Shown here: piece by piece, positions 1-64,000 of the stretch
Layout: each line of letters begins with the position of its first letter
How positions within the stretch are numbered: the first letter of the stretch is position 1
Source: a virus
Length of the DNA stretch: 64,000 nt
Virus record (IMG/VR): IMGVR_UViG_3300033388_005412
Coordinates: 62,001-126,000 of that record
Direction: 5' to 3' (one strand)
Translations under genes and position numbers: made by a program
Notes under the pieces: generated by a model
Told to the model about the DNA's origin: nothing
Seen by the model: only the letters and a program-made list of their open reading frames with translations
The model's database searches: none

Positions 1-500
1 TTAACACTTAATGTCAGAGCAATATCATTATTTGTTCTGATAAAAATTTTATTAACTAATTCACGTTTCTCAAAACTCAATAAAAACTCAAAAGGTGTTT
101 CAGTATCTGTCTGGTATGCCCAGAAACCCTCGTTATCTTCAAAAATTTTCTTAAAATCAGTACCTGGGACAGGACGACCGGAAATCATCGACATCGGATA
201 CATAGCTTTTTTATAATAATCCGGGTTAAATAAAACTCTTTTAGATCTGAATTTCAAAGCATAACCGTCTTTATCATAAACAAGATTATCCTCGCTTTTA
301 ACTAAATTAAGATCATGAAATGAATCACCATATTCAACCGGCTGTTTTTTCAAATTTATAAATTCATAATACGATGCCAAAATTTTCCTGCGCTGACGTA
401 ATATCTGATCAACAGTGCTTCTATATAACTTTTCAATATATGTTTTAATATAATTAAAATTTGTATTAAGTGATTCTATAAATTTATCCTGATTATTCAT
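1..500 (-). CDS. Partial structural protein of unknown function (cut by window edge)
   Basis: The reading frame opens at ATG 500 and stays open to base 1, giving at least 166 residues with the C-terminus outside the window. A purine-rich stretch (AAAGGA) lies just before the start, about 10 bases after the stop of the preceding gene. The N-terminus is predicted to be helical, followed by a region rich in Tyr, Asp and Lys. The general layout, a helical N-terminus then beta-rich sequence, resembles that of the next gene (512-2128). No family was recognised. Its position at the distal end of the tail and fibre block suggests a virion protein. Confidence 0.75.
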   Translation of the reverse strand, partial: MNNQDKFIESLNTNFNYIKTYIEKLYRSTVDQILRQRRKILASYYEFINLKKQPVEYGDSFHDLNLVKSEDNLVYDKDGYALKFRSKRVLFNPDYYKKAMYPMSMISGRPVPGTDFKKIFEDNEGFWAYQTDTETPFEFLLSFEKRELVNKIFIRTNNDIALTLSV

Positions 501-511
501 TTATTCATCCT

Positions 512-2128
512 TTATTCATCCTTTGTATATGGATTTCCCGTCACAAATATCGGATAAAAATTTTTAATAACCGGCGTCTCCATATCATCTCCTTTAACCA
601 ATATAACTTTAATTCTTATTTTTTTTGATTCAGTATCTATATATGGTGAATTTGTATTCAAATCAACTCCCGTAATAGAATTTTCTTTTCTTGTCTGAGA
701 TATATCTGAATTTATATAAATCTTCTTAGGCAGCGGTTTAAAATTTTTAATTATATCTTCTCTATTAACAGGTATAATTCTGTGCCACACCAAACCATCA
801 TCAACTGAAACAAAATATGATATCCCATCAACAGAATCATCGCTGTGTATTTTAACCGCGGTGCAATTATCCGGTATATCTATTTCTTTCGTAACGCCTT
901 CCGATATATCTTCATATGTGTTATGGCCTATTTTTATGTCTGTTATGCCCATAGCATAGCGTTTTCTCTTTGACTCCCGTGATTGAACCGTTAGATACCC
1001 CCCAGTGCCCATTAAAACGTCTAAAACAGGTGTTTCGGTGTATTCAACCCCTGGAAGCCAATGGTCCATAATCCACGATGGAGCATCATTAATAACAGTC
1101 GTTATGTTTCTATTATCATCCCCGCTCATTTTCATAACTTTATCCAGGACATATGGTCCCGTTACATCAACCCAGCTTTCATTATTGGCTATCCTGAAAT
1201 AACCCAAATCATATTTCATATAATAACCGTGCTCCTGCTTAAAAGTTAAATTAATCGATTTTATTTTATCTTCTGTATTAAAAAAAGGTGACTCAAATGT
1301 AAATACTGTTTCTTTTGTTATCAATGTTTCCGGTATATCAATCGGCTTCTGCTCATATCCGTTTGACGCAACGGCTAAAACAATTTTATAATAAGTACTT
1401 GATGAGAATGAATGCGGTATTACAGTTATGGTGTTGATATCCATACCCTCAGAAAACACAAATTTCACAGTTGTCGTTAAATTTATTTCAGTATCTTTTA
1501 TCTGCTGAGAAAATACGGCGTCTTCGCGTTCCTCCTGGAGAACCACACCCTCGGCCTCCCAGAATGTGTCTTTATCATCAACAATAACGGCACCATCGTT
1601 GGCAGCCGGCCTGATTCCGTCCTCACCTGTTTCATTTCCTTCTATCCAGCGGCCATATGATTTTCCATAATAAACTGAAATATCCTTATCGCTTGAAATT
1701 GTGTTCAGAACAGGCGGCGCCTTCAATGTCGGGACAGCATCGGTATATGACTTAACACCGAGAACCGTTGTATTGAATTCGGAAATTGATGGGTTCTCTT
1801 TCAAGAACAAATCATCATACATTTTAACTTCTTCATCTGGTTTTTTGATCTGCTCAACACTGTTCCACGCGCTTAAAATTCTGGATTTTATATTTTGCTG
1901 TTCATTTTTAATTAAGTTTATATCACGCTCAATATAATCAATATATTTATTAATCACTTCGGACGACACAAAATCAGCTTTTTTAATCAGTTGAATATCC
2001 TGCGACATGCTGTTTTTAATTCTAAGAAAAAAATCAGTGATAGCTTTTAAAGAATTCTTCAAATAATCTATTGATTTAACAGCTTTTGTAACCAGTCTGA
2101 ATACTTCCTGTTCGATTTCTTTTATCAT
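512..2128 (-). CDS. Large tail-region structural protein, unknown function
   Basis: This is a 538-residue protein. The first ~110 residues look like amphipathic helix and coiled coil. The rest looks beta-rich, with alternating hydrophobic residues and many Asp, Thr and Ser, as in phage fibre or baseplate-periphery proteins. The middle (about residues 210-320) resembles a carbohydrate-binding or discoidin-like beta-sandwich only in general character, and no signature could be fixed. It follows the 522-aa gene with a 14-base gap, so the two are probably co-translated. The helical base plus beta-sandwich layout suits a fibre or fibre-connector protein. Function is not assigned. Confidence 0.8.
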   Translation of the reverse strand: MIKEIEQEVFRLVTKAVKSIDYLKNSLKAITDFFLRIKNSMSQDIQLIKKADFVSSEVINKYIDYIERDINLIKNEQQNIKSRILSAWNSVEQIKKPDEEVKMYDDLFLKENPSISEFNTTVLGVKSYTDAVPTLKAPPVLNTISSDKDISVYYGKSYGRWIEGNETGEDGIRPAANDGAVIVDDKDTFWEAEGVVLQEEREDAVFSQQIKDTEINLTTTVKFVFSEGMDINTITVIPHSFSSSTYYKIVLAVASNGYEQKPIDIPETLITKETVFTFESPFFNTEDKIKSINLTFKQEHGYYMKYDLGYFRIANNESWVDVTGPYVLDKVMKMSGDDNRNITTVINDAPSWIMDHWLPGVEYTETPVLDVLMGTGGYLTVQSRESKRKRYAMGITDIKIGHNTYEDISEGVTKEIDIPDNCTAVKIHSDDSVDGISYFVSVDDGLVWHRIIPVNREDIIKNFKPLPKKIYINSDISQTRKENSITGVDLNTNSPYIDTESKKIRIKVILVKGDDMETPVIKNFYPIFVTGNPYTKDE

Positions 2129-2142
2129 TCTTTATTCCTTTT

Positions 2143-3711
2143 CTATTCCTCGTTTAGTTTAACATCGAATGACAATATCATCGGTGTCACGGACGCTGTA
2201 TTATCCGTATTTGTTTTCATCTCTATTCTAATTATAACATAATCAGAATAATGCTTGTATGTTACATTAATTATAGAACCCTTCAAATTTTTATTAAAAA
2301 ATATTTTATTTTTTCTAATTATACATTGATTATCCTGTGTAAATTCATCAACAACATCATACGAAATACCATTAACCCGTATATCGATATTACTTGAGAC
2401 CTCAATAACCGGATAACTTGACAATGTTATAACATTTCCAGTCATATTTGAAAACACCTCGGATTTATCAAATAACTGAGTCAATAAAACCGCCGAATTC
2501 GCGGCCGGAACCGTAACTCTGCTATCATCACTTTGAACTATCTCATACTCAATTGTTGAATCAGGTGGTTTATATTCTTCACTCACAATTTTAACTGTTT
2601 TTATAGGATCATCCATCGTATATTTTCTACTTGTAAATATACCAGGCTCCGTGCCGCTGTATGTTTCCAGTAAAAAAGAAATATTATAACAACCTATTAT
2701 ATATTCATACACATTTGAGTATTTTGTTGTTTTCACAAATGAAGCCGGCCGATCATCCAGTAAAACATCATTCACAATTTTATTTTTTTCCTCAAGCAGC
2801 GAGACATCATCATTATTAACTATTCCCTCTAAATAAGTCTCGGTATTATCTATTGTTTTTTCCCATATAAAATCATATTTCGGCTGAATCAGTGTTAGTT
2901 TTATTTTCTTGGCCCTGAGCGGGTCAGTCTTGACATGAAGCACGATCTTTTTCTCACTTATATCAACTCTATAATCATCAGCGCTGACAGTTTCCCAATC
3001 ATCTGAATCATCGGTTTTCGGTATTTCCAGTTTATTGATATTCACAACATATTTTCCGGCCGATTGTATGATGAGATTATTAAACGAAATTACGCCGCCA
3101 AAATCGAATTCCAACACGGCCCCGGCATCGCATTTTGAATTGGATAAAATACTCGTTATCCAATATCCCGACTCGGTGCCCGGGAATGTGTTTTCCGGCG
3201 AAGGCTGATTACCTGATACGGCAATAACATTTTCAGGAAAAATGTCCGAATCAATACTTATCGGAAAATACTGCTTTCTCATGTTAGGGGCAAGAGAAAT
3301 CACGCCGTCTTTGACCTCTATCATATTTATTTTATAACTTTTAATCGTGTTATCAACCATTCGTAAGAACTGTGTTGAAGAATCTGTATATGCTTTAACA
3401 ACATCCTTCCTGAACATCTCATGCTTGCCGATTAAACTGGCAATTAAATTGTTTTCACTTATCAGCGCTAATAATGTAACAATAATATCTTCCAATTTAT
3501 GTACAATTTTCACCGGAAGTATTTTGCTGTAACCGATAATGCGCGATATAACATACGGCTGCCGCAAATCTACTAATCTCTCTGAAAATGTTTTAGTCAG
3601 AACATCCTGCCACACAATTTTCTTATCCTGTATCTCACTGTTAAGCAGTTTCTCAAGCTCACGCCGCTGAGCATCAGAAAATATTGAAGGTAATTTGTCT
3701 AATAGTTTCAT
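2143..3711 (-). CDS. Large tail-region structural protein, unknown function
   Basis: This is a 522-residue protein. The N-terminal ~140 residues are helical, starting with a short motif (LDKLPSIFSD). The remainder is beta-rich, with a stretch around residues 190-280 that resembles a discoidin-like sandwich. Its stop is a single base from the next start downstream in transcription, and the upstream 796-aa gene ends two bases before its start, so the three form one translational unit. The short helical N-terminus suggests attachment to the baseplate and the sandwich suggests surface binding. Both are inference. Confidence 0.8.
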   Translation of the reverse strand: MKLLDKLPSIFSDAQRRELEKLLNSEIQDKKIVWQDVLTKTFSERLVDLRQPYVISRIIGYSKILPVKIVHKLEDIIVTLLALISENNLIASLIGKHEMFRKDVVKAYTDSSTQFLRMVDNTIKSYKINMIEVKDGVISLAPNMRKQYFPISIDSDIFPENVIAVSGNQPSPENTFPGTESGYWITSILSNSKCDAGAVLEFDFGGVISFNNLIIQSAGKYVVNINKLEIPKTDDSDDWETVSADDYRVDISEKKIVLHVKTDPLRAKKIKLTLIQPKYDFIWEKTIDNTETYLEGIVNNDDVSLLEEKNKIVNDVLLDDRPASFVKTTKYSNVYEYIIGCYNISFLLETYSGTEPGIFTSRKYTMDDPIKTVKIVSEEYKPPDSTIEYEIVQSDDSRVTVPAANSAVLLTQLFDKSEVFSNMTGNVITLSSYPVIEVSSNIDIRVNGISYDVVDEFTQDNQCIIRKNKIFFNKNLKGSIINVTYKHYSDYVIIRIEMKTNTDNTASVTPMILSFDVKLNEE

Positions 3712-3712
3712 T

Positions 3713-6103
3713 TTACTTTCCTATAATATCCTTTACAACTTCCGAAAACGGCTCATCATATAATATATCATTTTCATCCACAATCAAAAAATAGACCCCT
3801 GCGGCAATATGTTTCTCAATTTCTTTTTTAATATACATCATGCATTTCTCAGGCGTATCAAATTTCGTATCTAGCTCAGCTTTTAATGCCCGCGGTATTT
3901 TATAGAAAATAATTGAGTTCGGAATCTGTTCGCCGTTTACATAGCCGATATCCATATAGCCTCGAGACAGTGGAAATTTTTTATTTCTGATGTCTATGCT
4001 GCCTAAATCATCATCTTCTTTGATGCCACCCCCTGTCCGCCGAATATCAGTATATACAGCCGTGCTTATCATAGTGATATCGGCCAACTTTATATAATCA
4101 TGATCTGTTCCCAAACTGACATTTATTTCTTCCCCCGTTAAACAACTGTAATATGTATCTCCAGGAATTCCGTTTGTCATCACTTTATAAACCATCCTTT
4201 CTATCGGATCCAAAGGATGTAATACTGAATAATTCGAATATGACGGCCGCAAATACAACTGAAATTCATTACCGGCAATTACGTCTTTAGACACATTAGG
4301 ATATTGCGCGATATATGAATCGGCTTTTCTTAAATACGTCACCCTCACATTATCATCAGATTTTAATCTTCGGGATAATTCAATAATTCCCGAATAATGA
4401 TAATTTATAATTTCACTGTTATCAATTAATTCATTATTTATATAAATATTCAAACCTCTTATGCTTATGTAGTTAATATTCGTATCAACTATCAAATCAA
4501 CAACGCCGCTCGGGGCCGGTGTAAATCTGGCGTATTTATGTTCTTCATATGTACCGGGAATAACATAATCCGGATACATGCCTTCATTACATAAAAACTT
4601 ATTTATCTTAAATTTATAATCTCCTATAATTTTCGCCTTTTCTCTTATTATCTTCCAACAGAATATTGGCTCACTGACCTGGTTATCAACCATAAGAGGT
4701 ATTTCATCGTACTCGGGAAGATAAAAATAATCTCCCGTATCATCAAAATCATCACCTTTGAATATGCCGTTTATAACATTTATCTTATTCTGATTATCTA
4801 AATAAACTTTAATCTGCTTCTCGACAATCGGCGCCATCCAAAGCGTATCAGTATCGGCCCATCCCGGAAAACAGTTATCATATAACGTCTCAGTTAATGT
4901 TACAGTTCCATCGGCGTAATACCAGTCGTTCACTTCAATCGCCGAATACTTTTTATATAATAATTCGCAATTTACAATTTCCTTTTTATTTAATATTATC
5001 CCGCCGTCCTCGTCAACAGCATCATAAATCAAAGTATATTCCTGATCATCCGGTAAAAGCAGCCGGATTCTGTATGGCGAAGTCAAAGACGCCGTATGCC
5101 ATATAATAGATTTACTATATCTATATAAATATATGGGATTTATCCATGTATCCTCGACGACATGATCGAATATGGCCATATTATAGAGATAACTGTTATT
5201 CGCTCTTATATAAAAATCCTGGCCTGTTAAACTATCTATAAAACTTTCAGCAAGAGTATTTATATTCTGAGACGCTGTTCCGGATTCACTTAATAATGTA
5301 ACTTTTATTTCCGATGACACGCCGTCCTTTGCCCATGTTACATATAATTTATACCAAACACCCTGTGTGACGGCCAAAGTGCCCTTGGAAACGCCGTCAA
5401 CAAGAAAATCCAACTTGTATTCTGTTATTGAATGTGTATATACAAAATTAACCTCAACATCGCCGCCTTTAAATGATAATACCGGTTCATCAACATCGCT
5501 AGTTCTCTCTTTTGCCATGAAATATATCTCAAATTGCCCTTCGTCGGCCAGCAACGTAGAACTATAATCAACTCTGCCATTTGATAAACACATATCATGA
5601 TTTGTATATGGTAAATCCTGACCGACATTGTTAAGAAAACTATAAGACGTTCCCGACATGTTTATTCCTAATTCTGTTTTGTCGTCCAATGAATCGGCGT
5701 GTAAAGCTTCATTGTTATTTAAAGGATAATCAGCACGAGAACCAATATCAATGCTGCCATATTCAACATTTACTGGAACTCTCTTGTTATCGCTGTCATA
5801 TAATTTAATATTCTGAATATTCACCGCATCAAATTTAGGCTGATACTGATAAAACAAAGGAACACCAAGAGTCGTCTCCTTGTCTGTAAATATAACATTA
5901 TCATTCGGAACATCTTCAACATATAATTCATCAAATCCAGATTTTTTAATTAATTTTTCCTCAGCTGAAACTATGTTATATTGATTATACTTATAAGTTG
6001 AACTATAATCAACTAACAAGGGAAAATAACTGACTTTCTCCGAACTAATCGGCACACAATCATCCGAGATGATTCTTTGATAATTAAAATCTATGTTATC
6101 CAC
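3713..6103 (-). CDS. Large virion protein with LamG/ConA-like domain, candidate receptor-binding protein
   Basis: This is a 796-residue protein. Residues ~140-335 look like a LamG/concanavalin-type jelly roll: a stretch ending in QFEIYFMAKE, then GVWYKLYVTWAKDG, then a segment ending FYIRANNSYLYNMAIFD. This order is typical of phage LamG-like domains that bind glycans. The flanking parts are beta-rich with turns. There is no signal peptide. It sits among fibre-type genes at the distal end of the tail module, which fits a receptor-binding or adhesion role. The LamG-like fold is judged from sequence pattern only. Confidence 0.8.
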   Translation of the reverse strand: MDNIDFNYQRIISDDCVPISSEKVSYFPLLVDYSSTYKYNQYNIVSAEEKLIKKSGFDELYVEDVPNDNVIFTDKETTLGVPLFYQYQPKFDAVNIQNIKLYDSDNKRVPVNVEYGSIDIGSRADYPLNNNEALHADSLDDKTELGINMSGTSYSFLNNVGQDLPYTNHDMCLSNGRVDYSSTLLADEGQFEIYFMAKERTSDVDEPVLSFKGGDVEVNFVYTHSITEYKLDFLVDGVSKGTLAVTQGVWYKLYVTWAKDGVSSEIKVTLLSESGTASQNINTLAESFIDSLTGQDFYIRANNSYLYNMAIFDHVVEDTWINPIYLYRYSKSIIWHTASLTSPYRIRLLLPDDQEYTLIYDAVDEDGGIILNKKEIVNCELLYKKYSAIEVNDWYYADGTVTLTETLYDNCFPGWADTDTLWMAPIVEKQIKVYLDNQNKINVINGIFKGDDFDDTGDYFYLPEYDEIPLMVDNQVSEPIFCWKIIREKAKIIGDYKFKINKFLCNEGMYPDYVIPGTYEEHKYARFTPAPSGVVDLIVDTNINYISIRGLNIYINNELIDNSEIINYHYSGIIELSRRLKSDDNVRVTYLRKADSYIAQYPNVSKDVIAGNEFQLYLRPSYSNYSVLHPLDPIERMVYKVMTNGIPGDTYYSCLTGEEINVSLGTDHDYIKLADITMISTAVYTDIRRTGGGIKEDDDLGSIDIRNKKFPLSRGYMDIGYVNGEQIPNSIIFYKIPRALKAELDTKFDTPEKCMMYIKKEIEKHIAAGVYFLIVDENDILYDEPFSEVVKDIIGK

Positions 6104-6120
6104 TTAGTTTGTTCACTCTC

Positions 6121-6720
6121 TTATAATTGTTTTGCTCTATATAAACCTGTTGTTGCCGAAAAACCCGCGCTACAACTACCTGGAATTATAAGGTCAATTT
6201 TTATTGACTCCGCATAAGGAAACCATAAAAGTTTAGTGTAACCAGCTCCTGTAACCAAATTGTAACCTATAGATTCCATTTCATATGTAACACTTGTACC
6301 GAAAGATGCCTCCCTAACAACCACACCATTATCAATATTTACTCTAACAGTTCCAGTTCCTGCGCCACCATGTGTAACAGCTAATATCATTGCAAATAAT
6401 ATTCCCTTTTCATTCGTAATATTAATCATATTAAAAACTTGTTCAACACCAGTATAGGTGCTGACAGGTGTACTACCACTTATTTCATCCTGAATTTGCA
6501 AATTAAACATATTATCCTCCAAATCGTAGGTGTTCGCACCCACCTTAAATACCAATTTCCCGCCACTTTCATACATGGTAAGCGAATCATCTTTCGCCAC
6601 TGAAAAATCATTCTTCACGCTATACAAAGTATCCGGTTTAACTATTTCTAAACTTCCAACTTGTAAATCAACATCTCTTAATAAATAATTAAAGACCTTT
6701 TGTTTCAAATTTTTAATCAT
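6121..6720 (-). CDS. Fibre-associated protein, unknown function
   Basis: This is a 199-residue protein whose ATG overlaps the stop of the upstream repeat-bearing fibre gene by four bases (ATGA), so translation is probably coupled. The sequence is beta-rich, with Gly/Thr-rich turns (GGAGTGTVRVN) and a C-terminal half reminiscent of a trimeric fibre head. No cysteine pair or catalytic motif stands out. Coupling to the fibre gene suggests a fibre tip or fibre chaperone. It could also be an independent head-binding domain protein. Confidence 0.75.
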   Translation of the reverse strand: MIKNLKQKVFNYLLRDVDLQVGSLEIVKPDTLYSVKNDFSVAKDDSLTMYESGGKLVFKVGANTYDLEDNMFNLQIQDEISGSTPVSTYTGVEQVFNMINITNEKGILFAMILAVTHGGAGTGTVRVNIDNGVVVREASFGTSVTYEMESIGYNLVTGAGYTKLLWFPYAESIKIDLIIPGSCSAGFSATTGLYRAKQL

Positions 6721-7691
6721 GTTATTTCCTCCATACTTAATTTGAACATTTTTCCGGTTTTATTGTTTCTTATAGTTAAATAATCATCTTCTTCTATCAT
6801 AGTCCAATTCCCTCTTTCGTTTTTTAAATGTAAATCACCCGCATAAATATCTGTTGCTGATACACTGTTAAATATAACATCGGATGTTGTTTTAAGTGAC
6901 TGATCGAGATTAGTACTTCGCCAAGTGTTTATTTCAGACTCAGTATAATATCTACTATCAAGATTATACGAAGTTAATCCCGTCATATGTCCGTATGTGT
7001 CCAATGTTATGTCCTGAATAACCGTTCCATTGCTATTATTAACACTTGCCTGGCTTGACGTATTGGCATGCGCAACCGTAATATCACCATCCGGGCCATA
7101 AAGAGTATTATTTCCACCGCCCGTTATAGTTATTCCACCACCAGATAACAAATCCTTAGCCATACCATATAATTCCTGGGGACCCTGACCGGTATCAACA
7201 CTGGCAAATGTTACGGCAGATGTAGTGAGTACGTTTTGGTCCATATCATAAAGTTCATTATTGCCTTGTCCGGTATTTACGCTAGCAAATGTAACCGCCG
7301 ATGTAGTAAGTACATTTTGATCCATATCGTACAGCTCGTTAGCACCCTGACCGGTATTTATCGTCGAAGCCGTTATACCACCGGATGCTGCGATATCGCC
7401 TAAAACATCAAGTTCAACACCAGCGCCGGGTTCCTTCCCAATACCAATTCCAGAACTTGCAATTCTAAGTGATCCTAACTGATGAACTCCGACTAAAAAT
7501 CCAGACCCATCACTTTTTAAAGCACTTGTAACCCCTAAAGTTCCAGTATGATCATGCCTCAAAACAAACTCCCTAATATCAATCAGAAGTTTTGAAATCT
7601 GATTCAGTTTAGAAAATGTTGGTATTTCCCTAACGGCATATAAATCCGATCTACTTTCTAATGTAATATTTCCACTTCCGTCTACTGACAT
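6717..7691 (-). CDS. Tail fibre protein with three 27-residue repeats
   Basis: This is a 324-residue protein. Residues 112-178 contain three tandem copies of a 27-residue unit with core TGQGxxELYDMDQNVLTTS, the third diverging after its first half. Upstream is a Gly-rich beta segment (SLRIASSGIGIG, then GVELDVLGDI), typical of trimeric beta-helical fibre shafts. Downstream, DTYGHMTGL and LDSRYYTESEIN are motifs common in phage tail fibres. The start has a strong GGAGGG site and lies directly downstream of a conserved intergenic box. Assigned as a side or tail fibre; the receptor is unknown. Confidence 0.85.
   Translation of the reverse strand: MSVDGSGNITLESRSDLYAVREIPTFSKLNQISKLLIDIREFVLRHDHTGTLGVTSALKSDGSGFLVGVHQLGSLRIASSGIGIGKEPGAGVELDVLGDIAASGGITASTINTGQGANELYDMDQNVLTTSAVTFASVNTGQGNNELYDMDQNVLTTSAVTFASVDTGQGPQELYGMAKDLLSGGGITITGGGNNTLYGPDGDITVAHANTSSQASVNNSNGTVIQDITLDTYGHMTGLTSYNLDSRYYTESEINTWRSTNLDQSLKTTSDVIFNSVSATDIYAGDLHLKNERGNWTMIEEDDYLTIRNNKTGKMFKLSMEEIT
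7158..7358 (-). repeat. Three tandem 81-base repeats coding the fibre shaft
   Basis: Units start near 7358, 7277 and 7196 and encode T-G-Q-G followed by ELY(D/G)M. The period is exactly 81 bases (27 codons). The first two copies are nearly identical at protein level but differ at several synonymous bases. The third copy is truncated at about residue 178. Confidence 0.9.
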
Positions 7692-7700
7692 AGTAACCCT

Positions 7701-7735
7701 CCTATATATAATATATTTTTCATCATCATTTTATC
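7701..7735 (-). promoter_or_regulatory. Conserved 35-base intergenic box upstream of the fibre gene
   Basis: On the minus strand the site reads GATAAAATG, 11 bases, then TATATTATATATAGG. The copy at 45643-45677 has the same two ends and the same spacing. It ends at the Shine-Dalgarno sequence of the fibre gene at 7691. It could be a phage late promoter or a conserved 5' leader; see findings. Confidence 0.45.
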
Positions 7736-7745
7736 AAATTATACC

Positions 7746-9572
7746 TCATTCCAAATACGCATACGACGAAACATCTTCAACTGTTCTATCCTGCTCATTA
7801 TATTCCAATATATTATCACTATCTATACTATAAATAGCAACTCCACGAAAATAAAAATCAATCGCAGGATCAAATTCTAATGAATAATATTCTTCCGGCG
7901 TATATAAAACATACATGGTGCTATCATATGTTCCACCGCCGAACGGCAAAACCGCACCCTCACTCACAATATCATTCCACGAACCCAAATCGCCGAACAC
8001 AGAATAACCATCAAATAAATCAGTTCTATTTATATAATAATCATCACCCGCATTTTTAATACCGGCCGCGGCAAAATATGTTGTTCTTATTTCATATCCC
8101 GACACCAGATACTGGCCCCAGTATCCATCAACTGAAACTCTCATATCTTTCATCGTATTAACAATTCCACTGGGTGTTGGAACCCCGCTCGGCGGAACAA
8201 TACCGCTTGGGACCGGTAAAAAACCATGTCCATTATAATAATCCATAGCATTCCAAAATCCTGATGTCTCATTCACAGCATCTTCACTTGTAACAGGCGG
8301 CCTTTCTAATTCCGGATGCGCGGCCTCCCAATCACCATGTTTTTCCGGAGCATTCCAGATCGCAAAATCATCTATCTCTGTTTCTGCATCTGTATTAGAA
8401 GCCCATATTTCGCCATACAGACCCGATGGTTGAGACGCGAAACAATTGAACCCCATTGCTGTTTTAGCCTGTTGAGAATCCCATATGTTATCCGTATCGA
8501 GCTGAAATACGCCGGTATATATTTCCATAAACGCACCTGGTGTCTGTATCCATATAGACGAGGAAATAACATCTTCAGCCTTTACAAATATATGTGATCC
8601 TGATAAAGTTCCCTCTAGAAAAAAATCCAAATAAGCAACACCGTCGGCATCTGTCGTCGCCATGCCTTTGTATTCAACACTATCATCCTCTTTTACTTCA
8701 TACCACGTTATATCAACACCGGGCATTCGAATGCCCGAGGAGTCCTCGGCTAAAGCATATGACCTGAATATTGTATTAGCTCTCGTATACGACACCCACA
8801 TGGGCTTAACTTCCAATGTTGCTGTATCTACCGGCACTTTCTTTAAAACAAGATATTTATCCTCAAAAGGGATTCTTCTGGTTAATGTTCTCTCAAGTTC
8901 TTTTTCAAATACCAGATATAAATCTTCATCGTACGCATATCCGCTTGGTGTCGGTATCCAGTTTTCGCCGCTCTGCGCCCACTCAACCTCATAATCTTTA
9001 TTTACAGGTGTTTTACACATATTCTCGGCGGTAAACGATTCAGGAACTATGAAATAAGGTTCACCCTGCTCATATTCATAAGCCACGCCGCTTGGAACCG
9101 GTAAAGCGACTTTCTCCATATCAGCAAATAAATAATATTCCTCATTATCTATATAAAAATAGCCCGGCTTAACAACAGGATACTGACCGATTCCAGAAGG
9201 TGTGATATCAATCTGTTTTAAATTATCTTCAAGACCGCCAACGCCGTTTATATAATCACTTACATCAATATCCTTATAAAATTTAATAGATTTATTTGCT
9301 TCAGGACCCGATGAACAGCCTATCAGTTTTAATGTTCCAAACGCGGCAAATTCTGTCTTAAACTGAACTGTTTTTTCAACACCGGATTCTACATCGGCGG
9401 TAAAAATTTCGCCATCTTCATATTCGATAATAACCTGTCCGTCATTCGGTAGATTTATTATTAAAGATTTTAAACCATATAGAGTTCTATTGAATATTAA
9501 GGGATCGGCGATTGTGCCCAAACCAGCCCAGTAATCGCCGAACAACGTATCTCTAAAAACACACTTTATCAT
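7746..9572 (-). CDS. Large tail protein with Ig-like segment and PSG motifs
   Basis: This is a 608-residue protein. The N-terminal ~110 residues are beta-rich. Repeated Pro-Ser-Gly turns occur through the chain (for example PVPSGIVPPSGVPTPSGIV near residue 460). A segment around residues 285-335 has the look of a bacterial Ig-like domain (DITWYEV, then TTDADGVAYLDF). The C-terminal part is Tyr/Asp-rich. The ATG overlaps the stop of the 71-aa gene region boundary at 9569-9572. It is probably a virion surface or fibre-connector protein. No enzyme motif was seen. Confidence 0.8.
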   Translation of the reverse strand: MIKCVFRDTLFGDYWAGLGTIADPLIFNRTLYGLKSLIINLPNDGQVIIEYEDGEIFTADVESGVEKTVQFKTEFAAFGTLKLIGCSSGPEANKSIKFYKDIDVSDYINGVGGLEDNLKQIDITPSGIGQYPVVKPGYFYIDNEEYYLFADMEKVALPVPSGVAYEYEQGEPYFIVPESFTAENMCKTPVNKDYEVEWAQSGENWIPTPSGYAYDEDLYLVFEKELERTLTRRIPFEDKYLVLKKVPVDTATLEVKPMWVSYTRANTIFRSYALAEDSSGIRMPGVDITWYEVKEDDSVEYKGMATTDADGVAYLDFFLEGTLSGSHIFVKAEDVISSSIWIQTPGAFMEIYTGVFQLDTDNIWDSQQAKTAMGFNCFASQPSGLYGEIWASNTDAETEIDDFAIWNAPEKHGDWEAAHPELERPPVTSEDAVNETSGFWNAMDYYNGHGFLPVPSGIVPPSGVPTPSGIVNTMKDMRVSVDGYWGQYLVSGYEIRTTYFAAAGIKNAGDDYYINRTDLFDGYSVFGDLGSWNDIVSEGAVLPFGGGTYDSTMYVLYTPEEYYSLEFDPAIDFYFRGVAIYSIDSDNILEYNEQDRTVEDVSSYAYLE

Positions 9573-9784
9573 TTTGTTAATTTTACACGTTTCCTAAACA
9601 CCTTGTCAAGCATACATAACACTTCCATTTGGAAAAATGATATAAAAACATCAGCCGCTTTTTCGGGATCATTTTTATTTTTTTCTATAATTCTTATAAT
9701 CATCGGCCTGTATTTTATAAAACTAGAAACATATTCTGATAACTCGGTATGTATAAATCCGGATATTTTTCTTATCAAATACAT
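9569..9784 (-). CDS. Small helical protein, paralogue of the 69-aa protein at 12127-12336
   Basis: This is a 71-residue protein, mostly helical, with a basic C-terminus. It aligns along its length with the 69-aa protein at 12127: both have a Y-(R/K)-P-(M/L) stretch, an I-I-E-K motif, then A-D-x-x-I-x-F-F-x-x-E and a C-terminal V-F-(R/K)-K. The stop overlaps the next start by ATGA. The function is unknown. The size and duplication near small membrane genes suggest an accessory or lysis-associated role, which is inference. Confidence 0.7.
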   Translation of the reverse strand: MYLIRKISGFIHTELSEYVSSFIKYRPMIIRIIEKNKNDPEKAADVFISFFQMEVLCMLDKVFRKRVKLTK

Positions 9785-9786
9785 AA

Positions 9787-10161
9787 TTAAAACAATTTAA
9801 AAACCACTTTAGCTAACACTGTCCCGCCGGCGCTAAAAAACGCCACAAGTATTGTCACCATAAATATGCGCAATATCTTCACAGTTGCCGTGTTTTTTGT
9901 TGTCTCATCTATTGTTGTATTTATCAAACCGTTTTTCGGGTTATCTAAAACATAAAGACGTTCATTAATACCAACTACTTGTTTTTTCTGTTCTTCATAT
10001 GCCGAACTCAATTTACCAACTTCTTTCTCAACTGACTTTGTCACATTAACATTTTCCTGGACATCATTTATTAGATTACTAATTTGCGCATTAGTTTCTC
10101 CCATAAATTTTGCAACCTTTTCAACAAGATCCACGACGTATTCTTCAGTTTTCCCGTTCAT
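9787..10161 (-). CDS. Coiled-coil protein with C-terminal membrane anchor
   Basis: This is a 124-residue protein. Residues ~20-65 form a heptad-like coiled coil, and residues ~95-118 form one hydrophobic segment (LRIFMVTILVAFFSAGG) followed by a short basic tail. The start has an excellent GGAGG site. A tail-anchored coiled coil in the accessory region might act as a holin, antiholin or membrane scaffold. No specific family was recognised. Confidence 0.75.
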   Translation of the reverse strand: MNGKTEEYVVDLVEKVAKFMGETNAQISNLINDVQENVNVTKSVEKEVGKLSSAYEEQKKQVVGINERLYVLDNPKNGLINTTIDETTKNTATVKILRIFMVTILVAFFSAGGTVLAKVVFKLF

Positions 10162-10171
10162 ATCAACCCTC

Positions 10172-10303
10172 CTACTTTTTTATAAATTCTGATATCTGTT
10201 TCCAGAATGCCTCAAACTTTCGTCCAATTATAAAAAATATAATTGAACCGCAACCAAAACATGCACACTCGCGCAATGTAAAATATTCCATAAAATTTAA
10301 CAT
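10172..10303 (-). CDS. 43-aa small membrane protein
   Basis: The frame starts at ATG 10303 with an AAGGA site five bases upstream, placed on the end of the metallophosphoesterase gene, and stops at TAG 10174. It encodes 43 residues: a short N-terminus with two cysteines (CACFGC), one hydrophobic span (GSIIFFIIG) and a polar C-terminus. It fills a gap that would otherwise be empty, and the next gene's ribosome site begins right after it. Function is unknown. Confidence 0.6.
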   Translation of the reverse strand: MLNFMEYFTLRECACFGCGSIIFFIIGRKFEAFWKQISEFIKK

Positions 10304-10304
10304 A

Positions 10305-11000
10305 TTATTCCTTAGACTCTTCAACAGACTTTTCAACAGACTTCTCAATAACTAAATATCCACTATCTCCGCCAACCCAACAACCCAGGTTAATGTAATC
10401 TTTATTATTATATTTAATATGTTGTTTATGATGGGTATGGCCAAAAATAACAGTATCATAATCATTTTTCAATAATAAATCTTTTGCACCAGATTCATAT
10501 CTAGCATGATCATCTCTTTTCTTCATCTTCAATATTCTCAACTCAGAACCGGCTTTACGAAAAATAAGTCTTTCTATATAACCGTAAAACTTAACAAAAG
10601 GAATTATAACCTTCCACCATTTCTTTTTTAAAAGATCATATCGATGGCCGTGCTCGCAATGATATTTTTTACCATTATGCGAGAAGTTAAATTCAGTACA
10701 AGTTTTAAAGGGAAAATCAGAATTTGACATAAGCTCATGATCATGATTACCCAAAATACATATAACATTATAAAACTTTAACACAGCAAATAATCTTCTG
10801 TATTTTTCCCAAATTTTATCATAGTTTGCTTGCCAGAGCTCTAAAAAATCACCGACAATTATAATAAAATCCGGACTCACGTTATGTGTTATTTCTATTA
10901 GCTTATTCTCTTGTGCGGATCCGAAATTATCTTCGCCCCCCTTGGATGCCAAATGAGTGTCAGAAAATAATAGAATTTTTTTGCCTGTTAAATCTAACAT
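10305..11000 (-). CDS. Calcineurin-like metallophosphoesterase
   Basis: This is a 231-residue protein with the complete metallophosphoesterase signature: D-x-H in FSDTHLA (~residues 12-18), GDF (~51), GNHDHE (~85), HGHR (~117) and GHTHHK (~188). These residues bind two metal ions in the family. Length and motif order resemble UDP-2,3-diacylglucosamine hydrolase-like or general phosphodiesterase members. The substrate cannot be told from sequence. It has no signal peptide, so it acts in the cytoplasm. The C-terminus carries a short repeat (EKSVEKSVEESKE). It overlaps the upstream signal-peptide gene by seven bases. Phages use such enzymes in nucleotide or cell-surface metabolism, but the role here is open. 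Confidence 0.88.
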   Translation of the reverse strand: MLDLTGKKILLFSDTHLASKGGEDNFGSAQENKLIEITHNVSPDFIIIVGDFLELWQANYDKIWEKYRRLFAVLKFYNVICILGNHDHELMSNSDFPFKTCTEFNFSHNGKKYHCEHGHRYDLLKKKWWKVIIPFVKFYGYIERLIFRKAGSELRILKMKKRDDHARYESGAKDLLLKNDYDTVIFGHTHHKQHIKYNNKDYINLGCWVGGDSGYLVIEKSVEKSVEESKE

Positions 11001-11521
11001 TTACCATCCTTAATTTTAATATTTTGTTCCATTTCTTTTTTTATTTTAGCAAATTCGGGATCTAATTTCATGAGCCATAAGTTTTGATATTTAATTCTAC
11101 TATCTACAAGATATTTATTACGCTTTGCAAGTGCTGTAATACGAGCTTTCATGAATCCAATTAAAGCAAGACAAATACTTACAATTCCGGCAAAAATAGA
11201 TTTCATTAAATTAGTATCATTAACTGTTTTCGTTATAATATCTCTCCCGGCATTTTGTGCAATGCTTTTATCCAAACCAGCACTTACTTTTGCAACAGTA
11301 TTTGCCTGGGCCGACATCTTAACTTCAAGTTTATCTATTTTACTTTTTAGACCAACAACCTCGATCTCATTATCGCTCATCTGCTTGTTAACCGAATCCT
11401 GAAGTTCAGTTATCTTTTTTTCATATTTGGCAGAAATTCCAAATAACTTATCAATAAAAGATGCCCTCACCGGCGCAGAACATAACAAAACCAAACATAA
11501 AATACATACATTATTTTTCAT
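10994..11521 (-). CDS. Exported coiled-coil protein with internal membrane segment
   Basis: This is a 175-residue protein. Residues 1-20 form a Sec signal peptide (hydrophobic core ILCLVLLCSAP, likely cut after VRA). Residues ~30-85 look like a coiled coil. A hydrophobic span lies near residues 108-125 (SIFAGIVSICLALIGF), followed by a basic helical tail. This layout resembles lysis-cassette or envelope-spanning proteins, but no spanin lipobox was found. It overlaps the end of the 57-aa gene by 11 bases. Confidence 0.75.
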   Translation of the reverse strand: MKNNVCILCLVLLCSAPVRASFIDKLFGISAKYEKKITELQDSVNKQMSDNEIEVVGLKSKIDKLEVKMSAQANTVAKVSAGLDKSIAQNAGRDIITKTVNDTNLMKSIFAGIVSICLALIGFMKARITALAKRNKYLVDSRIKYQNLWLMKLDPEFAKIKKEMEQNIKIKDGKC

Positions 11522-11684
11522 AATAATACCCCCAATTTATCACAGAACAATTTTTATTTTTCAAATTTGTATCATCATATTTAAGTTCTTCAATTTCTCC
11601 GTTTTTGTATGCCTGATTAATACAATACACTCTGTTATGACATTCACGGCAATCCTTACTGAGATGAACTATCTTTTTTTCCAC
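11511..11684 (-). CDS. Small cysteine-containing protein, unknown function
   Basis: A 57-residue product is expected from GTG 11684, which follows a GGAGG site embedded in the end of the preceding gene. An upstream TTG at 11708 is possible but lies inside that gene. The protein contains C-x2-C, then C after five residues, and a distal C, so it may bind a metal. Charged residues dominate. No family was recognised. Its place among tiny genes fits the accessory block. Confidence 0.55.
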   Translation of the reverse strand: MEKKIVHLSKDCRECHNRVYCINQAYKNGEIEELKYDDTNLKNKNCSVINWGYYYEK

Positions 11685-11685
11685 C

Positions 11686-11880
11686 CTACCTCCAATCAAA
11701 TTTCCCAAAATAAATTCTTGCTGTCAAACCTATCACACCAATTAAAAGTATCGATAAACCCCACCAAAAAGAAAAATTATTACATGTTATATAGGAAATA
11801 AATAATAAACACAAACCCGCAATAATTTGAAATGGCCAAACCCAAATCAGCTGATATAAAATAAGCCCCCACCAAGTCAT
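11686..11880 (-). CDS. 64-aa protein with two membrane segments
   Basis: The start chosen is ATG 11880, preceded by GGAGG with a six-base spacer. A longer frame exists upstream but has no such site. The product has two hydrophobic spans (LILYQLIWVWPFQIIAGLCL and WWGLSILLIGVIGL) separated by a short loop and a short polar C-terminus. Two-span small proteins near lysis genes are typical of holins, but the family cannot be named. The start overlaps the stop of the zinc-ribbon gene (ATGA). Confidence 0.7.
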   Translation of the reverse strand: MTWWGLILYQLIWVWPFQIIAGLCLLFISYITCNNFSFWWGLSILLIGVIGLTARIYFGKFDWR

Positions 11881-12020
11881 AATTTGCCTCCACGGACATA
11901 ACAACCCAAACAAATATATTTCTGCCCTTTTGCTTTAGGTTTTTCATTTGGCGGAAAATAATCAAGCTTTTTAAACGGAAACATTTTTCCGCAATTTATA
12001 CATTTTCCTTTTCTTTTCAT
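11877..12020 (-). CDS. 47-aa zinc-ribbon protein
   Basis: The frame runs from ATG 12020 to TGA at 11877-11879, giving 47 residues. It has two C-x2-C pairs (CINC at residues ~7-10 and CLGC at ~37-40), the pattern of a small zinc ribbon. Lys-rich segments flank the knuckles, so nucleic-acid contact is possible. The stop overlaps the start of the two-span membrane gene by ATGA, which supports real translation. Confidence 0.7.
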   Translation of the reverse strand: MKRKGKCINCGKMFPFKKLDYFPPNEKPKAKGQKYICLGCYVRGGKL

Positions 12021-12023
12021 CTG

Positions 12024-12134
12024 TTACCACCTGAAATAGTTACGAAAATACATAAACCACGTTGTGTTCATGTTTTCATACATAAACCATGCCCCGACCA
12101 AAAACCCGAATAAAAAAACTAATATATCATGCAT
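12024..12134 (-). CDS. Possible 36-aa single-span membrane peptide
   Basis: The frame runs from ATG 12134 to TAA at 12024. The N-terminus is hydrophobic (DILVFLFGFLVGAWFMY), followed by an Asn/Arg/Trp-rich tail. The start overlaps the end of the 69-aa gene by eight bases, and only a weak purine-rich site precedes it. It fills an otherwise empty gap among tiny membrane genes. The call rests on the hydropathy pattern and gap filling only. Confidence 0.4.
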   Translation of the reverse strand: MHDILVFLFGFLVGAWFMYENMNTTWFMYFRNYFRW

Positions 12135-12336
12135 TCTTCTTTTTAAAAACCCCGTTTAAAAGTTTCATCAATTCCACTTTAAAAAAATCTATCACCCTAT
12201 CGGCGATTTCACTGGGCGGCAATTCCTTTTCTATGATTTCAGTTAAAAGCGGCTTATATAAATCCAACTTATTTATATTTTCTTTAATTTCTTCAAAAAG
12301 AAAATTACCGAAATACCTTATCAAACCTCGAATCAT
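12127..12336 (-). CDS. Small helical protein, paralogue of the 71-aa protein at 9569-9784
   Basis: This is a 69-residue, mostly helical and amphipathic protein with a Lys-rich end. It shares with the 71-aa protein at 9569 the motifs YKP, IIEK, AD-x-x-I-x-F-F and V-F-K-K in the same order and spacing. The start has a GGAGGG site. The pair flank the small-membrane-gene block, so one probably arose by duplication. Function is unknown. Confidence 0.7.
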   Translation of the reverse strand: MIRGLIRYFGNFLFEEIKENINKLDLYKPLLTEIIEKELPPSEIADRVIDFFKVELMKLLNGVFKKKNA

Positions 12337-12345
12337 ATTTCCCTC

Positions 12346-12831
12346 CTATGTGTAAGGATATCCCCGCCAATCAGCTTTCAACGGCCCAAGCCTTAATCGC
12401 GGAAATACCCGATCTCTCCCTATACAATCTATAATTTCCAAATCAAATTCATCAACATCTTTAACCTTACTCATAAACTCATTAAAACCCTTTCTGGATT
12501 TCAATATGCCGTTCCACCAATGTTTTTTATAATAAAATCTCTCAAACATTTCACCAACAAGAACACACCCAAGTGTGTGTGTATCTACAATTCCAGTATG
12601 TATAATAATTCCTTTTCTTCCTGGGACATTCATAATTTCAAAATATCTTTTATATTTACCCCATGTCCGGCGTTTACAGTGATAGGTTTCGGACGGTATA
12701 CAAGATTTGTTTTGTTTATTTTGCCGCCAAGGGAGCTCCAATGTAAGCGCGAACGGGGTATCACCGTCTATAAAATTACCATATGTTGCTTCACTGTTTT
12801 CAGCGACCCGTTTAATTGTTAATTTCTTCAT
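12346..12831 (-). CDS. DUF5675-family protein
   Basis: This is a 161-residue protein with the DUF5675 pattern: L-x-L-E-x-P-W near residues 30-36, SCIPSETY (~43-50), NVPGRKGIIIHTG (~68-80) and GCVLVG (~88-93). The His and Cys in the last two blocks are the conserved polar residues. Members are common in phages and often neighbour lysis genes; biochemistry is not established to my knowledge. The stop of the gene is close to the 69-aa gene and its start overlaps the thermonuclease stop by ATGA. Confidence 0.8.
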   Translation of the reverse strand: MKKLTIKRVAENSEATYGNFIDGDTPFALTLELPWRQNKQNKSCIPSETYHCKRRTWGKYKRYFEIMNVPGRKGIIIHTGIVDTHTLGCVLVGEMFERFYYKKHWWNGILKSRKGFNEFMSKVKDVDEFDLEIIDCIGRDRVFPRLRLGPLKADWRGYPYT

Positions 12832-13205
12832 TTTTTACCCCCGAAGTATTCCTTCCCTAATTTCAATTTAATCATTTCTTTCACTATGCTTTTGCCACCC
12901 ATAAAAATATCGGCCAGCCACCGTCCATACTTACCTTTACCATAAACCTCAAGAGTGAATATTTTATCTTTTAATTTTCTACGCAGCCAGTTTCTGACTT
13001 TCAAGCCCATCTCCTTTTCTTTTTTGTCTTTTGTTCTAATCTCAGGCGTATCTATTCCAAAAAGACGAAGTTTAATTTTATTAAAACCAACATGAAACCC
13101 CAAATCTAAACTATTAATGGAAATGGAATCTCCGTCATATATTTGTTTTTTATCGACAATTTTACACCTCTCAAATCGCCAAAATTCTTTAGGTTTCTTT
13201 TTCAT
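12828..13205 (-). CDS. Free-standing thermonuclease (SNase-like)
   Basis: The start ATG 13205 is preferred because GGAG lies eight bases upstream. It gives 125 residues and a five-base gap to the previous gene. The staphylococcal nuclease pattern is complete: YDGDS (D24, D26), LRLFGIDTPE (R47, D52, E55) and YGRWLAD (R95). These match the Ca-binding and catalytic residues of the family. There is no signal peptide, and the C-terminus is Lys-rich. The family cuts DNA and RNA with calcium. It is the second SNase-type domain in the window; the other is fused to the baseplate hub. It may be packaged, degrade host nucleic acid or act in DNA processing. Confidence 0.88.
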   Translation of the reverse strand: MKKKPKEFWRFERCKIVDKKQIYDGDSISINSLDLGFHVGFNKIKLRLFGIDTPEIRTKDKKEKEMGLKVRNWLRRKLKDKIFTLEVYGKGKYGRWLADIFMGGKSIVKEMIKLKLGKEYFGGKK

Positions 13206-13210
13206 AACAT

Positions 13211-13486
13211 CTACTCCACAATTTGCGTCCAATCCTCATAAACATGGTTAAAAATACCATATCCCAAAGAACCAACATCCCAGAATTTTATATTATCACC
13301 CCATTTCATAGGATTAATCTTTCTAATATTTTTATATAAACTTAATAATTTATATGTAGGAAACTGATTTGATAAAAGCCAGCCACCCAAAATCAATACA
13401 TCAGTATCAAACCCGTAAATTTTTATATCTATGTCTTCATGGGTCCGCGTTTCCAGCTCAGGATTATAAATATAGATTTTATTCAT
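13211..13486 (-). CDS. Hypothetical protein
   Basis: This is a 91-residue protein with many aromatic residues (Tyr, Trp) and mixed charges. A motif such as DVLILGGWLLS suggests a short hydrophobic strand or nucleotide-fold core, but no family was recognised. It lies between the thermonuclease and a short fibre-region gene, with short gaps on both sides, consistent with one operon. Confidence 0.65.
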   Translation of the reverse strand: MNKIYIYNPELETRTHEDIDIKIYGFDTDVLILGGWLLSNQFPTYKLLSLYKNIRKINPMKWGDNIKFWDVGSLGYGIFNHVYEDWTQIVE

Positions 13487-13499
13487 TCTTAATTACTTC

Positions 13500-13802
13500 T
13501 TATTCCTCAACTTTATCTGTATGCCAATCACCATCATCATCAAGATATATTTTCCATTTATAATTGTCAGAATGAACATACCACGGCGCCGATCTACCAA
13601 TCGCTATGCTGTTATTTATAGATAAATCATTAACCTTCAGTCCGCCAACTGTCACACTGAGTGTTGATATGTATGATTGTATGCTATTCCACAGCGTTAT
13701 AATCCACGAAGCCGCGCCTTCAGATGAAATACCAGTGCCTGTCTCAGGATCTATTTTAAATTTATCAAAATCCTTATTTATAAATTGCGTTATTCTATCC
13801 AT
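13500..13802 (-). CDS. Short tail-fibre-region protein
   Basis: This is a 100-residue protein: a helical N-terminus, a Ser/Thr-rich middle and a C-terminal beta segment (IAIGRSAPWYVHSDNYKWKI) ending in Asp/Glu. The middle part (VGGLKVNDLSINNSIAIG) looks like a fibre-type beta strand. Its start lies one base after the stop of the 188-aa gene. It may be a small fibre or fibre tip; this is inference. Confidence 0.65.
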   Translation of the reverse strand: MDRITQFINKDFDKFKIDPETGTGISSEGAASWIITLWNSIQSYISTLSVTVGGLKVNDLSINNSIAIGRSAPWYVHSDNYKWKIYLDDDGDWHTDKVEE

Positions 13803-13803
13803 A

Positions 13804-14370
13804 TTATTCCTCCGTTATTATACCATTTTCCCATATTAATTTTTTCGATGATTCCTCAACTAAAGTGATTTCATTATCAATAATTGTCTGATAAATAAAA
13901 ACAACACTATCGGGGACATATGATGCCTCCCATGTCGGAAAATAACCACCAGTTACATTTTTGTATAGTGTCCAGTACTTCCCGTCAATGACATTTGTAA
14001 CATCTTTAACATCGATTTCAAGGGTCGGATCAGCCGGGACAGATGTTATAATTGTATAAACATCCGTGCCGTCTTTAATAACCGGCTCCTGATATGAAAC
14101 ATCCGCACCGTACTTTAAATTACACTCAGCCATTGAAATCGGGGCATGGGTTGAGAAAAAAACCTTTTTCGATGAAACAGGCTTTGTTTCTAAATCAAAC
14201 AACCCGGCACCACTGTTTAACAAACCCTGAAATGTTGAATTCGTTGTTTTCCGGTTCACTATTCGTCTTCTTAGATTGATATTTGTTTCATCATCCATAC
14301 GCTCAATACTAAACAACGCGGCGATCTCGTCGAGCGGCCCCCAAATATTCATTAATTTAACACTAGCCAT
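13804..14370 (-). CDS. Baseplate- or fibre-region structural protein
   Basis: This is a 188-residue protein. The opening contains GPLDEIAALFSIERMDDETN and an Arg-rich run, which resembles the N-terminus of phage baseplate proteins where an Asp/Glu-rich helix meets a Leu-rich stretch. The rest is beta-rich with many Asp and Thr. No specific family was recognised. The start overlaps the stop of the 50-aa gene by eight bases. It is probably a minor tail protein. Confidence 0.7.
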   Translation of the reverse strand: MASVKLMNIWGPLDEIAALFSIERMDDETNINLRRRIVNRKTTNSTFQGLLNSGAGLFDLETKPVSSKKVFFSTHAPISMAECNLKYGADVSYQEPVIKDGTDVYTIITSVPADPTLEIDVKDVTNVIDGKYWTLYKNVTGGYFPTWEASYVPDSVVFIYQTIIDNEITLVEESSKKLIWENGIITEE

Positions 14371-14515
14371 GTTTCTTTGATTCCTTTATGAGTTTCTGAT
14401 ATATTCTTTTCGTACAAACATCGGAATAAATTTTATTACGACATTTTTTTCGCATCTTGGGATTATCTTTCATTATTTTTTCAATCTCTTCCTTAAAAAC
14501 ACCCATTCTATTCAT
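14363..14515 (-). CDS. 50-aa basic small protein
   Basis: The frame runs from ATG 14515 to TAG at 14363-14365, giving 50 residues. The start overlaps the upstream stop by ATGA, a sign of coupled translation. The protein is Lys/Arg-rich with two cysteines (KCRNK and DVCTK), highly charged and probably helical. No family was recognised. It could bind nucleic acid or act as a small assembly factor. Confidence 0.65.
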   Translation of the reverse strand: MNRMGVFKEEIEKIMKDNPKMRKKCRNKIYSDVCTKRIYQKLIKESKKHG

Positions 14516-15678
14516 AATATACTAACTCCATTCACCTTTATCGACGGACTTGATTCCCGTGTATAGATTCGATTATTCACCCAATCTATATAACCAAAAT
14601 TATGTTTGATTCTGTATCTTTCTATTTTATCATTATTGGCAACGGCAATTGATCCATCTGGCAAATAACTAAGATCAGTTCCCGTAATGGCGGCCCAGTG
14701 ATATGCCGGTGTAACAAACTCATCCCATTTATCAAAAGCATATAAACCGTTACCGGTCATAATAAAAATAGTTTTACCGACTGACAATCCGCCATAAAAT
14801 TCAGTACTGACTGAACATCTCTGATCTTCAATTTTTATTATTTCTCTCAGATGTTGACCTTTAGGTGAAGTCTCATACCTTAAGAAAGGCAGGCCGCTCT
14901 CGAGCGGGACTATTGCTTCGGCTTCACCATTTTTTAATATATTAATCCTATTTGATAACGTACCAACTGAGTTTAGTTCCCAAATATCATCATCGACATA
15001 AAAAATACCGGTGTTTCCGGGTGTTGTTATTGTAAAACTATCAAAAATATATTCAGCATCTTCATCATATACCGGTTCAATGATGCTCATAGGTATGATT
15101 TTCCCATCTTCTTCAATAAAATCCAAATAATGCTCACCCCAATAACTATAATTGACATCAACATTATCCGGCGGATCCTCTAACTCCCCGGTAATCTGAA
15201 TAACCTTCGAATATTTACTTGGTTCATCATAGATATAACTTCCAACTGAATGAAGAGCGGCAATTTCATGCTTCAATTCAACTGTCCAATCTTCTTTAAT
15301 ACTTGCCGATTCTGTTATAGTAATCAATCCCATTGCCGGCTGCGCCACAACACTCTGAGTTTGAGCAATTGTATAATAAACTCTTAATGTTGTCTCCTTT
15401 GAATTAGTCCACGGCGCCTGAATTGTCACTTTTGTATAACCATTATCTAAATCTTCGATTTTAACATATTCATACGTCAATATATCAAAATCATCACAGT
15501 GTATCGCCTCTTTTGTAACAAATCCCGGATATGTTTGTTCAAATGTTTCTGATAGATTCCATGCTGTATCCGTATGCTTTATACAATTCATATGTAATTC
15601 ATATGTGTTGCCCGATCGCACCTCATATGGGCTAAACGCAAGTCCACTGCCGGTCGTTTCACTTAAATTGATATTCAT
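14512..15678 (-). CDS. Tail structural protein, unknown function
   Basis: This is a 388-residue, beta-rich protein. It has a Ser/Gly-rich N-terminus (NINLSETTGSGLAFSP), a middle with Ig-like or fibronectin-like strand patterns, and a C-terminal part with a possible beta-propeller or beta-sandwich look (KTIFIMTGNGLYAFDKW, then YLPDGSIAVANND). No catalytic motif is evident. It lies downstream of a conserved intergenic box. It is probably a baseplate or fibre-linked virion protein. Confidence 0.75.
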   Translation of the reverse strand: MNINLSETTGSGLAFSPYEVRSGNTYELHMNCIKHTDTAWNLSETFEQTYPGFVTKEAIHCDDFDILTYEYVKIEDLDNGYTKVTIQAPWTNSKETTLRVYYTIAQTQSVVAQPAMGLITITESASIKEDWTVELKHEIAALHSVGSYIYDEPSKYSKVIQITGELEDPPDNVDVNYSYWGEHYLDFIEEDGKIIPMSIIEPVYDEDAEYIFDSFTITTPGNTGIFYVDDDIWELNSVGTLSNRINILKNGEAEAIVPLESGLPFLRYETSPKGQHLREIIKIEDQRCSVSTEFYGGLSVGKTIFIMTGNGLYAFDKWDEFVTPAYHWAAITGTDLSYLPDGSIAVANNDKIERYRIKHNFGYIDWVNNRIYTRESSPSIKVNGVSIL

Positions 15679-15684
15679 TTCACC

Positions 15685-15719
15685 CCTATATATATTATTA
15701 TTTTCATCTCTTATATATC
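15685..15719 (-). promoter_or_regulatory. Conserved 35-base intergenic box upstream of the 388-aa gene
   Basis: On the minus strand it reads GATATATAA, 11 bases, then AATAATATATATAGG. The length and ends match the boxes at 7701, 20877 and 45643. The left part includes the stop codon of the previous gene, and the 3' GG belongs to the Shine-Dalgarno of the next. Confidence 0.4.
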
Positions 15720-16910
15720 AATACTCGCCAAAGGAATACCTTTAATACCAAGATCTCTCATATACTGCTTTTGTGTCAAATATTTAGGTTTATTCTCAAC
15801 CCTGTGGAAATACTCAACAATATAACTAGAACCAAAAGCCATATCGGGTTGATAATCAACAGGGTACACGATATCGGAATCAATTGTTCCTGATGCCGGA
15901 ATGTAATCCGATCTACTTTTATCGAAAATTATTTTATTGTTATTTAATTCATCACCGACAGTATAATCGTCCGATGAAACAACTATGCCGGCGGAATCGG
16001 GATCATTCGGATTTCTTAGATTCCCAACATCAATAATGACCAAATCCTGAACAGGGTCATTCTGCAAATAGGCGACTTTCCGGTCACCCATCAAAAGAAA
16101 CTCAGTTAAAAATGATAAATTCGGAAATTCCGAATAAAAGAATAAATGCCATTGTCCGCCGTCATAATCAGCTTCTTTAACATAATAATAATTACCATCA
16201 AAAAACAAACAATCGTAAAGAGGATCCACTGTCGAATCACCATTAAAAATATATTCACCTGTTTCCACACCATTTTCAACATATGTAAAGTAAACTTGGT
16301 CGCCGTCTTTCAAAACCGGTAGAACTTCTGTTTGAATTGATAAGTATTCATCCGCGCCTGTGTTATCATAATCCTGTTTTACTATCGTATAATCAAAATG
16401 CGTTACAACATTCTCATCAGCAGGAAATACACCGGACGGCAATATGCCGGATGGGAAAACACCCGACGGTGAAATATTTGAAACAACATCGATGAAATTA
16501 TTGCCGCTTGTAACATACAATGCCGGATCATCCCAATCAAAACCATATGACAAACCAATAATACCGGACGGGAAAACACCTGATGCCAGGGGATGTTCAG
16601 AAATTTTATCAAGTCCAGTAACATCATTACTTAAAAAATCATTTAAATTATCAACAATTTTAGTATCGCCTGTGATAACATCAGTTGATAACAATTTTTT
16701 TTCAACATAATAAACTTTACATGGATATGCCGGATCCACGGTGTCAATAAACAAATTATCGGTTTTTTCTTTTGTTTCTTTTCTGAAATCCTGGAAATTT
16801 CTACCATGCACATCTGTAATAACATACAATGGATCGTCACGCTTCTGAGTAAAGCTTAAATTAGATGGTAAATTATTCAATAACTCTTCGGTTTTCGCGG
16901 CGTTTCTCAT
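15711..16910 (-). CDS. Tail structural protein with Pro-Ser-Gly repeats
   Basis: This is a 399-residue protein. The N-terminal ~100 residues are mixed. Residues 109-118 and 147-163 hold Pro-Ser-Gly repeats (for example PSGVFPSGILPSGVF). The rest is Asp/Tyr-rich and beta-like. No enzyme motif was found. Similar PSG turns occur in several other tail genes here. A minor tail or baseplate role is likely but not shown. Confidence 0.75.
   Translation of the reverse strand: MRNAAKTEELLNNLPSNLSFTQKRDDPLYVITDVHGRNFQDFRKETKEKTDNLFIDTVDPAYPCKVYYVEKKLLSTDVITGDTKIVDNLNDFLSNDVTGLDKISEHPLASGVFPSGIIGLSYGFDWDDPALYVTSGNNFIDVVSNISPSGVFPSGILPSGVFPADENVVTHFDYTIVKQDYDNTGADEYLSIQTEVLPVLKDGDQVYFTYVENGVETGEYIFNGDSTVDPLYDCLFFDGNYYYVKEADYDGGQWHLFFYSEFPNLSFLTEFLLMGDRKVAYLQNDPVQDLVIIDVGNLRNPNDPDSAGIVVSSDDYTVGDELNNNKIIFDKSRSDYIPASGTIDSDIVYPVDYQPDMAFGSSYIVEYFHRVENKPKYLTQKQYMRDLGIKGIPLASIDI
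16422..16472 (-). repeat. Tandem Pro-Ser-Gly coding repeat
   Basis: Three PSG triplets, each separated by three residues (P-S-G-V-F, P-S-G-I-L, P-S-G-V-F), are encoded in a row at residues 147-163. A related pair lies at residues 109-118. The DNA shows short imperfect repeats but synonymous codons differ. Confidence 0.7.
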
Positions 16911-16931
16911 ATCAATTCATATTTGTACCAA

Positions 16932-17300
16932 TCAGTTGCTGCTGATATCCACATCATAATTAATTTCATTTAATACTAAAATTCTATTCTCAGTTGTTAC
17001 CGGAAAATAATTAATAATATCAACAGTGGTACCAGTTGAAATAAATGCCTTTTCCTGTATTGCATAATAACCATACTTACGCACCTCATTAATTATAACT
17101 TTGTACTCTTCAACGCTTAATTCATTATCCGTTTCAATTACCACCTCATCGCCGTCTATTGCCCATGTAAATGGTGAAGAAATTATAATTTCGAGTGCGC
17201 CCGTACTAACCAATTCTGGATTAACATGCTTTTTAAAATTGTAAATATATCCTGCATTTAATATACTCACACAAATCAATAATGCTATAACACTTTTCAT
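16932..17300 (-). CDS. Small exported or membrane-anchored protein
   Basis: This is a 122-residue protein. Residues 1-16 form a signal-peptide-like segment (KSVIALLICVSILNA). The rest is soluble, Glu/Ile-rich and of mixed alpha/beta type (VIIETD and YKVIINEVRKYGYYA patterns). It follows the exported 516-aa gene with a nine-base gap, so both products may leave the cytoplasm together. No family was recognised. Confidence 0.7.
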   Translation of the reverse strand: MKSVIALLICVSILNAGYIYNFKKHVNPELVSTGALEIIISSPFTWAIDGDEVVIETDNELSVEEYKVIINEVRKYGYYAIQEKAFISTGTTVDIINYFPVTTENRILVLNEINYDVDISSN

Positions 17301-17309
17301 ATTTCCTCC

Positions 17310-18860
17310 TTAATTCGGCTTATGATAAACTATTTTCAGATAAACATAATCTAAATCATAATAAGCCGTTCCATTTGTCGGCGACGTGGTTTCATTGAGC
17401 ATTGTTTCCCACTTTCCCGTATAACAAAGTTCTTTGGGTATCGGCACTATGGTTGGAAACCATACCCAGTCCGTTTCTGTTGTTTCACTATAAACATTTG
17501 GGTTCGGATAATTCAAATTGTTATCCGGGGTTCTTACCTTCGCCTTTATTTTGACTGTTATATCTGTTGCCGTGGAATGCGCCGCCGCATAAAAATACAT
17601 ATCCGCGGATATAATTGTATTTGTGTCAATATCCAAATGCATATAAACAGGGTTTGTGAATTTGTCACCGGCGGAAGTTCCCGACCCAGAAGTTTGACTT
17701 TGTGTTTCAAATGGGAATATAACTTCTGTAACAGTATATGTACTTACTGTTTCATATGATTTCCAACTTCCTGAGTTTACGACTGCCTCCGTTGATATAT
17801 ATAATGTGTGATCAGAAACCTGATACGCCATAGTTCCTTCTTCATGTCCACTTGTCGGCAAATTTGTAAATGCTCCGGCAAACCCCAACCCGTATCCGGA
17901 TGTTGTTGCTGTTGATACTTGAAGCTTTTCAGTTGATGTTGGTTTACCGATACTAACATTAAGTTCTTTAGTTATTCTCACAGCCTCAACAGAATTACCC
18001 GCTCTCAACGACAATTCTCCATTTGGATTCGATGCTCCTATCTGCATAAGAAATTTACCATATTCCCATCTAATCATCCCACCGCTAATATCGGCAGGAC
18101 TTCCAAAATATACATTTGAAGCATTTGCATTAGGTGTAATTAACGATATCCCACCTGTAGAATCACTCTCTACAACAATATCATCCGCGACACCGGCGAC
18201 AGCCGAAACTCCAGATAAACCCGATATCACATGAAAAGCGCCCTTGGCTTTACAAGCCGTTGTTCCGGCAATAATTTGTCCTATAGCATTCATACACAAC
18301 CCGCCCTTACCATCTGATGTTAAAAAGTGCAAATCTCCATCTAGAGTTGTTATCGTTGAAACCTTTACATACCCGTTCACTGTAATTGTGTCTACAATGA
18401 CATTACCGGAAAACACAGGATTATGTGTTGATGCTTTTTGATCATACAATGTCTGTGTTGATACACCAAGATTATTAAAATTAGAATCTGTTGCCAGAAT
18501 TTCGGCATCCAATTCAGACTTGATTGTCCCGGATGATTCACCAAGTATTTCAATAGCGTCATCGTTCGTAGTTATCTGTCCCTGTAACGAATCAACCTGT
18601 CCACTCAAAACAGCTGTTGAATACTCAAGCGCGGCAATTCTATCTTTATTCTCACCTGTTGATACCTGTAAATCATAAATTGCGGTGGAAGATATACCAA
18701 CTACGGAATCAATAATACCATCATAATCCGCATCATACACGGCCCTCCTCATATCACCCATTCCGCTATATCCGCCAAATCCGCCAAACGGATTAGCAAA
18801 AACATATTTGCCGGAAAGCAATATACAAAATACTACAAAAAATTTTAATATTTTATTCAT
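17310..18860 (-). CDS. Fibre-like protein with Sec signal peptide
   Basis: This is a 516-residue protein. Residues 1-22 form a clear signal peptide: MNKILKFF, a hydrophobic core (VVFCILLSG) and a VFA cleavage site. It is followed by a Gly-rich segment and DADYDGIIDSV, a Ca-binding-like motif common at fibre starts. Residues ~60-110 look like a coiled coil, followed by beta-rich shaft sequence with fibre motifs (LDGDLHFLTSDG and VSIGKPTSTEKLQVS). Phage virion fibres normally lack signal peptides, so export or host-derived origin is possible. It could be an exported adhesin or a fibre processed at the envelope. Confidence 0.78.
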   Translation of the reverse strand: MNKILKFFVVFCILLSGKYVFANPFGGFGGYSGMGDMRRAVYDADYDGIIDSVVGISSTAIYDLQVSTGENKDRIAALEYSTAVLSGQVDSLQGQITTNDDAIEILGESSGTIKSELDAEILATDSNFNNLGVSTQTLYDQKASTHNPVFSGNVIVDTITVNGYVKVSTITTLDGDLHFLTSDGKGGLCMNAIGQIIAGTTACKAKGAFHVISGLSGVSAVAGVADDIVVESDSTGGISLITPNANASNVYFGSPADISGGMIRWEYGKFLMQIGASNPNGELSLRAGNSVEAVRITKELNVSIGKPTSTEKLQVSTATTSGYGLGFAGAFTNLPTSGHEEGTMAYQVSDHTLYISTEAVVNSGSWKSYETVSTYTVTEVIFPFETQSQTSGSGTSAGDKFTNPVYMHLDIDTNTIISADMYFYAAAHSTATDITVKIKAKVRTPDNNLNYPNPNVYSETTETDWVWFPTIVPIPKELCYTGKWETMLNETTSPTNGTAYYDLDYVYLKIVYHKPN

Positions 18861-18870
18861 TTTTAACCAC

Positions 18871-19152
18871 CTATGTTAACACTTTACCCGTAACAACATA
18901 GTACAATGTTGCGCCGGCCTCTAAAACAACAGATATAACAGAATTTTCAACCGGAGCGCCAACACCTCCAGTCATACTTGTTCCACTTATAATATGTATA
19001 TCACCTGTTATAAAATCCATACTAACATCACTATATCCGCCAATTGAAAAAAACGAATAATTCGTAACACCAAAATCAACGTCGGGTATATCACCAGATA
19101 CTACCAATTTACCAGCGACCCCTGTTGATGCCCCCACTAATTTATCACTCAT
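18871..19152 (-). CDS. Small beta-rich tail protein
   Basis: The start ATG 19152 has a GGAGG site seven bases upstream; an upstream TTG lacks one. The product is 93 residues: Gly/Ser/Val-rich, with alternating hydrophobic residues and no charged core, typical of a small trimeric fibre or tail-tip domain. It lies between the baseplate J gene and the exported fibre-like gene. Function is not assigned. Confidence 0.7.
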   Translation of the reverse strand: MSDKLVGASTGVAGKLVVSGDIPDVDFGVTNYSFFSIGGYSDVSMDFITGDIHIISGTSMTGGVGAPVENSVISVVLEAGATLYYVVTGKVLT

Positions 19153-19186
19153 AACCAATCCTCCTTAATATTCCTATTTCTCATTT

Positions 19187-20386
19187 TCAGTCATAACAAG
19201 CGCTAACCAATTTCGTGTTAGAAATCCACTTAGTTATTGCGCCAACATCCTGATTTGTGTTCAAAGAATACTCAAAATAATCAATTAATCCGGTATCAAG
19301 GTTATATTCACCCGTCCCGAACTTTTGAATATCAACATCATGAATATCTTCAGATGTTTCCATTATCCTTTGAATAATTTCATTAAAAACCAACTCGGTT
19401 CCCATTGAAAGATTATTTATATAATTAACAACATTTGTTACAACAGTTCTCGTCACATCATCTTTTGTACCTGTTGGTGTTGCCGCCTTAAACTCCAAAT
19501 TAATGCTCATGCTGCACGCCTTATACGTCGGGGCCGAAGCAACACCGCGCTCACCCGCGGCCTGAGTCTCATTTATAGCCGTCTGAACGGCACTTAGGAC
19601 GCCATTTGATATAACAGGGCTTTCTGATATGACAAACACGCCGAATGTCCCTATGCCATACTCATAATTACGTATCAAAACATCGCTAACGCCCGGGACT
19701 GATAAACATGCCAATCGTATAGCCGTCAGGTTGGCCTTCTCGGCGCCCTTCATTGCATTAATTATTCTATATCTGAAATTATTATCAGATTCAGTATCGG
19801 CGCCTGTGGTTATTGGCGTCGGATTTGACACTAAAATCAAATCTCTGATAACAACATAATTTAAATCTGAATTATTCCAGACAGTTAACACGCCGCTCGG
19901 CGCATTTGCCGCCGCCCCTAAATATACTGATAATGCGCTGACTGTAACACCATCATCTGTTAAAACAATGTCATCTGTTGTTTTATATTCATATGTTCCG
20001 TCAGTATCCTCGATTTTAGTTAACGCCGGTATCACAATATCCTCAAGAACAACGCCGGTATCGTCATAAATCATGGTTTTTAAATCACTAACAGTTTTAC
20101 CCGACGCTGGATCAATAGTAAATTTAACCTCACCCAGTGGATAATTTGATGATGACCTATCCAGCAAAAACAATTTACCTATCTGGTCCAGGAATTCGCC
20201 GGTTGCCGTTGTTATCATGGACTGAACAAAACGCGAATCCAGATACTCCGATAATGAAACCAGCTCTGAGCTTCCGATCTCAAGTAAAGACCTTGCGATA
20301 CTCCCTGGTGAAAAATTTTTTATTTCAGTGTCGGTTAATAATCTATCTCTGGCCGACACCATTAAATTATCAAAATTCAATCCCAT
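19187..20386 (-). CDS. Baseplate J-like wedge protein
   Basis: This is a 399-residue protein matching the baseplate J/gp47/T4 gp6 family. The N-terminal helical part has the typical FSPGSIARSLLEI motif and a following TATGEFLDQIGKLF stretch, both usual in the family. The middle holds a beta domain with a short Ala/Thr-rich segment, and the C-terminal part (LVFNEIIQRIMETSEDIHDV) also fits. In the family it dimerises to form the wedge that clamps the tail tube to the fibre ring. It lies next to a gp25-like gene, which is the expected neighbour. Confidence 0.92.
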   Translation of the reverse strand: MGLNFDNLMVSARDRLLTDTEIKNFSPGSIARSLLEIGSSELVSLSEYLDSRFVQSMITTATGEFLDQIGKLFLLDRSSSNYPLGEVKFTIDPASGKTVSDLKTMIYDDTGVVLEDIVIPALTKIEDTDGTYEYKTTDDIVLTDDGVTVSALSVYLGAAANAPSGVLTVWNNSDLNYVVIRDLILVSNPTPITTGADTESDNNFRYRIINAMKGAEKANLTAIRLACLSVPGVSDVLIRNYEYGIGTFGVFVISESPVISNGVLSAVQTAINETQAAGERGVASAPTYKACSMSINLEFKAATPTGTKDDVTRTVVTNVVNYINNLSMGTELVFNEIIQRIMETSEDIHDVDIQKFGTGEYNLDTGLIDYFEYSLNTNQDVGAITKWISNTKLVSACYD

Positions 20387-20411
20387 AACTTATCTCCTTA
20401 CTGACGTCATA

Positions 20412-20855
20412 CTAACGCCTTCGCATGTAAACATTCAAGGGCTCTCTTGCGTTTACAACCTCTTCGTTATTTTGTGTTTCAGACACATAATTCAAACCAC
20501 CGTTCTGAAAATTAAATGTAAACTTAACTCCTGATGTTCCTATCAACGAGACTATTTCAATATTACAAATTATTGAAGAATCATCAACCGGTAAAACAAG
20601 AACTTTCGCAACAATATCATAATCCCTTAATTTCGTCTGAATCTCATTCCTCATTTTTTGCCGAGTTTGCGAGTCATTTAACATTCCGGTATATTTATTC
20701 AACCCGATACCTAAGTATGGGTGAAACACAAAAGAACCTTCATACACCATCAACATATTTTTAACAAAATCTGAATCATCTTCAGATAATATAAAGTCAC
20801 CGCTCTCAATCATTGTCGCACCAGCCAACGTTAATTTTATATCTGATTCATACAT
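20412..20855 (-). CDS. gp25/W-like baseplate wedge protein
   Basis: This is a 147-residue protein of the gp25/W-type size. It has an N-terminal beta segment, the G-S-F-x-F-x-P-Y-L-G-I-G motif near residues 40-52, an R-x-E-I motif (RNEIQTKL) and C-terminal strands. In the family it starts sheath assembly on the baseplate. The baseplate J gene follows within 30 bases. A conserved intergenic box lies upstream. Confidence 0.85.
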   Translation of the reverse strand: MYESDIKLTLAGATMIESGDFILSEDDSDFVKNMLMVYEGSFVFHPYLGIGLNKYTGMLNDSQTRQKMRNEIQTKLRDYDIVAKVLVLPVDDSSIICNIEIVSLIGTSGVKFTFNFQNGGLNYVSETQNNEEVVNAREPLNVYMRRR

Positions 20856-20876
20856 AATTTATTTCCTATATCATCC

Positions 20877-20911
20877 CTCTATTATAATATAATATTTACC
20901 CCTTTAAAATC
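20877..20911 (-). promoter_or_regulatory. Conserved 35-base intergenic box upstream of the gp25-like gene
   Basis: On the minus strand it shares a 17-base core, GTAAATATTATATTATA, with the box at 45643-45677, in the same position relative to the ends. It ends in AGAG about 22 bases before the gp25-like start. A promoter or leader function is possible. Confidence 0.45.
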
Positions 20912-20919
20912 ATCTTTTT

Positions 20920-21606
20920 TCAAAATAAATCCTTTAATTTTTTAACAATATTTAAAGCTTCCGACGCCCTTACCACCATAGTAACATCGGGTAAATGATC
21001 AGGCATACAGAATGGTGGCACGAACGCTTTCGGCAGCATAGACATCATCCCGCTTTCTTTTAACACCACGTTGCTGCGAGTGGGGAAGTCATATTCAACT
21101 ATCTTTCCGAAAACTGATATCTGAGACGGGCTAATAGTTACCAAACTGCCTTCTTCTCCATCACCGGCCGAGCGTAACGCAATAGCATCATCAGAAATCA
21201 ACACCCTGCTTTTGGCACCCGGGAACGACCTGATAGATTTATAGTTAGTTTTAACATTTGAATTATCAATCAACTGAGCAGGCTTCGCCGGTTCTACTGT
21301 ATCAGAATCATTTCCACCATCTTTTTTCATCTTCGGTGTAAAATACGCGAAATGTTTACTGACATCTCTCATATTTGATGAAACATTATCTTCATAAAAT
21401 AAAGTACAGTCAAAATCTTTATCATTTATAGAATAATCCATAATGCCGTTCATATATTGAATTTTGATATCAATAGGAACTTTAGAGAACTCAAAATCAC
21501 CGGCGGTCTTCGGCATAAAATAAATCAACAGCGTGTGATCAGGCAAGCTCCCGGGTTTTTCTTTTGATTTAATTATAAAATTAGAAAGTGTGATCTGCTT
21601 TATCAT
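20920..21606 (-). CDS. Small hub-associated baseplate protein
   Basis: The start ATG 21606 is chosen because AGGAG lies six bases upstream. A longer frame reaches into the hub gene but has no site. The product is 228 residues and overlaps the hub gene by 26 bases. The sequence is beta-rich: GAKSRVLISDDAIALRSAG and SLVTISPSQISVFG look like the strand pattern of an OB-fold or spike-base protein. The neighbourhood (hub, gp25, J) suggests a spike or hub cap. No specific family was confirmed. Confidence 0.75.
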   Translation of the reverse strand: MIKQITLSNFIIKSKEKPGSLPDHTLLIYFMPKTAGDFEFSKVPIDIKIQYMNGIMDYSINDKDFDCTLFYEDNVSSNMRDVSKHFAYFTPKMKKDGGNDSDTVEPAKPAQLIDNSNVKTNYKSIRSFPGAKSRVLISDDAIALRSAGDGEEGSLVTISPSQISVFGKIVEYDFPTRSNVVLKESGMMSMLPKAFVPPFCMPDHLPDVTMVVRASEALNIVKKLKDLF

Positions 21607-24600
21607 TTTCATCTCCTGTCGCGGCGCTAATTGTGTCCACAAAATCAAATATTGAATAAATTTTGTCCATAATATGAACTTTAAAACTATCCTTATACAT
21701 ACCTTCCAGGCCGGCGACATACGGCTGGCCCTTATATGTTAAACCGATGACATCTATACAATCTCTGCCCAGAAATTTTCCAATTGTCCAGCTCATAATG
21801 CTGTTTCCCAATAAAAAAGCCGGAATCACAACAGCCGCTGATATGCCTGTAACCCACGGTAACGCTGTCATTGCTGTGGTATACGCCCCGGATGCCGCTA
21901 TTGCCGAATATACGCCTGATGTTGCAGTGACCGCCACCCCAGCTGCTGTTGGTCCAACACCGGCAGCCAGTGCCCCCGATGCCGCTAATCCACCAGACAC
22001 AACTTCAGCCGCAACACCAGTTCCGACCACCCCAGTAACCGCAATCCCAGTTCCAGCCGCGGCCGTTCCCAACCCCATTGCCCCGACTGCTGCTTTCATA
22101 ATTCCTTTTCCCAATCCCATTGCGCTTCCAAAAAAAGGAACACCAAATCCATTCATAGCAGCAATTTCATATTTTATCACAGGATCCTGCGGATAAACAA
22201 TTGCATTCGGTGTAATAGTCGTTAAAAAACCTTTTTGATCAATTCTTTGAACAACCTGTTCAATTTCAATCGGACCATACATCCCATTATAAAGATCTCT
22301 GATAAAAATAATGTCCCAGACTTTCAACTGGGGCATCCCTAATAATGTTAATGACCCTCTATACATCGGCCGCATCATATTCGCCAGAACATTATATCCT
22401 ATTCTGTAAACAGTTGGAATTCGCCCACCCCAAACAGTTTGAACATTTCTTATAAAATCATTAAACCATTCAAACACCCCGAATGATGATGGGTCTATAT
22501 TATTCTGATATGAAATATAACTCTTCAGGTTACTGGTTTTAATATTATCATCAGCGAAAAATTCATGTGTTCGCCATGCACCGGTATTCGGGTTATCTTT
22601 TGGTTCCTCTGGATATCTTATTTTAACATGATTTGAAATTTCTTCAGAACTAGCTCTGATACTATTATCAACTATGTGTCTCAAACTATCAACATAATAA
22701 TAATTACGAATAGGCATATAGCCCCTTTCAATATTACCTTCTGAGTCTTTCAAATCATCAGGATTTTTAATACTCAGTGCGATGCCAGTTGCTTTACTAG
22801 TTTTATCCTCTTTTGTTTGACGAATTAAATTTTTATTTTCTATTGCATCCAATTGAAATTTGAATTTTAATATTTCTGATTTCGTGTATCCAACATTTTT
22901 ATCCTGTCTGATTTTAATCTTATCAACTGAAAATTTTTTAGTAAATAAATCGCCGGCAACGTCGCTCTTAAAAACATACTCCTGAATATCTGTGATAAAT
23001 TCCATCACTTTCTTTCTATCATTGGCTTTCATAACAATACTTAAACTATGTTCGGGATTTTTTTCAATATATTTATCCAATAATTTAAATATCTCATCAT
23101 ATGTTTGAGTTCTAACAATAGAACTAACAACATCCGCAACACCCCGGGTAATGAAACTTTTAATTCCGGCTTTTACCACACTGATAACACTGGATGACGG
23201 CCGGAATCCCTCTCTGTTTTTTTCACTATATTTACTACTAGGTTCTTTAAAAAAATCAGTCAATCGTTTCAAAAGTTCAGCACGATCCTTTCCTTTCTTA
23301 ACTATTTTTTCCATTTTTTCCCGCGTATCATACGCATCCGTATATTTATAATAACCGTTTCTAGGACCTAAATAAATTGTCTGTCTTGTTAAACCGGGAA
23401 CATTACTATTATATGGCAACACAGCCGCAATGTAATCTTCGTGATACAATGTTATCTCATTCAAAATTTCCCACAACGACTGATTACTTATTCTCCAGTC
23501 AAATGTATTATCTTTATATCGATTTCCTATATCTTTCGATGTCCAACCAAATAAAAATGTTAACCACCCCCCGAAAATATGATCCGTAAATGGTAAATAG
23601 ATATTTTCCAATCTAGGATCATAAGTTCCGAATTTATAATATATATCAACAATCGGATTTATTTTACTTCTGAAAAGATCAAAAAAACGATCTTTCGGAC
23701 TCGTGTAATATGATGTTGGTTCAATTTCAAGCCCGAATCTGGCCAGCATATTCGGACTGCCCATATGGCTTAAGCCTGTTATTGATTTCATAGCATAAAT
23801 AACAACATCACCATGTGTCTGCCCGGCACTGCAAAAACCAACATGATAATTGCCACCATCAAAACACTTCTCGTGTAATTCGGCCCCGAAACTCTGAGCA
23901 ACTATTGAAACTCTGTCACCTTGCTGAACCGACACGACCTTTCCAATAAAAAGTGTATCTAAATTCATTGGATTATTGTCGTATCCGGCCTTTATCATTA
24001 TCGTTGTGCCCTCACGTAATAGAAAACGTAAAACGGTCTGCTCCTGCAGCGTCTGTTCTTTCCTTATATTCTCACCCTGATTTGAATTTTTATCACTTAA
24101 ATTTCCAGTTATGTTACTGACACTTATTGTAGCAACATCCCCAGGTGTGTTTTTATTTGATATAACTTCAATACTTTCTATCGCGTTATATGTGTAATAA
24201 TCATCAATCATACCCCATTCTTTGTTGTCTTCTTCGATAAAATACAATTTTACAGTTGGATATGCACGACTCATATGAAGCGTTTTATCTTTTGCTCTAA
24301 ATCCGTTCGTATAACTAATACATTTATTTAAAAGATCTTCCTCCTCTGTTACCCCAAACTCAGATAACACATTCCATGACTGTAAAAAACTATTATCCAG
24401 CTGATTAATTGTGCTGATTTCATCTATCATGCGGTCTATTTGCCTTTTCTTTGAGTCAAGTGACTCAGCGCCTTCATCGGTTCCCAAGTCAGTTGTTATT
24501 TCACCTTCAAATTCTTGAATTAGTTTATAATATGCCCCGATTTTCAAACAATAATTTATCGATGCTACGTTTTTCAATAAATACTGCGATGTGTTGCACT

Positions 24601-27600
24601 CACCATACCTTCCCTTAACTTCATCGTCTGAAGAATTTAAAAAATTAACATATTTCTTCATCTCATTTTCATCATAATCTTTATTTATTTCAACAATTTT
24701 ATCCATAACTTCTTTTCTGGATTTGCCGCCTTTGCCCCATTTTTTACGCCAGTCTCCGCACAAAAGAGATTTTGATAATTTATCATTGTGTTTTTCAAGC
24801 ATAGATAATCCGGGGGCAAATTGCAATAACTCATCACGTTTATGCAAAAGCGCTATTTTAGTTTTAATGGTATCTCTCAATATTTGATAACTTGTATCAT
24901 TTTGAAATTCTTCTCTAATATAAAAAAAATCGGCCGGAGTTGATAGAAAACCGCTTTTGTGTTCAGGTAATTCCAAATCCTGATAATTACCATAATTGCC
25001 TTTCATATATAAAGGCAACTTAGGGATAAACTGTTCTTTTTTAAAACCGAATTTTGCTATTAATTCATCCTTAGCATATAAAATACATTTTATGGCCTGC
25101 TGCCTTAATAACAAATTAATAATACCGACGGCATATTTTTCAGGATCATGCCCTTTCGGCACCCCAATTGTTGGACTCCATACTGTTCCAGCTGCGAAAC
25201 CAATGCCGGCTCCTGCTAAACCACCAATAAATGTTCCCCACCCTGGAACAATTGATCCAACTCCAGCACCAAATACCATTCCACCTATAGCAAGCGGCAA
25301 ACCCGTATAAAATTTTAATTTTAATGCGAATCGTTCTTTTCTTTCTTTTTTCCAATTGTTATATAAGAATAAATATTTAATAGCATCAAAAATTTCAATT
25401 ATTTTTAATCCACCTTTATATCTTTTTAAAAATTCTCCACGGAAAAAACCCTTTTCATAATTAAACGGTAACCTAACATCGCCGCCTAAAATTAATGCTG
25501 ATACAACTTTTTCATATAATGGAAAATACTTTTTTAATTCAAAAGCATCACTGAAATTTAAATCATAATTATTTATTTGTTCAGTCGCCCAGTCCATTGT
25601 CATGTGACCATATGGCACATCAATTTCGGAACCATATCCAACAAAAAAGAATAATCTCAAAATCATAGCTCGCATATTCTGCATAGCTCTACCGTATATG
25701 TAACTGTCTTTCTCATTATCTTCCGGTAATCTATATTCAGTTATAAGTTTTTTCTTAACATCTTCGATTAAATTATCATCAAAGAAATTCGACGGCACAA
25801 GTCTTTCATATTCCGTCATGTCAATATCAGACTGAACCAGTCGTAACGTCAGATTCCACCACCCTGGTTTGCCTTTAATTGTCTCACATACAAAATCCTT
25901 AAATAATACACGAGTTATGCCCAATACTTTAAAAAGCCCGTTATAATTCAAATCAGGCGGAACTTCTAAACTATTTGTCCTCGCGATAAGTTTTGAAATA
26001 CCAATTCTTTCTCTCAATGACCGGGAAACGCATGCTTTTTTAGATAAAGATTTCAGCACTCTCATCAAAGTTTCATTACATGTCTGCAAATTAACCTGAA
26101 CAACCCAGTCACCACGGCCCATGTACTGTTTTGTCGGCATTGTGTAGTTCAGCACCGGAATTTCGGCCATCCTTGTTTCCAATGACGCCGACATACCGGC
26201 TATAATAGTATCTTCATCCTCGGTGAATTCAAATTTATATCTATTGGTAAAACCATATTTAAGCTTTTTCTGTCGTGCAATCTGTTTATCCATTAAAACC
26301 ATAATTTTTTTTCCGGATGGTATCTTTTCAAATTCATTAACAAATTCCAAAAGTGTATACGGGCCATGATCTTTTTTTAAATCAGTCCCTGGTATATCTA
26401 TAGGAATTGAAATAGTTTTCTCGCCCTTATACGCCTCCGCGAATTTTTTAACACCCCACCCGTAATATGTTGAACCACTTCCATAGTAAAATAAACCAAT
26501 AGTTCGCCAAAATTCAGTCCATGCCCGCACAATAACATTTGTAACTTTAGTTGTCGTGCCGGGCCATTCCAGACTATTAACTAATTCAACAATTTTAAAT
26601 TGTATATCAGCATTTAATTTCAAAATATCATTTTGTAATGATTCGCGCTCCTCATCGCCGAACTCCGTTATATCATATCTGCATTTAAACCGTTTAAAAT
26701 CATTTGTCCCGACCTGACGCAGCCAATTATCCGGCGCAAGAAAATTAAAACCACTTTTAATCGTGGTATTTTCATTCTGTTTAGATAAAGAAGGAACATA
26801 ATTCATTTTGATATCAACATCATCGTCAATTACTGGAAGTCCGGTTAATAAAGGTTTAACATAATTTTCAAATGGTTTGCAATTTGATATATTTTTTGTA
26901 CGATTTATGTTCTGATTGCTGGCATACTGCATATCGTTCGCCGTTTCCGGATACTGTAAATTAGTTATCTGTGAATAATATTCAATCTGTTTCAACGCAT
27001 CTTCATTTGACACGCAAAACTCAAATCCCGATGAATACGGCGAATAATTAAAAACATCCAGCACCAAATTACATTGAAGTGACTCAGGAAACCCCGGAAC
27101 TGTCGACACAACTATTGATTGTAAAGCACATGCAAGCTGAACATCTTCATATATTCCAAGCTCTTTATATTCATCTATCATATCAGCAGCCACACCCGCT
27201 TTACTTATATTTGTTCTTTCCTTTTCTTTTTTGCTTTTGGCCTTTTTTAATAATTTTATATCATTTTCTAATTTTTGAATCTCGGTATTATATTCTTTAA
27301 ATTTCTCAGGATCTGCGGCAAACACATCAAGATTTGCTTTTTTTATCTTTAGTTCTTCTTCCTTCTCCGTTATTTCTTTTTGCTTTTCTTTTATATCAGC
27401 ATCAAAGTAATCAATAACCCCGGCATACGTGTCCATTACAACTTTCTGAAAATTTTCATCAGTTTTTTTAAAATATCCTGCGCCCTGATTCTTATCAACT
27501 TCCCTCTCATAAGACGGTGATCTGTATCTTCCGGGTGATTCCTCCAATTTTTTAGGTTTACTCCACGTTACATCAGGTATTAATAAACTTCTAATGTGCT

Positions 27601-28447
27601 GATTTTCAATCGGGAGAAACGGCGATCTTAAAAACTCAGCCAGTAATTTGCGAAAACTATTATCATAATCCTTCTCCACTTTGCCGTTAATATCCTGCAG
27701 CGATGGAAAAAATATAGTCAATTCTATACGATTATTCTGCTGGCCCGTCTTAATTTTCGGCGTGCCGGCCGTCCTAACCGTATTAATCGGCATGTTAACA
27801 TTCTGTTCCGTTATTGTTATCTGATCAGGTGGAACCGGGAGAATAACAGTTCCTATTTTACAGGCACCGGGAACTTGCAATTCCTCTTCAGCGCCTTTCA
27901 TTGCCTCTATTATTTTACCTGTTCTGGCAATTTGGGCTTTATAACTTTCTTTCTTTTCAGCGAAATCAGCCCGCCTGTTTTTATCAGCTAATTGTGTGAG
28001 ATATTCTTTATTACTAATTTGATCTGTTGACCTGACACTGTCAAACCCATTTCCTGATTTGATAAGTTCAGCATTCATGTTTTTACCATCAACATAAACA
28101 ACACCTAATTGACGATCATACATATCTTCAGAAATTATTGTTTGATCCTGACTTGGATCTTGCTGTAAAAACTCTATTTCTTTTCCAGCTAAATTATCTT
28201 TTGCCCATTGTGTTGCTTTTTCACCTTCTGGTGTGTCTTTTTCATATGCATCAACACCGATGGGCCGAACTACTACTGGATCAGCACCATCAAATGACAC
28301 CCAGTATGTATCACCATCAATAACACCTGTAGGACAGGGACGATCCGGATCTATACTAGGTACTATTTTACCTGTTTTTAAAGGAAAACATTTACTGATA
28401 TTTTTCTTATTTATCGCAGGATCGTATTTTAAATATTCTTCACTCAT
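21581..28447 (-). CDS. Giant baseplate hub protein with N-terminal thermonuclease domain
   Basis: This is a 2288-residue protein. Residues ~38-165 form an SNase-like domain with DGDT (D44, D46), R61, D66, E69 and R112 in the family positions; only the usual Pro of D-T-P-E is Tyr. Residues ~195-300 look like a tail-protein domain (PVPPDQITITEQN). Residues ~1046-1100 are a glycine-zipper hydrophobic segment. Residues ~1400-2080 fit a gpD/gp27-type hub (TLFIGKVVSVQQGDRVSIVA). The end, ~2103-2218, is Ala/Gly-rich and membrane-like. Hub proteins in the family form the central ring and meet the spike. The nuclease may act at the host surface or on entering DNA; this is inference. Its start overlaps a 62-aa gene by ATGA. 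Confidence 0.82.
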   Translation of the reverse strand: MSEEYLKYDPAINKKNISKCFPLKTGKIVPSIDPDRPCPTGVIDGDTYWVSFDGADPVVVRPIGVDAYEKDTPEGEKATQWAKDNLAGKEIEFLQQDPSQDQTIISEDMYDRQLGVVYVDGKNMNAELIKSGNGFDSVRSTDQISNKEYLTQLADKNRRADFAEKKESYKAQIARTGKIIEAMKGAEEELQVPGACKIGTVILPVPPDQITITEQNVNMPINTVRTAGTPKIKTGQQNNRIELTIFFPSLQDINGKVEKDYDNSFRKLLAEFLRSPFLPIENQHIRSLLIPDVTWSKPKKLEESPGRYRSPSYEREVDKNQGAGYFKKTDENFQKVVMDTYAGVIDYFDADIKEKQKEITEKEEELKIKKANLDVFAADPEKFKEYNTEIQKLENDIKLLKKAKSKKEKERTNISKAGVAADMIDEYKELGIYEDVQLACALQSIVVSTVPGFPESLQCNLVLDVFNYSPYSSGFEFCVSNEDALKQIEYYSQITNLQYPETANDMQYASNQNINRTKNISNCKPFENYVKPLLTGLPVIDDDVDIKMNYVPSLSKQNENTTIKSGFNFLAPDNWLRQVGTNDFKRFKCRYDITEFGDEERESLQNDILKLNADIQFKIVELVNSLEWPGTTTKVTNVIVRAWTEFWRTIGLFYYGSGSTYYGWGVKKFAEAYKGEKTISIPIDIPGTDLKKDHGPYTLLEFVNEFEKIPSGKKIMVLMDKQIARQKKLKYGFTNRYKFEFTEDEDTIIAGMSASLETRMAEIPVLNYTMPTKQYMGRGDWVVQVNLQTCNETLMRVLKSLSKKACVSRSLRERIGISKLIARTNSLEVPPDLNYNGLFKVLGITRVLFKDFVCETIKGKPGWWNLTLRLVQSDIDMTEYERLVPSNFFDDNLIEDVKKKLITEYRLPEDNEKDSYIYGRAMQNMRAMILRLFFFVGYGSEIDVPYGHMTMDWATEQINNYDLNFSDAFELKKYFPLYEKVVSALILGGDVRLPFNYEKGFFRGEFLKRYKGGLKIIEIFDAIKYLFLYNNWKKERKERFALKLKFYTGLPLAIGGMVFGAGVGSIVPGWGTFIGGLAGAGIGFAAGTVWSPTIGVPKGHDPEKYAVGIINLLLRQQAIKCILYAKDELIAKFGFKKEQFIPKLPLYMKGNYGNYQDLELPEHKSGFLSTPADFFYIREEFQNDTSYQILRDTIKTKIALLHKRDELLQFAPGLSMLEKHNDKLSKSLLCGDWRKKWGKGGKSRKEVMDKIVEINKDYDENEMKKYVNFLNSSDDEVKGRYGECNTSQYLLKNVASINYCLKIGAYYKLIQEFEGEITTDLGTDEGAESLDSKKRQIDRMIDEISTINQLDNSFLQSWNVLSEFGVTEEEDLLNKCISYTNGFRAKDKTLHMSRAYPTVKLYFIEEDNKEWGMIDDYYTYNAIESIEVISNKNTPGDVATISVSNITGNLSDKNSNQGENIRKEQTLQEQTVLRFLLREGTTIMIKAGYDNNPMNLDTLFIGKVVSVQQGDRVSIVAQSFGAELHEKCFDGGNYHVGFCSAGQTHGDVVIYAMKSITGLSHMGSPNMLARFGLEIEPTSYYTSPKDRFFDLFRSKINPIVDIYYKFGTYDPRLENIYLPFTDHIFGGWLTFLFGWTSKDIGNRYKDNTFDWRISNQSLWEILNEITLYHEDYIAAVLPYNSNVPGLTRQTIYLGPRNGYYKYTDAYDTREKMEKIVKKGKDRAELLKRLTDFFKEPSSKYSEKNREGFRPSSSVISVVKAGIKSFITRGVADVVSSIVRTQTYDEIFKLLDKYIEKNPEHSLSIVMKANDRKKVMEFITDIQEYVFKSDVAGDLFTKKFSVDKIKIRQDKNVGYTKSEILKFKFQLDAIENKNLIRQTKEDKTSKATGIALSIKNPDDLKDSEGNIERGYMPIRNYYYVDSLRHIVDNSIRASSEEISNHVKIRYPEEPKDNPNTGAWRTHEFFADDNIKTSNLKSYISYQNNIDPSSFGVFEWFNDFIRNVQTVWGGRIPTVYRIGYNVLANMMRPMYRGSLTLLGMPQLKVWDIIFIRDLYNGMYGPIEIEQVVQRIDQKGFLTTITPNAIVYPQDPVIKYEIAAMNGFGVPFFGSAMGLGKGIMKAAVGAMGLGTAAAGTGIAVTGVVGTGVAAEVVSGGLAASGALAAGVGPTAAGVAVTATSGVYSAIAASGAYTTAMTALPWVTGISAAVVIPAFLLGNSIMSWTIGKFLGRDCIDVIGLTYKGQPYVAGLEGMYKDSFKVHIMDKIYSIFDFVDTISAATGDENDKADHTF

Positions 28448-28632
28448 TTCTGTAGTAATTTCCTCTGGCGATGATCCATTTCTTTCTGATTATTTTTATT
28501 AGTTTTACGGCGATCCATAACAGATACAGTGCATCTATCCCCAGTCGCCGATTCAACTAACTGAGCAATCATGTTAGCTAAATTATTCGCGTCTTTGTCA
28601 GACTGTATTCTCACCTCAACATTATATGCCAT
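28444..28632 (-). CDS. 62-aa small protein coupled to the hub gene
   Basis: This is a 62-residue protein with a strand-like N-terminus (YNVEVRIQSDKD) then a helical part and a Lys/Arg-rich end. Its stop overlaps the hub start by ATGA, so it may control hub translation or act as an assembly partner. A GAGG ribosome site precedes the start and merges with a conserved intergenic box. No family was recognised. Confidence 0.7.
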   Translation of the reverse strand: MAYNVEVRIQSDKDANNLANMIAQLVESATGDRCTVSVMDRRKTNKNNQKEMDHRQRKLLQK

Positions 28633-28636
28633 ATTC

Positions 28637-28672
28637 CTCTATATATACTATTATATTTAACACACATTTATC
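28637..28672 (-). promoter_or_regulatory. Intergenic box related to the other 35-base boxes
   Basis: On the minus strand it reads GATAAATG, then AT-rich sequence, ending in TATATATAGAG. The overall layout matches the four 35-base boxes, but it is one base longer. It overlaps the stop of the 2103-aa gene and the ribosome site of the 62-aa gene. Confidence 0.35.
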
Positions 28673-31600
28673 ATTTTCCGTATTTTTGCAATTTCTCCCG
28701 GACACTCACACTGTCGATATTATATGACGTAGTCGAGAAATTATTTCGTGTATACGCTTTCTGCCTGATTTCATTTTTAAAAACAGGCATCCTCGGTAAA
28801 CTTAAATATTTCTTTTTCTGTATATTTTCAAAACTTTTATTATTAAATAATTCTATATAAGCCTTAGGCAAATCACTTGGATTTCCTAAAGGAGTCTGCA
28901 TTAATTGAGCCCAATCCAATTCCGGTTTTGTAAAAGCATAATCCCACTTCTCACCGCCGTTGCCGGGCATGTGTCCCAATGACCCCATCTGATTAGGCCT
29001 GAACAAATTCAACGCAGCATATCCTAAAGCAACCATGCCGCCGATTCTACTTAAATTACCGGCATTTTTCCATGCGGTTTGCCCAAGTTTATTAACAAAA
29101 TCCTTTTTCATACATTGCAACATTGTTATATCCGAACCCTGTGTTTGAAAATTCAAACCATCCAATAAAAAAGGTTTAACGTGTTCACTGGCAGCTGTTG
29201 CTCCGGGATTTGTAATATTATGTATAATGGCCTTACCAATAGTTGAATTGCCCGATATAAAACTTTGTGTTACCCTATTACCACGACTCCAATAATCAGG
29301 TTGATCCATTTCCGCCGCAACCATCCATTCCCGAGTCCTTACTTTAGCATTTGGACCTAAATGTTTCCGCACAAATGCGGCCGACGACTTACCCGGCAAT
29401 TCAGCATTCCAAAATTCCCCAACTTTAACATCCAATTTCGCCGTATCGTCCATAAACCTCACATTCTTCGGCTCACTAAGATTATACAACGCATTTGAAA
29501 CCTCATCTGAAAGTGTCATAGTTTTACCTTTAACTTTCAAACCCCATTCTATCATCGGAGTTATTTTCCCCAAAAAATCATGTGCTTCGGTTGGTCTCCA
29601 CTTCTGGTCACCCATCAAAGCAATCGCTCTATTAACCAACGGTGTTATTTTAGGCGGCCACGATTTTGGAAATGTTGCCATTTTTTCCATAACCTTTTCC
29701 CATTCACCAGGACTTGATTTCATAAACGCAAATTCATTTCTGATATTTTTCTTTATAATTTCCTTTGCAATTTTCAATGGCTTTAACACACTTGCATGTA
29801 ATTTAGGATCATATGTCGCATATTTTGTGACATCGCCACGTGTAACTGGCTCCAATGCCATCGTAGATGCTTTACTATAAACACCCCTTCTAGTAAAAGC
29901 AGCCTGTGAAAACTCTTTCATACCCTTTGGAGTAATCGCCAAAAAAGCCTCATCACCATCGGAATCACCCCCTAATAATTTTCCGATAACGGATGATATA
30001 CGCATCATATCACCCTTTATAGTACTTCTTGCCCACGCCATGACAGGCGGCATTGACTCACCGCCCGTTGTTGGAAATCTTATTGCAACACCAGGCGCCG
30101 GTATCAATTCCTTTGAAAAGGCATCAGACCATAACTTCCTTATTTGTCCGCCTTTAATACTATTCAAATTGGTTTCCTGAGTTGCTTTAAATAAACCATC
30201 AACGGTCATATCCTTTTCACCTAATTTACCAACTACTTTATTAGCAACCTGCTTCCAATATGGGTGAGCCGCACCAACATGATTTTTATTTCCAGAAATC
30301 CACCCGCCATAATTTTTTAAATATTTCATAACAGAATCCATCTCAGACGATCCCATACTGGTTATCTGCTGCTTAATCATCTTAGCATTATTGTTAACCC
30401 AGTCTTTTGAAACCTGCACTTCAAAGTCCAAAACAGATTTCTTAGTATAATTTCCCAATATACCTTCCGCCCCTGTTATATATGGATCAGCAAACTGAAG
30501 TGTTCCAGTCGCGCCTGGTGCGGAAAATTTCATTCCAGGTGTTATTTTATATTCGCTCATAATATCAAGCATTTTTTGTAAAAAACCACCCGCACCAGGA
30601 GATCCGCTAAGTACCTTTTTCAATAAATTTGCCTGAGTTATCATTAATTGTGATGTTATACTGTGTTTTCCGTCAGTGGCATCAATCCATGGCTGCTCGT
30701 ATAACTGAACAACACTGTTCGACATGCCAAATCTTGTTCCTGGAACTTTAGCAAATGTCGCTTTCGGCGTTTTCACATATCCCAAACCAATTTTCTGAAA
30801 TAAATCGGCGATATCTCTCGGGACTGTTCTGCCCCTAATAATTTGTTCTGATATCAACTTACCCTTTGCTTTCAAATATGTTGGTAATTTCGAATATTCC
30901 GGACTATTTACATCATAAAGCGTTCCCTCAATCTCATGAAATGTTTGATCGGCTATTTTAGCCATTGAGCCCCATTCAGACGGATCACTATGCAAAAACT
31001 TTTTGGCCATTTTTTTAAACTCGTTACCCTCAACTCCTTTTAAAATACTATTAAATTTTTGTATTATATCAACACCGCCCGGTTCCACAACTCCCTGTGA
31101 TATCGCAAACTGCCTACGAAGCTGTCCCATTTTATAACTATTTTGCTCCTGTGCCATATTCAACAATCCTTCAAATAATTTAGAACTGCCAGGCTGATGC
31201 TTTAAAACATTTAAAAAAGAAATATTTAAAGGCACTGTTCCTCCGCCGCGGCCCATAAGCGATTCCAATTGACTAAACCCAAACTGCATATTTGACACTA
31301 GCACACCAGGTGTGAAATCGCCCGGCTGTTGTTTATTAACTAAAGGTCTAACAATTTCAAGAAAGGAAACATATTTCTTTGAAAAAATCTTATCGACAAC
31401 TGCTGAGTCATATGACTTGATTTCGCCAACCATTTTACGGGCTTCTTCGGCCCAGCCTGAAAACTCATCAGGTGACATTTCCCACGCTTTCTGATAAAAT
31501 TGCGAATACATGCTACCGGGTATTGATATTCGTCGTATCAATTCAGAAACAACCGCCCCTTTTTCAGCAGCATCCCATGTTCTATTCATAACAGCAGTCA

Positions 31601-34600
31601 CACCGGCCGCTGACGCTGTTATATTTGAAAAACTAGGAACATCCTGTGTCATCTTCAAACTTTTCATAACTTTAACAATACTATTTAATGCTTTATCATA
31701 ATTTCCGGCAAAAATACTTTCTTTAAACGCATTTGCTTTTATCACTAATTCACCAGTTTGGCGATGAGTTACAACATTCAATTTATCACTTATTCCGGTG
31801 CTCTTAACGGCTCTTACTACCGCAGCCTTTTTATTGGCATCCTTTCCAGCCCATGCTGAAATTCGCCCAAGCATAATAGTTAACATGCCGGCAGGATCAA
31901 CTGTTTTAAGAGTATCATGTCCAACCATCATATCAACACCGTCTGTCATGTCAGCTGTTTCTCTAATTATTCCTTTAGTTAATCCCTTCACCAAAACTTT
32001 CATACCGGCTTTTGCTTTATGTAAATAATCGAATTCTATACGTGTTTTACCTTGATATGATTTAACACTTGTAATTACGGCTTCAGTATTTCCTTTATAA
32101 TGCTGTGCAATGCCATTTAGTACACCAAAAGAATCATTGGGTTTAATAAACTGCCCAGGAGCAAGCTTTTCAATTTTCGTATCAACAATAGCATGTCCCC
32201 CATGACGAACAACCCCGAAACGATTCAAAAATTTTTTATCCATCCAAACCTGCTGCTCATGTGTTTCTTTACTATGCGTAATTAAAACATTCGCCCTATG
32301 CATATAATTTCTAAGTCCACCGTCAAGCATTTCATCTTCAAATAAACCAGGCATAAATGATCTACCTGTCTTATCAACTTTTAAACCTTTCCAATCAATA
32401 TTTCTACCACGGCCAACATCTATGGAAGTTGTGCTACCAAAAAACTGATACAGTGCCCTATGCAACGGCATACCATGAAATTCCGGATACACTTCATCAT
32501 ATGGTAATAATGTTTGTATTCCTCTAATTGATTTATTCGGTGATACAAGTCCTGAGACAAATGGTTTAAATTTAGGAGACATTTTCTCCATGGCATCCAT
32601 ATAATTCGGGCGATTTTTACGAATATTCCAATCTTTTTCGGACCATAAATAATTATCCAAAAAAGCATATAAATTATCTAGTACAGATTCATGCGCCACG
32701 TTTGAGTCATATAATTTTTGCCAACTCATTCCTTTATATAACCTACCAACCAATTTATCAACAAAATTTCTAACACCGCGGGGACCCTGTGGCAGATCTT
32801 CCAAGTATTTTATTCTATTATTAACCAGCGTTCTCAAATGTTCACCTGATAATGATCTATGCGCACCAGGATTTAATTTCATAGACTTTTGCTGATCAAG
32901 TGAACCTTGCAAAAACCTTATCACATCGCCAACTCCGCGACTTTTAGATTTATTTAATAATGTATTGAACGCATCAATATCACCTTGAATATTTTTACCA
33001 ATAACCTGTCCCTTTAAATATTGCGGCAACATTTTTATCAATTCATCACTTGTCACAGGAACAACTTTGTACTTTGCGGAACCCTTCAACGTAGCTAATC
33101 TTTCTCTATTTGCCGTTAACCCACTTATTTTAGCCACAAACTCACGTTTACCCTTTTGTACATCTGTTAGTTCAAATCTTATTGCCTCTTTGATCTCAGC
33201 GCCGTTTTTTGTCTTAATAACATTTAAAATTCCTATATCTTTTATACTATCTACTTTCACACCGTCAACAACAATTTTATCACGACTCATATCAATGTAT
33301 GTCAACACAGAATCCCTTTCTAAAAATTTAGCATGAATTTTCTGTAATTCCGGTAAAGCTGTTTTTTCAAGACCACTCATAAATCCCATAGATTTTAAAG
33401 TTTCTTTATACGGCGCAACATTTAATGATCGTGTCCAATCAACAATATCAACACCAGATACCGGCTCGGCGCCTTTTGTTATATTTCTCATACCCTTGTC
33501 GACCATGCCCTGAACATCTTTTTCAGCGCCTTGTATTAACAAACTCTTATTTTCAGTCGCCATTAAATTCAAAAAATATTTATGTATATTTGCAGACAAC
33601 TTTTGATACTGTTCGTTTGGGTAATTAATATCACCTATTTTAGCCTGTGATGTGATTTTTATAGGAGAAATCGGATCAAATCGCGTGGCCCATTTATTCG
33701 GCATATTCAAAGGTAATTTTATATGCCTGGATTGACCATTTGCTTTATTAAGAGCAACATCAAAAACAAATTTAGAACCGCCTCTGCCGAAATCTTCTAT
33801 GTTAACTGTGATATCATCAAGATTTGCGCCTATGTCGCTCGCTGTTTTTCTTATTAACTGGTAATATTTCATTAAATTATCATATCCCGGGCGAATATAC
33901 CCCGCACCTTTTAACATCTTTCCTGTTTTGGTGTATTTTCCACCAAAAACATCTAAAAGATTAGCGTCTTTAAATACTCTGTCTATTCTTTTTAATTGTT
34001 CTCCGCCTAATTTATTACGAAACTTTTCAACAACATCCCGGCTTATCTCACCTGTTGCTGGGATATCAGATAACAACTCTTTAATATTGGTTGTTGATGC
34101 CAACCTAACAGATTGAACAATATCATTCGGATCATTTACATATTTAGGAAACTCCAGCATTTTATATGATAAATCACTGATTTTCGCAATAGCTGACGGT
34201 ATATCACCAATCTGCTTAACACCCCTCATTTCGACACGAAATTTATTATTTCTGGCTTGGGTGTGATAAAGAAACTCCCTTATCGAGTTTTTATATTCCT
34301 TTAGAATCGAAGCCGGGAGACTAGTTAAACTATCATTATCAAATGAATTAACCTCAAGACTGGGGTGTTTATTAACCATTCTTCTTTTTATATATTCAAT
34401 TGAATTAACATCATCGATATTATCGCTTATATTTTCACCCCATTTTTTAATAACATCGCCACTGGTTGATTTCATAATATTCTGCTGTATCTCTTTATAA
34501 CCAGCAAGCGGATCTTGAATTGATGATGCGCCGAATCCTTTAATACCTTCAGTCATATAGTTCATTTCAAATCTTTTATTTATATCAGTAATCTTTCCAA

Positions 34601-34982
34601 TAGTATTTTTAATATTACCAACATAATCGGTCATAACATTATCAGCATCTCTCGTCAATTTCTTTACCGAATCAATTAACTGTGATTGCCCAGTAGTTAA
34701 CTCCGGAACCCATTTATCCAGCTCAAAAGTGGCACCCGATGTCGCCTGTTTTGTTATTTCATTGTCCATCCACGGGAATAAATTCGCAATGGTTTTTTGA
34801 AACTGACGAAGCGCTTCCGAAGACGGATAATGCAAATTATAACCAAAAATCTTCTTTGTATTATGATATTTCTTCATCAACGTATTCATAGACACACCAT
34901 ATATTCCCGCAAAGGCCGTTATAGAAAATAACCTGGCGCCTAAATTCACATCTTCTCTATCTTTTCTGCTAAAATTTTTCAT
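28671..34982 (-). CDS. Giant RNA-polymerase-like virion protein (two double-psi beta-barrel signatures)
   Basis: This is a 2103-residue protein. Residues 993-1004 read G-M-K-x7-K-G (K995, K1003), matching the beta-subunit motif with both catalytic lysines eight residues apart. A D-M...D-G, then P-x-x-M...L-G-x-I follow, as in beta. Residues 1635-1677 read R-F-P-T, then I-K-G (1655-1657), then D-S-D-G-D (D1673, D1675, D1677), as in beta-prime; the I-x-G to DGD spacing is the same as in Escherichia coli RpoC. Both barrels in one chain, beta type first, is the arrangement of YonO and crAss-like virion polymerases. Ends are hydrophobic (~17-35, ~1981-1995). It starts on a TAATG junction with the tape-measure-position gene, so it is probably a tail-carried polymerase. 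The comparison is from memory of the families. Confidence 0.82.
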   Translation of the reverse strand: MKNFSRKDREDVNLGARLFSITAFAGIYGVSMNTLMKKYHNTKKIFGYNLHYPSSEALRQFQKTIANLFPWMDNEITKQATSGATFELDKWVPELTTGQSQLIDSVKKLTRDADNVMTDYVGNIKNTIGKITDINKRFEMNYMTEGIKGFGASSIQDPLAGYKEIQQNIMKSTSGDVIKKWGENISDNIDDVNSIEYIKRRMVNKHPSLEVNSFDNDSLTSLPASILKEYKNSIREFLYHTQARNNKFRVEMRGVKQIGDIPSAIAKISDLSYKMLEFPKYVNDPNDIVQSVRLASTTNIKELLSDIPATGEISRDVVEKFRNKLGGEQLKRIDRVFKDANLLDVFGGKYTKTGKMLKGAGYIRPGYDNLMKYYQLIRKTASDIGANLDDITVNIEDFGRGGSKFVFDVALNKANGQSRHIKLPLNMPNKWATRFDPISPIKITSQAKIGDINYPNEQYQKLSANIHKYFLNLMATENKSLLIQGAEKDVQGMVDKGMRNITKGAEPVSGVDIVDWTRSLNVAPYKETLKSMGFMSGLEKTALPELQKIHAKFLERDSVLTYIDMSRDKIVVDGVKVDSIKDIGILNVIKTKNGAEIKEAIRFELTDVQKGKREFVAKISGLTANRERLATLKGSAKYKVVPVTSDELIKMLPQYLKGQVIGKNIQGDIDAFNTLLNKSKSRGVGDVIRFLQGSLDQQKSMKLNPGAHRSLSGEHLRTLVNNRIKYLEDLPQGPRGVRNFVDKLVGRLYKGMSWQKLYDSNVAHESVLDNLYAFLDNYLWSEKDWNIRKNRPNYMDAMEKMSPKFKPFVSGLVSPNKSIRGIQTLLPYDEVYPEFHGMPLHRALYQFFGSTTSIDVGRGRNIDWKGLKVDKTGRSFMPGLFEDEMLDGGLRNYMHRANVLITHSKETHEQQVWMDKKFLNRFGVVRHGGHAIVDTKIEKLAPGQFIKPNDSFGVLNGIAQHYKGNTEAVITSVKSYQGKTRIEFDYLHKAKAGMKVLVKGLTKGIIRETADMTDGVDMMVGHDTLKTVDPAGMLTIMLGRISAWAGKDANKKAAVVRAVKSTGISDKLNVVTHRQTGELVIKANAFKESIFAGNYDKALNSIVKVMKSLKMTQDVPSFSNITASAAGVTAVMNRTWDAAEKGAVVSELIRRISIPGSMYSQFYQKAWEMSPDEFSGWAEEARKMVGEIKSYDSAVVDKIFSKKYVSFLEIVRPLVNKQQPGDFTPGVLVSNMQFGFSQLESLMGRGGGTVPLNISFLNVLKHQPGSSKLFEGLLNMAQEQNSYKMGQLRRQFAISQGVVEPGGVDIIQKFNSILKGVEGNEFKKMAKKFLHSDPSEWGSMAKIADQTFHEIEGTLYDVNSPEYSKLPTYLKAKGKLISEQIIRGRTVPRDIADLFQKIGLGYVKTPKATFAKVPGTRFGMSNSVVQLYEQPWIDATDGKHSITSQLMITQANLLKKVLSGSPGAGGFLQKMLDIMSEYKITPGMKFSAPGATGTLQFADPYITGAEGILGNYTKKSVLDFEVQVSKDWVNNNAKMIKQQITSMGSSEMDSVMKYLKNYGGWISGNKNHVGAAHPYWKQVANKVVGKLGEKDMTVDGLFKATQETNLNSIKGGQIRKLWSDAFSKELIPAPGVAIRFPTTGGESMPPVMAWARSTIKGDMMRISSVIGKLLGGDSDGDEAFLAITPKGMKEFSQAAFTRRGVYSKASTMALEPVTRGDVTKYATYDPKLHASVLKPLKIAKEIIKKNIRNEFAFMKSSPGEWEKVMEKMATFPKSWPPKITPLVNRAIALMGDQKWRPTEAHDFLGKITPMIEWGLKVKGKTMTLSDEVSNALYNLSEPKNVRFMDDTAKLDVKVGEFWNAELPGKSSAAFVRKHLGPNAKVRTREWMVAAEMDQPDYWSRGNRVTQSFISGNSTIGKAIIHNITNPGATAASEHVKPFLLDGLNFQTQGSDITMLQCMKKDFVNKLGQTAWKNAGNLSRIGGMVALGYAALNLFRPNQMGSLGHMPGNGGEKWDYAFTKPELDWAQLMQTPLGNPSDLPKAYIELFNNKSFENIQKKKYLSLPRMPVFKNEIRQKAYTRNNFSTTSYNIDSVSVREKLQKYGK

Positions 34983-37900
34983 TATGTATTATAAACCATA
35001 ACACGATTGCTGCCGCCTAAACTCGGCGTTAGTGAAATCGAACCGTGAACACCAGCCCTGTCAAGCGCGATTTCAATTGTCCGCTTTATTTCCATATAAT
35101 TTTGAGTTGGTGTGTATGCTATGCCACCCGTCGGGTTTTCCATATTAATTGGCATAATACCCGGACTATTTGCCACTCTCCTGGCCTGGCGGTAATGACC
35201 GAGACCAAAATCATGAGACTGAAGACCTTCATTTTCAACTGTAACAAGTTTAACATCATCAATCGGAACTTCCGGCGCATATACCGCTGAATTAGGATGC
35301 GGCATCGGCGAAACCTGCTGTTTACTTACCACCATATCAATTGCTCTGCCGTCAATCGCGTTCCATTTAGTTTCAAGTAAATGACCCGTTTCGGCCGGAA
35401 CATATTTTAATATATTATCTCTTTCTTCCGGATCAGTTGTTTGTAAAAACGACACAATATGCTGTTTTTCCTGCGGGGGTGTGGCACGATACATATACGT
35501 CCATCCCTTTCCACTTTTATCACTGGGTAATAAACCCATCATCGTACCGCGGGCCTCGTCTAAATATTGCTCATCTCCTGTCATCTGATATAGCATATTA
35601 TTTTTGGTATATGTTAATTGATCAAAATATCTATTAATTTCACGACCCTTTCTAACACTCGCCGGTATGTATGTCGAACCTGTCACATCATTAACCACAC
35701 CATGAACTAATCCATATGCAGCCCCAACTGCCGCACCGGCTGCAGTACCAAGTCCAGGTCCGCCCACGAGTGTCCCAGCCCACGCACCGGGAATCGAACC
35801 TTGAAATGCTGTTGTTTTTGACATAAATCCCCGAGAATACGCATCAATCCAATGGTCATACGGCTCTGACCACATCTTAACACTTCTTCCATATAACATA
35901 TCTCTTTTGTATGCTTCCAATGGTGTTCTATATGGAAAAAACTTCCTGGAAAACGGCAAATCTGCATGCGACACCGTCTCCCAGACGCTTCCCATGAATC
36001 TCTCAGGTAATGAATATTCACTTGCGGCTTTTATATCCTCATTTAATGACATATTATTATATTCCGAATCAGGGGTTAAAACTTTTCCCCTAAAGCGATA
36101 TGGAAAAAGCTCTTCCTTCATCATGATCGCTTTTCTTTTTTTCAAAATTTTATTTAAACGATCTTCATGATCATACCCACCCATCATTTGCGCCTTTACA
36201 ATATCTAACTCCTGTTTGTATTCAGGACTGTATGGGCCCGTGTTCGCAAGAATATTTAGTCTATCGATATGGCTATACCCTTCAGTTCCAAAACCAAGCC
36301 CCCTGGAATACAATTCACCAGCCATGTGTCTAGCTTGACGAACCGCCGCGATGTCTCTGTCATATCGTTTTTCACTATATGTAGCGGGATGCATGGCCAC
36401 AGGTTTTCCACGCCACTGGTATTGAATATTGCCTTCATAAGTTCCGGTTTGCTTCATATAAAAATTAATCTCAGATATATCCTGTTCAGTCGGACCTATA
36501 AAACTATTTAATTCACTATCACTTAAGTTTTTAATTTTTTGAACAGATTTTCCACGAGTTCCTCTTATAATACCGTCATGCGCACCACTGATATTATTAT
36601 ATGCATCATACACATTAGCACCGGCCATTATCTCTCTGTTTTTACGATCTAATTCACTGGTTGCTCTTTCCAATCCTCTCTTGGGATATAGTCCCAAAAA
36701 CATACGGGTCACATCAGGCACACTCATACCCATCATCTCTCCCATCGCTGGCCATGTGAAATTAATATCAAATGCCGTTTCATGCCCCAAACCAGGAAGT
36801 AATAACTCACCCATTGGAATTTTCGAAAAAGGATTACCAGTTTTATACTTTTGAGTCATCCAAGACGGCATACGGTTACAATTATGAAGTAACATAAACG
36901 GCGTTGTGAATGATTCGCCTTTCTCAACTTGAATATCATAAACATTACCATTATAATGTTTAGTTTGAACATCAGTAACCATGGTAAATAAGATATCATC
37001 TTCGAAAAAATGTCTATGCCAACTTGATTTTTTATTATTTCGTAATTTCTTATTTTTTATTTTTATTTTATACCCATAGTTTTCATTTAATAATTTTACT
37101 AATTTTTCCTCATATTCTGATAAAAGAGTTAAATGATATGATCCTGTTGGTTTATATAAATGAACACAAGAAACACATTTAAACTGTAACAACAAATTTC
37201 TTAATGATAAAATTAAGGATAAAGATGGACTACTTGACTTTATAGCACACACATTGGATTTAATTGACCCATCGCCTTCAAAATGACCATGAAATAAACC
37301 CAAAATAAATTCTTTTGGGAAATGATATAATATAAAATCATCAATATATTTATTCTTTGCCCCTGACCCAAATAATTTTGAAAATAATTTATTATAAAAT
37401 GTAGAATAAATATCAATTTCAATACCATTTAAACTTGCTTTATATATATTTCCTTTAATATTTTTATTTTTAAACCATTTTAAAATATCCAATGCAAGAG
37501 TATTTCGTTCATCTTTATGTAAAGCAAATTTAACAACATGACCTTTTGAAGATGAAGATCCCTCACTCAAATATAAACCACAAATAAATCCAAAATTATA
37601 ATCTAATTCTATAAATCTATTATATCTTTTACCACAACCTTGTCCATTATATTTCCAAATTTTATCACCATCATTCCGATTATAATATTCTGACATAAAA
37701 TCATCACAATCTAAAGTTTGATAACACTCATCTGTTTTTAATATAGGATATCCAACAAAATCATATTTACTGATATCTTCAATATTTTTCCACTCTGGTT
37801 TATAATCTCTGTATTGTTGCCTTGTTTTATATCTTTTTTCATTAAAAGTATTATATCCGCATGTTCCACAAGATTTATATAATCGATTTTTAACACACAC

Positions 37901-40900
37901 TATATTTCGCTCTGGATGACTATGACAAAATTTAGTTTTTATAACATATAAGGGATGGTTATGTGTTAACCACACATTTTCAAAATTGTTATATAATCGA
38001 ATTTTATATACTTTCTCATTAACTAGTCTACTACTTTTTTTAATAACTTTTGTATAATCAAATCCAAAAACATTAGCACCTTTTTGTATATCTTGAATTT
38101 CTACAACTTTCATATTTTTAGTTACAATCATACTATCTTCAGTTAAACATATAGGATTAACAGTTTCAATCTCACCACTCATACCCCTTGGCCGCGGCAC
38201 AAGTCGGCGCCAAAGCTCTGTATTATGAACCGCAATACCTTCTGCAACATAATAATTTAAATCTTGTATCTGTAAATCGTACACATCAACATTTTTATCA
38301 TTTAATTGTTCAACTTTTTTAACTTTTATAAATAATTTATTATCATAAATAAAAGAATTTCCATTTTTAAAATCAGAAATATCCATACTTTTATCATATA
38401 ATAAATTATATATGCCAATAGATGACTGCTTATTCCAATGAATATAACTACTAATGCCCGGCTTTCTTATTGTCCCTTGAGGTAACAATCCACCACCTTT
38501 ATCATGATAATTTAAAACTAAATTACCATAAAAACCCAATATAAGTCCAATATCAAAAACATCCTTCACAAAATTAGACGAACACGAATGAAATCCAGCT
38601 TTCTTTATATTAGAATAACCATCTCCAAGTTGAACACCCTTAAAAAATTCCGAAACAATTTTTTTAGAAGATGATTTTATTATGTAATCTATTTTCTTAT
38701 TCTCAGCTCTTTTACCACATAATTGTGTAGCTAATATAGATAACGGTATACATTGTATTCTTAAAATTAATGTATTGTTTTTTACTTTTAATGTACCAAA
38801 ACTACCAAATTTAATTCGAACAATTTCTAATATTTGTTTTGCATATGCTATTTCATTTTTGTTCATCACAAAAGAAACTCGTCCTCCCTTTTCAACATAA
38901 CCCTCAGCCGCATACCATCCCAACAAATATGAAATACTCTCATCAATTTTAACATATCGATTAAACTTATATATTGTTACTCCACGTCTATGTTCCCGTA
39001 TAGCATCTTTAGCAATTTTATCAGAAATTCCATGATCTCGTAATTCTTTACGAGTATAAAAATTACTTGAAAGTAATTTTCGCGCCTTAATATATGATAT
39101 ATACCTCTGTTTATTTTTTATATTATTTGAATACATAAATTCATTATCGTGATACCTATCAGTATACTTTGATAAATCAATCACATATTCTTTCCCTTTC
39201 GGCTTTACAATTGGAACGACACAATAATCGCCCGGTTTGATGTCCTTAATATTTGTATCACACACCTCGATCTTGCTATTTCTTCGGGAACAAAAAAGAC
39301 ACTTCGCTTTATTTCCAGGAATACATGGTCTTGTATTTTTGTGAGAACTATCAATACACCTCGTTCTTTTAAATATCGGAATATGGTGTTTTGATGTTCC
39401 TATTAATTCAGTATTAATAGTGGCCAATTTCATCTTATATAAATCAGATGCTTTTTTATGAATTTTATCAACAACATTATGTAACTCGCCGTCTAACGAT
39501 AAAACTTTATCACCAACATTTACATCAATAATTTTTTTTAATCCATTATCGGTCGAAATATCAGTATCGGATAGAAAACATGCACCAGTTGGGTCGCCCA
39601 TATTCTGATCCCAAAATGCTCTTCTGAATGATGTGATGTCATTTGATGACGCCAATACCGGATTATCCTCAAACGTACGAGCGAAGCCAAGCATTTTTTT
39701 ACTCATTGTCTCGGCTCCGAAACCCCATAATCCCATATATTCAGTTAAATTATATAATTGTTTATCAATTGTTGATTTCACACCTGAAGCACTCATCGGC
39801 GCAACACCTCTCATTTCAGCGGTTCCCGGTATAAGCGGATTATCTCCGCCGCCTATTGTAACAGCACCGCCCTTAAATGCCGAAATATCGCCATGACCTC
39901 TGCCTGCATAACCCATTGACGATAATGCTCTGTCAACCTCTTCTTTATGCATTTCACGCGGCGGTAATATAGTGCGCCCAACCGTTGCGGCCAATGTTGG
40001 ACCAATAATAGGAAATTCTGAAAAAGGTACACCAGTCATTGGAAATGGCTGAGAATAATAATGACGGAACGCGTATCTTCTGCTTCCACCAAGAACATAA
40101 CCTAACGGATTAAAATCCAAAATCGGCAATGGTTTATATAAAAGCTGTTCAAGAGGATTTCCCAATCCTTCCGGAGTTGACTTATATTTTGATTTTGTCC
40201 TGGCAAACCAATTCGGTGTGAACATTTGTGTGCGATTGCCCTTCCATTGTCCACTGCTTAAAAGCCACCAACGACCTTTTCTATACGGAACCTCTTCTCT
40301 ACCGCTATATATTTCTTCTAACTCATCCTGAGATTTAGTTATATCAAATGCACCAAAACCCTGTGTCGCGCCCAGGCCGATGCCCATCAGCATACCATAT
40401 CCTGCTCCAGCCGGACCACCCCAAATTCCACCGATTTTTGCGCCTGCGGCAATTGGAACAACCGCGCCGCGCATTGCCCTCATAAACGGACTATCAATGA
40501 AACCAGGCATTAAACCTTCAGCATATTTGGCCGAATCTGTTATGCCCAAATCATCATTGACACGTGCAAAAAGCATTCGCCCCTTGACACCCTGTTCCGC
40601 AATCGCCGTGTTAAGACCCTCGTCAAATACAGTCCCGTCAAATAATGGATTCTGATCAGTTAACTTGTCGGCTATATCCCAGGCATTTATAGCTCCGGCA
40701 ATTGGTAAAACACGCTTCATCATCACACCTCTTGTGAATAAATCAGCGCCTGTTTTATATGCTTTCGGATCCAGACCAAGACCAAACCACTCGAACAATC
40801 TGGCTGATCTATTAATTGCGGCCTCAGAAAACACATTATTGAATAAAGATGATTTTTCTCCAATACCTGGCCAGAATCCATATAAACTTGTTACATCTGA

Positions 40901-43537
40901 CGGATCTCCTTCCGCAAAAAAATGAACTGGATCAGAATCACCCCTTGGGATTATACTATATCCCCCGGGTTTAAGTTCCGGCCTGAGAATTTCCATACTA
41001 GACTCAACTCTATGAAATGGCTCTGTGAACATTTTCATCCCTTTTGTGTATACAGACTCGACAGCTAATTTCATGTCTTTGTCATAATTTTTTAACATGC
41101 CGCTAACATCCTTCACAAAATCCGGAGTAGCTTTTTGACCAGCAGCATCATAATTAGCCTCAAAAATATGCCTTGTCAGCCAAACCCTCAAAGATGACGC
41201 CTGCTGCTCATTCATTAAACCCTTATTCATCATGGTTTCTGTTAAACTATTTAACGCGACTGATCCCGCGCCAGCTCCATTTTTAAGTAATTTACTTGCA
41301 GCTAAAAATTCCAGCATTTGTTCCCGACCGGACATAACATAACCGTCGGTTGTTTTTTTAGCAACACTTTTTAAAGTCCTATAATGAATATCATCTCGGG
41401 CATTATTCAACAAATGTTTAATATTATAATTTTTTAATAATCTCTCACCCTGAATATTAGCACCTTTTGCTAACTGAATCATACTAGCTTCTTTATCAAC
41501 ATTTTTAATTAATGCTTCCGGCGCCATGTCTATATCAACACCAATATTTCTCAAAATCTCAGGATTTCTAAATAATTTACTGGCTAATGTACTTGATTTT
41601 TTTAATGTTCTACGAATTGTTCTAATAAACGCGTCCCTCATTCCGGGTTTATTCGTTAACGCCGCATCTTCCAATGCCTTCAAACGCAATGGTGATTCTT
41701 GATGAAATACTTTATTCAAAACACCCTTTATATGACCAAAAACACCCGTTGTCGTGAACTTCTTAATATCTAGTGTTTTAGCAAGAAATCCGCGAACACC
41801 ACCAATATCACTTTCTAAACTATATTGCTGCGCTTTCCTACCTTCTGCGCTAAGTCCCATTGCCCTATTTATAGCAACCTCACCAAATGCGTCTGATTCG
41901 CCACTTTGAAACATTTTAAATTTAACACCCTTAGGTGTAACCCGACGCAATAATGATCCGCCTTCCTGTAAAGGATTTTTTTGAACATTATAAAATGAGC
42001 CGTCAACAAATAAACCATAATGATCGGGCTGAACCTGATAAATACCACGGCCCCTTAAAATTTTATCAGATAAATTCTTAAATCCTTTGGTTTCAATCCC
42101 ACGGCCTACCGCAAATGAATCACCTGGTTTCAACAAACGAAATGTCGGAGAATATGCCGCAATTGTATCCATTTTAAATAAACCGGGTATGCTAATATTC
42201 GTTCCTCCAACATGAAGTCTACCAAAATCAACTAAAAAATTTAATGATCTATCTAAAACTCTTTTTGGATTAATATTCCGTAAATCAATAAGTCCGTGGG
42301 CCCCCTTATAAATGCCCTTATCATAAAGAGGAATTCCCCTTTTGCTCATATGTCTCAATTGTTTTTCCCACACAACAGCGTCACGGGATCCCTTTGTTAT
42401 ATTATGTATCGCTTTATCCGATAAAATAGCCGGTCTTAGATTAAGAGCTTTCTCAAGCATATTCATTTTAGGATGCCCTTTATACCCTTTAATTGCTCTG
42501 CTGAATATACCCAGTTTCTTACGACCCGGCATTCCAGCAGCATCAAGTCCTGATATAACAGTACTCGCATATCCGGTCACTGATGGTTTGAACTCAGAAA
42601 CCCGCCTATATGCCCCTTTAAAGGCTTTTTTAGCTATATCCATGGATTTACCAGGCCTGCGCACTAAAGTCCCTAATCCAGCGTATTTGAGAGCACCAAA
42701 GAAGCTTCCAACCCCAGCCGAAATACCATATATACTGGGAATCTTATTTGCTATTTTACCTAAAACTGATGGCGCTAATTTTCCCATACCAGATAGTTCA
42801 GCACCGCCAACTATTGCGGCCCCACCAACCTCTTTGGTAAATCGAAAAGCGCCGCCTAAATTATTCATAGTCAGCAGCACCGGAAGTGTCTGTGCTGTGA
42901 ATTTTACATAATCTTTAACATGTCCAGGAAGATTATACCATGCCGGGGCATCGGCTTTTTCTCGGGCACCCGCAAATCCTAATAACTTATTAGCAAAATA
43001 TAGTGATGTTGTTGACTTCACTAATCTATTTGTATCATTAACAACTTTTCCGGTTAATCTATTACTTAAATTGTCAGGCTTCCAGAAATCTTTAATTCTA
43101 TCTCTTTCATACCGGGACACCCGCTGTGTTATTTTTCTGATATTACCATGATCACCCAATTTAAATTTCTTCTGATTTGCTTTGATCCTTGCCCAATGTT
43201 TTGTCCACTTTTCATACGCCGATGATTTTGCCGCCGTGGCTGATGTTATCTTACTTGTTAACGCTGTGTGTTCTTTTGCTACATCAGATATTAAACTTCC
43301 AATTGTGCCGCCCTTGCTGATCACCTTTTTTATAAGTGATCCACCAATACCGGCCAATGCTTTACCGCCTATTTGAACGGCTCCCATGGCTGCCATAAAA
43401 ACACCCATGTTTTTAGCAAAACCTAAAAGTGTTTTGCCTATTGAATTACCTTGTTTCTGTCGCGGGTCGCCAGAATATTGTGTTGCCGCCTTCCGCTCGT
43501 AGGGATCCTGATAAATTGTTTGTAACCCACCGGCCAT
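34982..43537 (-). CDS. Giant tail protein in tape-measure position, with two inteins
   Basis: The precursor is 2851 residues. Removal of inteins at 1320-1772 and 1797-2219 leaves 1975. It follows two tail-assembly-chaperone genes, which is the usual tape-measure place. The extein has three Gly/Ala-rich hydrophobic segments (~30-75, ~1030-1060, ~2583-2613) and many Arg/Tyr-rich stretches. After the second intein come NRMPSW, GELLLPG and a PD-(D/E)XK-like segment: HDGII (D2321), VQKIK (K2334, K2336) and GPTEQDISEINFYM. The Glu of the usual E-x-K is Lys, so the domain may be inactive. It could be the tape measure, an ejected membrane-channel protein, or both. Confidence 0.75.
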   Translation of the reverse strand: MAGGLQTIYQDPYERKAATQYSGDPRQKQGNSIGKTLLGFAKNMGVFMAAMGAVQIGGKALAGIGGSLIKKVISKGGTIGSLISDVAKEHTALTSKITSATAAKSSAYEKWTKHWARIKANQKKFKLGDHGNIRKITQRVSRYERDRIKDFWKPDNLSNRLTGKVVNDTNRLVKSTTSLYFANKLLGFAGAREKADAPAWYNLPGHVKDYVKFTAQTLPVLLTMNNLGGAFRFTKEVGGAAIVGGAELSGMGKLAPSVLGKIANKIPSIYGISAGVGSFFGALKYAGLGTLVRRPGKSMDIAKKAFKGAYRRVSEFKPSVTGYASTVISGLDAAGMPGRKKLGIFSRAIKGYKGHPKMNMLEKALNLRPAILSDKAIHNITKGSRDAVVWEKQLRHMSKRGIPLYDKGIYKGAHGLIDLRNINPKRVLDRSLNFLVDFGRLHVGGTNISIPGLFKMDTIAAYSPTFRLLKPGDSFAVGRGIETKGFKNLSDKILRGRGIYQVQPDHYGLFVDGSFYNVQKNPLQEGGSLLRRVTPKGVKFKMFQSGESDAFGEVAINRAMGLSAEGRKAQQYSLESDIGGVRGFLAKTLDIKKFTTTGVFGHIKGVLNKVFHQESPLRLKALEDAALTNKPGMRDAFIRTIRRTLKKSSTLASKLFRNPEILRNIGVDIDMAPEALIKNVDKEASMIQLAKGANIQGERLLKNYNIKHLLNNARDDIHYRTLKSVAKKTTDGYVMSGREQMLEFLAASKLLKNGAGAGSVALNSLTETMMNKGLMNEQQASSLRVWLTRHIFEANYDAAGQKATPDFVKDVSGMLKNYDKDMKLAVESVYTKGMKMFTEPFHRVESSMEILRPELKPGGYSIIPRGDSDPVHFFAEGDPSDVTSLYGFWPGIGEKSSLFNNVFSEAAINRSARLFEWFGLGLDPKAYKTGADLFTRGVMMKRVLPIAGAINAWDIADKLTDQNPLFDGTVFDEGLNTAIAEQGVKGRMLFARVNDDLGITDSAKYAEGLMPGFIDSPFMRAMRGAVVPIAAGAKIGGIWGGPAGAGYGMLMGIGLGATQGFGAFDITKSQDELEEIYSGREEVPYRKGRWWLLSSGQWKGNRTQMFTPNWFARTKSKYKSTPEGLGNPLEQLLYKPLPILDFNPLGYVLGGSRRYAFRHYYSQPFPMTGVPFSEFPIIGPTLAATVGRTILPPREMHKEEVDRALSSMGYAGRGHGDISAFKGGAVTIGGGDNPLIPGTAEMRGVAPMSASGVKSTIDKQLYNLTEYMGLWGFGAETMSKKMLGFARTFEDNPVLASSNDITSFRRAFWDQNMGDPTGACFLSDTDISTDNGLKKIIDVNVGDKVLSLDGELHNVVDKIHKKASDLYKMKLATINTELIGTSKHHIPIFKRTRCIDSSHKNTRPCIPGNKAKCLFCSRRNSKIEVCDTNIKDIKPGDYCVVPIVKPKGKEYVIDLSKYTDRYHDNEFMYSNNIKNKQRYISYIKARKLLSSNFYTRKELRDHGISDKIAKDAIREHRRGVTIYKFNRYVKIDESISYLLGWYAAEGYVEKGGRVSFVMNKNEIAYAKQILEIVRIKFGSFGTLKVKNNTLILRIQCIPLSILATQLCGKRAENKKIDYIIKSSSKKIVSEFFKGVQLGDGYSNIKKAGFHSCSSNFVKDVFDIGLILGFYGNLVLNYHDKGGGLLPQGTIRKPGISSYIHWNKQSSIGIYNLLYDKSMDISDFKNGNSFIYDNKLFIKVKKVEQLNDKNVDVYDLQIQDLNYYVAEGIAVHNTELWRRLVPRPRGMSGEIETVNPICLTEDSMIVTKNMKVVEIQDIQKGANVFGFDYTKVIKKSSRLVNEKVYKIRLYNNFENVWLTHNHPLYVIKTKFCHSHPERNIVCVKNRLYKSCGTCGYNTFNEKRYKTRQQYRDYKPEWKNIEDISKYDFVGYPILKTDECYQTLDCDDFMSEYYNRNDGDKIWKYNGQGCGKRYNRFIELDYNFGFICGLYLSEGSSSSKGHVVKFALHKDERNTLALDILKWFKNKNIKGNIYKASLNGIEIDIYSTFYNKLFSKLFGSGAKNKYIDDFILYHFPKEFILGLFHGHFEGDGSIKSNVCAIKSSSPSLSLILSLRNLLLQFKCVSCVHLYKPTGSYHLTLLSEYEEKLVKLLNENYGYKIKIKNKKLRNNKKSSWHRHFFEDDILFTMVTDVQTKHYNGNVYDIQVEKGESFTTPFMLLHNCNRMPSWMTQKYKTGNPFSKIPMGELLLPGLGHETAFDINFTWPAMGEMMGMSVPDVTRMFLGLYPKRGLERATSELDRKNREIMAGANVYDAYNNISGAHDGIIRGTRGKSVQKIKNLSDSELNSFIGPTEQDISEINFYMKQTGTYEGNIQYQWRGKPVAMHPATYSEKRYDRDIAAVRQARHMAGELYSRGLGFGTEGYSHIDRLNILANTGPYSPEYKQELDIVKAQMMGGYDHEDRLNKILKKRKAIMMKEELFPYRFRGKVLTPDSEYNNMSLNEDIKAASEYSLPERFMGSVWETVSHADLPFSRKFFPYRTPLEAYKRDMLYGRSVKMWSEPYDHWIDAYSRGFMSKTTAFQGSIPGAWAGTLVGGPGLGTAAGAAVGAAYGLVHGVVNDVTGSTYIPASVRKGREINRYFDQLTYTKNNMLYQMTGDEQYLDEARGTMMGLLPSDKSGKGWTYMYRATPPQEKQHIVSFLQTTDPEERDNILKYVPAETGHLLETKWNAIDGRAIDMVVSKQQVSPMPHPNSAVYAPEVPIDDVKLVTVENEGLQSHDFGLGHYRQARRVANSPGIMPINMENPTGGIAYTPTQNYMEIKRTIEIALDRAGVHGSISLTPSLGGSNRVMVYNT
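36881..38149 (-). mobile_element. Intein 2 of the giant tail protein, LAGLIDADG type
   Basis: It is 423 residues (1797-2219). It begins with Cys (CLTEDSMIV), has block B LTHNHPLYV and ends in LLHN followed by Cys +1. The endonuclease part shows two LAGLIDADG-like blocks: ICGLYLSEGS and FHGHFEGDGSI. A four-cysteine knuckle (C-x9-C-x8-C-x2-C) follows block B. All splicing residues are present, so it should be active. The region looks more AT-rich than the exteins. Confidence 0.95.
38222..39580 (-). mobile_element. Intein 1 of the giant tail protein, LAGLIDADG type
   Basis: It is 453 residues (1320-1772). It begins with Cys (CFLSDTDIS), has block B GTSKHHIPIF and ends in VAVHN followed by Thr +1. 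LAGLIDADG-like blocks are LLGWYAAEGYV and FKGVQLGDGYS. A four-cysteine knuckle (C-x10-C-x7-C-x2-C) follows block B, much like intein 2. All splicing residues are present. It inserts after GDPTGA, only 24 residues before intein 2. Confidence 0.95.
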
Positions 43538-43542
43538 TTACA

Positions 43543-44205
43543 TCATCCCCTGTTATTTTTTATTTTACGCCATTCATTCTGTAATGCGATAGTTGATTCC
43601 TCAATTGAAATATTACTTAATTCGTCATTTGATAATCTTTTGACTTTTTTATCATGAACATATTTATTCGGTATTGTTTTACTACTTTTTACACTTCCTG
43701 TTTTATTATTTTTAGATGATTTTTTAGGCGTACCAATTAATCTTATACCGGACATTTCTTCGCACAAATAAACTAATTTAAAAAAATCAAAAGGTGATAA
43801 TTTTTTCAAACTTTTAAATGTATATCCCGGGAAATTTTTAATTATATGTGTCGACCAAATAAAAAAATCATCACGCTGTAAATCTTTAACAGCATTTTTA
43901 CTTCTCAATAAAAGTTCCTTAAACCCATCAGGTTCAAAAATTTTTGTTGATTTTAAAACATATTCCGCTAGTGAATTACAGACACCTATTATTTCGTTTT
44001 CGGCGGCAAAATCAACCGGATATAAAATACAGTTATTTAAAACAAAGTTCTCAACCTTAACGGGATCATCATTATATTTTTGAATATCCTGGCTTTCGCC
44101 TATACTTAAAACTCTATATATGTAAATTTTTTTATTAATAACAACTTTATAAATTTCATACATGGTTTTCCATGCATCAATTTGTTTAGAACTAGGGGCA
44201 TTCAC
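43543..44205 (-). CDS. Tail assembly chaperone, long paralogue
   Basis: This is a 220-residue protein. The N-terminal half aligns with the 111-aa protein just upstream: I-D-A-W-K/V-D-A-W-K, a Y-(I/V)-Y-R-(V/S)-L stretch, G-E and a V-(E/N)-x-x-V-x-(N/H)-C/V pattern ending in an Ile/Pro-rich strand. The second half is extra and basic, ending in Asn/Arg-rich sequence. In gpG/gpGT systems the long form is made by frameshifting; here it is a separate gene. It precedes the tape-measure-position gene by six bases. The family name rests on order and size. Confidence 0.65.
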   Translation of the reverse strand: MNAPSSKQIDAWKTMYEIYKVVINKKIYIYRVLSIGESQDIQKYNDDPVKVENFVLNNCILYPVDFAAENEIIGVCNSLAEYVLKSTKIFEPDGFKELLLRSKNAVKDLQRDDFFIWSTHIIKNFPGYTFKSLKKLSPFDFFKLVYLCEEMSGIRLIGTPKKSSKNNKTGSVKSSKTIPNKYVHDKKVKRLSNDELSNISIEESTIALQNEWRKIKNNRG

Positions 44206-44247
44206 ATATATCCTCCTGAAAATATTGTTATACTTTTATGTATATAA

Positions 44248-44583
44248 TTATAAGGCGATAGGTTCCTCGTCAACGACAAAACCGGATGCGTTGGAAATGT
44301 ATGTCGCCAATACTGCTGGTGCTCCGGCAGGCATATCCGCAACTTTAGCATTAGACGGATGCACTACACAAAGCTCAACCATACCATCTTCGAGTTTAGA
44401 TGCCGCGTCCGGTGATAAGCCCTGTTGAGGATTAGATACGCCCATTACTTCGTGCTGCAGCGCTTCAAACTCACCTCGTTTCAAAGACCTGTAAACATAC
44501 GTTCCACCCGCGATTTGACATTTGAAAACCTGACCATACTGTTTCTTCCACGCATCAACTGTTTCCTGTTTCAACTCTTCCAT
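44248..44583 (-). CDS. Tail assembly chaperone, short paralogue
   Basis: This is a 111-residue protein related to the first half of the 220-aa protein that follows. It has VDAWKKQYG, TYVYRSLKRGEFE and VELCVVHP at matching places. Short tail chaperones of this size bind tape measure proteins and tube subunits during assembly. No slippery site was seen at its end. The order (tube, chaperones, giant gene) matches other long-tailed phages. Homology is judged from the shared motifs only. Confidence 0.65.
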   Translation of the reverse strand: MEELKQETVDAWKKQYGQVFKCQIAGGTYVYRSLKRGEFEALQHEVMGVSNPQQGLSPDAASKLEDGMVELCVVHPSNAKVADMPAGAPAVLATYISNASGFVVDEEPIAL

Positions 44584-44605
44584 TTTTCCTCCTACATAAA
44601 AAGAC

Positions 44606-45607
44606 TCAGGTTAAAAGTTTCTTCAACCATGACTCTTTTCTCTTACCATCTTTTTTACTTATAGCTTTTTTCTCGTCCTCAGCCGCCAACTGATCTTCGG
44701 CGATCTGGGCCGGTGTCCTCTTGGCTTTTTTTTGAGCCTCATCAGCTATATCTTCAATAATATTTCTTTTACCGAATATTTTTATAGGTATATTTTCATT
44801 ACACGTTTCGGCGAAAAAAGCGTACATCTCGGCGATCGGGTCGCCGGTCGGCTCGCATACTTTAGATACCGACGTTATATGAACATTATTTAACGTTTCA
44901 ACTGTGCCGCCGCGGAATTCTTCACTCACATCACCATATGTTATTGTTATATCAAATCCTCTATTTATGATATTCCCATATTTGGTGTTTAAATAACCCC
45001 ACTTATCTGCCCTGCGTGGATTACCCTTTTCTTTCTCAGAAAATGCTAATTCGGCCGTACCTTCCCGCTCTTCCAGTAATTGCTCAATAGTTGTGATTTT
45101 TGCGGGATTTTCTTTTTTATAATTTTCTAAAATAGTTGTCAAATATCCCGTTTCCTTAAACGCAATAGCAAACTGGCCCTGAACAATTGTTGTTCCTCTT
45201 GTAACCGCATCGAAAGTTTCACTCATGTACCCATAAATCGGCGATTTATTATTTGTGAGATTATATTGAAGTGTAATTATATCATCAACCCACATACTTC
45301 CTATAAAGATCCCGACATCGGCGCCGGCATAATAATCTTCCCAATATCCTAATTTTTTATTTTTTTCTCGTTTTAATAACTCTTTAACGATATCTTCATT
45401 TATCTGTTTATTAGACGGGGGTATTAAACTTTTATTATATTCTTGAACAGATTGACGTAGTCTTAATACTTTATCTTTAGCTAATGAATATGGTAATCCC
45501 GCAATAATAAGTTCCTCATCGGCAGGAGGAAACCCCTGATCCATATTGTAATGTATTACACCATCTTCAGCAATATATTTACTCACATAATATGTATCTT
45601 CAGCCAT
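44606..45607 (-). CDS. Tail-tube-family protein with C-terminal extension
   Basis: This is a 333-residue protein. The middle carries the tail-tube pattern: SPIYGYMSETFDAVTRGTTI then VQGQFAIAF, which lines up with SPDPRAIARSKRGIAGSMI in the 227-aa tube. The C-terminus is Lys/Glu-rich and probably helical, ending in KESWLKKLL. It may be a specialised tube, a tube-tip ring or an adaptor to the baseplate. A conserved intergenic box lies upstream. Confidence 0.72.
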   Translation of the reverse strand: MAEDTYYVSKYIAEDGVIHYNMDQGFPPADEELIIAGLPYSLAKDKVLRLRQSVQEYNKSLIPPSNKQINEDIVKELLKREKNKKLGYWEDYYAGADVGIFIGSMWVDDIITLQYNLTNNKSPIYGYMSETFDAVTRGTTIVQGQFAIAFKETGYLTTILENYKKENPAKITTIEQLLEEREGTAELAFSEKEKGNPRRADKWGYLNTKYGNIINRGFDITITYGDVSEEFRGGTVETLNNVHITSVSKVCEPTGDPIAEMYAFFAETCNENIPIKIFGKRNIIEDIADEAQKKAKRTPAQIAEDQLAAEDEKKAISKKDGKRKESWLKKLLT

Positions 45608-45641
45608 GCATATAAATCTCCTTAAATAATCACACCAATCG

Positions 45642-45677
45642 CCCTATATATAATATAATATTTACTAACATTTTATC
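45642..45677 (-). promoter_or_regulatory. Conserved intergenic box upstream of the 333-aa tube paralogue
   Basis: On the minus strand it reads GATAAAATG, 11 bases, then TATATTATATATAGGG. It shares 15 identical bases at one end and eight at the other with 7701-7735, and a 17-base core with 20877-20911. It lies about 35 bases before the start at 45607, a distance compatible with a promoter. Confidence 0.5.
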
Positions 45678-45696
45678 AATTTTGGCCGCATGTTTT

Positions 45697-45987
45697 TCAA
45701 ATACCTAATTTTTGAAATCCAACTTCATCAGAAACATTCATCGTCCAAAGATGTTCAAAATAATCTCTGTTTTTTGTATCTTCAACAATTTTAGTATCTT
45801 CCCTTTCAAAAGTTCCACCACAAACATAATGGCCGAGTGGGTGTTTATGATAAAATGTTATGTGTGTTTCAGTTACACTTTTTATCTTGAAAAACACTTG
45901 TGCATATGTGATAATATATTTGTAATATAAGCCAGCTTTAAAATTTTTAATACCTATGTGCTCTCCGGAACACTTATCACAAACCAA
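45697..45987 (-). CDS. Small protein with N-terminal C-x2-C
   Basis: This is a 96-residue protein beginning MVCDKCSG. Further Cys and His residues (KHPLGHYVCGG near residues 47-57) could complete a metal site. The C-terminal half is acidic. It lies between tube-family genes, three bases after the 145-aa gene. No family was recognised. Confidence 0.6.
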   Translation of the reverse strand: MVCDKCSGEHIGIKNFKAGLYYKYIITYAQVFFKIKSVTETHITFYHKHPLGHYVCGGTFEREDTKIVEDTKNRDYFEHLWTMNVSDEVGFQKLGI

Positions 45988-45990
45988 TTT

Positions 45991-46428
45991 TCACATCCAT
46001 GGTGTCACATCATCACCTAAACACATAAATGTAACTAATATTTTATCATCTTCTTTAAAATAATCAATAATGTTAACATTCTTCATCTGGCAGCGAAGTT
46101 TTTCACCTCGTTCATTAACAGCATACATCACAATTACCGGATTTGTCACAGACTCACACCATCCCACATGCTGACTAAATACATCAGACAACATTTTGGC
46201 CGTTTTTTCATCACAATAACCTTCACCATATACTACACTCGCAAAACGATAAACATTGCTTGGATCTTTTTTACCAAATTCATATCTAGGAATTTTACCA
46301 GCATAAACTTCACATTTACATTTCTCAAATTCACACATTTTCTTACCATCAAAACAAACATCAGCAGTCCTGTTTGTCCAATCAGAACATAATTTTAGTT
46401 CAATACAATCTTTTTGCGATACTTTCAT
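45991..46428 (-). CDS. Cysteine-rich protein, possible diverged tube relative
   Basis: This is a 145-residue protein. The N-terminal third has several Cys (CIELKLC, CFDGKKMCEFEKCKC), which could bind metal. The last residues (VTFMCLGDDVTPWM) resemble the end of the 227-aa tube (YIARLVTPWIQ), which hints at a diverged tube fold. It is preceded by a probable terminator and has its own AGGAG site. Function is not assigned. Confidence 0.55.
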   Translation of the reverse strand: MKVSQKDCIELKLCSDWTNRTADVCFDGKKMCEFEKCKCEVYAGKIPRYEFGKKDPSNVYRFASVVYGEGYCDEKTAKMLSDVFSQHVGWCESVTNPVIVMYAVNERGEKLRCQMKNVNIIDYFKEDDKILVTFMCLGDDVTPWM

Positions 46429-46473
46429 TTTTCATCTCCTAATATTTAATCATATTTTATCTTGATAAATATT

Positions 46474-46502
46474 ACAAAAATAAAAACTACCTGTCAAGTA
46501 GC
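46474..46502 (-). terminator. Probable rho-independent terminator after the intein-bearing tube gene
   Basis: On the minus strand a six-base-pair stem (CTACTT/AGGTAG, one G-U pair) with a three-base loop is followed by TTTTTATTTTT. It lies 20 bases after the stop at 46522. The stem is short, so strength is uncertain. Confidence 0.5.
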
Positions 46503-46521
46503 AAAAAGTTGAAAACAAAAA

Positions 46522-48438
46522 TTATTGATTAACAAGGTACTGATAATTGAACGGAGTATTTCCATTTAATCCAGCAACTGTCTGTTCCCGACGAGAACCT
46601 GTAAAAATAGCGCCGGTCGGAATACCACCCTCTGATCCTTTCCTCTCCATCAAGTCTATATCCATAGCAACATATGACATTGTGTTTTCTGTATAGACAT
46701 CCTCGATAGAATGTGTTTGACCCTCGTCGGCGACTTGTATGCCGTATATGGCCATTGTTGATTCTAAACCGAATTCATTAACATAATTTAATATTATATC
46801 AAATGAAGGTAACTGATGCGCGATGACAACTTTTTTTGTCACATCACTTTTTGATTTTGATATGTCCCATAATGCACGCTGATTAAATACATTAAATATC
46901 ATTGATCCGGCGATTGTAATTGAATTATGAGATAAAAACATACCAAATAAATTATGATTATTATCGATCTCTAAATCATATGTTTTAAAAACTCCTATTT
47001 TTTTAATTTCTTTTATTTTAACCCATTTAAATTTCTCATAACAAGATGGTTTATATTTCCGTAAAAAATCAAAAATATGTTCACCTAATTTTTTCAACAT
47101 TTCATATGTAATTGTTTTTGAATTAAGTGTTGATATCCCAGCCCCAAATTTCTTTCTAATATTCAATTTATTATGTTCAATATAATCTCGCAAATCCTGA
47201 TATTTATATCCTAAATTATTCTTTAAAGATTCTAAAATATTTTCGTATCTTTCTTCTTTGCCAAAAATTCCAATTTCTGTTAAAAATCTATAATGATATT
47301 CCGCAGGTATAATAACATTATATGAATCATGTTTTCTTATAATACCCCATTTATTTTTCCTATTTTGTTCTTCATTTACCGGATTAAACCCTATATATGA
47401 ATATATACCCACTTTAGACAACAACTGCTTAATTTGAATAGCTAATTTATGGGAAGTTGTAGAATACGAAATTCTCACAGAATCATTTATTTTCTTTTTT
47501 CTAACATGTATAGTTCCGTCTGTTCCCCAAATTCTGTTCAAAAATAGTTGGGTTTGCGATATTGACATATTCATTAATAAATCAGGAACAGTTTTTTCAT
47601 ATGATTTTTTGCCATAAATTCCCAACGAACGTGTCCAAATAATGAATGGTTTGTAAATTCTTTGAGCCCAACCAGTTGATTTTTCACAATTATGAATTGT
47701 AATATTATAACAATTTCTATCAAATCTTTTATGATACGACAAATTATTTTTTAAACATTCATCTTCAATGTCCTTAACAATTTTCGCATCATAAACACCG
47801 GGTGTGAAAGAAAACCGCTTTTCTTTACCATTTTTATATAAACCAAATACACCATCACCAATTGAATATGCCATAAATTTTATATAATAATCAGGAATAT
47901 TGATATCATCATTAACTCCATAATCTAATGGGATCATTAATTCATCATTAACAATTAATTCAGAAACCGTTTTCCATCCTTCTTTAGTATAAACTAAATG
48001 TGTTTTAGTTAAATCCATTTTAGAACTATCTTGTAATAAAACAGAATAACATTCCTGTGAACCCTTATAAAATTTATTAGTGCACTTTTGGTATGAAACT
48101 TGATTGTTCTTCTCATCCAAAGATAAAATTTTATCACCAATAAAAATATCTTTTACTTTTTTATATCCTTTATCAGTATAAATAAGTTCATCACTAGCGA
48201 TACATCCTCTTGTAAATCCGCGAACTCTGTTACGCCCAAGTGTTCTGACGGCGCCCTTATCCTGATGTATACTGTAACTTAAAGTTGCTATATCTCCGAT
48301 GACAAAAATTTGATCTTTGCCTTCCCGATCCCGGCCGACACATACCGGGATAATATCGCAACCACTATATGTTGATCTCTCACGCCAGGGGGCTGTATCC
48401 AGACGAAAAAATGGTGTGTCGGCACCCCTGTTTTCCAT
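46522..48438 (-). CDS. Tail tube protein interrupted by an intein
   Basis: The precursor is 638 residues. The intein covers residues 79-505, so the spliced protein is 211 residues. The exteins join as ...VRGFTRG + SITIAGSMIF..., which matches the core of the 227-aa tube (RSKRGIAGSMI). The C-extein has a tube-like ending (TMSYVAMDIDLME). In the family, tube rings stack inside the sheath. It sits one gene after the sheath. Without splicing the tube could not form, so splicing probably decides whether the tail is made. Confidence 0.88.
   Translation of the reverse strand: MENRGADTPFFRLDTAPWRERSTYSGCDIIPVCVGRDREGKDQIFVIGDIATLSYSIHQDKGAVRTLGRNRVRGFTRGCIASDELIYTDKGYKKVKDIFIGDKILSLDEKNNQVSYQKCTNKFYKGSQECYSVLLQDSSKMDLTKTHLVYTKEGWKTVSELIVNDELMIPLDYGVNDDINIPDYYIKFMAYSIGDGVFGLYKNGKEKRFSFTPGVYDAKIVKDIEDECLKNNLSYHKRFDRNCYNITIHNCEKSTGWAQRIYKPFIIWTRSLGIYGKKSYEKTVPDLLMNMSISQTQLFLNRIWGTDGTIHVRKKKINDSVRISYSTTSHKLAIQIKQLLSKVGIYSYIGFNPVNEEQNRKNKWGIIRKHDSYNVIIPAEYHYRFLTEIGIFGKEERYENILESLKNNLGYKYQDLRDYIEHNKLNIRKKFGAGISTLNSKTITYEMLKKLGEHIFDFLRKYKPSCYEKFKWVKIKEIKKIGVFKTYDLEIDNNHNLFGMFLSHNSITIAGSMIFNVFNQRALWDISKSKSDVTKKVVIAHQLPSFDIILNYVNEFGLESTMAIYGIQVADEGQTHSIEDVYTENTMSYVAMDIDLMERKGSEGGIPTGAIFTGSRREQTVAGLNGNTPFNYQYLVNQ
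46924..48204 (-). mobile_element. Intein in the tail tube gene, LAGLIDADG type
   Basis: It is 427 residues (79-505 of the precursor). It begins CIASDELIYT, has block B DLTKTHLVYT and ends FLSHN, with Ser +1. Endonuclease blocks are YSIGDGVF and IWGTDGTI. All splicing residues are present. The insertion is at the most conserved strand of the tube fold. The four-cysteine knuckle seen in the other two inteins is absent. Confidence 0.95.
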
Positions 48439-48442
48439 CTAA

Positions 48443-49126
48443 TTATACTGCTGGAATATCAGTCGCGGGATTGGTTCCCTGTTGAATCCACGGAGTTACC
48501 AGCCTGGCAATATATGTCATCTGAACCTCGTTTGATGTATCATCAATCGATATCCCGGAACCCTCATTCAGAATCTCAATAGCAAAAACCCTCATCATTG
48601 AACCCTGACCATATTCGTTGGCCGCGGCCATTGTACTGTCAAAAGGCAATAACTGATCCGCAAACATGGGCTTTGCCTGAACCGATAACGACCCGGGATT
48701 AACCGCTGTCGTATCAGGTAGTGTGGTTAAAGTTCCAATATCAGATACATTAACACCCTGAATGGCCTCTTCAATTGCACCCGTAGCAAGTGATATTGCT
48801 GGATCAGCTGCAACATATGGATTCGCAATTGATGTTTCTATGCTACCACGTTTAGCCGCAAAAACAGAACCCGCCATAAAATCACCAAGACAATGACGAT
48901 CAAATGTTGTCATTATCATGCTTCCGGCGATACCTCTTTTTGATCTCGCAATTGCCCGCGGATCAGGAGAGCCCATTGTATAAATCGGCGCCTTCTGCCT
49001 CGTTATACTGTATGAAATACCCTGAATCGTTGAAATAATACTATCATTAAATACAGAAAATATGTCCGTTCCTGTATGAACACTATATGTTTCTGTGTAT
49101 GACGATGTTCCTAAACTTGAACCCAT
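48443..49126 (-). CDS. Tail tube protein
   Basis: This is a 227-residue protein with the myovirus tube pattern: ISYSITRQKAPIYTMGS, PRAIARSKRGIAGSMIM and, at the end, TYIARLVTPWI. It follows the sheath gene after a 72-base gap and has a strong AGGAGG site. It could be the major tube, with the two relatives downstream as specialised tube or terminal rings. Which of them is the major subunit cannot be decided from sequence. Confidence 0.82.
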   Translation of the reverse strand: MGSSLGTSSYTETYSVHTGTDIFSVFNDSIISTIQGISYSITRQKAPIYTMGSPDPRAIARSKRGIAGSMIMTTFDRHCLGDFMAGSVFAAKRGSIETSIANPYVAADPAISLATGAIEEAIQGVNVSDIGTLTTLPDTTAVNPGSLSVQAKPMFADQLLPFDSTMAAANEYGQGSMMRVFAIEILNEGSGISIDDTSNEVQMTYIARLVTPWIQQGTNPATDIPAV

Positions 49127-49198
49127 GTTACACCTCCTTTATTTATCCTTTAATACGTCTATTAACATATTATATTTTTTATCATTAAAATAACAACT

Positions 49199-52015
49199 TT
49201 ACGATGTTAGTTTAACCTCCACAGCAATTCTCCTTAATTCAAATGCCGGTCCTAACACCAAAGGAATTCTCGCAACACCAGCGACGACCTCAGCCGGCGT
49301 CTGATGTATCGCAAACGAAAAACTCCGTAATGCGCCGTCTTCCTGCATGGCAAGTAAACCCTTTGAAATAGCCGTATCAAGCGCTGCTTTTTTGGCATCA
49401 TTAAACCCTTCACCTAAGAAAGGTCTGCCAACAGCCCTAACCACATTCATGGCGGCCGCTGCTATTCTAAAAGTAGAAAGCCTCACCCAGTCACTTCCCG
49501 TGGCTGCCGCTGTAACACCGTCACAAACAACAGGACCAATACCTGATATAAGTCTACCTCCGACATATCTCAATTCAGTTAACTTATCAAGCTGTCTCGC
49601 TGAAAGATTATACCTCAATGCGAGAACTTCAGTTCCTAATGACTTATTAGTTGTCGCACTTTTAGGAACTAACTGAGACACCAGCCCGGCATAATGAGCC
49701 TCACCAGTGGCCGCATATGGATACGTTATCACATTATTAGCTATAACAGGCTCATATGCAACAACATTTATCAGTCTGGCATCGAGACCGGCCATAACAT
49801 TAGCGGCTCTTGTTAAATCAGATGTGCTTGTTACTGTTAACTTCGTAAACCAACTCGCAACATCATCAATCTTAGGACTATCGGCCGGTTTAACAGCCAT
49901 AACACCAAACGCTTCATTAACACCATCCATCATACTTTCAAGATGGGCGTTCAACTGCTGAACAAATCCAGCATTTACCTCAATTGGTAATCCGGTCTCA
50001 TCATCATACACAACTTTAGTATCATCCAAATATGTGTTCATAACTGTTATGATATCAACAGGATAATCCGCTATTGCGGCATATGTATCAGTCAAAACAT
50101 CATATTTATCAATGTTGCTCATTATAATGCCATTTGTGCCGCCCTGAAGGCTCTGTGAGGCCGATAAATTAACCCATTCAGGTTGATAGTCATAATCAAA
50201 CCCAAACACCCTAATATTGTCTATATCAGGCTGATTATCGCCCGCCGATATTGCGATTTTACCCGCAGCGGCATCTGATATAATAACATCCTTGTCTATT
50301 GTATAAACAACCTTAGCTGAATAATAAATAGCCATATCAGCCGGCTGAGCCGTACCAAATGTTATTTTCTTGCCGGCCGCGAAATACGACTTATAACTAT
50401 GTGTTGCGGTAACAGCTGATAATGTCGGATGCTGTGTTAAAGCAAATGCCTCACTGTTATAACTAACAGTAATTATCGACTTCGAGGACGGAGCCGGTTC
50501 AATAGTAACAGCCGCGACTTGTCCATCGCCACCGCCAACATCCGTTAACGTCCAACCAACTCCGGAACCATCATCTTTAGGCACCAAAACAGTTTGACCC
50601 GCCGTTGATGTCCTGAAAAATTTAAGCTCTAAATCGCCATCCCCATCGACAGCATCAGAATCAATAGCCTCATATGCTGTAAATGTAAAAGCTTTTGTTT
50701 CGCCGTCTCCAACACCTATATAACTGTTTCTCACAAGATGTTTGGCCTCTCCGTCATTAACAAGATCAACAGATCCATCTAATTTTAAAAGAGGAATCGA
50801 CAATGCTCCGCTCATTTGAATAGGATATGGTAAAGAAACGGCCGCCTTACCTGACGAACTCAATTCAGCCGCCATATCATTTAACTGATAAACTTCATTT
50901 AATTTCACAAGTCTGTTTGACGCTGTGACACTTGCCGGAAACGGAAAAACAGGAACATACTGTTCAACAACTGTACTATTTGCAGTTGTATGTGCGGCAA
51001 TAGTTGTACCAAACATACCTCGTTTATATTCATCCGCAGCAATAACACCCGTAGGCGCAACATCAACGATCTTAACACTATATGTCTTAGTTGCTATATC
51101 AACACCATCATACTGAACAATTTCCATATCGGTCACAACATCGCCGACTTTGTGATAAATCTTCAAATAACCCGTACTATCGGCCGCCATAAAAACAGGA
51201 AGAGCATCAGTTGTAACAACTCCACCATCAACAGCTGTCGGATCAACATTTATATTTGCCGCCAAATTAGCAACCGCAACATCCGACGTATCAACTGTAT
51301 AATCATCATCAGTATCAGCTAATTTAAAAGCATCAACTAAATTAATAACTATACTCCCACTCGCGTCGACATAAGGCATATCTTTTTGAACATCAAGTTC
51401 AAAAGATGTTCTGATTTCATTAGCCTCGGCCGTAACAATCCCCGCTAAATTAGTATCAGCATTAATAGCCGCCACTAAACCAACAACATCACTAACAGAC
51501 CCACTCACAACAGCAGTCGGATCAAATGGTATAACACTTTCCAATCCGGATACAGGGTTATAACCAACAACCGATAATTGTCCATTCACTATTTCCTGTC
51601 TGAATGACACACTATTATATATGTCACCAGGATCATTGGCTGTAACAGTCATCGCCGGTATGGCCAAACCGGTAACAGCGTCAACTGTTTCCGTTTTTTC
51701 TTCCGTTCCGGCCGATTCATTGACAATTAACTCCGCAGTATTACCGTTTGTTATTCTGCAAAGACGAATGTCTTTAACAGCACCCGGCGCATAATACGCC
51801 TCACAAAAACCCCTAACTAGTGTCCCACTTTCTGCAGATCCAAAAGCAGCAACTGCAGCCTCAGGTGTTCTAATAGCAGTCGGACTATTTTTTGGGCCCT
51901 TTGTACTAGTACCGAGAATCAATATACTATCTCCGCTACTCACAACCCTAGCTGTGTCTAAATTACCATCTTGTAACGTACTTACAATATTAGGTAAGTG
52001 ACTCAAATTTCTCAT
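49199..52015 (-). CDS. Tail sheath protein, very large
   Basis: This is a 938-residue protein. The N-terminus (SSGDSILILGTSTKGP and a following PEAAVAAFG stretch) and the C-terminus (RPFLGEGFNDAKKAAL, then an ending rich in R-I-A-V-E-V) are typical of phage sheaths. The middle (~250-650) is expanded by beta-rich Asp/Val/Thr-rich domains that probably decorate the outside. Typical sheaths are about 400-700 residues, so this is long. It forms the contractile outer cylinder. The tube gene follows. Confidence 0.9.
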   Translation of the reverse strand: MRNLSHLPNIVSTLQDGNLDTARVVSSGDSILILGTSTKGPKNSPTAIRTPEAAVAAFGSAESGTLVRGFCEAYYAPGAVKDIRLCRITNGNTAELIVNESAGTEEKTETVDAVTGLAIPAMTVTANDPGDIYNSVSFRQEIVNGQLSVVGYNPVSGLESVIPFDPTAVVSGSVSDVVGLVAAINADTNLAGIVTAEANEIRTSFELDVQKDMPYVDASGSIVINLVDAFKLADTDDDYTVDTSDVAVANLAANINVDPTAVDGGVVTTDALPVFMAADSTGYLKIYHKVGDVVTDMEIVQYDGVDIATKTYSVKIVDVAPTGVIAADEYKRGMFGTTIAAHTTANSTVVEQYVPVFPFPASVTASNRLVKLNEVYQLNDMAAELSSSGKAAVSLPYPIQMSGALSIPLLKLDGSVDLVNDGEAKHLVRNSYIGVGDGETKAFTFTAYEAIDSDAVDGDGDLELKFFRTSTAGQTVLVPKDDGSGVGWTLTDVGGGDGQVAAVTIEPAPSSKSIITVSYNSEAFALTQHPTLSAVTATHSYKSYFAAGKKITFGTAQPADMAIYYSAKVVYTIDKDVIISDAAAGKIAISAGDNQPDIDNIRVFGFDYDYQPEWVNLSASQSLQGGTNGIIMSNIDKYDVLTDTYAAIADYPVDIITVMNTYLDDTKVVYDDETGLPIEVNAGFVQQLNAHLESMMDGVNEAFGVMAVKPADSPKIDDVASWFTKLTVTSTSDLTRAANVMAGLDARLINVVAYEPVIANNVITYPYAATGEAHYAGLVSQLVPKSATTNKSLGTEVLALRYNLSARQLDKLTELRYVGGRLISGIGPVVCDGVTAAATGSDWVRLSTFRIAAAAMNVVRAVGRPFLGEGFNDAKKAALDTAISKGLLAMQEDGALRSFSFAIHQTPAEVVAGVARIPLVLGPAFELRRIAVEVKLTS

Positions 52016-52041
52016 CTTATTCCTCCTTTTTTATATTTTCT

Positions 52042-52731
52042 TTAAACGTCTTCAATTCTTTTTTCAACTTCTAATTTAAGCTCCTTTAATATAGTAGTAT
52101 TAATTGTCGATAATTCCTCTGTTCTCACATAGTAAGCGAGCGTTCTAACATTAAGACCATTATCTAATTGGGTTGATGTGTCGTCAACACCGCGCCACCA
52201 AAACAAAATTTCAGAGAGCCCCATGTATTTAAAAAAATCCCTATGAGATGTCATAAATCGCTTAAACCATAATGCTGAAATATCGGCCTGCCAGTTTGTT
52301 AATGTCCATATATCAAACTGAACCAGAGTATCAAACCATTGGCCATATATTTGTGTATCCTTTTCATCTTTTGTTTCAGGGTTTTTAATTTGACGTAAAC
52401 GCGGCGCAACTTCCCTCGTGGTTCCAAACGGCTGTTTACTTCCGCCAATCGATCCAGGTTCTTCTCTCGTTATCTTATATGTTATCGTATCAACAAATTT
52501 TTCAGTCGGATTATCCATGGTCGCTTTATGTTCCTGCGTCCCCTTCATTAAATATCTTGGAAATGCCGGGGCTATAACAAGACCTGGTTTTTCGATATCA
52601 AGAACATGATACAACAACGCAAAAAATTGCTGCATTGTTAAATTGCCAAAAGCTTTTTGCGGCACCGGATACATGCCACTCAATTTATCAGCATATTTAT
52701 CGGCTGTTAAAACTTCACCGGATTCAATCAT
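52042..52731 (-). CDS. Putative tail terminator or neck protein
   Basis: This is a 229-residue protein. The motifs YGQWFDTLVQFDIWTLTN and FFKYMGLSEILFWWRGVDD resemble tail-terminator or neck proteins of large phages, with conserved Trp and Phe. The position directly before the sheath gene fits a terminator that caps the tail. It overlaps the adaptor gene stop by ATGA. The assignment is from pattern and order. Confidence 0.6.
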   Translation of the reverse strand: MIESGEVLTADKYADKLSGMYPVPQKAFGNLTMQQFFALLYHVLDIEKPGLVIAPAFPRYLMKGTQEHKATMDNPTEKFVDTITYKITREEPGSIGGSKQPFGTTREVAPRLRQIKNPETKDEKDTQIYGQWFDTLVQFDIWTLTNWQADISALWFKRFMTSHRDFFKYMGLSEILFWWRGVDDTSTQLDNGLNVRTLAYYVRTEELSTINTTILKELKLEVEKRIEDV

Positions 52732-53216
52732 GTTATCATATCCCTCACAGTAAACACTTTTTTAAATTCAATTCTCCCTAAATCACCTCGTTTAGGATCA
52801 ACACGCTTAACACTATATTTTCTTTTAGGACAAACCTTACCATCTGCTAAATTCTCATCACTTTTATCATAAACAATTGTCGGCCTTTCGGTGTGCTCCC
52901 AATCCAAATCATATATCTCATCATCAACAACAACAGGGACATTATGTTTTAGATAAAAAATCTCAGATGTGATATCCAAATCACCTGGACTTGTAACAAC
53001 AACACCCTCGCGCTTACTAACGGTACCGGAAACAGCAGGAATGGAATAACCCTCAATCAAAAAATCATTATATTCATATTTTGGACCGCCAATGGCCTCC
53101 TTTGTTATGTCATTCCAATAGGGACTTTTCTCGTCAGTAAACTTCCGCAAAAGAAGCCACCTGGCTATTCCCTCAAAGTCCGACATTATCGATGAAAATT
53201 CGCTTCTTATGTCCAC
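52728..53216 (-). CDS. Putative head-tail adaptor or neck protein
   Basis: This is a 162-residue protein. The N-terminal helical part includes a GIARWLLLRKFTD stretch, followed by beta-rich sequence with Val/Asp-rich strands (NVPVVVDDEIYDLDW). Size and gene order (capsid, neck, terminator, sheath) match head completion or adaptor proteins. No diagnostic motif was found. Confidence 0.6.
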   Translation of the reverse strand: MDIRSEFSSIMSDFEGIARWLLLRKFTDEKSPYWNDITKEAIGGPKYEYNDFLIEGYSIPAVSGTVSKREGVVVTSPGDLDITSEIFYLKHNVPVVVDDEIYDLDWEHTERPTIVYDKSDENLADGKVCPKRKYSVKRVDPKRGDLGRIEFKKVFTVRDMIT

Positions 53217-53226
53217 AAATTACTCC

Positions 53227-54579
53227 TCATAACACATCGACACTATTATCTTTACTAAAATACTCATCTTCTAATCTTTCCCATGTTGGCCGACGCTCAT
53301 CGTAATCAGCCTTTACAGTACCAACAGAACTAACAAAAGATTGACCGGTTGTTATAATATTTAAATTTTTGGTAACACATATATTTAAACCTTCTATCCT
53401 TTTTTTAACAATATCAACAAAACCCCGACCATAACTAACTGTAAAATCATCCAGTGTCTTAGAAGTCACCGGACCACCTGCAAAATAAACTCTATGAATC
53501 AAATCTAATTTAGTTTTACATTCAACATAATCACGCGCCGCCTGGGGAACCGCGTCATCCTCCCATGCGGTTGTTGCCACACTCAATATATAAGACGAAT
53601 TTTCATATATTAACATTTCTATTTCAGAATCCTTAACTTTTCGTATCAAATCCCCTAAATTAGATCTAATTAATTTAACAGTACTATAATAAGGACTTAT
53701 AGCTGTTTTAAATGTGAATAAATAATCAGAACTGAGAACACCGCTTGCTGATATATCAGTTATTCCACTCTTCAAAACAACATTATATATACTCGATGGG
53801 GCATACTCATCGGCCAATACGCCGGACGGTGCAATTGTCAAAGTTTTTTCACTAACACTATTAATATATGTCTCAGAGTCAACAGGAAAACCAAGCAAAT
53901 CTTCACCTGTTATTAAAACTCTATTAACCAGTGAATCAGGGTCGGGCTCCAAATTAAATACGACTTTTATTTCACTTGTTATAACATTTGTCTCACCATT
54001 TATCGGACTCGTTGACGCAACTTCAAAAACTATCGGTGCATCAGGTGGAAAAATATATTGATCAGGACCCTGCGGTATCGGCGTGATCGTCCCGTCAATA
54101 CCAACTTCAGCTGCAGTTGTGACAATGTGTGAGACCGGCTCACCGGTGCGGCCAAATGTTTCAGCATAAATGCCATCCTCGCCTGTAAAATACGGGCCAT
54201 CAGTGGCGGCATCTCCAACCTGCGCTAGTGGTATTGTTTTATCAACAGTTTCACCAGTTGTAAAATACGATACAAAACTATTATCGTCCCAATTTTCGCC
54301 TAACAGTGTTTTAATTCCACTATCACCACCGACAAGTATTATGCTATATTTAGTATTTTTCTCTAAATAAGCATAGAGCTGAAAAGTAAGAGTTTTTGTC
54401 CCAACAACGTAGTCCGGAACTCCACTGACTATTTCTTCTGTATCTGTTTGAACTAAAATAACAGATGAATCTGTTATTGTTGATCTATCGAGTGCCTCAT
54501 CAAATTTAAAACTGAGAAAAACATTTAAAACAACTCCGGTCGCAAAATTATTGGGAAATGATTCCAGTATCTTTGCCAT
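53227..54579 (-). CDS. Neck protein with Ig-like domains
   Basis: This is a 450-residue protein. It starts with an SbsA/Big_5-like Ig domain (FPNNFATGVVLNVFLSFKFD, ~1-100) and has a second at ~190-290 (TSPINGETNVITSEIKVVF). The C-terminal third (~295-450) is helical (LIRSNLGDLIRKV, ARDYVECKTKLDLI), like head-tail connector proteins. It is unusual to have Ig domains fused to a connector. The Ig domains may decorate the neck, which is inference. Confidence 0.72.
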   Translation of the reverse strand: MAKILESFPNNFATGVVLNVFLSFKFDEALDRSTITDSSVILVQTDTEEIVSGVPDYVVGTKTLTFQLYAYLEKNTKYSIILVGGDSGIKTLLGENWDDNSFVSYFTTGETVDKTIPLAQVGDAATDGPYFTGEDGIYAETFGRTGEPVSHIVTTAAEVGIDGTITPIPQGPDQYIFPPDAPIVFEVASTSPINGETNVITSEIKVVFNLEPDPDSLVNRVLITGEDLLGFPVDSETYINSVSEKTLTIAPSGVLADEYAPSSIYNVVLKSGITDISASGVLSSDYLFTFKTAISPYYSTVKLIRSNLGDLIRKVKDSEIEMLIYENSSYILSVATTAWEDDAVPQAARDYVECKTKLDLIHRVYFAGGPVTSKTLDDFTVSYGRGFVDIVKKRIEGLNICVTKNLNIITTGQSFVSSVGTVKADYDERRPTWERLEDEYFSKDNSVDVL

Positions 54580-54602
54580 CTCACTTTTTTAAAACTCCTA
54601 AA

Positions 54603-55154
54603 TTATTTAACAATAACTTCTTCATCATCCTTTTCATCCTTTTTTGCTACACCAACACGCTGTGTAACAGGAAGAGTGTGAATCTGATCAGTTATTGCGT
54701 CAATAATGCCACCACGAGATTGCGAACTGGGGTTATTGCCACCTCGTTCCAATTCCATAATTCTTTCTAATGTCGGCAAATCTTTAATCGTGCGAATATC
54801 CTGGATTATTAAATCTTCTATGTTTCTGTTTATTACTTTTATATAACGATCATCCTGCTGGTCAATTTTCTTCGGCGCTTTCACTATTGGTTGACGAGAC
54901 ACATCTTTATTTGCTACACCACCATATTTCAATGAAACATCTTTATTTTTCTGATAAACAAACAAAATACCAGCATTTATATTCTTCCGAATAAAAGTAG
55001 CATCCATTTTATCTGTCACAGTAATCCGATCTTGGCCCTTATCAAAAAAACTTAAAGTAAAATCATTTGAGGGATCTATATACATTCCACTCATTTTCGG
55101 ATTTAACACAACTTGACAACCAACTAAAGACTTTTCTTGATCCATCTGATCCAT
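54603..55154 (-). CDS. Head-region protein of unknown function
   Basis: The start ATG 55154 is chosen over a TTG six bases earlier because the AGGAGG site lies ten bases before it, against four for the TTG. The product is 183 residues. The first half looks beta-rich (FTLSFFDKGQDRITVTDK) and the second helical and charged. It lies after the capsid gene and its hairpins. It may be a head decoration or head-tail protein; no family was recognised. Confidence 0.65.
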   Translation of the reverse strand: MDQMDQEKSLVGCQVVLNPKMSGMYIDPSNDFTLSFFDKGQDRITVTDKMDATFIRKNINAGILFVYQKNKDVSLKYGGVANKDVSRQPIVKAPKKIDQQDDRYIKVINRNIEDLIIQDIRTIKDLPTLERIMELERGGNNPSSQSRGGIIDAITDQIHTLPVTQRVGVAKKDEKDDEEVIVK

Positions 55155-55178
55155 ACGCAATAACCCTCCTCAGGATAA

Positions 55179-55204
55179 GGTCGGAGAGGTTTCCCTCTCC
55201 GACC
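55179..55204 (-). terminator. Strong GC-rich hairpin downstream of the capsid gene
   Basis: The minus strand forms an 11-base-pair perfect stem (GGTCGGAGAGG/CCTCTCCGACC) closed by a GAAA tetraloop. It lies about 35 bases after the capsid stop at 55238. No long T run follows, so it may end or slow transcription or protect the capsid message from decay. Confidence 0.7.
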
Positions 55205-55213
55205 AAACATCAA

Positions 55214-55235
55214 TTCCGTTTATTTATTAACGGAA
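55214..55235 (-). other. Second hairpin after the capsid stop
   Basis: A seven-base-pair stem (TTCCGTT/AACGGAA) with an eight-base loop lies three bases after the capsid stop. Together with the GC-rich hairpin it forms a two-hairpin 3' region. Confidence 0.55.
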
Positions 55236-55237
55236 AC

Positions 55238-56476
55238 TTACAGGCCTAAATTCTTCTGCGTGTCCAACGCTGCTAACTGAACCTGGTTCACGTTATCGAA
55301 TATGTAGTTTCTATCAACAACCGCATTTCTACAAACAGCTATACCTTTACCCTGATCGAACACGTTTTCACCATATCTCTCACTGACGTGCACCTGACGG
55401 ACATCTCTCTCAAAAATATCATCCTCATCTGTTTCAGGATTTTGTCTTTGAACAAGAATACCACATCTTTGACTATCAGCCATTATAATATTTGTTAAAG
55501 GTTTCGTGTTTCCCGATCCCGGGACAAACGGCACCAAATGACTCACAAGAACTTTCATCGGAGTCGGTAAATAACTAGGCGGAATATTCCACGTAGAACC
55601 AACCGGCGTAAAAGTCTGCAAATAAGGATCCAATCCACTCAGATCGGTTTCCTTACCTGTTCCTGAATATTTAAGACCTAAACCCTTTGGACTAAAAATT
55701 TCAGGCCAGCCTTTGTTACCAGACCCAAGAGGCATTCTCCTGGTGGCTAACACGGCTCCCTTCATCACTATCTCCCGAAGCTGAGGATCGACCGCAAACA
55801 CTTTCCATGCCAACGGTGACATAAGTAAAGTATCCGGCACAAATCCACGAAGAGCAAGATATGCCCACATGTCAAAAATATCATTAATCGTTGCTGTGCC
55901 ATTCTGAGCACCAGCTATATTTCTGCCAGTAAGTACACCATTTTCACTGTTCGCAGGATCAGCATTATCATAAACGGTTATACCCATTTGATCGATAAGT
56001 CTAACACTCAAACTCTCTTTCAACCTTGCAAGAGCAGCACCAGCAGCACGAAGCCACAGTGTGATAACATCAAACTGATTATCATTTATAGCCTCTTTGG
56101 AAATATTAATCGCACACCCATATTTCGACACTGTTATTGCAACTGTTGACCCAACAGTATCAGTGGCAATTGTGGTTTGCGGATATACATCCCCCTGAGG
56201 GATCTTACCAGCCACAATTGATCCAACCGCACCTATCTCAACCATCTGACCTTCTGGGAGATCTAGACGTGTAAAAAGATTTGGTGTGATCAGCAAATTG
56301 GGCTCTACTGCTTCTATAATTATCCTCTTAACAACCTTAGGAACAAACGGGGCTAAATCCTCGGTTGTAACAAGATCGTTAATTGTTAATCTTGCATCGA
56401 CGTCATCGGCGAATCTACCATTGTTGGTAAAAACATCGTAGACACGACCTAACTTCTGCGTATCTGTTAATTTCAT
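55238..56476 (-). CDS. Major capsid protein (HK97-like)
   Basis: This is a 412-residue protein. The pattern TPNLFTRLDLPEGQ, then VSKYGCAINISKEAIND and LWLRAAGAALARLKE is typical of HK97-fold capsid proteins. Gly-rich loops and a long spine helix are visible. It lies after the protease/scaffold and a capsid-associated gene, the usual order. It has a GGAGG site and a double TATAAATA upstream. The assignment is from sequence pattern and context. Confidence 0.88.
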   Translation of the reverse strand: MKLTDTQKLGRVYDVFTNNGRFADDVDARLTINDLVTTEDLAPFVPKVVKRIIIEAVEPNLLITPNLFTRLDLPEGQMVEIGAVGSIVAGKIPQGDVYPQTTIATDTVGSTVAITVSKYGCAINISKEAINDNQFDVITLWLRAAGAALARLKESLSVRLIDQMGITVYDNADPANSENGVLTGRNIAGAQNGTATINDIFDMWAYLALRGFVPDTLLMSPLAWKVFAVDPQLREIVMKGAVLATRRMPLGSGNKGWPEIFSPKGLGLKYSGTGKETDLSGLDPYLQTFTPVGSTWNIPPSYLPTPMKVLVSHLVPFVPGSGNTKPLTNIIMADSQRCGILVQRQNPETDEDDIFERDVRQVHVSERYGENVFDQGKGIAVCRNAVVDRNYIFDNVNQVQLAALDTQKNLGL

Positions 56477-56486
56477 TGTTACCTCC

Positions 56487-56502
56487 TATTTATATATTTA
56501 TA
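56487..56502 (-). promoter_or_regulatory. Two tandem TATAAATA boxes before the capsid gene
   Basis: The minus strand carries TATAAATATATAAATA, two exact copies of the T4 late promoter core, just before the GGAGG of the capsid gene. If used like T4, transcription would start close to the start codon; the upstream copy leaves more room. An AT-rich leader is the alternative. Confidence 0.4.
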
Positions 56503-56512
56503 CTCTCATCAA

Positions 56513-57583
56513 TTACATCTGTAATTGAATTCTAACATACCCTATTGCACCAGACCGCACAGCTGATAAAATATTACTCTTAGCAGCAGCAGCACCAGAT
56601 GCGACAAGAACATCCCTCGCGAATATATACAATTCGGTAGGAAGACCGGCTGTCTGATTACTAGGAATCATCATACCTTCATATGCCTGAATCGTGGAAC
56701 TTAAATCTTTCGGGAACCTACTATCACAAGATTTAACCACACCAACTGTCTGCGCCGTTCTAGCACCTGTCACAGCGTTACTCTGTGTTTTAAACCGACC
56801 ATACAAATCAGACTGCAGCAATGTACCCGGACGGGCTCCTTCAGCACTTCCATCAAAATAAAAGAAAGCGTTCTTTCTCCAAACAGTAGGATACGCTTTT
56901 CCAACCGTAGCAGGAACAACATCAGCGTCACTACCAAAATCGGCTACTTTATTAGTATCAACATAAGGAATTGTAACAAAACCCTTACACGCCACACCAT
57001 AAATATCATGCTTCTGATAATTAAGATATTGACCCCTTATATCCTGATACACATCCTGATAAACAACACCAACAGGTATATTAGCGGCAAGAACCAAACT
57101 GGAACTCGCTGAGCTTGTCCACCCCGCGTTATTATCATCAAGAACACTATACGGCGTTGTTGACTGCGCGCCACCATTGGCCGGAATCAATAATGCTGTG
57201 ACAGACTCCTGATATCCCCATGGGTTTTCATCAACAGGGACATAAATAAGATCTTTAGCGACTGTTGTCTGATCATTATACACAGGAACGGTACCACTCG
57301 CCGTCGGCGTAGGAATACCATAATCAATTGTTGTCTGATTTGTTATAAGAGACACAATGGTCCCTTTTGTTAACACGACAGCATCCGGATCAGGATTCCT
57401 CGATTCAACACCTCTTGCATCATTCCAAGCAACCGGCAAATACTTATAAGGATAAACAGGTAACCCAGCTGTAACAGCGTTTTGAACATCAAGTGTTCTG
57501 ACGTTAACCAGTCTATCTCCTAAATCAGTAAGCGGTTTTAAAGGAACTCTACGAACCACATCATTAAAATTTAACTTTTCCAT
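56513..57583 (-). CDS. Capsid-associated protein, unknown function
   Basis: This is a 356-residue protein between the protease/scaffold and the major capsid protein. It has an N-terminal helical part (LKPLTDLGDRLVNVRTLDV), beta-rich middle with repeated Val/Thr/Tyr-rich strands, and no enzyme motif. Genes here often code decoration or minor capsid proteins. The sequence did not match a family from memory. Confidence 0.65.
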   Translation of the reverse strand: MEKLNFNDVVRRVPLKPLTDLGDRLVNVRTLDVQNAVTAGLPVYPYKYLPVAWNDARGVESRNPDPDAVVLTKGTIVSLITNQTTIDYGIPTPTASGTVPVYNDQTTVAKDLIYVPVDENPWGYQESVTALLIPANGGAQSTTPYSVLDDNNAGWTSSASSSLVLAANIPVGVVYQDVYQDIRGQYLNYQKHDIYGVACKGFVTIPYVDTNKVADFGSDADVVPATVGKAYPTVWRKNAFFYFDGSAEGARPGTLLQSDLYGRFKTQSNAVTGARTAQTVGVVKSCDSRFPKDLSSTIQAYEGMMIPSNQTAGLPTELYIFARDVLVASGAAAAKSNILSAVRSGAIGYVRIQLQM

Positions 57584-57604
57584 TATTTCCTCCTTTTAAA
57601 CGTT

Positions 57605-58606
57605 TTATTCACCTAAAACAACTCGTTTTATCCAACTTTTTCTATCTTCTTGTTTTTTCTCTTTATCTTTAACGATTTTTTCAAAATTATCAACAACAGG
57701 ATTTTCAATCAGCTCTGATACACCAGATAAATTCAAATCCTTTTTTAAATCATTGATTGAATCAATTAATGACTCCGATGACCGTGTTGCTAATTCATTA
57801 ACTTTTTCTGAATACTTTGCATCTCGCGCTTCCGTACTATCAGCGTCAAGTATATCATTAACATTTGAACGTTTTAACATGATCGACAAATCAATGATCT
57901 TCTCAGCCTGTTTTGCACGAAGATCTTTCATAAGCTCATTTATTTTCGTGTTTGCTTTTTCAAGCTCATTTTTAGATCCATCAGTCATAACAGCATCTTC
58001 AGCGATTTTCTTCTCCAATACGGCTATCTTATCCTTAAGAGCCTTCACATCATCGATCGCATCAGGTGTATTTACGGGTGTATTTACAGGCTCATTTACA
58101 TGTGCACTATTCTCAACTTCATCTTTCTTTTTGGACATCGGGCAATTAAGCGTTTTCGCTCTCCTGCGAACACATGCCGCTATTTTAGCACGAACACCCG
58201 AACTATATTTTTCAACAACTTTCGGCCATTTCAACATAGCTAACGCAACCGCACAATGTTTGCAATCAGGCACCGGAAATGTTTTTCCTGGGCCGCAAAA
58301 AGTTGTTTTCATTTTCTTTCTCGCTTTTGATCCTACCGGAGGAAGTTTTTTATCCTCAACTGTATCATCATAATCTTTATCTTCCGGACCATACCCGATG
58401 GATAAAGAAACAAATGACTCATAATCTTTAGCAAGCTCTTCTGCTTCTTTTTTCTCATCCTCGTTCTTCCAAACATCATCAACTTCATCCCCGCATGTCT
58501 CACATTCGTCCAATTCTTTCAAAGCATCAACTATTAACTTTTCAAAATCCTCGTCAGAAATAGGCTCAGAAACAGATTTAGGAACAGGTTTTGTTTTAAC
58601 TTCCAT
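57605..58606 (-). CDS. Nested scaffold protein from an internal start
   Basis: An ATG at 58606 is in frame with the protease and preceded by AAGGAGG with an eight-base spacer. It would make a 333-residue protein with the coiled coil, the C-rich motif and the acidic region but no protease. The lambda C/Nu3 pair has the same design. The internal start is seen in the sequence; translation is inferred. Confidence 0.8.
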   Translation of the reverse strand: MEVKTKPVPKSVSEPISDEDFEKLIVDALKELDECETCGDEVDDVWKNEDEKKEAEELAKDYESFVSLSIGYGPEDKDYDDTVEDKKLPPVGSKARKKMKTTFCGPGKTFPVPDCKHCAVALAMLKWPKVVEKYSSGVRAKIAACVRRRAKTLNCPMSKKKDEVENSAHVNEPVNTPVNTPDAIDDVKALKDKIAVLEKKIAEDAVMTDGSKNELEKANTKINELMKDLRAKQAEKIIDLSIMLKRSNVNDILDADSTEARDAKYSEKVNELATRSSESLIDSINDLKKDLNLSGVSELIENPVVDNFEKIVKDKEKKQEDRKSWIKRVVLGE

Positions 58607-59389
58607 ATCAACTCCCTCCTTATCAATTATATTATCTTTTATCTTACTCTCCACATTAACATTATCACCCACATTATCCAACTCAATGGAACCGGCCACA
58701 CTATCATCAACAAACTGCATAGAAACAACAGATGCAACATGATCATTACTATAATCAGCAGGACAATTAATAAAAGAAACTTCTTTATAATCCATCTCAC
58801 TAATTATCATACCACATAACTTACCATCATATACTTTACCAATCTGATGATCACAACTCAACGATGCCCCAAAACTACTATAACCAATTGGTTTTTTACA
58901 CACCGAACAAAGCGGCGCATCAACAGGTGAACCTCCGGTGGAAACAGTAAAAAATCTTTGATTTAAAACATCATCGATAGCACTCTTATCAGTGACCAAA
59001 ATCTTCAAACGAATTTTACCACTGGGCGCCCCGCGTAAAACTTCTACATTTTTTTCATCTTTCCCGGCATCGTTCGGAAAATGTGATCTCATTAATGGTA
59101 TAAACGCGGCCTGAACAACACGGCCGATTGCTGTTTTATCCTCAACATGATGAGATAAAACCGGTTTATTATATGGATGCAGCCAGCTGCTCACGGCTTT
59201 GGCCATTCCATCGTGTGAATAAAAATATAAATTATGATTAAAATAGCCGCAATGTGTCGCATCAACTGTAACTTCCAGAAATTTCTTATTTTCAGAATCA
59301 GAAATGTTTATTCTATCTTTTTTTAAACTATCAGTGAATTTAGCAGGTGACCTAACAACTATTTCGTCTTTCAAATACATTCTATTCAT
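57605..59389 (-). CDS. Head maturation protease fused to scaffold
   Basis: This is a 594-residue protein. Residues 40-215 look like a prohead protease: a His pair at H80-H81 (KPVLSHHVEDKTAIGRV), FFTVSTGG with S150 as candidate nucleophile, and a metal knuckle C161-x2-C164...C179-x-H181. Residues ~262-594 are acidic and helical, with a C-rich motif (FCGPGKTFPVPDCKHC) and a coiled coil, as expected for a scaffold. An internal start at M262 probably makes the scaffold alone. It lies between portal and capsid genes, the normal order. The catalytic residues are assigned from pattern. Confidence 0.85.
   Translation of the reverse strand: MNRMYLKDEIVVRSPAKFTDSLKKDRINISDSENKKFLEVTVDATHCGYFNHNLYFYSHDGMAKAVSSWLHPYNKPVLSHHVEDKTAIGRVVQAAFIPLMRSHFPNDAGKDEKNVEVLRGAPSGKIRLKILVTDKSAIDDVLNQRFFTVSTGGSPVDAPLCSVCKKPIGYSSFGASLSCDHQIGKVYDGKLCGMIISEMDYKEVSFINCPADYSNDHVASVVSMQFVDDSVAGSIELDNVGDNVNVESKIKDNIIDKEGVDMEVKTKPVPKSVSEPISDEDFEKLIVDALKELDECETCGDEVDDVWKNEDEKKEAEELAKDYESFVSLSIGYGPEDKDYDDTVEDKKLPPVGSKARKKMKTTFCGPGKTFPVPDCKHCAVALAMLKWPKVVEKYSSGVRAKIAACVRRRAKTLNCPMSKKKDEVENSAHVNEPVNTPVNTPDAIDDVKALKDKIAVLEKKIAEDAVMTDGSKNELEKANTKINELMKDLRAKQAEKIIDLSIMLKRSNVNDILDADSTEARDAKYSEKVNELATRSSESLIDSINDLKKDLNLSGVSELIENPVVDNFEKIVKDKEKKQEDRKSWIKRVVLGE
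58604..58620 (-). promoter_or_regulatory. Internal ribosome binding site for the nested scaffold
   Basis: The minus strand has AGGAGG at 58620-58615, eight bases, then ATG at 58606. It lies inside the protease coding sequence, where such a strong site is not expected by chance. Confidence 0.8.
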
Positions 59390-59458
59390 TATAATATTTC
59401 CTCATATTGCAAAACCCTACCATATCCTATTAATATAGTAGTATCATTTAACATATTT

Positions 59459-61393
59459 TCAACATTTCTCTATATTTTTACGCACAACATCAAGATACCA
59501 ATCCAACAAAATATTTATACGATATCTTTGACTTTCAAATATTGAAACAGCATCACTAATTGTTTTAAACCTCGATAACCTTAACTGTATATCATCAAAA
59601 AAATCATTAATATTCCTAATATTAATATTGTGATAAAATTTTAACTTATCATCTGTTAACTTATCTGTTAAATTATTACCAGATAACAAAGACAATAAAT
59701 TAACAACAATTCCACTCGATTTATCAATAACAGTTTCCCGTGAGGCGCGCAATGAACTCTTATAATCATATTTATTATCATGTTCATATGAATCAATCAT
59801 ATCACTTAAAATTGAATCATACTGATCTAATAACAATGCGTGATATTTCTTTTTTATCTCACTAACAACCGCCCCATTATCTTGAACTATATTAATAGAA
59901 TCACGAATCATCAACTGTTCTCTATCATTCGCCGGTGGCCCTGCTTTCTTTTTCGTACCATATTGATTTTTTGGCTCCTCTGTTTGCGAAATTTTTTTCG
60001 GCGAAACACCAAAAAGTTTCTTAGCTAATGGACCCTGCAAACCCGGCTCATCAACGGATTGCAAAATAGTTCGCGGAAGTGTGACAAGTCTCCAATATGT
60101 TTTCTCACGATCTTTATCGGTAAATGGCTCCCTCCCAATCTCTTCTCTTGCCTCATCTTCAGTTATCATATTTCCCTCAAACATCGCAAGCGTATGAAAT
60201 TCTTTTCTTATTTTATCATCAACATCAATCTCAGGAATATATAACTCAACTTTATTAGCATCATTAAATGAATCAAAACCACCCTCTTCCAACAATTCAT
60301 TTATAATAAATTCATTAACATATACACGAATTCTTTTTTGAAATCTTTTAGCAGCGCCAAGTACAGCCTTATTCAATGCAATAGCAGCCCCACGAGAAGA
60401 CCCGGCCTCACCAAGTGAAATAGCTGATTGACCCAAACCTAAATAAATTCTACTTTTAAAATATTCAAGATAGAGATCGACACGCAAGGCTGATTTGCCT
60501 TCACCAACAGCAACAAGTTTATGCCGCTCAGGTGTGACAAGCATACCGTTAGCAGCCATATTAGCGACAGAAACCTCGGCATCTGTAATCTCATCGGGTT
60601 CAGCGGGAATCTCCTCAGTACCAACACTATAATGAATAAGAGGTATCGCGTGTTGAAAAACTAAAATCTCAACATTCTCCTCCATCCGCCTAAGTGCCCG
60701 AATATCATCAAGAACAGCGACGACAGCGGGTGTTCCAAATAATTTTTCAGGCTGCCGATCAAGCGTTATGTGTATAACATCATCTTTTTTATAAAACTTA
60801 GGCCTATCATATAACAGCTCCTGGTTGTATCCCAATAAAACACCAGTTTCTGAACTAGTAACAGCTTTGATTGCCGGAGTCTCCATCACAAAATAACCGC
60901 CAACCGGTAAAAGTTTTTTGCCATAAAATGTTGTCCTGCGGCGGCCGCCAGATGATGCTTCGGATCTCACTTTAACAACAATGGCATTGTAAAAAAGAAC
61001 AAGCTGTTCCGAGATTTCAGACAACAAAACCTCAGTTGGTGTTTCTGTCACCATTGCAATTTGTTTTAACCTTTTTTTAATATAATGAACTGTTTTCGGA
61101 TTTTTTCCAACTATTTCATATCCGTTTTCCCATATCAACTCACAATATCTATTTCTGGCCCTTCTAAGTATGCTGTCAACATTAAAAGCCTGTTGAATTA
61201 TATCAAAATCATAATCAGGTGAAACAAGATCATAATTCCTAGGTTGAATATACCGTTTTAAAGCAATATAAAGTTTTTTTGTAACAGGTTTTATACGCCT
61301 TTTTATGCGCTTCAAAGGTTCAATGCTATTTTTCACAATTGCATCACCAATAATGCCACTTTTTGATTTTTTGAATAAATTAATTAGTTTCAC
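59459..61393 (-). CDS. Portal protein
   Basis: This is a 644-residue protein with a typical phage portal start (FNVDSILRRARNRYCELIWE, then NGYEIVG), a Gly-rich wing region and long helices (EENVEILVFQHAIPLIHYS). The Ser/Gly-rich LGLGQSAISLGEAGSSRGAA is usual for portals. It forms the dodecameric DNA gate. Its start overlaps the zinc-finger gene stop by four bases. The C-terminus is extended with a helical region. Confidence 0.88.
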   Translation of the reverse strand: MKLINLFKKSKSGIIGDAIVKNSIEPLKRIKRRIKPVTKKLYIALKRYIQPRNYDLVSPDYDFDIIQQAFNVDSILRRARNRYCELIWENGYEIVGKNPKTVHYIKKRLKQIAMVTETPTEVLLSEISEQLVLFYNAIVVKVRSEASSGGRRRTTFYGKKLLPVGGYFVMETPAIKAVTSSETGVLLGYNQELLYDRPKFYKKDDVIHITLDRQPEKLFGTPAVVAVLDDIRALRRMEENVEILVFQHAIPLIHYSVGTEEIPAEPDEITDAEVSVANMAANGMLVTPERHKLVAVGEGKSALRVDLYLEYFKSRIYLGLGQSAISLGEAGSSRGAAIALNKAVLGAAKRFQKRIRVYVNEFIINELLEEGGFDSFNDANKVELYIPEIDVDDKIRKEFHTLAMFEGNMITEDEAREEIGREPFTDKDREKTYWRLVTLPRTILQSVDEPGLQGPLAKKLFGVSPKKISQTEEPKNQYGTKKKAGPPANDREQLMIRDSINIVQDNGAVVSEIKKKYHALLLDQYDSILSDMIDSYEHDNKYDYKSSLRASRETVIDKSSGIVVNLLSLLSGNNLTDKLTDDKLKFYHNINIRNINDFFDDIQLRLSRFKTISDAVSIFESQRYRINILLDWYLDVVRKNIEKC

Positions 61394-63582
61394 AGTTTTG
61401 CCGTCCCTTCGAGTATTTTTTGAATTTCCTGTAACTCACCGTCTGATAAAACTTTATCACAATTGCAATCCCCATCGCCGTCTAATATACGTCCAACTTC
61501 CTGCTGAGAATAACCCATAAAATTTGTCAATAAAATTTTCACCCCATCTATTGACCAAGGATCCGCATGCTTAAAATAATCCTCGGTCTCTTTCAACACT
61601 TGCTCTTCTTCAGCTGATAATTTTCTTTTTAAATCTTTTTTATCCGAATCAATACCCGTTACACTTTTACCTGTATATATAGTAGTAAACTTTTTGTCTT
61701 TTTTAACAATATCCTTCAACAAATTAGACATATATCTATCATCAATATCAGCAGCCGCCGCGGCGGCTAATCGCACATTCTCCGACTTCAAATCATCAAT
61801 TCCTGGCTCGACGTTTTCTACACAAAGTTCCCAGAATTTCATAAAACCTAAAACATTATCAATCATCCTAATCCATGATTCAAATTTGAGAACAAACACA
61901 GCATCATCCGTTATTTTCTTTGCTTTTAACGCGCTTAACCGGCCATTAGCAAATAAACTTGCAATATATGCACCAAATTCTTTCATAAATCTATCCAAGT
62001 AAAGACCTAATGTTGTCGTCAACTCAAGCCATGGTAAACATTCCCGTCCAAATGCTTTGTACCTAGTCAAATCTTTAGAATTCAAAGCATATTTATTTAT
62101 GCCAGAATTAATCAACTGACCTAACGATGAAAAAACTTTTCTAATTAATGAATTCACTAGTGTAATGACAAAATTCGCAAAATCAACGACAGACTTATTC
62201 AAATCCAATGTCATTATATTCAACGTGAACTCCAACAAACCTTTTATCATCAATAAATTTTTCTTTCCTAACGCTATCCTCTCACCATGTTCTCCGATAT
62301 GTGCAACTTGTTTTCCTAAATTAGCTATTTGTGTTATAATTCTTAAAACACAGCATAAAAAAGTTGGCGACATAACCCAGCTCTTCATGCCGTCTTCGAC
62401 TGACTTTATAAAATCATTATTAATTGTATCAAGAACTGATTTCATACCATTCCACTGTGACGAAAATTTAGTAGAACCATCAGCTCTAGCCTTCAAATAT
62501 TCTTCCGGCAAATTAGGCTCAAATTTAATGCCACCTGGAGTTTCAAAACCATCCGGAACATACAAGCTAGCGACCTCCTGCATTGTTTTTATATTTTGAA
62601 TCTGTGCCTCGTTTGCCTGCTTGATTGCGAACCATGCCGTGTGTTTTGGTGATTGTTCCCTAACCTTCTCATTCGCTTTTTCAAAAAAATCTTTTTCATG
62701 CTGAATACAATTAAACAATGAAATTTCCTGAGTAATTTGACCAATTGATGACACCGGATTTATATCAGCATATGCCTTGTCTTGCGCGACATCCATTTGT
62801 GCTTCACTATCTTCACCCGAATCAACAGCCGCCGTATCTTGAATTTTCTTAAGCTGTTTTTTTAACGGCAAATCACCGCCGCTTTTCAACGAATCTATGG
62901 CCGACTTAATTTTTTGGGGAATTTTATTAACAAATTTAACACCGGATAATGGCCTAAGCTGAACATAAATGAAACTCAAAACCCATATCAATATTTGATT
63001 CCAAACACCGCGCATCATTGTCTTAACCATATCATCAAATTTATCCTGCTGTTCCTTTCTGATATCATCCGGAGTTTTATAACCAACCTTATCGGGATCG
63101 GCATGGGAAAACAAAACTTTATTCCTATTATTTAATGATTTACGTTTTACGGCAAAATCTTCAGCTGTTAACTTATCACCCGCCGCCTTTCTACCACAAT
63201 ATGGGCAATTAATAGCATCATAAAGCAAACGATCTTTATCTTTGTCTATAGGAATTGATAAATCTTTTAATTGTTTATCGCATTCTTTATCAATCTCATC
63301 CAGCTTATTATTTATATAATCAGCATATTCAATATATTCGTCAATGACCTGTTGCTCCTCATATGGTAATAAATCTCTGGGGTTTTTAACACCACCAGCC
63401 GGTTCACTCGGCACTTTAATTTCACCAGGATGATGCTTCGCCATATGGGTATTATATTCCAAAACTGTTTTAAATCGTATATCACAGTATTTACAATAAA
63501 ATGGGTGAAACGGCGGAACTCCAAAATCACCATCAATTTTTCCGGGAATATGCTGGATAATAGGTTTTTTTAAATCATCCAT
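61390..63582 (-). CDS. Large head-region protein with C2H2 zinc finger
   Basis: This is a 730-residue protein between terminase and portal. Residues 30-50 form a classical C2H2 finger: C30-x2-C33-x12-H46-x3-H50. A second C-x2-C (NCPYCGRK) lies near residue 126. A long helical body follows with hydrophobic spans (~195-215). The C-terminus has DGDGDCNCDKVLSDGE, similar to a Ca-binding loop. The family is unknown. It could assist packaging or occupy the portal. C2H2 fingers are rare in phage proteins. Confidence 0.75.
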   Translation of the reverse strand: MDDLKKPIIQHIPGKIDGDFGVPPFHPFYCKYCDIRFKTVLEYNTHMAKHHPGEIKVPSEPAGGVKNPRDLLPYEEQQVIDEYIEYADYINNKLDEIDKECDKQLKDLSIPIDKDKDRLLYDAINCPYCGRKAAGDKLTAEDFAVKRKSLNNRNKVLFSHADPDKVGYKTPDDIRKEQQDKFDDMVKTMMRGVWNQILIWVLSFIYVQLRPLSGVKFVNKIPQKIKSAIDSLKSGGDLPLKKQLKKIQDTAAVDSGEDSEAQMDVAQDKAYADINPVSSIGQITQEISLFNCIQHEKDFFEKANEKVREQSPKHTAWFAIKQANEAQIQNIKTMQEVASLYVPDGFETPGGIKFEPNLPEEYLKARADGSTKFSSQWNGMKSVLDTINNDFIKSVEDGMKSWVMSPTFLCCVLRIITQIANLGKQVAHIGEHGERIALGKKNLLMIKGLLEFTLNIMTLDLNKSVVDFANFVITLVNSLIRKVFSSLGQLINSGINKYALNSKDLTRYKAFGRECLPWLELTTTLGLYLDRFMKEFGAYIASLFANGRLSALKAKKITDDAVFVLKFESWIRMIDNVLGFMKFWELCVENVEPGIDDLKSENVRLAAAAAADIDDRYMSNLLKDIVKKDKKFTTIYTGKSVTGIDSDKKDLKRKLSAEEEQVLKETEDYFKHADPWSIDGVKILLTNFMGYSQQEVGRILDGDGDCNCDKVLSDGELQEIQKILEGTAKL

Positions 63583-63588
63583 ATTTAT

Positions 63589-64000
63589 TTAAAATGTTTT
63601 CCTCTTCGGCGCCAGAACACTATTTCGCCGCATGATGCCGGCATTAACAGGTGAAATATGTTTTTTTCTAGCCTCTCGTTTTCTATTCAAATAATTTGGC
63701 ATATTTCGTGATATAAGTTTACGAAACTTCGACACATTAGAATCAAAACCATCATCCCTCAGCGGTATCGTTGTCGGAACATGATATGTGCTTAACTGCC
63801 TGGTGCATGTCGTTGTGTGATATTTCTTTTTCTCATTAATCTCCAAATTAAATCCAAGCAATGCCAAAAAAAGAGCATTAAGTGCATGATCATTGCCGCC
63901 GCCATCATAGACTGGTCTATCGGTCCCTCTTGAGAATTTAGCAACCTTGAATTCCCTCATTTGCCCAATTATTTTATTCTTATCATCCTCATCATCCGGA
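63589..64000 (-). CDS. terL: Terminase large subunit, C-terminal part (cut by window edge)
   Basis: The frame is open from base 64000 and stops at 63589; at least 136 residues are visible. The sequence has FKVAKFSRGTDRP and GGGNDHALNALFLALLGF, the usual end of the nuclease domain with the last acidic residue. It is followed by a basic tail. An internal Met at 63960 is not the true start. It cuts and packages DNA with the portal, encoded two genes further on. Confidence 0.88.
   Translation of the reverse strand, partial: PDDEDDKNKIIGQMREFKVAKFSRGTDRPVYDGGGNDHALNALFLALLGFNLEINEKKKYHTTTCTRQLSTYHVPTTIPLRDDGFDSNVSKFRKLISRNMPNYLNRKREARKKHISPVNAGIMRRNSVLAPKRKTF

Follow-up and report, generated by a model that had tools for sequence, protein, structure and literature searches.

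Wall-cutting enzymes are the usual cargo of phage hubs, and the locus studied here raises the question of what a nuclease domain would do in such a protein. The locus lies in a 64,000-nucleotide stretch of viral DNA, here called the window, which comprises bases 62001-126000 of a virus record totalling 203,294 bases (IMG/VR record IMGVR_UViG_3300033388_005412). On its minus strand, a single open frame with an ATG start (21581-28447) encodes a baseplate hub of 2288 aa that begins with a staphylococcal nuclease (SNase) domain. An earlier note on this DNA knew of no described hub with this combination. However, the pairing had already been described by Hardies et al. 2007 (PMC2147016), who found that the homologous hub of prophage BtI1, likewise of gp27/gpD type, has an N-terminal staphylococcal-nuclease domain, considered the use of this domain "not obvious" and did not report its activity. 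The claim of novelty is also contradicted by two homologous hubs of plasmid prophages, which carry the plain annotation "nuclease". In the 0305phi8-36 hub the homologous accessory slot holds a transglycosylase and the C-terminus holds peptidases, that is, entry enzymes (PMC2147016).

The 2288-aa open reading frame is a real tail hub. AlphaFold models were built from the window and locus sequences only and, since their mean pLDDT was low (51.6 and 46.7), we used only the confident stretches of both. As the earlier note had proposed to check, structure prediction gave an SNase-like N-terminus and a gp27-type core. In the model, residues 1393-2085 have the hub fold of gp27/gpD/VgrG, a fold defined by two tube-like ring domains plus others, and align (VIA-align) with the hubs of Milano (Z 21.8) and Mu (21.5), Mu gp44 (20.0), phi812 (19.9), VgrG1 (19.2) and T4 gp27 (17.4). 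Foldseek returned 36 matches to this core at E<=0.001 (best 7e-9), in all or nearly all cases with chains of hubs, spikes or tail tips; the core of the window protein has an extra insert at about residues 1695-1911. The best Foldseek matches for the N-terminal part were to the monocin tube and to baseplate chains of Mu and Milano (E about 1e-3), and their likely source in the model is the region at about residues 190-330, behind the SNase domain. These fold matches of the ordered parts indicate a tail hub with tube-like and SNase domains in front.

At the sequence level, the match to phrog_20474 (E 8e-55), which covers parts of the protein other than the SNase domain, places it in the 0305phi8-36/BtI1 gp147 hub family. 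Furthermore, local matches at E 1e-12 link it to the hub of Acinetobacter phage ME3, a protein annotated as homologous to the hub of 0305phi8-36. Both the predicted fold and the homology to the annotated ME3 hub bear out the gpD-type core claimed earlier, and the two Gly/Ala-rich stretches pointed out in the same note were confirmed as hydrophobic (Table 1). A hydrophobic segment near the place of the second stretch was found again in about half of the relatives. The long insert near the N-terminus of the window hub contains a predicted helix at residues 351-400 (pLDDT 80-89).

The gene has the position of a tail hub, with tail genes on one side and wedge genes of the baseplate on the other. 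In reading direction, the genes for portal, major head protein and tail sheath (49199-52015) come before it, and wedge J (19187-20386) and a weak match to a gp25-like wedge protein (20412-20855) come after it, which is the usual order of head and tail genes, hub and wedge genes. Pfam detected no wall-hydrolase domain in the window hub, and searches for M23, Amidase_2, glucosaminidase and NlpC across the whole record were empty; an SLT gene, located outside the window, was the only wall-enzyme match in the record. No link was found between the downstream frame at 20920-21720 and the LT-like gene of Bacillus phage KLEB27-3. In the tail region, a 2851-aa protein (34982-43537, minus strand) contains an intein made of a splicing domain and a LAGLIDADG domain, with a separate Hint match upstream of it; the matches fall at about residues 1317-1375 and 1797-2219 of the protein, perhaps representing two inteins. 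A weak OspG_kinase match (21 bits against a cut-off of 27) was seen at 13804-14370 (minus strand), and the stand-alone SNase gene of this genome adjoins a DUF5675 gene at 12346-12831.

Table 1. Coordinates in the window of the hub gene, its parts and the stand-alone SNase gene
Feature	Coordinates	Strand	Evidence and remarks
Baseplate hub protein, gp27/gpD type	21581..28447	-	2288 aa; phrog_20474 E 8e-55; homologous to MTATph1, KLEB27-3 and ME3 hubs
N-terminal SNase domain, hub residues 41-153	27989..28327	-	Pfam, fold match, family-invariant catalytic columns
Tail-tube/Dit-like domain right behind the SNase domain, residues ~196-300	27548..27862	-	Foldseek; conserved RIGD/VPP block
Long helical insert, residues 328-432	27152..27466	-	Alignment; window hub only, relatives without it
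First Gly/Ala-rich hydrophobic stretch, residues 1049-1115	25103..25303	-	Kyte-Doolittle peak 1.72
gp27/gpD/VgrG hub core, residues 1393-2085	22193..24271	-	VIA-align and Foldseek
Second Gly/Ala-rich hydrophobic stretch, residues 2100-2225	21773..22150	-	G+A 42%; 4/126 residues charged
Stand-alone SNase gene	12828..13205	-	125 aa from ATG; complete active-site motif; Pfam SNase E 6e-11

The SNase domain (PF00565) is far above chance. It is the only confident Pfam match in the hub (residues 60-153, E 1.4e-6, 29.1 bits against a curated cut-off of 21), and PHROGs matches residues 41-134 to the endonuclease family phrog_452 (E 2.6e-10). In the phmmer match of residues 42-133 to thermonucleases of solved structure, the catalytic residues of the enzymes are paired with DGD, R, D, E and R in the hub, so that D21, R35, D40, E43 and R87 of SNase correspond to D46, R61, D66, E69 and R112 of the hub. 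All six residues listed in the earlier note, these five and D44, are present. The predicted structure of residues 21-120 has the OB fold and superposes on 1snd, SNase with Ca2+ and inhibitor, with Z 8.6 and rmsd 2.4 (82 aligned residues, 26% identity); this Z score is moderate on its own and agrees with the sequence match.

We also collected relatives of the hub. In IMG/VR, the full-length window hub and two sub-pieces of it used as queries found no relatives, whereas alignments of relatives did find some. Related hubs were found by tblastn in Moorella phage MTATph1, KLEB27-3 and ME3, and a search that started from the KLEB27-3 hub added plasmid prophages of Bacillaceae and Paenibacillus; further hub contigs came from pattern scans, for which a full alignment of 9 sequences was too divergent to serve as query. 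SNase domains are present in the hubs of MTATph1, KLEB27-3, ME3, two plasmid prophages and many metagenome contigs. In a clade from Paenibacillus, B. licheniformis and Alicyclobacillus, the hubs begin right at the core and leave no room for the domain. This clade is nested in the hub-core tree, and all SNase hubs lie across one branch from it (100/100); the exact places of the window hub and the ME3 hub are unsure, since both sit on very long branches. Another large protein of MTATph1 (28500-29800; L036) gave a weak SNase-like match (E 0.003) without an active-site motif. The label "endolysin" is attached to hub proteins of this family in PHROGs (phrog_20474) and in MTATph1 (CDS0032); these records, together with the plasmid-prophage "nuclease" entries, are really tail hubs.

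The active site is conserved across the family. D44, D46, T47, R61, E69 and R112 are kept in all 22 non-redundant hub SNases. Among the first 15, for which 117 columns were scored, no column other than these six was fully invariant, the columns of D44, D46 and T47 being partly biased because several of these domains had been located by their DGDT motif, while R61, E69 and R112 are unaffected; seven more non-redundant hubs, reached via the hub core alone, also keep all six. The position of D66 (D40 of SNase, a Ca2+ ligand) is D in 13 of the 22, the window hub included, and N, Q or E in the other 9. In the three pairs where dN/dS could be estimated, the SNase region gave 0.25, 0.14 and 0.26, and it is therefore under constraint. 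In the least saturated pair it evolves faster than the core (0.25 vs 0.09). A homologue carrying the domain as a remnant had been named earlier as a finding that would speak against a nuclease. One of the 23 domain-bearing relatives is such a case: a 3180-aa hub (L040) with a recognisable but decayed N-terminal SNase copy that gives a weak profile match and no longer has the catalytic motif. In the other 22 the active-site residues are all retained. The maintenance of the active site in 22 of 23 members is new here, and it makes a working enzyme likely.

Judging from these sequence comparisons, the SNase domain is probably an active Ca2+-dependent phosphodiesterase that travels in the virion and acts while the envelope is being penetrated. 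The N-terminal accessory slot of the giant-myophage gp27-type hub would thus hold a catalytically competent SNase-fold enzyme. Since gp27 and its relatives assemble as trimeric hubs, the window protein would place three SNase copies at the baseplate centre. Tail contraction would carry them to the envelope, where they could cut a phosphodiester polymer encountered by the entering phage; the simplest candidate is DNA or RNA, whether on the cell surface, in the periplasm or at the point of entry. It is reasonable to infer, as was done earlier, that the hub could pierce the envelope and cut nucleic acid. A hub nuclease would sit close to where the DNA leaves the tail and would have to avoid cutting the phage genome, and we saw no device for this. 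The SNase domain itself, its full catalytic set, the hub fold, the order of head and tail genes, the six residues kept in 22 hubs, the dN/dS values and the entry enzymes in the homologous slot and C-terminus of the 0305phi8-36 hub all favour the phosphodiesterase; the changed D40 position in 9 of 22 hubs, the decayed copy, the SNase-less clade, the faster SNase region, the lack of a genome-sparing device and the partial bias in three of the invariant columns count against it.

Some of these same observations would suit a non-catalytic module, structural or binding and comparable to Tudor-SN domains, which docks nucleic acid, a glycan or a partner protein. Such a role keeps some room because the D40 equivalent is often changed and one copy has decayed, and the motif-less SNase-like stretch in the other large MTATph1 protein could be read in the same way. 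Yet all 22 hubs retain D46, the general base E69 and the two arginines that bind phosphate (R61 and R112) while nearly everything else drifts, and for this reason a remnant is disfavoured and a purely binding role seems unlikely. Catalysis on a different substrate, the phosphodiester polymer wall teichoic acid, would place the domain among the cell-wall enzymes, which other hubs of the family also carry. 0305phi8-36 uses the same accessory slot for wall enzymes (PMC2147016), and, among relatives whose host is known, most infect Gram-positive bacteria. However, the SNase is intact, although at a different position, in the hub of ME3, whose host Acinetobacter lacks teichoic acid. Furthermore, we know of no SNase-fold enzyme that cuts teichoic acid, and we consider this substrate improbable. 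The phosphodiesterase may, more tentatively, have a dedicated entry function that is ancient and general in the giant-phage lineage, with teichoic acid or nucleic acid of the host as its target where injection takes place; we hold this broader proposal as conceivable. The conserved nuclease in the hub's wall-enzyme place, left unexplained in 2007, suggests that a phosphodiester polymer is cut on the way in, and the conservation in 22 of 22 active sites makes this question testable with one purified domain.

The origin of the domain was also considered. Intragenomic transfer, as proposed in 2007, would mean that the hub recently gained its domain from the phage's own SNase gene, the stand-alone one that lies 15 kb from the hub, and hub and stand-alone SNases occur together in two Bacillaceae plasmid prophages as well (pAD3 and pN497-ZHONG; in these two, frames near the stand-alone gene look, by eye, like an intein-interrupted terminase). 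But the domain of the window hub scores higher against the stand-alone SNase of another phage (14.3 bits) than against that of its own genome (5.3 bits), and the window's stand-alone gene has its closest matches among other genes of the stand-alone kind (33-37 bits). Hub domain and gene are not mutual closest relatives, a recent copy is therefore unsupported, and we rejected it as very improbable. SNase hubs are spread across the hub tree, and the domain therefore looks old; an ancient transfer is conceivable.

Comparison with known systems places the window hub among several relatives. The hub of BtI1, a B. thuringiensis israelensis prophage, is a homologue of 0305phi8-36 gp147 and, by its published description, resembles the window hub in being of gp27/gpD type, far larger than T4 gp27, with an N-terminal SNase domain (PMC2147016). 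In MTATph1 CDS0032 the SNase domain likewise stands ahead of tube-like and core domains and can be aligned with residues 44-288 of the window hub, but it has N at the D40 position and a C-terminal VanY/M15-like stretch, below cut-off. KLEB27-3 gp035 and the hubs of pN497-ZHONG and pAD3 share the SNase domain and hub core, and differ in an extra domain N-terminal to the SNase and in longer SNase loops; their wall hydrolases are separate genes downstream of the hub. The ME3 hub belongs to the same family and has an intact SNase, located in mid-protein (1126-1241) ahead of a peptidase M23 domain, and this different position may reflect a separate acquisition. T4 gp27, Mu gp44 and VgrG share the fold of residues 1393-2085 but have no SNase domain, and the T4 and Mu hubs are six times smaller; some VgrG proteins bear effector domains, an analogy only. 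The window hub thus belongs to a known and widespread architecture, first described in 2007.

Follow-up and report, generated by a model that had tools for sequence, protein, structure and literature searches.

A Candidate Single-Chain Virion RNA Polymerase Encoded in the Tail Module of a Contractile-Tailed Jumbo Phage

Tail-borne single-chain virion RNA polymerases are already known from crAss-like phages and from Thermus phage P23-45, and on our best reading the locus described here adds a contractile-tail version. In P23-45, gp96 is reported to be the virion polymerase, fused to the tape measure protein, and gp64 the non-virion polymerase (PMC10770324). The virion polymerase of crAss-like phage phi14:2 (gp077 in the record used here, gp66 in papers) is structural by MS/MS. 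Orf99 of phage 0305phi8-36 is encoded in the non-structural right arm, apart from the tail genes (PMC2147016). The preliminary description of our locus had supposed that such an arrangement in a contractile tail may be undescribed, which agrees with the literature searched.

The window analyzed here is a stretch of 64,000 nucleotides from an uncultured, contractile-tailed phage (IMG/VR record IMGVR_UViG_3300033388_005412, positions 62,001 to 126,000), and was compared with IMG/VR contig G001, Bacillus phage KLEB27-3 and Acinetobacter phage ME3, among others. Its tail module holds the following features:

19187..20386, minus strand: baseplate wedge protein (Baseplate_J; Pfam E 3.1e-20, PHROG 6 E 2.1e-40)
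21581..28447, minus strand: hub/tail-lysin-like protein of 2288 aa with an SNase domain, matching the ME3 baseplate hub and a KLEB27-3 baseplate protein
28444..28632, minus strand: element scoring E 2.1e-5 and 0.003 when five tails were compared, and E 0.0023 in a separate comparison
28671..34982, minus strand: slot protein P0001, 2103 aa, candidate single-chain virion RNA polymerase by its ORF, motifs and relatives
34982..43537, minus strand: tape-measure-position gene of 2851 aa with intein insertions, homologous to the G001 gene at the same position (E 8.8e-22)
43543-44205 and 44248-44583, minus strand: two small genes at the tail-chaperonin position, each with a match (E 0.0011 and 9e-8) to the one gene that G001 has at this position
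49199..52015, minus strand: tail sheath (PHROG 16991, E 1.7e-56)

The ORF of P0001 is exactly as first described, on a strand that had been left unstated, and its claimed position between a tape-measure-position gene and the hub of a sheathed tail is borne out by the neighbors, together with sheath and Baseplate_J, the two genes that mark the tail as contractile. The stop of the tape measure gene overlaps the start of the P0001 gene by one base (TA-ATG). P0001 is encoded among late-module virion genes, in a slot between tape measure and hub that recurs in G001, KLEB27-3 and ME3. Sheath, tape measure and hub are homologous and syntenic with those of ME3/KLEB27-3-type phages (tblastn with sheath and hub), which places the tail in the 0305phi8-36-like lineage; synteny with G001 covers tape measure, hub, sheath and tube. 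The sheath sequences diverge too far for their alignment to serve in a peptide scan. A search for promoter motifs yielded two AT-rich boxes that resemble each other, besides ribosome-binding sites.

The four slot proteins are thus P0001, a 1912-aa protein of G001, KLEB27-3 gp034 and ME3_36, the last two belonging to cultured phages with public records and having been reached via sheath and hub, independently of any motif. In three of the phages the slot gene overlaps the tape measure gene by one base, and in KLEB27-3 an extra gene separates the two; if the slot proteins are polymerases, this conserved overlap suggests a link between their supply and the assembly of the tail. KLEB27-3 gp034 is annotated as 'structural protein', and the slot relatives carry only structural or hypothetical annotations. 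Overall identity among the four is almost undetectable, and pairwise profile comparisons are weak, the best being that of the window protein with G001 at the DSDGD site. A hydrophobic segment near the C-terminus is common to P0001 and its three relatives, and a small C-terminal domain is present in the G001 protein and KLEB27-3 gp034.

Searches with the whole of P0001 found no homologue in Pfam, PHROGs, the PDB (phmmer), INPHARED (tblastn) or an IMG/VR peptide scan. No RNA polymerase matches the whole protein with statistical significance, and single matches are weak (E 0.02-0.2). The sole Pfam match of a window-protein fragment, PF05183 at the aspartates (E 0.099), reaches 11.7 bits where the cut-off is 23.8, short of a significant match to the YonO/QDE-1-like family model. 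AlphaFold models of residues 1470-1830 and 900-1060 (pLDDT 36.3 and 37.1) are too low in confidence to inform on fold. Three features were located within P0001:

29001..29057, minus strand: hydrophobic segment, residues 1976-1994 (hydropathy windows, third-ranked in P0001)
29952..30080, minus strand: β′-type signature R1635-F-P-T ... I1655-K-G ... D1673-S-D-G-D1677, unique to slot proteins among 638 ORFs
31971..32006, minus strand: β-like motif G993-M-K995-x7-K1003-G1004, weak and by itself not distinguishable from chance

All three parts of the β′-type signature lie at the residues first given for them. The RpoC-like spacing also holds, with 15 residues from I-x-G to DxDGD, and a DNA pattern with this spacing retrieves genuine phage β′ subunits (for example RAPT...PIKG...AGDYDGD). 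R-x-P-x(32-42)-DxDGD arises in 1 of 3000 shuffles of P0001, and DxDGD alone in 78. Across the 638 ORFs of five phages, R-x-P-x(32-42)-DxDxD matches four, every one a slot protein, so that the metal-site aspartates of two-barrel (DPBB) polymerases, preceded by R-x-P, are specific to this slot. The distance from R to D is 37-43 residues in the four proteins, compared with 38 in the P23-45 and 39 in the crAss-like enzyme. When a profile of the four proteins, its segment picked by its motif, was run against 177,635 PDB sequences, only RNA polymerase largest subunits matched (E 0.17-0.76), whereas a motif-preserving column shuffle gave no RNA polymerase matches; known β′ sequences were kept out of the slot alignment because they would build in the answer. 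PF00623 matches KLEB27-3 gp034, again at the aspartates (E 0.015). The β′-type half of the preliminary description is thereby supported, by the slot-specific signature in four phages and by the PDB profile with its clean control. Scanning with I-x-G-x14-GD[ST]DGD yielded no further relative, and GGDxDGD[QE] retrieved mainly multisubunit phage β′ and chance matches. The slot of MTATph1 holds no DxDxD, which counts against a polymerase.

The β-type half fares less well. K995 and K1003 stand where they had been placed, at the spacing of RpoB, but 368 of 3000 shuffles of P0001 (12%) also contain G-x-K-x7-K-G, so the motif by itself is not beyond chance. No equivalent was found in the G001 protein, KLEB27-3 gp034 or ME3_36, and neither RpoB profiles nor an RpoB position matrix picked the K995 motif on P0001. 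Conservation in homologues, one of the two tests proposed earlier, holds for the aspartates and not demonstrably for the lysines. A P-x-G register at +35/+37, common to P0001 and RpoB, is seen in 1 of 3000 shuffles; it was noticed post hoc and is not counted. The distance of ~670 residues from K1003 to D1673 also counts against a single-chain polymerase.

Two paralogous proteins of ~650 aa encoded in the same genome, P0002 and P0003, likewise carry a β′ signature and are candidate non-virion polymerases; neither a peptide scan nor a dedicated pattern turned up relatives of the two. They support reading P0001 as a polymerase, as does the experimental precedent of P23-45, where a virion enzyme fused to the tape measure protein is reported to be paired with a non-virion one (PMC10770324). 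We thus consider P0001, at a probability of roughly 0.6, to be the RNA polymerase that a contractile-tailed jumbo phage carries in its virion, a single chain with a β′-type and probably, upstream, a β-type double-psi barrel, the former with its metal site at DxDGD. Its translation would be coupled to that of the tape measure protein, and it would be placed in the tube or at the tip of the tail, ejected ahead of or together with the DNA, and would start early-gene transcription during entry, its promoter use and activity being presumed, after which P0002 and P0003, made after infection, may take over as non-virion polymerases. Since the signature recurs in the same-slot proteins of three distant phages, these phages, too, probably inject a transcription enzyme of their own by way of the tail.

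Among other explanations, the one that survives best, though unlikely, is a polymerase-derived structural or pilot protein that retained the β′ barrel and its aspartates, lost the β half or its activity, and now serves in the inner tail or in guiding DNA. That a convincing β motif is seen in none of the four slot proteins, that their flanks are long and divergent, and that ME3_36 reads DHDQD would fit such a relic. However, all four of these very diverged proteins retain R-x-P and the three aspartates, suggesting that the metal site is under selection, and activity need not be lost with the glycine, since the active crAss-like enzyme carries DFDID. Somewhat less probable again is that P0001, as an active virion polymerase, travels in the head as the multisubunit phiKZ enzyme does, the gene position then reflecting late-operon habit only: phiKZ-type contractile phages do package theirs in the capsid (PMC13282480), and where a protein is located does not follow from gene order alone, but in all four phages the slot gene adjoins the hub gene and is directly coupled to that of the tape measure (in KLEB27-3 with the extra gene between slot and tape measure), with the one-base overlap in three, and the P23-45 polymerase is reported to lie within the tape measure polypeptide (PMC10770324). 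That P0001 is no polymerase, its DxDGD and R-x-P being chance or a calcium-binding loop of a tail protein, is least probable of all: DxDGD alone does occur in 2.6% of shuffles, and a pattern scan of cellular genomes gave, among the matches listed, mostly calcium-binding-type repeat proteins, but conservation confined to this slot across four phages, and the controlled PDB profile result, speak against it.

If P0001 is indeed a tail-carried polymerase, such enzymes extend beyond the crAss-like phages and one siphovirus of Thermus, as a built-in part of the contractile tail in phages whose hosts are as different as Bacillus and Acinetobacter. This would explain how transcription starts on entry in such phages, supply the history of two-barrel polymerases with sequences that branch very deeply, and open the reading to direct test in KLEB27-3 and ME3. 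Whether a very old, unrecognized single-chain lineage is a standard part of 0305phi8-36-like jumbo phage contractile tails, as a translationally coupled trio of tape measure, polymerase (with C-terminal hydrophobic segment and small domain) and hub, and here starts a cascade with two further single-chain polymerases, we regard as evenly balanced.

Compared with described systems, P0001 resembles P23-45 gp96, likewise a single chain with 38 residues from R-x-P to DxDGD and associated with the tape measure, in a genome with a second phage polymerase (a candidate here), although overall sequence similarity between the two proteins is undetectable. P23-45 is a siphovirus whose polymerase forms the tape measure N-terminus, whereas P0001 is a separate ORF following the tape measure gene at a TA-ATG junction, in a contractile tail, and two paralogues are candidates for the non-virion role reported for gp64. 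The phi14:2 enzyme is a giant single chain of similar length as well (2180 aa, R-x-P to DxDxD spacing 39), but it belongs to a podovirus, has DFDID in place of DxDGD, and its gene adjoins other giant structural genes rather than being flanked by the tape measure and hub genes of a tail with a sheath. YonO-like/RdRP-like enzymes such as orf99 unite both barrels in one chain, and PF05183, at E 0.099, is the only Pfam match of the window-protein fragment; 0305phi8-36 has its tail-module lineage in common with the window phage, via ME3 annotations, and in role orf99 is nearer to P0002 and P0003 than to P0001. The phiKZ/AR9 enzyme is, as proposed for P0001, a virion-carried two-barrel polymerase of contractile-tailed jumbo phages, built of several subunits and carried in the head (PMC13282480), in contrast to the single chain of P0001.

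The gene of P0001, the 2103-aa candidate single-chain virion RNA polymerase, lies in the contractile-tailed phage module of virus record G000, which comprises terminase, portal, major capsid protein, sheath and Baseplate_J. G000 is 203,294 bases long, and the window covers its bases 62001-126000. The window features concerned are as follows.

28671-34982, minus strand: P0001 gene, 2103 aa
34982-43537, minus strand: tape-measure-position gene, 2851 aa
46522-48438, minus strand: tail-tube-like gene
49199-52015: tail sheath (PHROG 16991, E 1.7e-56)
~20897 and ~45663, minus strand: AT-rich box TAAATATTATATTATA

The tape-measure-position gene adjoins the P0001 gene, on whose other side a 62-aa ORF precedes the gene for a hub/tail-lysin-like protein of 2288 aa, followed by Baseplate_J; tube-like genes and, at the chaperonin position, a pair of small genes complete the module. 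Sheath, Baseplate_J and gene order bear out the contractile tail and the slot between tape-measure-position gene and hub proposed in the preliminary description, and each motif named there is present in P0001 at the residue assigned to it. Intein splicing domains with LAGLIDADG endonucleases were seen in the tape-measure-position gene and the tail-tube-like gene; the former also has a second Hint-like stretch. Both copies of the AT-rich box lie 40-60 bases upstream of late genes and are possible late promoters.

Whole-protein searches of Pfam, PHROGs, PDB and INPHARED with P0001 returned no match, and the case for this protein is therefore built on its beta' signature (R-x-P followed by a DxDxD metal site), the conservation of that signature and gene order. 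Relatives were sought by two routes. When 2.9 million viral contigs were scanned with a DNA pattern for [ILMF]-[KR]-G-x14-G-D-x-D-G-D, 31 stretches matched: true multisubunit beta' genes, chance matches and one candidate (L127), which falls within a 1912-aa ORF of the 111-kb contig G001. Around this ORF the tail module is syntenic with the window, with homologues in the same order (tape measure, E 8.8e-22; hub, 5.7e-16; sheath, 9.4e-27; tube, 1.8e-16; chaperonin-position gene, 9e-8). Searches by tblastn with sheath and hub, thus without the motif, pointed to three phages (Moorella phage MTATph1, Bacillus phage KLEB27-3, Acinetobacter phage ME3). In KLEB27-3 the pre-hub slot is occupied by gp034 (2434 aa, annotated 'structural protein'), and in ME3 by ME3_36 (1603 aa). 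The pre-hub gene of MTATph1 (OR602862 30512-37880, L153), CDS0027 of 1309 aa, has no DxDxD and is followed by a transposase gene. Part of CDS0027 is similar to the N-terminal part of gp034 (24% identity, E 0.002), where visual inspection suggests a DnaQ-type exonuclease.

Within a set of 638 ORFs (stop to stop, minimum 100 aa) drawn from complete G000 and from the tail regions of G001, MTATph1, KLEB27-3 and ME3, R-x-P-x(32-42)-DxDxD occurs in four, all of them slot proteins, this loose pattern appearing in 0.5-0.8% of shuffled versions of each. The R-to-D distance is 38 in the window, 37 in G001, 40 in KLEB27-3 and 43 in ME3 (DHDQD); P23-45 gp96 has 38 and the crAss-like virion enzyme 39. The G001 motif is not independent, because G001 was found via part of it, while its synteny is; no other DxDGD ORF anywhere in the KLEB27-3 genome shares the R-x-P context of gp034. 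A profile of the four aligned segments (~60 residues; R, P and three D invariant) had, among 177,635 distinct PDB sequences, five matches at an E cutoff of 10, each a largest subunit of RNA polymerase (RNA polymerase V in three cases, beta' from 7s00/7s01 in two) at E 0.17-0.76, values unlike those of a blind search because the segment was picked by motif. The control that addresses this, with R-x-P and DxDxD fixed and other ungapped columns permuted, matched three unrelated proteins. In Pfam, gp034 matched PF00623 (E 0.015) and the window fragment only PF05183 (RdRP/QDE-1 family, E 0.099), both at the aspartates. Phage beta' profiles place P0001 at the top of the 638 ORFs (E 0.028), or in third position after P0003 and P0002, two paralogues encoded outside the window. 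The beta' signature and gene slot of P0001 are well supported.

The beta-type lysine motif G-x-K-x7-K-G (K995, K1003) fared less well: it is present as described and recurs in 12% of shuffles of lysine-rich P0001, KLEB27-3 and ME3 yielded no equivalent, nor did G001 at a matching place, and neither RpoB profiles nor a position matrix picked it, so that the beta half is only plausible. An obvious RpoB-type motif upstream of the aspartates is absent from both proven single-chain enzymes examined, which makes its absence in the relatives tolerable and is no evidence for a beta half in P0001. A +35/+37 P-x-G register common to P0001 and RpoB was spotted post hoc and left out of the evidence, and AlphaFold on P0001 segments was uninformative (pLDDT 36-37).

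One base is shared by tape-measure stop and slot start (TA-ATG) in G001, ME3 and the window, where no other listed gene pair has a one-base overlap. The shared base predicts translational coupling of the two genes. Each of the four slot proteins carries a hydrophobic segment ~100-130 residues before its C-terminus (only third-ranked in P0001); in G001 and KLEB27-3 a small domain comes next, and the separate 62-aa ORF of the window matches it. Overlap, segment and domain fit a slot protein that is located with the tape measure and enters the cell envelope upon ejection. From signature, conservation and gene order, we put the probability that P0001 is a single-chain virion RNA polymerase at roughly 0.6.

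Other transcription-related genes of G000 are listed here.

G000:147331-149316 (L011:3331-5316), plus strand: P0002, 661 aa
G000:172127-174073 (L012:8127-10073), plus strand: P0003, 648 aa
L006:4498-5004, plus strand: sigma-70 region 4-like protein, E 4.4e-8
L012:10848-11534, plus strand: sigma-70 region 4-like protein, E 0.028

P0002 and P0003 (46% identical; R-[YF]-P-W-V-x-P-I ... GGD[FY]DGDQ) are the top two of the 638 ORFs against the phage beta' profile (E 4.5e-4 and 0.0079), and the top three PDB matches of their signature profile are RNAP beta' (E ~1); no relatives were found in IMG/VR or INPHARED. They are candidate non-virion RNA polymerases, and the sigma-like proteins suggest that host RNA polymerase may be used or redirected too. 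An RtcB-like RNA ligase start (L006:10499-12789, plus strand, E 2e-27) is followed by further ORFs that may encode an inserted endonuclease and the remainder of the ligase, and possibly mark another intein or intron. In other viral contigs (L290, L284, L272, L271, L285, L287, L289), ORFs of 1500-3434 aa with R-x-P ... GDxDGDK signatures are probably further single-chain two-barrel polymerases; the stretches examined have no obvious contractile tail. Proteins of ~1300 aa with IKGVIWF...HQGDFDGDEPFG in Planktothrix sp. PCC 11201 (L208), a cyanobacterial MAG (L205) and L237 possibly form another single-chain polymerase-like family.

The accessible literature, the P23-45 survey table aside, describes no single-chain polymerase with a gene of its own in the slot that separates tape measure from hub in a contractile-tail module. 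Contractile phages of the phiKZ type have multisubunit, head-carried enzymes (PMC13282480), and 0305phi8-36 encodes a single-chain enzyme in its nonstructural right arm (PMC2147016, PMC7824862). Known carriers of single-chain two-barrel virion enzymes are the crAss-like phages and P23-45. The latter serves as the precedent for the mechanism considered here: its tape-measure-fused polymerase transcribes the pre-early genes, after which a non-virion polymerase, the second of the phage, acts (PMC10770324).

Follow-up and report, generated by a model that had tools for sequence, protein, structure and literature searches.

An uncultured virus has, immediately upstream of the gene for its baseplate hub, an open reading frame (ORF) of 2103 aa, P0001, and the question that it raises is whether this giant tail-module protein is purely structural or contains an RNA polymerase (RNAP). 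We favour the second answer, with a probability of roughly 70 %: P0001 would be a divergent single-chain, two-barrel virion RNAP that is fused to a tail-module protein and ejected for early transcription. The phage lineage as a whole probably carries its own RNAP in the virus particle, since the signature is found in about thirty distant relatives and a related subfamily has an RNAP-like predicted fold. For P0001 itself we infer the fold and the catalytic activity, a place in the virion, ejection from it, the use of promoters and the early-gene role.

The locus and its genome setting

The window, by which we mean the whole 64,000-nt stretch of DNA that was analysed, comes from the 203 kb record of an uncultured virus. 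Among the phage records that were searched, matches to its portal and hub occur only in MTATph1 (Moorella), KLEB27-3 (Bacillus) and ME3 (Acinetobacter), a group related to Bacillus phage 0305phi8-36 (PMC5000817, PMC2147016), and the window is a jumbo myophage of the 0305phi8-36/ME3/KLEB27-3 type. The features that define the locus are as follows.

34982..28671, minus strand: P0001, ORF of 2103 aa with its translation; proposed virion RNAP
21581..28447, minus strand: neighbouring baseplate hub, 2288 aa; tblastn matches to the hub/baseplate proteins of ME3, KLEB27-3 and MTATph1
34982..43537, minus strand: neighbouring tail protein, 2851 aa; occupies the ME3_35 position
28674..29060, minus strand: C-terminal module of P0001; hydrophobic, possibly membrane-spanning stretch IGGMVALGYAALNLF and C-terminal tail

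The P0001 gene is placed between the genes for the 2851-aa tail protein and the hub, in a tail/virion module; ME3, KLEB27-3 and relatives that are uncultured share this gene order. The protein at this position in 0305phi8-36 has been named a tape measure, mainly on the basis of tail length (PMC2147016), and the same phage encodes a separate putative YonO/QDE-1-like RNAP, orf99 (PMC2147016, PMC7824862). The hydrophobic stretch and C-terminal module of P0001 recur in relatives across the clade. At one locus (L115, 4920-5501) a protein of 193 aa replaces the giant and keeps only these two elements, as though a relative could dispense with the polymerase part.

A proposed active-site motif in P0001

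Three short motifs in the C-terminal half of P0001 had been compared with the β′ subunit, RpoC, in a preliminary description of this DNA.

29952..29966, minus strand: D1673-S-D-G-D1677, proposed Mg-binding triad of a β′-like barrel (DPBB-A)
30069..30080, minus strand: R1635-F-P-T, R-x-P motif ahead of DPBB-A, continuing as GGESMPPV
30012..30020, minus strand: I1655-K-G, present in P0001 and not conserved in its homologues (alignment A8)

The translation bears out the R1635-F-P-T1638 and D1673-S-D-G-D1677 motifs and the 38 residues between them, and D-x-D-x-D occurs only once in the 2103 aa, at D1673. D-x-D-G-D alone arises in 2.7 % of residue shuffles of P0001 (n=20,000), while R-x-P-T followed by D-x-D-G-D at a distance of 30-42 residues was seen in none of the 20,000. 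The exact alignment claimed between I-K-G and the I-E-G of RpoC stands on one side only: taking the RpoC spacings to be 17 residues from R-x-P-T to I-E-G and 18 from I-E-G to the Asp motif, the latter distance is the same in P0001 (18) and the former is not (20 versus 17), which implies extra residues between R-x-P-T and I-K-G. What the homologues conserve is R-x-P...PV and D-x-D-x-D. The serine at the second motif position, previously singled out as worth attention, sits where residues vary freely (F, Y, K, T, H, N, I, V, W, M and S occur), and some relatives have A, Q, S, K or D in place of G1676.

Homologues at the same gene position

Searches with the single P0001 sequence gave no match in Pfam, PHROGs, the PDB by sequence, phages by tblastn or two scans of viral contigs. 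As P0001 alone finds no relatives, the portal and the hub served as the way to its homologues; a portal alignment led to 145 related viral contigs, and in many of these the hub-upstream gene was then located with hub alignments. The syntenic proteins of the named phages carry recognisable versions of the signature, NRYPT...KADYDGD in KLEB27-3 gp034 (2434 aa) and SREP...GGDHDQD in ME3_36 (1603 aa).

All 33 syntenic proteins counted contain D-x-D-x-D. In 31 the motif and the C-terminus are 380-640 aa apart (in L117 the distance is 991 aa), and in all except L158 (32/33) it is preceded by R/K-x-P within about 130 residues. One of the proteins, L135, is truncated by the contig end; its Asp motif is seen, and its R/K-x-P was judged from alignment A6. 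The motif at that C-terminal distance is expected in 1.2 of 33 proteins from shuffles and occurs in none of 46 other large ORFs of the same loci. The count includes a few pairs from the same or near-identical viruses (e.g. L116, L140) and leaves out L115, L123, L152, L160 and MTATph1, where the domain was not seen at the hub-upstream position. In L161 a DFDGD is found one ORF further upstream.

The three aspartates, whose fate in close homologues had been proposed as the check on the motif, are kept. The closest homologue of P0001, L146 (1440 residues aligned, 22 % identity, blastp E about 1e-48), retains D1673, D1675, G1676 and D1677 together with P1637, K995 and K1026, and has Lys for R1635 and Arg for K1003. 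Further out, a 15-sequence alignment (A8) has seven invariant columns, among them D1673, D1675, D1677 and P1637, with R1635 nearly invariant, and the three Asp persist in it at an overall identity of 13-17 %. A wide MAFFT alignment of P0001 with L147, L148 and L156 misaligned the motif and was discarded.

Predicted fold of a related subfamily

Two lysines, K138 and K144, are invariant in a subfamily formed by ten of the related proteins (L130-L140), which also has R-x-P...S-x-Q and the Asp triad. Its 831-residue core, modelled from the 10 sequences with AlphaFold2 without templates, reached a pLDDT of 77.6 and a pTM of 0.70. In a Foldseek search of the PDB the 50 best matches listed were all RNAP chains (50/50; E 3e-5 and up), at low TM-scores (0.14-0.21) and moderate E-values. 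VIA-align placed residues 4-305 on β subunits (Z about 9.9) and residues 361-819 on β′-type chains (Z 10.8 for Pol IV and 9.9 for Escherichia coli RpoC), and the best whole-length match was QDE-1, covered by residues 18-829 (Z 10.4); all 50 of its rows are RNAPs, other folds being absent among the matches listed. The subfamily core is accordingly predicted to fold like cellular RNAP, and the β′-like reading of the motif gains support both from this prediction and from the triad kept in relatives.

A search of BFVD with the same model returned ME3 proteins and many viral RNAPs. To judge from its length, one of these ME3 proteins probably represents the second half of ME3_36; an ME3 match of 798 aa has the same length as ME3_309. 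Neither phi14:2 gp66 nor P23-45 gp96 is among the fold matches listed, which has no bearing on kinship.

Linking P0001 to the RNA polymerase fold

AlphaFold2 applied to residues 860-1960 of P0001 gave an unusable model (pLDDT 37.8, pTM 0.24), so that we infer its own fold from alignment and synteny. A hidden Markov model (HMM) made from the subfamily and five intermediates, with P0001 left out, scores P0001 above all shuffled and reversed sequences (E 0.002-0.003) and recovers L153, L157 and L154 at 1e-55 to 1e-33; the best-scoring stretch of P0001 (E 0.002) is residues 1253-1357, off the motif. At the motif itself, D1673 is placed on the family triad in all four MAFFT modes, and hhalign pairs residues 1627-1654 with the family consensus RHPxIGxxSxQPV. 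Pairwise hhalign of P0001 against the RNAP-fold subfamily is local and weak (E 0.003-0.02); profiles of the window protein and L146 fall on the motif region, with reversed controls scoring below them. A PDB search with the sequence profiles A4 and A7 found no RNAP.

Among family models, PF00623 (RpoC domain 2) matches only this gene in KLEB27-3 (E 7e-5), G017 (4e-4) and G012 and G013 (6e-4), the last two being contigs that are probably one virus; the scores of 16-20 bit are under the curated cut-off. In a whole-Pfam scan of KLEB27-3 gp034 it is the sole match (E 0.015). P0001 and G000 have no match to any RNAP family, including PF00623 and PF05183 (YonO/QDE-1/RdRP), and PF00562 gave no match. 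As a separate observation, G014, which also has a tail-module giant, carries an ORF of 593 aa (L141, 82535-83113) that is over the PF05183 cut-off.

A β-like second barrel (DPBB-B) would be expected to supply catalytic lysines, and the candidate region is as follows.

31905..32042, minus strand: candidate DPBB-B lysine region, residues 981-1026, HKAKAGMKVLVKGLTKGII...VDMMVGHDTLK, with K995, K1003 and K1026

Three of the four MAFFT modes pair residues 992 and 995 with K138 and K144 of the subfamily, and the fourth pairs 995 and 999; of the three lysines listed, L146 has Arg only at the middle one. Another candidate, SSK1267LFEGLL, scored in one HMM and is without a second lysine. We prefer K992-K1003 because, with this region included, all four modes place the subfamily lysines in it.

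Alternative explanations

A first alternative is that P0001 is a two-barrel polymerase with a role other than early transcription, such as replication priming, RNA-templated synthesis as in QDE-1 or DNA synthesis as in archaeal PolD. QDE-1 is indeed the best whole-length structural match, its listed entries including both RNA and DNA templates, and PolD has the same barrels (PMC10770324). The location in the tail module is, however, better suited to an injected enzyme of early transcription, as in P23-45. Replication proteins are usually encoded outside the tail module, and we consider such a role unlikely.

A second is that P0001 descends from an RNAP and has become a structural, tape-measure-like tail protein, its polymerase activity lost and its fold serving assembly or DNA contact. 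The name given to the 0305phi8-36 counterpart points this way (PMC2147016), as do the variation at G1676, the Arg that stands for the second DPBB-B lysine in L146 and the fact that L115 manages without the domain. Yet the three Asp have persisted while nearly everything else was altered, which points to catalysis, and the subfamily keeps K138 and K144 without exception; we therefore regard loss of activity as distinctly improbable.

A third reading, in which P0001 is a large structural protein whose short motifs resemble an RNAP by chance, could draw on the frequency of D-x-D-G-D in shuffles, the missing family-model match and the unusable model of P0001, but in view of the motif in 33 relatives at one gene position against 0/46 neighbouring giants, and of the subfamily's predicted RNAP fold, it is hardly credible for P0001 and very unlikely at the level of the family.

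Comparison with known RNA polymerases

If P0001 joins a virion RNAP to a tail-module protein as proposed, its nearest parallel would be gp96 of Thermus phage P23-45, in which a tape measure protein and a virion RNAP form one chain and which was found through D-x-D-x-D (PMC10770324). Both are giant tail-module proteins with this motif, which is the only recognisable sequence similarity to known RNAPs, and some relatives of gp96, like some of P0001, are without the RNAP part (PMC10770324). They differ in that gp96 has 5002 aa, serves as tape measure for a long non-contractile tail and carries its RNAP in the N-terminal part (DFDGD at 779-783), whereas P0001 has its motif at residue 1673 of 2103, in the C-terminal half, belongs to a contractile-tail phage, adjoins the hub and has only a putative tape-measure role. 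The crAss-like phi14:2 gp66 is likewise a single chain with two barrels and large fused parts of unknown function (PMC10770324), as proposed for P0001, but is from another phage group, and no sequence match between the two was found.

The YonO/QDE-1/PF05183 RNAPs, including 0305phi8-36 orf99, share the single-chain two-barrel design proposed for P0001; orf99 differs in being a separate gene in the non-structural right arm (PMC2147016). The PhiKZ/AR9-type RNAPs are jumbo-phage enzymes of the same catalytic motif class with virion and non-virion forms (PMC7598289, PMC7824862). Unlike P0001, which is one chain with no family match, they are split over several genes and are recognisable relatives of β/β′.

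ME3 itself encodes two further proteins, ME3_307 (DVDGD) and ME3_309 (798 aa, GLKAVTKGKPYLGKI), at L163 (ME3 222114-226849), that look like the halves of a split RNAP. If this reading holds, ME3 would have a separate RNAP beside that of the tail module. A search for the ME3_309 protein, run without a positive control, did not find it in G000 or 13 relatives.

Proposed mechanism

We propose that D1673-S-D-G-D forms the catalytic Mg site on DPBB-A, and that the β-like barrel with its catalytic lysines would lie near K995, about 670 residues before the Asp motif. P0001 probably forms part of the tail or the baseplate hub and, by analogy with P23-45 gp96 (PMC10770324), may enter the cell together with the DNA, where it would transcribe the early genes of the phage with no need of the host enzyme. 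The hydrophobic C-terminal module could anchor the protein in the tail and later, during transcription, at the membrane. The GenBank label of KLEB27-3 gp034, 'structural protein', fits a location in the virion and is suggestive only.

Significance

Virion RNAPs have been described in P23-45, crAss-like, N4-like and PhiKZ-like phages, and a YonO-like RNAP in 0305phi8-36 (PMC2147016, PMC7824862). In the literature consulted, taking PMC10770324 apart from its supplementary survey, we found no report of an RNAP at this position in the 0305phi8-36-like clade. We give an even chance to the wider proposal that a deep, unrecognised lineage of single-chain virion RNAPs is widespread in 0305phi8-36-like jumbo myophages, the 0305phi8-36 'tape measure' being a tail-built, ejected RNAP. 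If true, this would account for a tape measure whose assignment relied chiefly on length, allow a host-independent start of transcription throughout a clade of large phages with poor annotation, and extend the tail-protein-fused RNAP known from P23-45 to contractile-tailed phages. Together with the separate non-virion RNAPs of some members, it would mean that the clade makes its own enzymes for both early and later transcription. It would also add a very divergent new branch to the two-barrel RNAPs, a group used in reasoning on the origin of transcription.

Other features of the neighbouring genes

The hub has an N-terminal SNase (staphylococcal-nuclease-like) domain (PF00565), and a similar nuclease-like domain has been described in the BtI1 hub (PMC2147016). 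KLEB27-3 gp034 (L006, 26004-33305) and MTATph1_0027 (L004, 30512-34438) have a region in common (E 5e-9) that by eye resembles a DnaQ-type exonuclease, and in MTATph1 a gene labelled transposase sits between MTATph1_0027 and the hub. The 2851-aa tail protein contains two intein-like insertions, at residues of about 1317-1780 and 1800-2220 (Pfam Intein_splicing, LAGLIDADG_3, Hint). An ORF of 638 aa (46522-48438, minus strand), whose C-terminal part matches phrog_9206 'major head protein', has an intein-like middle part that weakly matches a PHROG which also matches the intein-like stretch of the 2851-aa protein.

Follow-up and report, generated by a model that had tools for sequence, protein, structure and literature searches.

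A gene for a virion structural protein in the window, the 64,000-nt stretch of viral DNA analyzed here (positions 62,001 to 126,000 of IMG/VR record IMGVR_UViG_3300033388_005412), is interrupted by two inteins separated by 24 residues. These are very probably selfish elements acquired independently at neighboring conserved codons, each of which would splice itself out constitutively. Judged from the alleles found in related phages, the host gene is a hot spot for inteins, with repeated invasions at nine conserved sites.

Two neighboring inteins in a virion protein gene

The sequence-only reading had proposed two inteins 24 residues apart in one gene, and its coordinates and both lengths (453 and 423 aa) proved exact (Table 1). 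The reading frame is open across all 2851 codons of the precursor; intein 1 occupies aa 1320-1772 of it, and intein 2 occupies aa 1797-2219. As had been claimed, the 1975-aa protein arises only if both are removed (2851-876 = 1975 aa).

Table 1. Features of the host gene, its inteins and neighboring genes; positions are those of the window.
Feature	Position	Strand	Remark
Host ORF, 2851-aa precursor, 1975 aa once spliced	34982..43537	-	homolog of virion structural protein ME3_35 / 0305phi8-36 orf145-like
N-extein, aa 1-1319	39581..43537	-	
Intein 1 (site a), 453 aa, C1320..N1772, +1 residue T1773	38222..39580	-	allelic to L116_a, L115_a
Intein 1, Cys4 cluster C-x10-C-x7-C-x2-C, past block B	39290..39358	-	
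Intein 1, first LAGLIDADG motif LLGWYAAEG	38900..38926	-	
Intein 1, second LAGLIDADG motif FKGVQLGDG	38618..38644	-	
24-aa extein piece TELWRRLVPRPRGMSGEIETVNPI separating the inteins, G+C 51.4%	38150..38221	-	contiguous in homologs
Intein 2 (site b), 423 aa, C1797..N2219, +1 residue C2220	36881..38149	-	
Intein 2, Cys4 cluster C-x9-C-x8-C-x2-C, past block B	37859..37927	-	
Intein 2, first LAGLIDADG motif ICGLYLSEG	37559..37585	-	
Intein 2, second LAGLIDADG motif FHGHFEGDG	37268..37294	-	
C-extein, 632 aa	34985..36880	-	
Tail-chaperonin-like gene directly upstream of host ORF	43543..44205	-	ME3_33, E 5e-5
Next gene, 2103 aa, at tape-measure position	28671..34982	-	placed by position only; homolog search found none
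Third intein of the window, in tail-tube-like gene (ORF 46522-48438)	46921..48204	-	

Intein domains were recognized in both inserts by Pfam and NCBIfam, and both inserts passed the Pfam Intein_splicing (PF14890) cut-off of 35.8 bits, with 42.4 bits for intein 1 and 43.5 bits for intein 2. The splice residues are complete, as the earlier reading held: Cys1, a block-B TxxH motif at residue 62 (TSKH in intein 1, THNH in intein 2), and a terminal His-Asn followed by Thr (intein 1) or Cys (intein 2). Both endonuclease blocks were also recovered, as two LAGLIDADG motifs with acidic residues in each intein; the Pfam LAGLIDADG_3 score of intein 2 was above the cut-off of 22.5, and that of intein 1 was below it (19.8). 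By these signatures, both inserts are class 1 bifunctional LAGLIDADG inteins, predicted to splice and to cut DNA. The structural model of the tandem-intein region, of low overall confidence (pLDDT 49.7, with about 80-90 in the intein 1 endonuclease part), resembles solved LAGLIDADG inteins and I-DmoI in fold comparison. Sequence and fold searches of the PDB returned PI-PkoII, TliVMA, PI-SceI, PI-PfuI and I-DmoI. The first four share with our inserts a Hint domain joined to a two-motif LAGLIDADG endonuclease, but they reside in other host proteins and show 11-15% identity in the fold alignments.

Homologs from phages ME3, MTATph1 and KLEB27-3 run unbroken across both intein junctions, with the insert exactly absent. 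Given these contiguous intein-free homologs and the low G+C of the inserts (28.3% in intein 1 and 24.7% in intein 2, versus 40.8-41.7% in the two large exteins), the inserts are not chance matches. It is scarcely credible that they are instead virion-protein domains with a Hint-like fold, Hedgehog-like or BIL-like: weak Pfam Hint, Hint_2 and PT-HINT matches do accompany the intein match, but both inserts exceed the Intein_splicing cut-off, carry LAGLIDADG domains and have a nucleophile after each C-terminal Asn, and the empty homologs lack precisely the insert. Slightly less remote, though still very improbable, is that the inteins have decayed and no longer splice, the precursor being used unspliced or lost. 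The sub-threshold LAGLIDADG_3 score of intein 1 would fit such decay; against it, neither intein lacks a splice-site residue or either of its endonuclease motifs, the frame is open over 2851 codons, and an insert that had died within the most conserved block would be expected to ruin the protein.

The host ORF matches ME3_35 of Acinetobacter phage ME3 (E 9e-23), whose annotation links to YP_001429636.1; the relation to 0305phi8-36 is drawn through that annotation. Its neighbors are sheath, tube and chaperonin genes. By homology and gene order, the host gene encodes the orf145-like virion protein, and the phage is a large myophage of the 0305phi8-36-like kind. The published gene order of 0305phi8-36 (PMC2147016) was used for placing orf145 relative to the tape-measure position. 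The host gene directly follows the chaperonin-like gene, yet its homolog ME3_35 sits one gene ahead of the tape-measure position that the 0305phi8-36 accession order implies. On this gene order, taken from synteny with 0305phi8-36 via ME3, a tape measure reading of the host gene was provisionally set aside. The earlier description of a "tail gene" holds in the sense of a tail-module gene that encodes a virion protein, and not in any narrower sense. A model of the homologous region from locus L024 (862 aa, pLDDT 76.4) matched nothing in the PDB at E <= 1e-3 and four viral models at that threshold, so the extein fold tells no function.

Intein sites across relatives of the host gene

Within the orf145-like gene family, we found 19 inteins, which occupy nine conserved sites and are spread over 12 intein-bearing gene copies. 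Eight of these copies hold a single intein and four hold two to four, the maximum being the four inteins in the single ORF of L116. Sites a, c, f and g each fall at one codon position, in 3, 4, 3 and 3 mapped copies, respectively. Two distant phages carry alleles of intein 1, inserted at the same codon; these, L116_a (E 8e-51) and L115_a (E 2e-45), match it over its full length, versus 1e-20 for the best intein from another site. Site b yielded three stretches and no intein in a junction-pattern scan, leaving the intein 2 site unique to this phage in our data. The corresponding scan for site a gave one stretch, a real intein (L111), and that for site c gave seven, four of them real (L102, L104, L105 and L107; L104 lies on the same contig as L066). 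The remaining site c stretches, L101, L103 and L106, were rejected as chance matches.

Intein divergence was compared with extein divergence. The L115_a and L116_a inteins are 44.9% identical versus 31.6% for their extein regions, and the L112_c and L113_c inteins 48.9% versus 36.3%; this excess of intein identity points to transfer. Other site c pairs compared reach only 24.0-27.5% identity. Intein 1 is 28.0-28.8% identical to its alleles, and their exteins 32.6-32.8%, so the inteins are no more alike than their hosts, and these figures would fit old residence as well as transfer. Close relatives of intein 1 or intein 2 were absent from single-protein scans of viral contigs, and a C-extein scan for close relatives also found none. 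With close relatives of both inteins missing from these scans, and with site b occupied in this phage alone among our data, the two copies give no evidence of recent homing.

Empty alleles predominate. The conserved block was unbroken at 163 of 171 loci (contigs not de-duplicated), and inteins interrupted the orf145-like gene at 7 of the 80 loci listed in one scan and at none of the 80 in another. An alignment from further upstream (A3) showed too little conservation to serve as a query. A search of genome contigs with a closer set of sequences (A4) identified relatives in 6 of 138 stretches, none with an intein; in one of the six, L121, the frame is broken without an intein. The tree clade of the window's own phage carries inteins in all six members, three of which were found through the intein-junction search, and the inteins may have a clade-specific role. 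A 166-aa mini-intein at site f in L098 illustrates loss of the endonuclease. Four of the nine sites lie within 60 residues, a clustering that is not significant by random placement (p = 0.10), and sites lie near conserved columns (p = 0.02); both values carry the bias that this block was searched on purpose.

A further interruption was found in the orf145-like gene of Bacillus phage KLEB27-3, about 23 nt from the intein 2 site. It contains an HNH endonuclease ORF (E 4e-66), and the second half of the protein picks up at the matching residue beyond it. The interruption is a probable group I intron, with an Rfam RF00028 hit (19.6 bits, E 0.028) that is below the 50-bit cut-off; at gathering thresholds, Rfam gave no match in the window or the KLEB27-3 stretch.

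Proposed independent splicing and its alternatives

Under the preferred reading of two independent selfish inteins, each would fold its own Hint domain and splice out without help from the other. An N-S shift at C1320 or C1797 would be followed by transfer to T1773 or C2220 and then by cyclization of N1772 or N2219, yielding the intact 1975-aa protein. Because neither intein depends on the other for catalytic residues, each having a complete set, no splicing order would be required. In mixed infections, each endonuclease would cut intein-less alleles, at sites approximately 72 bp apart, and repair of the cut allele would copy the intein over; homing by one endonuclease may be impeded by another nearby (PMC10643990). 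The gene would be re-targeted because any change at its most conserved codons would be harmful and imprecise intein loss would be impossible.

The sequence-only reading had suggested that the order and timing of splicing could control tail length or ejection. This suggestion found no support: no order would be required, the inteins are absent from the gene in most relatives, their sites and numbers vary, and gene order places the tape measure elsewhere, one gene further on. With such variation in site and number, mobile elements are expected rather than a conserved control. The same absence, variation and gene position weigh against a more general regulated splicing, in which one or both inteins would act as a post-translational switch (responding to redox, zinc, temperature or host state) that delays maturation of the virion protein, and which we regard as improbable. 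In its favor, two inteins in one protein, Mycobacterium DnaB, can differ in their stress response (PMC6195587), and both inteins have near block B a Cys4 cluster that might bind metal or respond to redox state. This cluster, found in 9 of the 18 complete inteins of the gene family, is located where the endonuclease could equally have its DNA-recognition part; it could belong to that part and need not touch splicing.

Comparison with known multi-intein genes

Inteins and genes with several inteins are already well known, and the cases that we compared are replication and nucleotide-metabolism genes. A literature search on inteins, phage tail proteins, homing and insertion sites together found no paper, which does not prove absence. 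Haloarchaeal mcm has four close intein sites (MCM-a, -b, -c and -d), several of them filled together and carrying LAGLIDADG endonucleases, and a double allele has been described together with its effect on homing (PMC10643990). The orf145-like family likewise has several distinct sites in one gene, alleles that are singly and multiply occupied, and same-site alleles related by descent (site a, and L112/L113 at site c). However, mcm encodes an archaeal replicative helicase, whereas here a phage virion protein has nine sites, with a and b 72 bp apart. The ribonucleotide reductase gene of Trichodesmium erythraeum holds four inteins (PMC1635734) and, by a title cited in PMC4649490, also three group II introns. 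It resembles our family in having four inteins per ORF, as in L116, and in the occurrence of introns and inteins in one gene, but it is a cellular enzyme gene, and in our family the intron and the inteins occur in separate phages. A known phage nucleotide-metabolism gene with two inteins is alike in count and unlike the virion protein here. Mycobacterium smegmatis DnaB also has two inteins per protein, with separate splicing rates; its stress-dependent splicing was assayed (PMC6195587), whereas the phage inteins are known from sequence.

This virion gene has nine recurrent sites and as many as four inteins per ORF, together with a mini-intein, alleles lacking inteins and, in the same conserved block, a probable intron. 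It therefore offers a natural series on whether mobile elements at neighboring sites favor or impede one another. The same series could show whether inteins serve as weapons between co-infecting phages. One possible, though rather unlikely, extension is that few phage genes are targeted by inteins as heavily as the orf145-like gene, and that phages compete with one another through it. An intein-free co-infecting phage would then have an essential virion gene cut by endonucleases from neighboring sites, two cuts 72 bp apart would form a near-lethal double break in the rival, and alleles with two, three or four inteins would be the winners of successive invasions. The conserved block of the virion protein reads NPIxNxMPSWxP...GDPYxKxxxGExRLPGxGY; so far unstudied, it is marked here as a key part of the protein.

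Two inteins in one virion gene

Two inteins interrupt the 2851-aa ORF, and both lie where the sequence-only reading had placed them. Each starts with Cys, contains the block B TxxH and terminal His-Asn and is followed by T1773 or C2220, and each has two LAGLIDADG motifs; the complete splice residues and both endonuclease blocks claimed for the pair are therefore present. The 24-residue extein piece between them and the 1975-residue product left after loss of both were likewise confirmed. Both inteins score over the cut-off of the Pfam intein model and match PI-PkoII in a sequence search against solved structures. In a predicted structure, of low confidence except in the intein-1 endonuclease, the fold of the pair appears to match PI-PkoII, TliVMA, PI-SceI, PI-PfuI, and I-DmoI. 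With a G+C content of 28.3% (intein 1) and 24.7% (intein 2), the inserts are poorer in G+C than the two large exteins (40.8% and 41.7%) and the short piece of 24 codons (51.4%).

Locations of the interrupted genes and associated features (window: bases 62001-126000 of the 203,294-base IMG/VR virus record; a slash marks an insertion point)
Feature	Location	Strand
Host ORF, inteins 1 and 2	window 34982-43537	minus
Intein 1	C1320 to N1772, then T1773	
Intein 2	C1797 to N2219, then C2220	
Third intein, 428 aa	window 46921-48204	minus
Tail-tube-like ORF	window 46522-48438	
2288-aa hub-position gene	window 21581-28447	minus
L018, intein-like insert (C..HN/C) in 575-aa ORF	G000:C1:129591-131315	
L017, intein-like domain	G000:C1:36001-40524	
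L019, gene split around 275-aa LAGLIDADG ORF	G000:C1:10454-12786	
L019, further LAGLIDADG ORF	19006-20094 of entry	

Homologues from the Acinetobacter phage ME3 (E 9e-23), the Moorella phage MTATph1 (E 1e-20), and the Bacillus phage KLEB27-3 (E 3e-20) are unbroken across both junctions (in ME3, QNLGDMAGMGEFQRKILG...NPLTNNLPSWL), which fixes the insertion points and shows that the gene family does without inteins. The KLEB27-3 gene is interrupted by 1.1 kb directly after NPIRNQMPDW and restarts at PGVEYFTDF; the break falls some 23 nt (seven codons plus about two bases) beyond the intein-2 site. The insert is a probable group I intron: it matches the intron model weakly (19.6 bits against a cut-off of 50; E 0.028) and encodes an HNH endonuclease (E 4e-66 to phrog_374). 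The window holds a third intein within the tail-tube-like ORF, and the KLEB27-3 tube protein gp027 is contiguous across its site.

Intein occupancy across the gene family

Scanning viral_contigs with a profile of the block around sites a and b (those of inteins 1 and 2) recovered 206 relatives, and 7 of the 80 listed loci carried an intein (L030, L037, L039, L066, L067, L093, and L098). When the scan was run with the segment following sites a, b, and c instead, it recovered 219 relatives; a broken block or intein signal was seen in none of the 80 listed. The two sets have contigs in common, and the second is skewed to one branch. L102, L105, L107, and L111 came from a further search, for the junctions between intein ends and flanking extein at sites a, b, and c; five records then supplied whole genes, which were read. 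Altogether, 12 gene copies, the window's among them, were found to carry 19 inteins, of which one is truncated by the end of its contig.

Intein insertion sites in the virion gene (a slash marks the insertion point)
Site	Extein	Carriers	Cys4 cluster
a	/[TS]E..RR	window, L115, L116	window, L115, L116
b	NPI/CN	window	window
c	GD[PA][YF]/TK	L066, L037 (N side only), L113, L114, L116	
d	RPYAE/S	L116	L116
e	SLPER/S	L116	L116
f	WEFGR/S	L115, L093, L098	
f2	TPYKG/S	L030	
g	DW[LV]GW/SP.VD	L115, L067, L039	L115, L067, L039
h	LPGPGY/S	L039	

This orf145-like gene is an intein hot gene. Four inteins occupy the 3774-aa ORF of L116 (contig of L105), three occur in L115 (contig of L111), and two each in L039 and the window; that of L098 is a 166-aa mini-intein without endonuclease. 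Mapped on one homologue, sites a (387), c (431), f (176), and g (753) have the same position in every copy, and local conservation at the nine sites lies in the 68th-98th percentile of the region.

Other genes may also be interrupted. The L018 ORF includes a stretch, YLMKRGRFWRIGKTK, that we take to be a GIY-YIG endonuclease; the L017 ORF (at least 1508 aa; 1686 aa by another reading) is, by eye, presumably a glycosyltransferase. The split L019 gene, which by eye we assume to be rtcB, is perhaps interrupted by an intron, and the further LAGLIDADG ORF adjoins a recA-like gene. G002, the 140-kb record containing L105, is an unusually intein-rich phage, with ten intein-splicing matches (three in the 3774-aa ORF, four in a 1419-aa ORF, three elsewhere).

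The window pair belongs among known multi-intein genes. Passages of the respective papers describe four inteins in Trichodesmium ribonucleotide reductase (PMC1635734), two putative inteins in Campylobacter phage nrdA (PMC3653736), two in mycobacterial DnaB (PMC6195587), and, like the window pair, neighbouring inteins in mcm (PMC10643990). A search of open-licence papers found no description of a phage virion gene as a multi-intein target.

Descent and expected behavior of the pair

Intein 1 matches the site-a inteins of L116 (E 8e-51) and L115 (E 2e-45) over its full length, far exceeding its best match at any other site (E 1e-20), which makes it their allele. It shares slightly less identity with them (28-29%) than the corresponding extein regions share with each other (33%), suggesting old residence at site a. 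The L115 and L116 site-a inteins are more alike (44.9%) than their extein regions (31.6%), and midpoint rooting puts the two hosts in opposite halves of the tree; the site-a intein has thus probably moved between lineages. The best match of intein 2 is at a different site (site e of L116, E 1e-28, 33.8% identity). Once duplicate rows were dropped, 91 of the 104 remained for the tree; L123-L202 contributed only every sixth locus from L137 onward. In it, the window falls in a group with L112, L113, L114, L116, and L037, all intein-bearing (SH-aLRT 96), a grouping that is partly a sampling artefact because L113, L114, and L116 were found through intein junctions. This clade may have no member free of inteins, a pattern that a functional role would account for as well.

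A Cys4 cluster (C-x7..10-C-x7..8-C-x2-C), apparently zinc-ribbon-like, starts 75-78 residues into the intein, just past block B, in 9 of the 18 complete inteins, across five sites; it might act as a switch responding to metal or redox state. Judging from their motifs, inteins 1 and 2 most likely splice, and their endonucleases would cut empty alleles. Since each has all residues for its own splicing, the two would leave independently, the N-terminal intein 1 possibly during chain synthesis, and each endonuclease would be expected to cut the empty codon junction, at sites 72 bp apart. In Haloferax mcm, as passages of PMC10643990 describe, two active neighbouring endonucleases lead to inefficient invasion of empty alleles, and double alleles invade almost only singly occupied ones; by analogy, the window's double allele would have arisen stepwise. 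Site a may have been filled before site b, as b is found in the window phage alone and a is common to distant phages.

Host gene identity and tail length

The window order is portal, head protein, sheath, tube-like proteins, chaperonin-like protein, intein-bearing gene, 2103-aa gene, 2288-aa gene, and baseplate wedge. The annotation of ME3 calls the homologue a virion structural protein and likens it to YP_001429636.1 of phage 0305phi8-36; a tail chaperonin (YP_001429634.1) precedes it and a hub protein (YP_001429638.1) follows. Passages of PMC2147016 assign the 0305phi8-36 orfs 143 and 144 to chaperonins, placed one gene from the tape measure, orf146 to the tape measure, and gp147 to the hub. 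Counting along the accessions, we infer that the homologue of the intein-bearing gene is orf145. The 2103-aa gene is by position a tape-measure candidate; BLAST against ME3_36 and MTATph1 CDS0027 gave no match. The suggestion that splicing here could control tail length is not supported: if the intein-bearing gene is orf145 and the tape measure orf146, such control would require the adjoining gene.

Homologues in L058, L066, L075, L090, and L105 have an extra domain downstream of the GYE motif, which by eye looks like a PD-(D/E)XK nuclease; the stretches searched from L066 and L105 had no Pfam hit. The 2288-aa hub-position protein contains an SNase domain (PF00565, E 1.4e-6) at residues 60-153.
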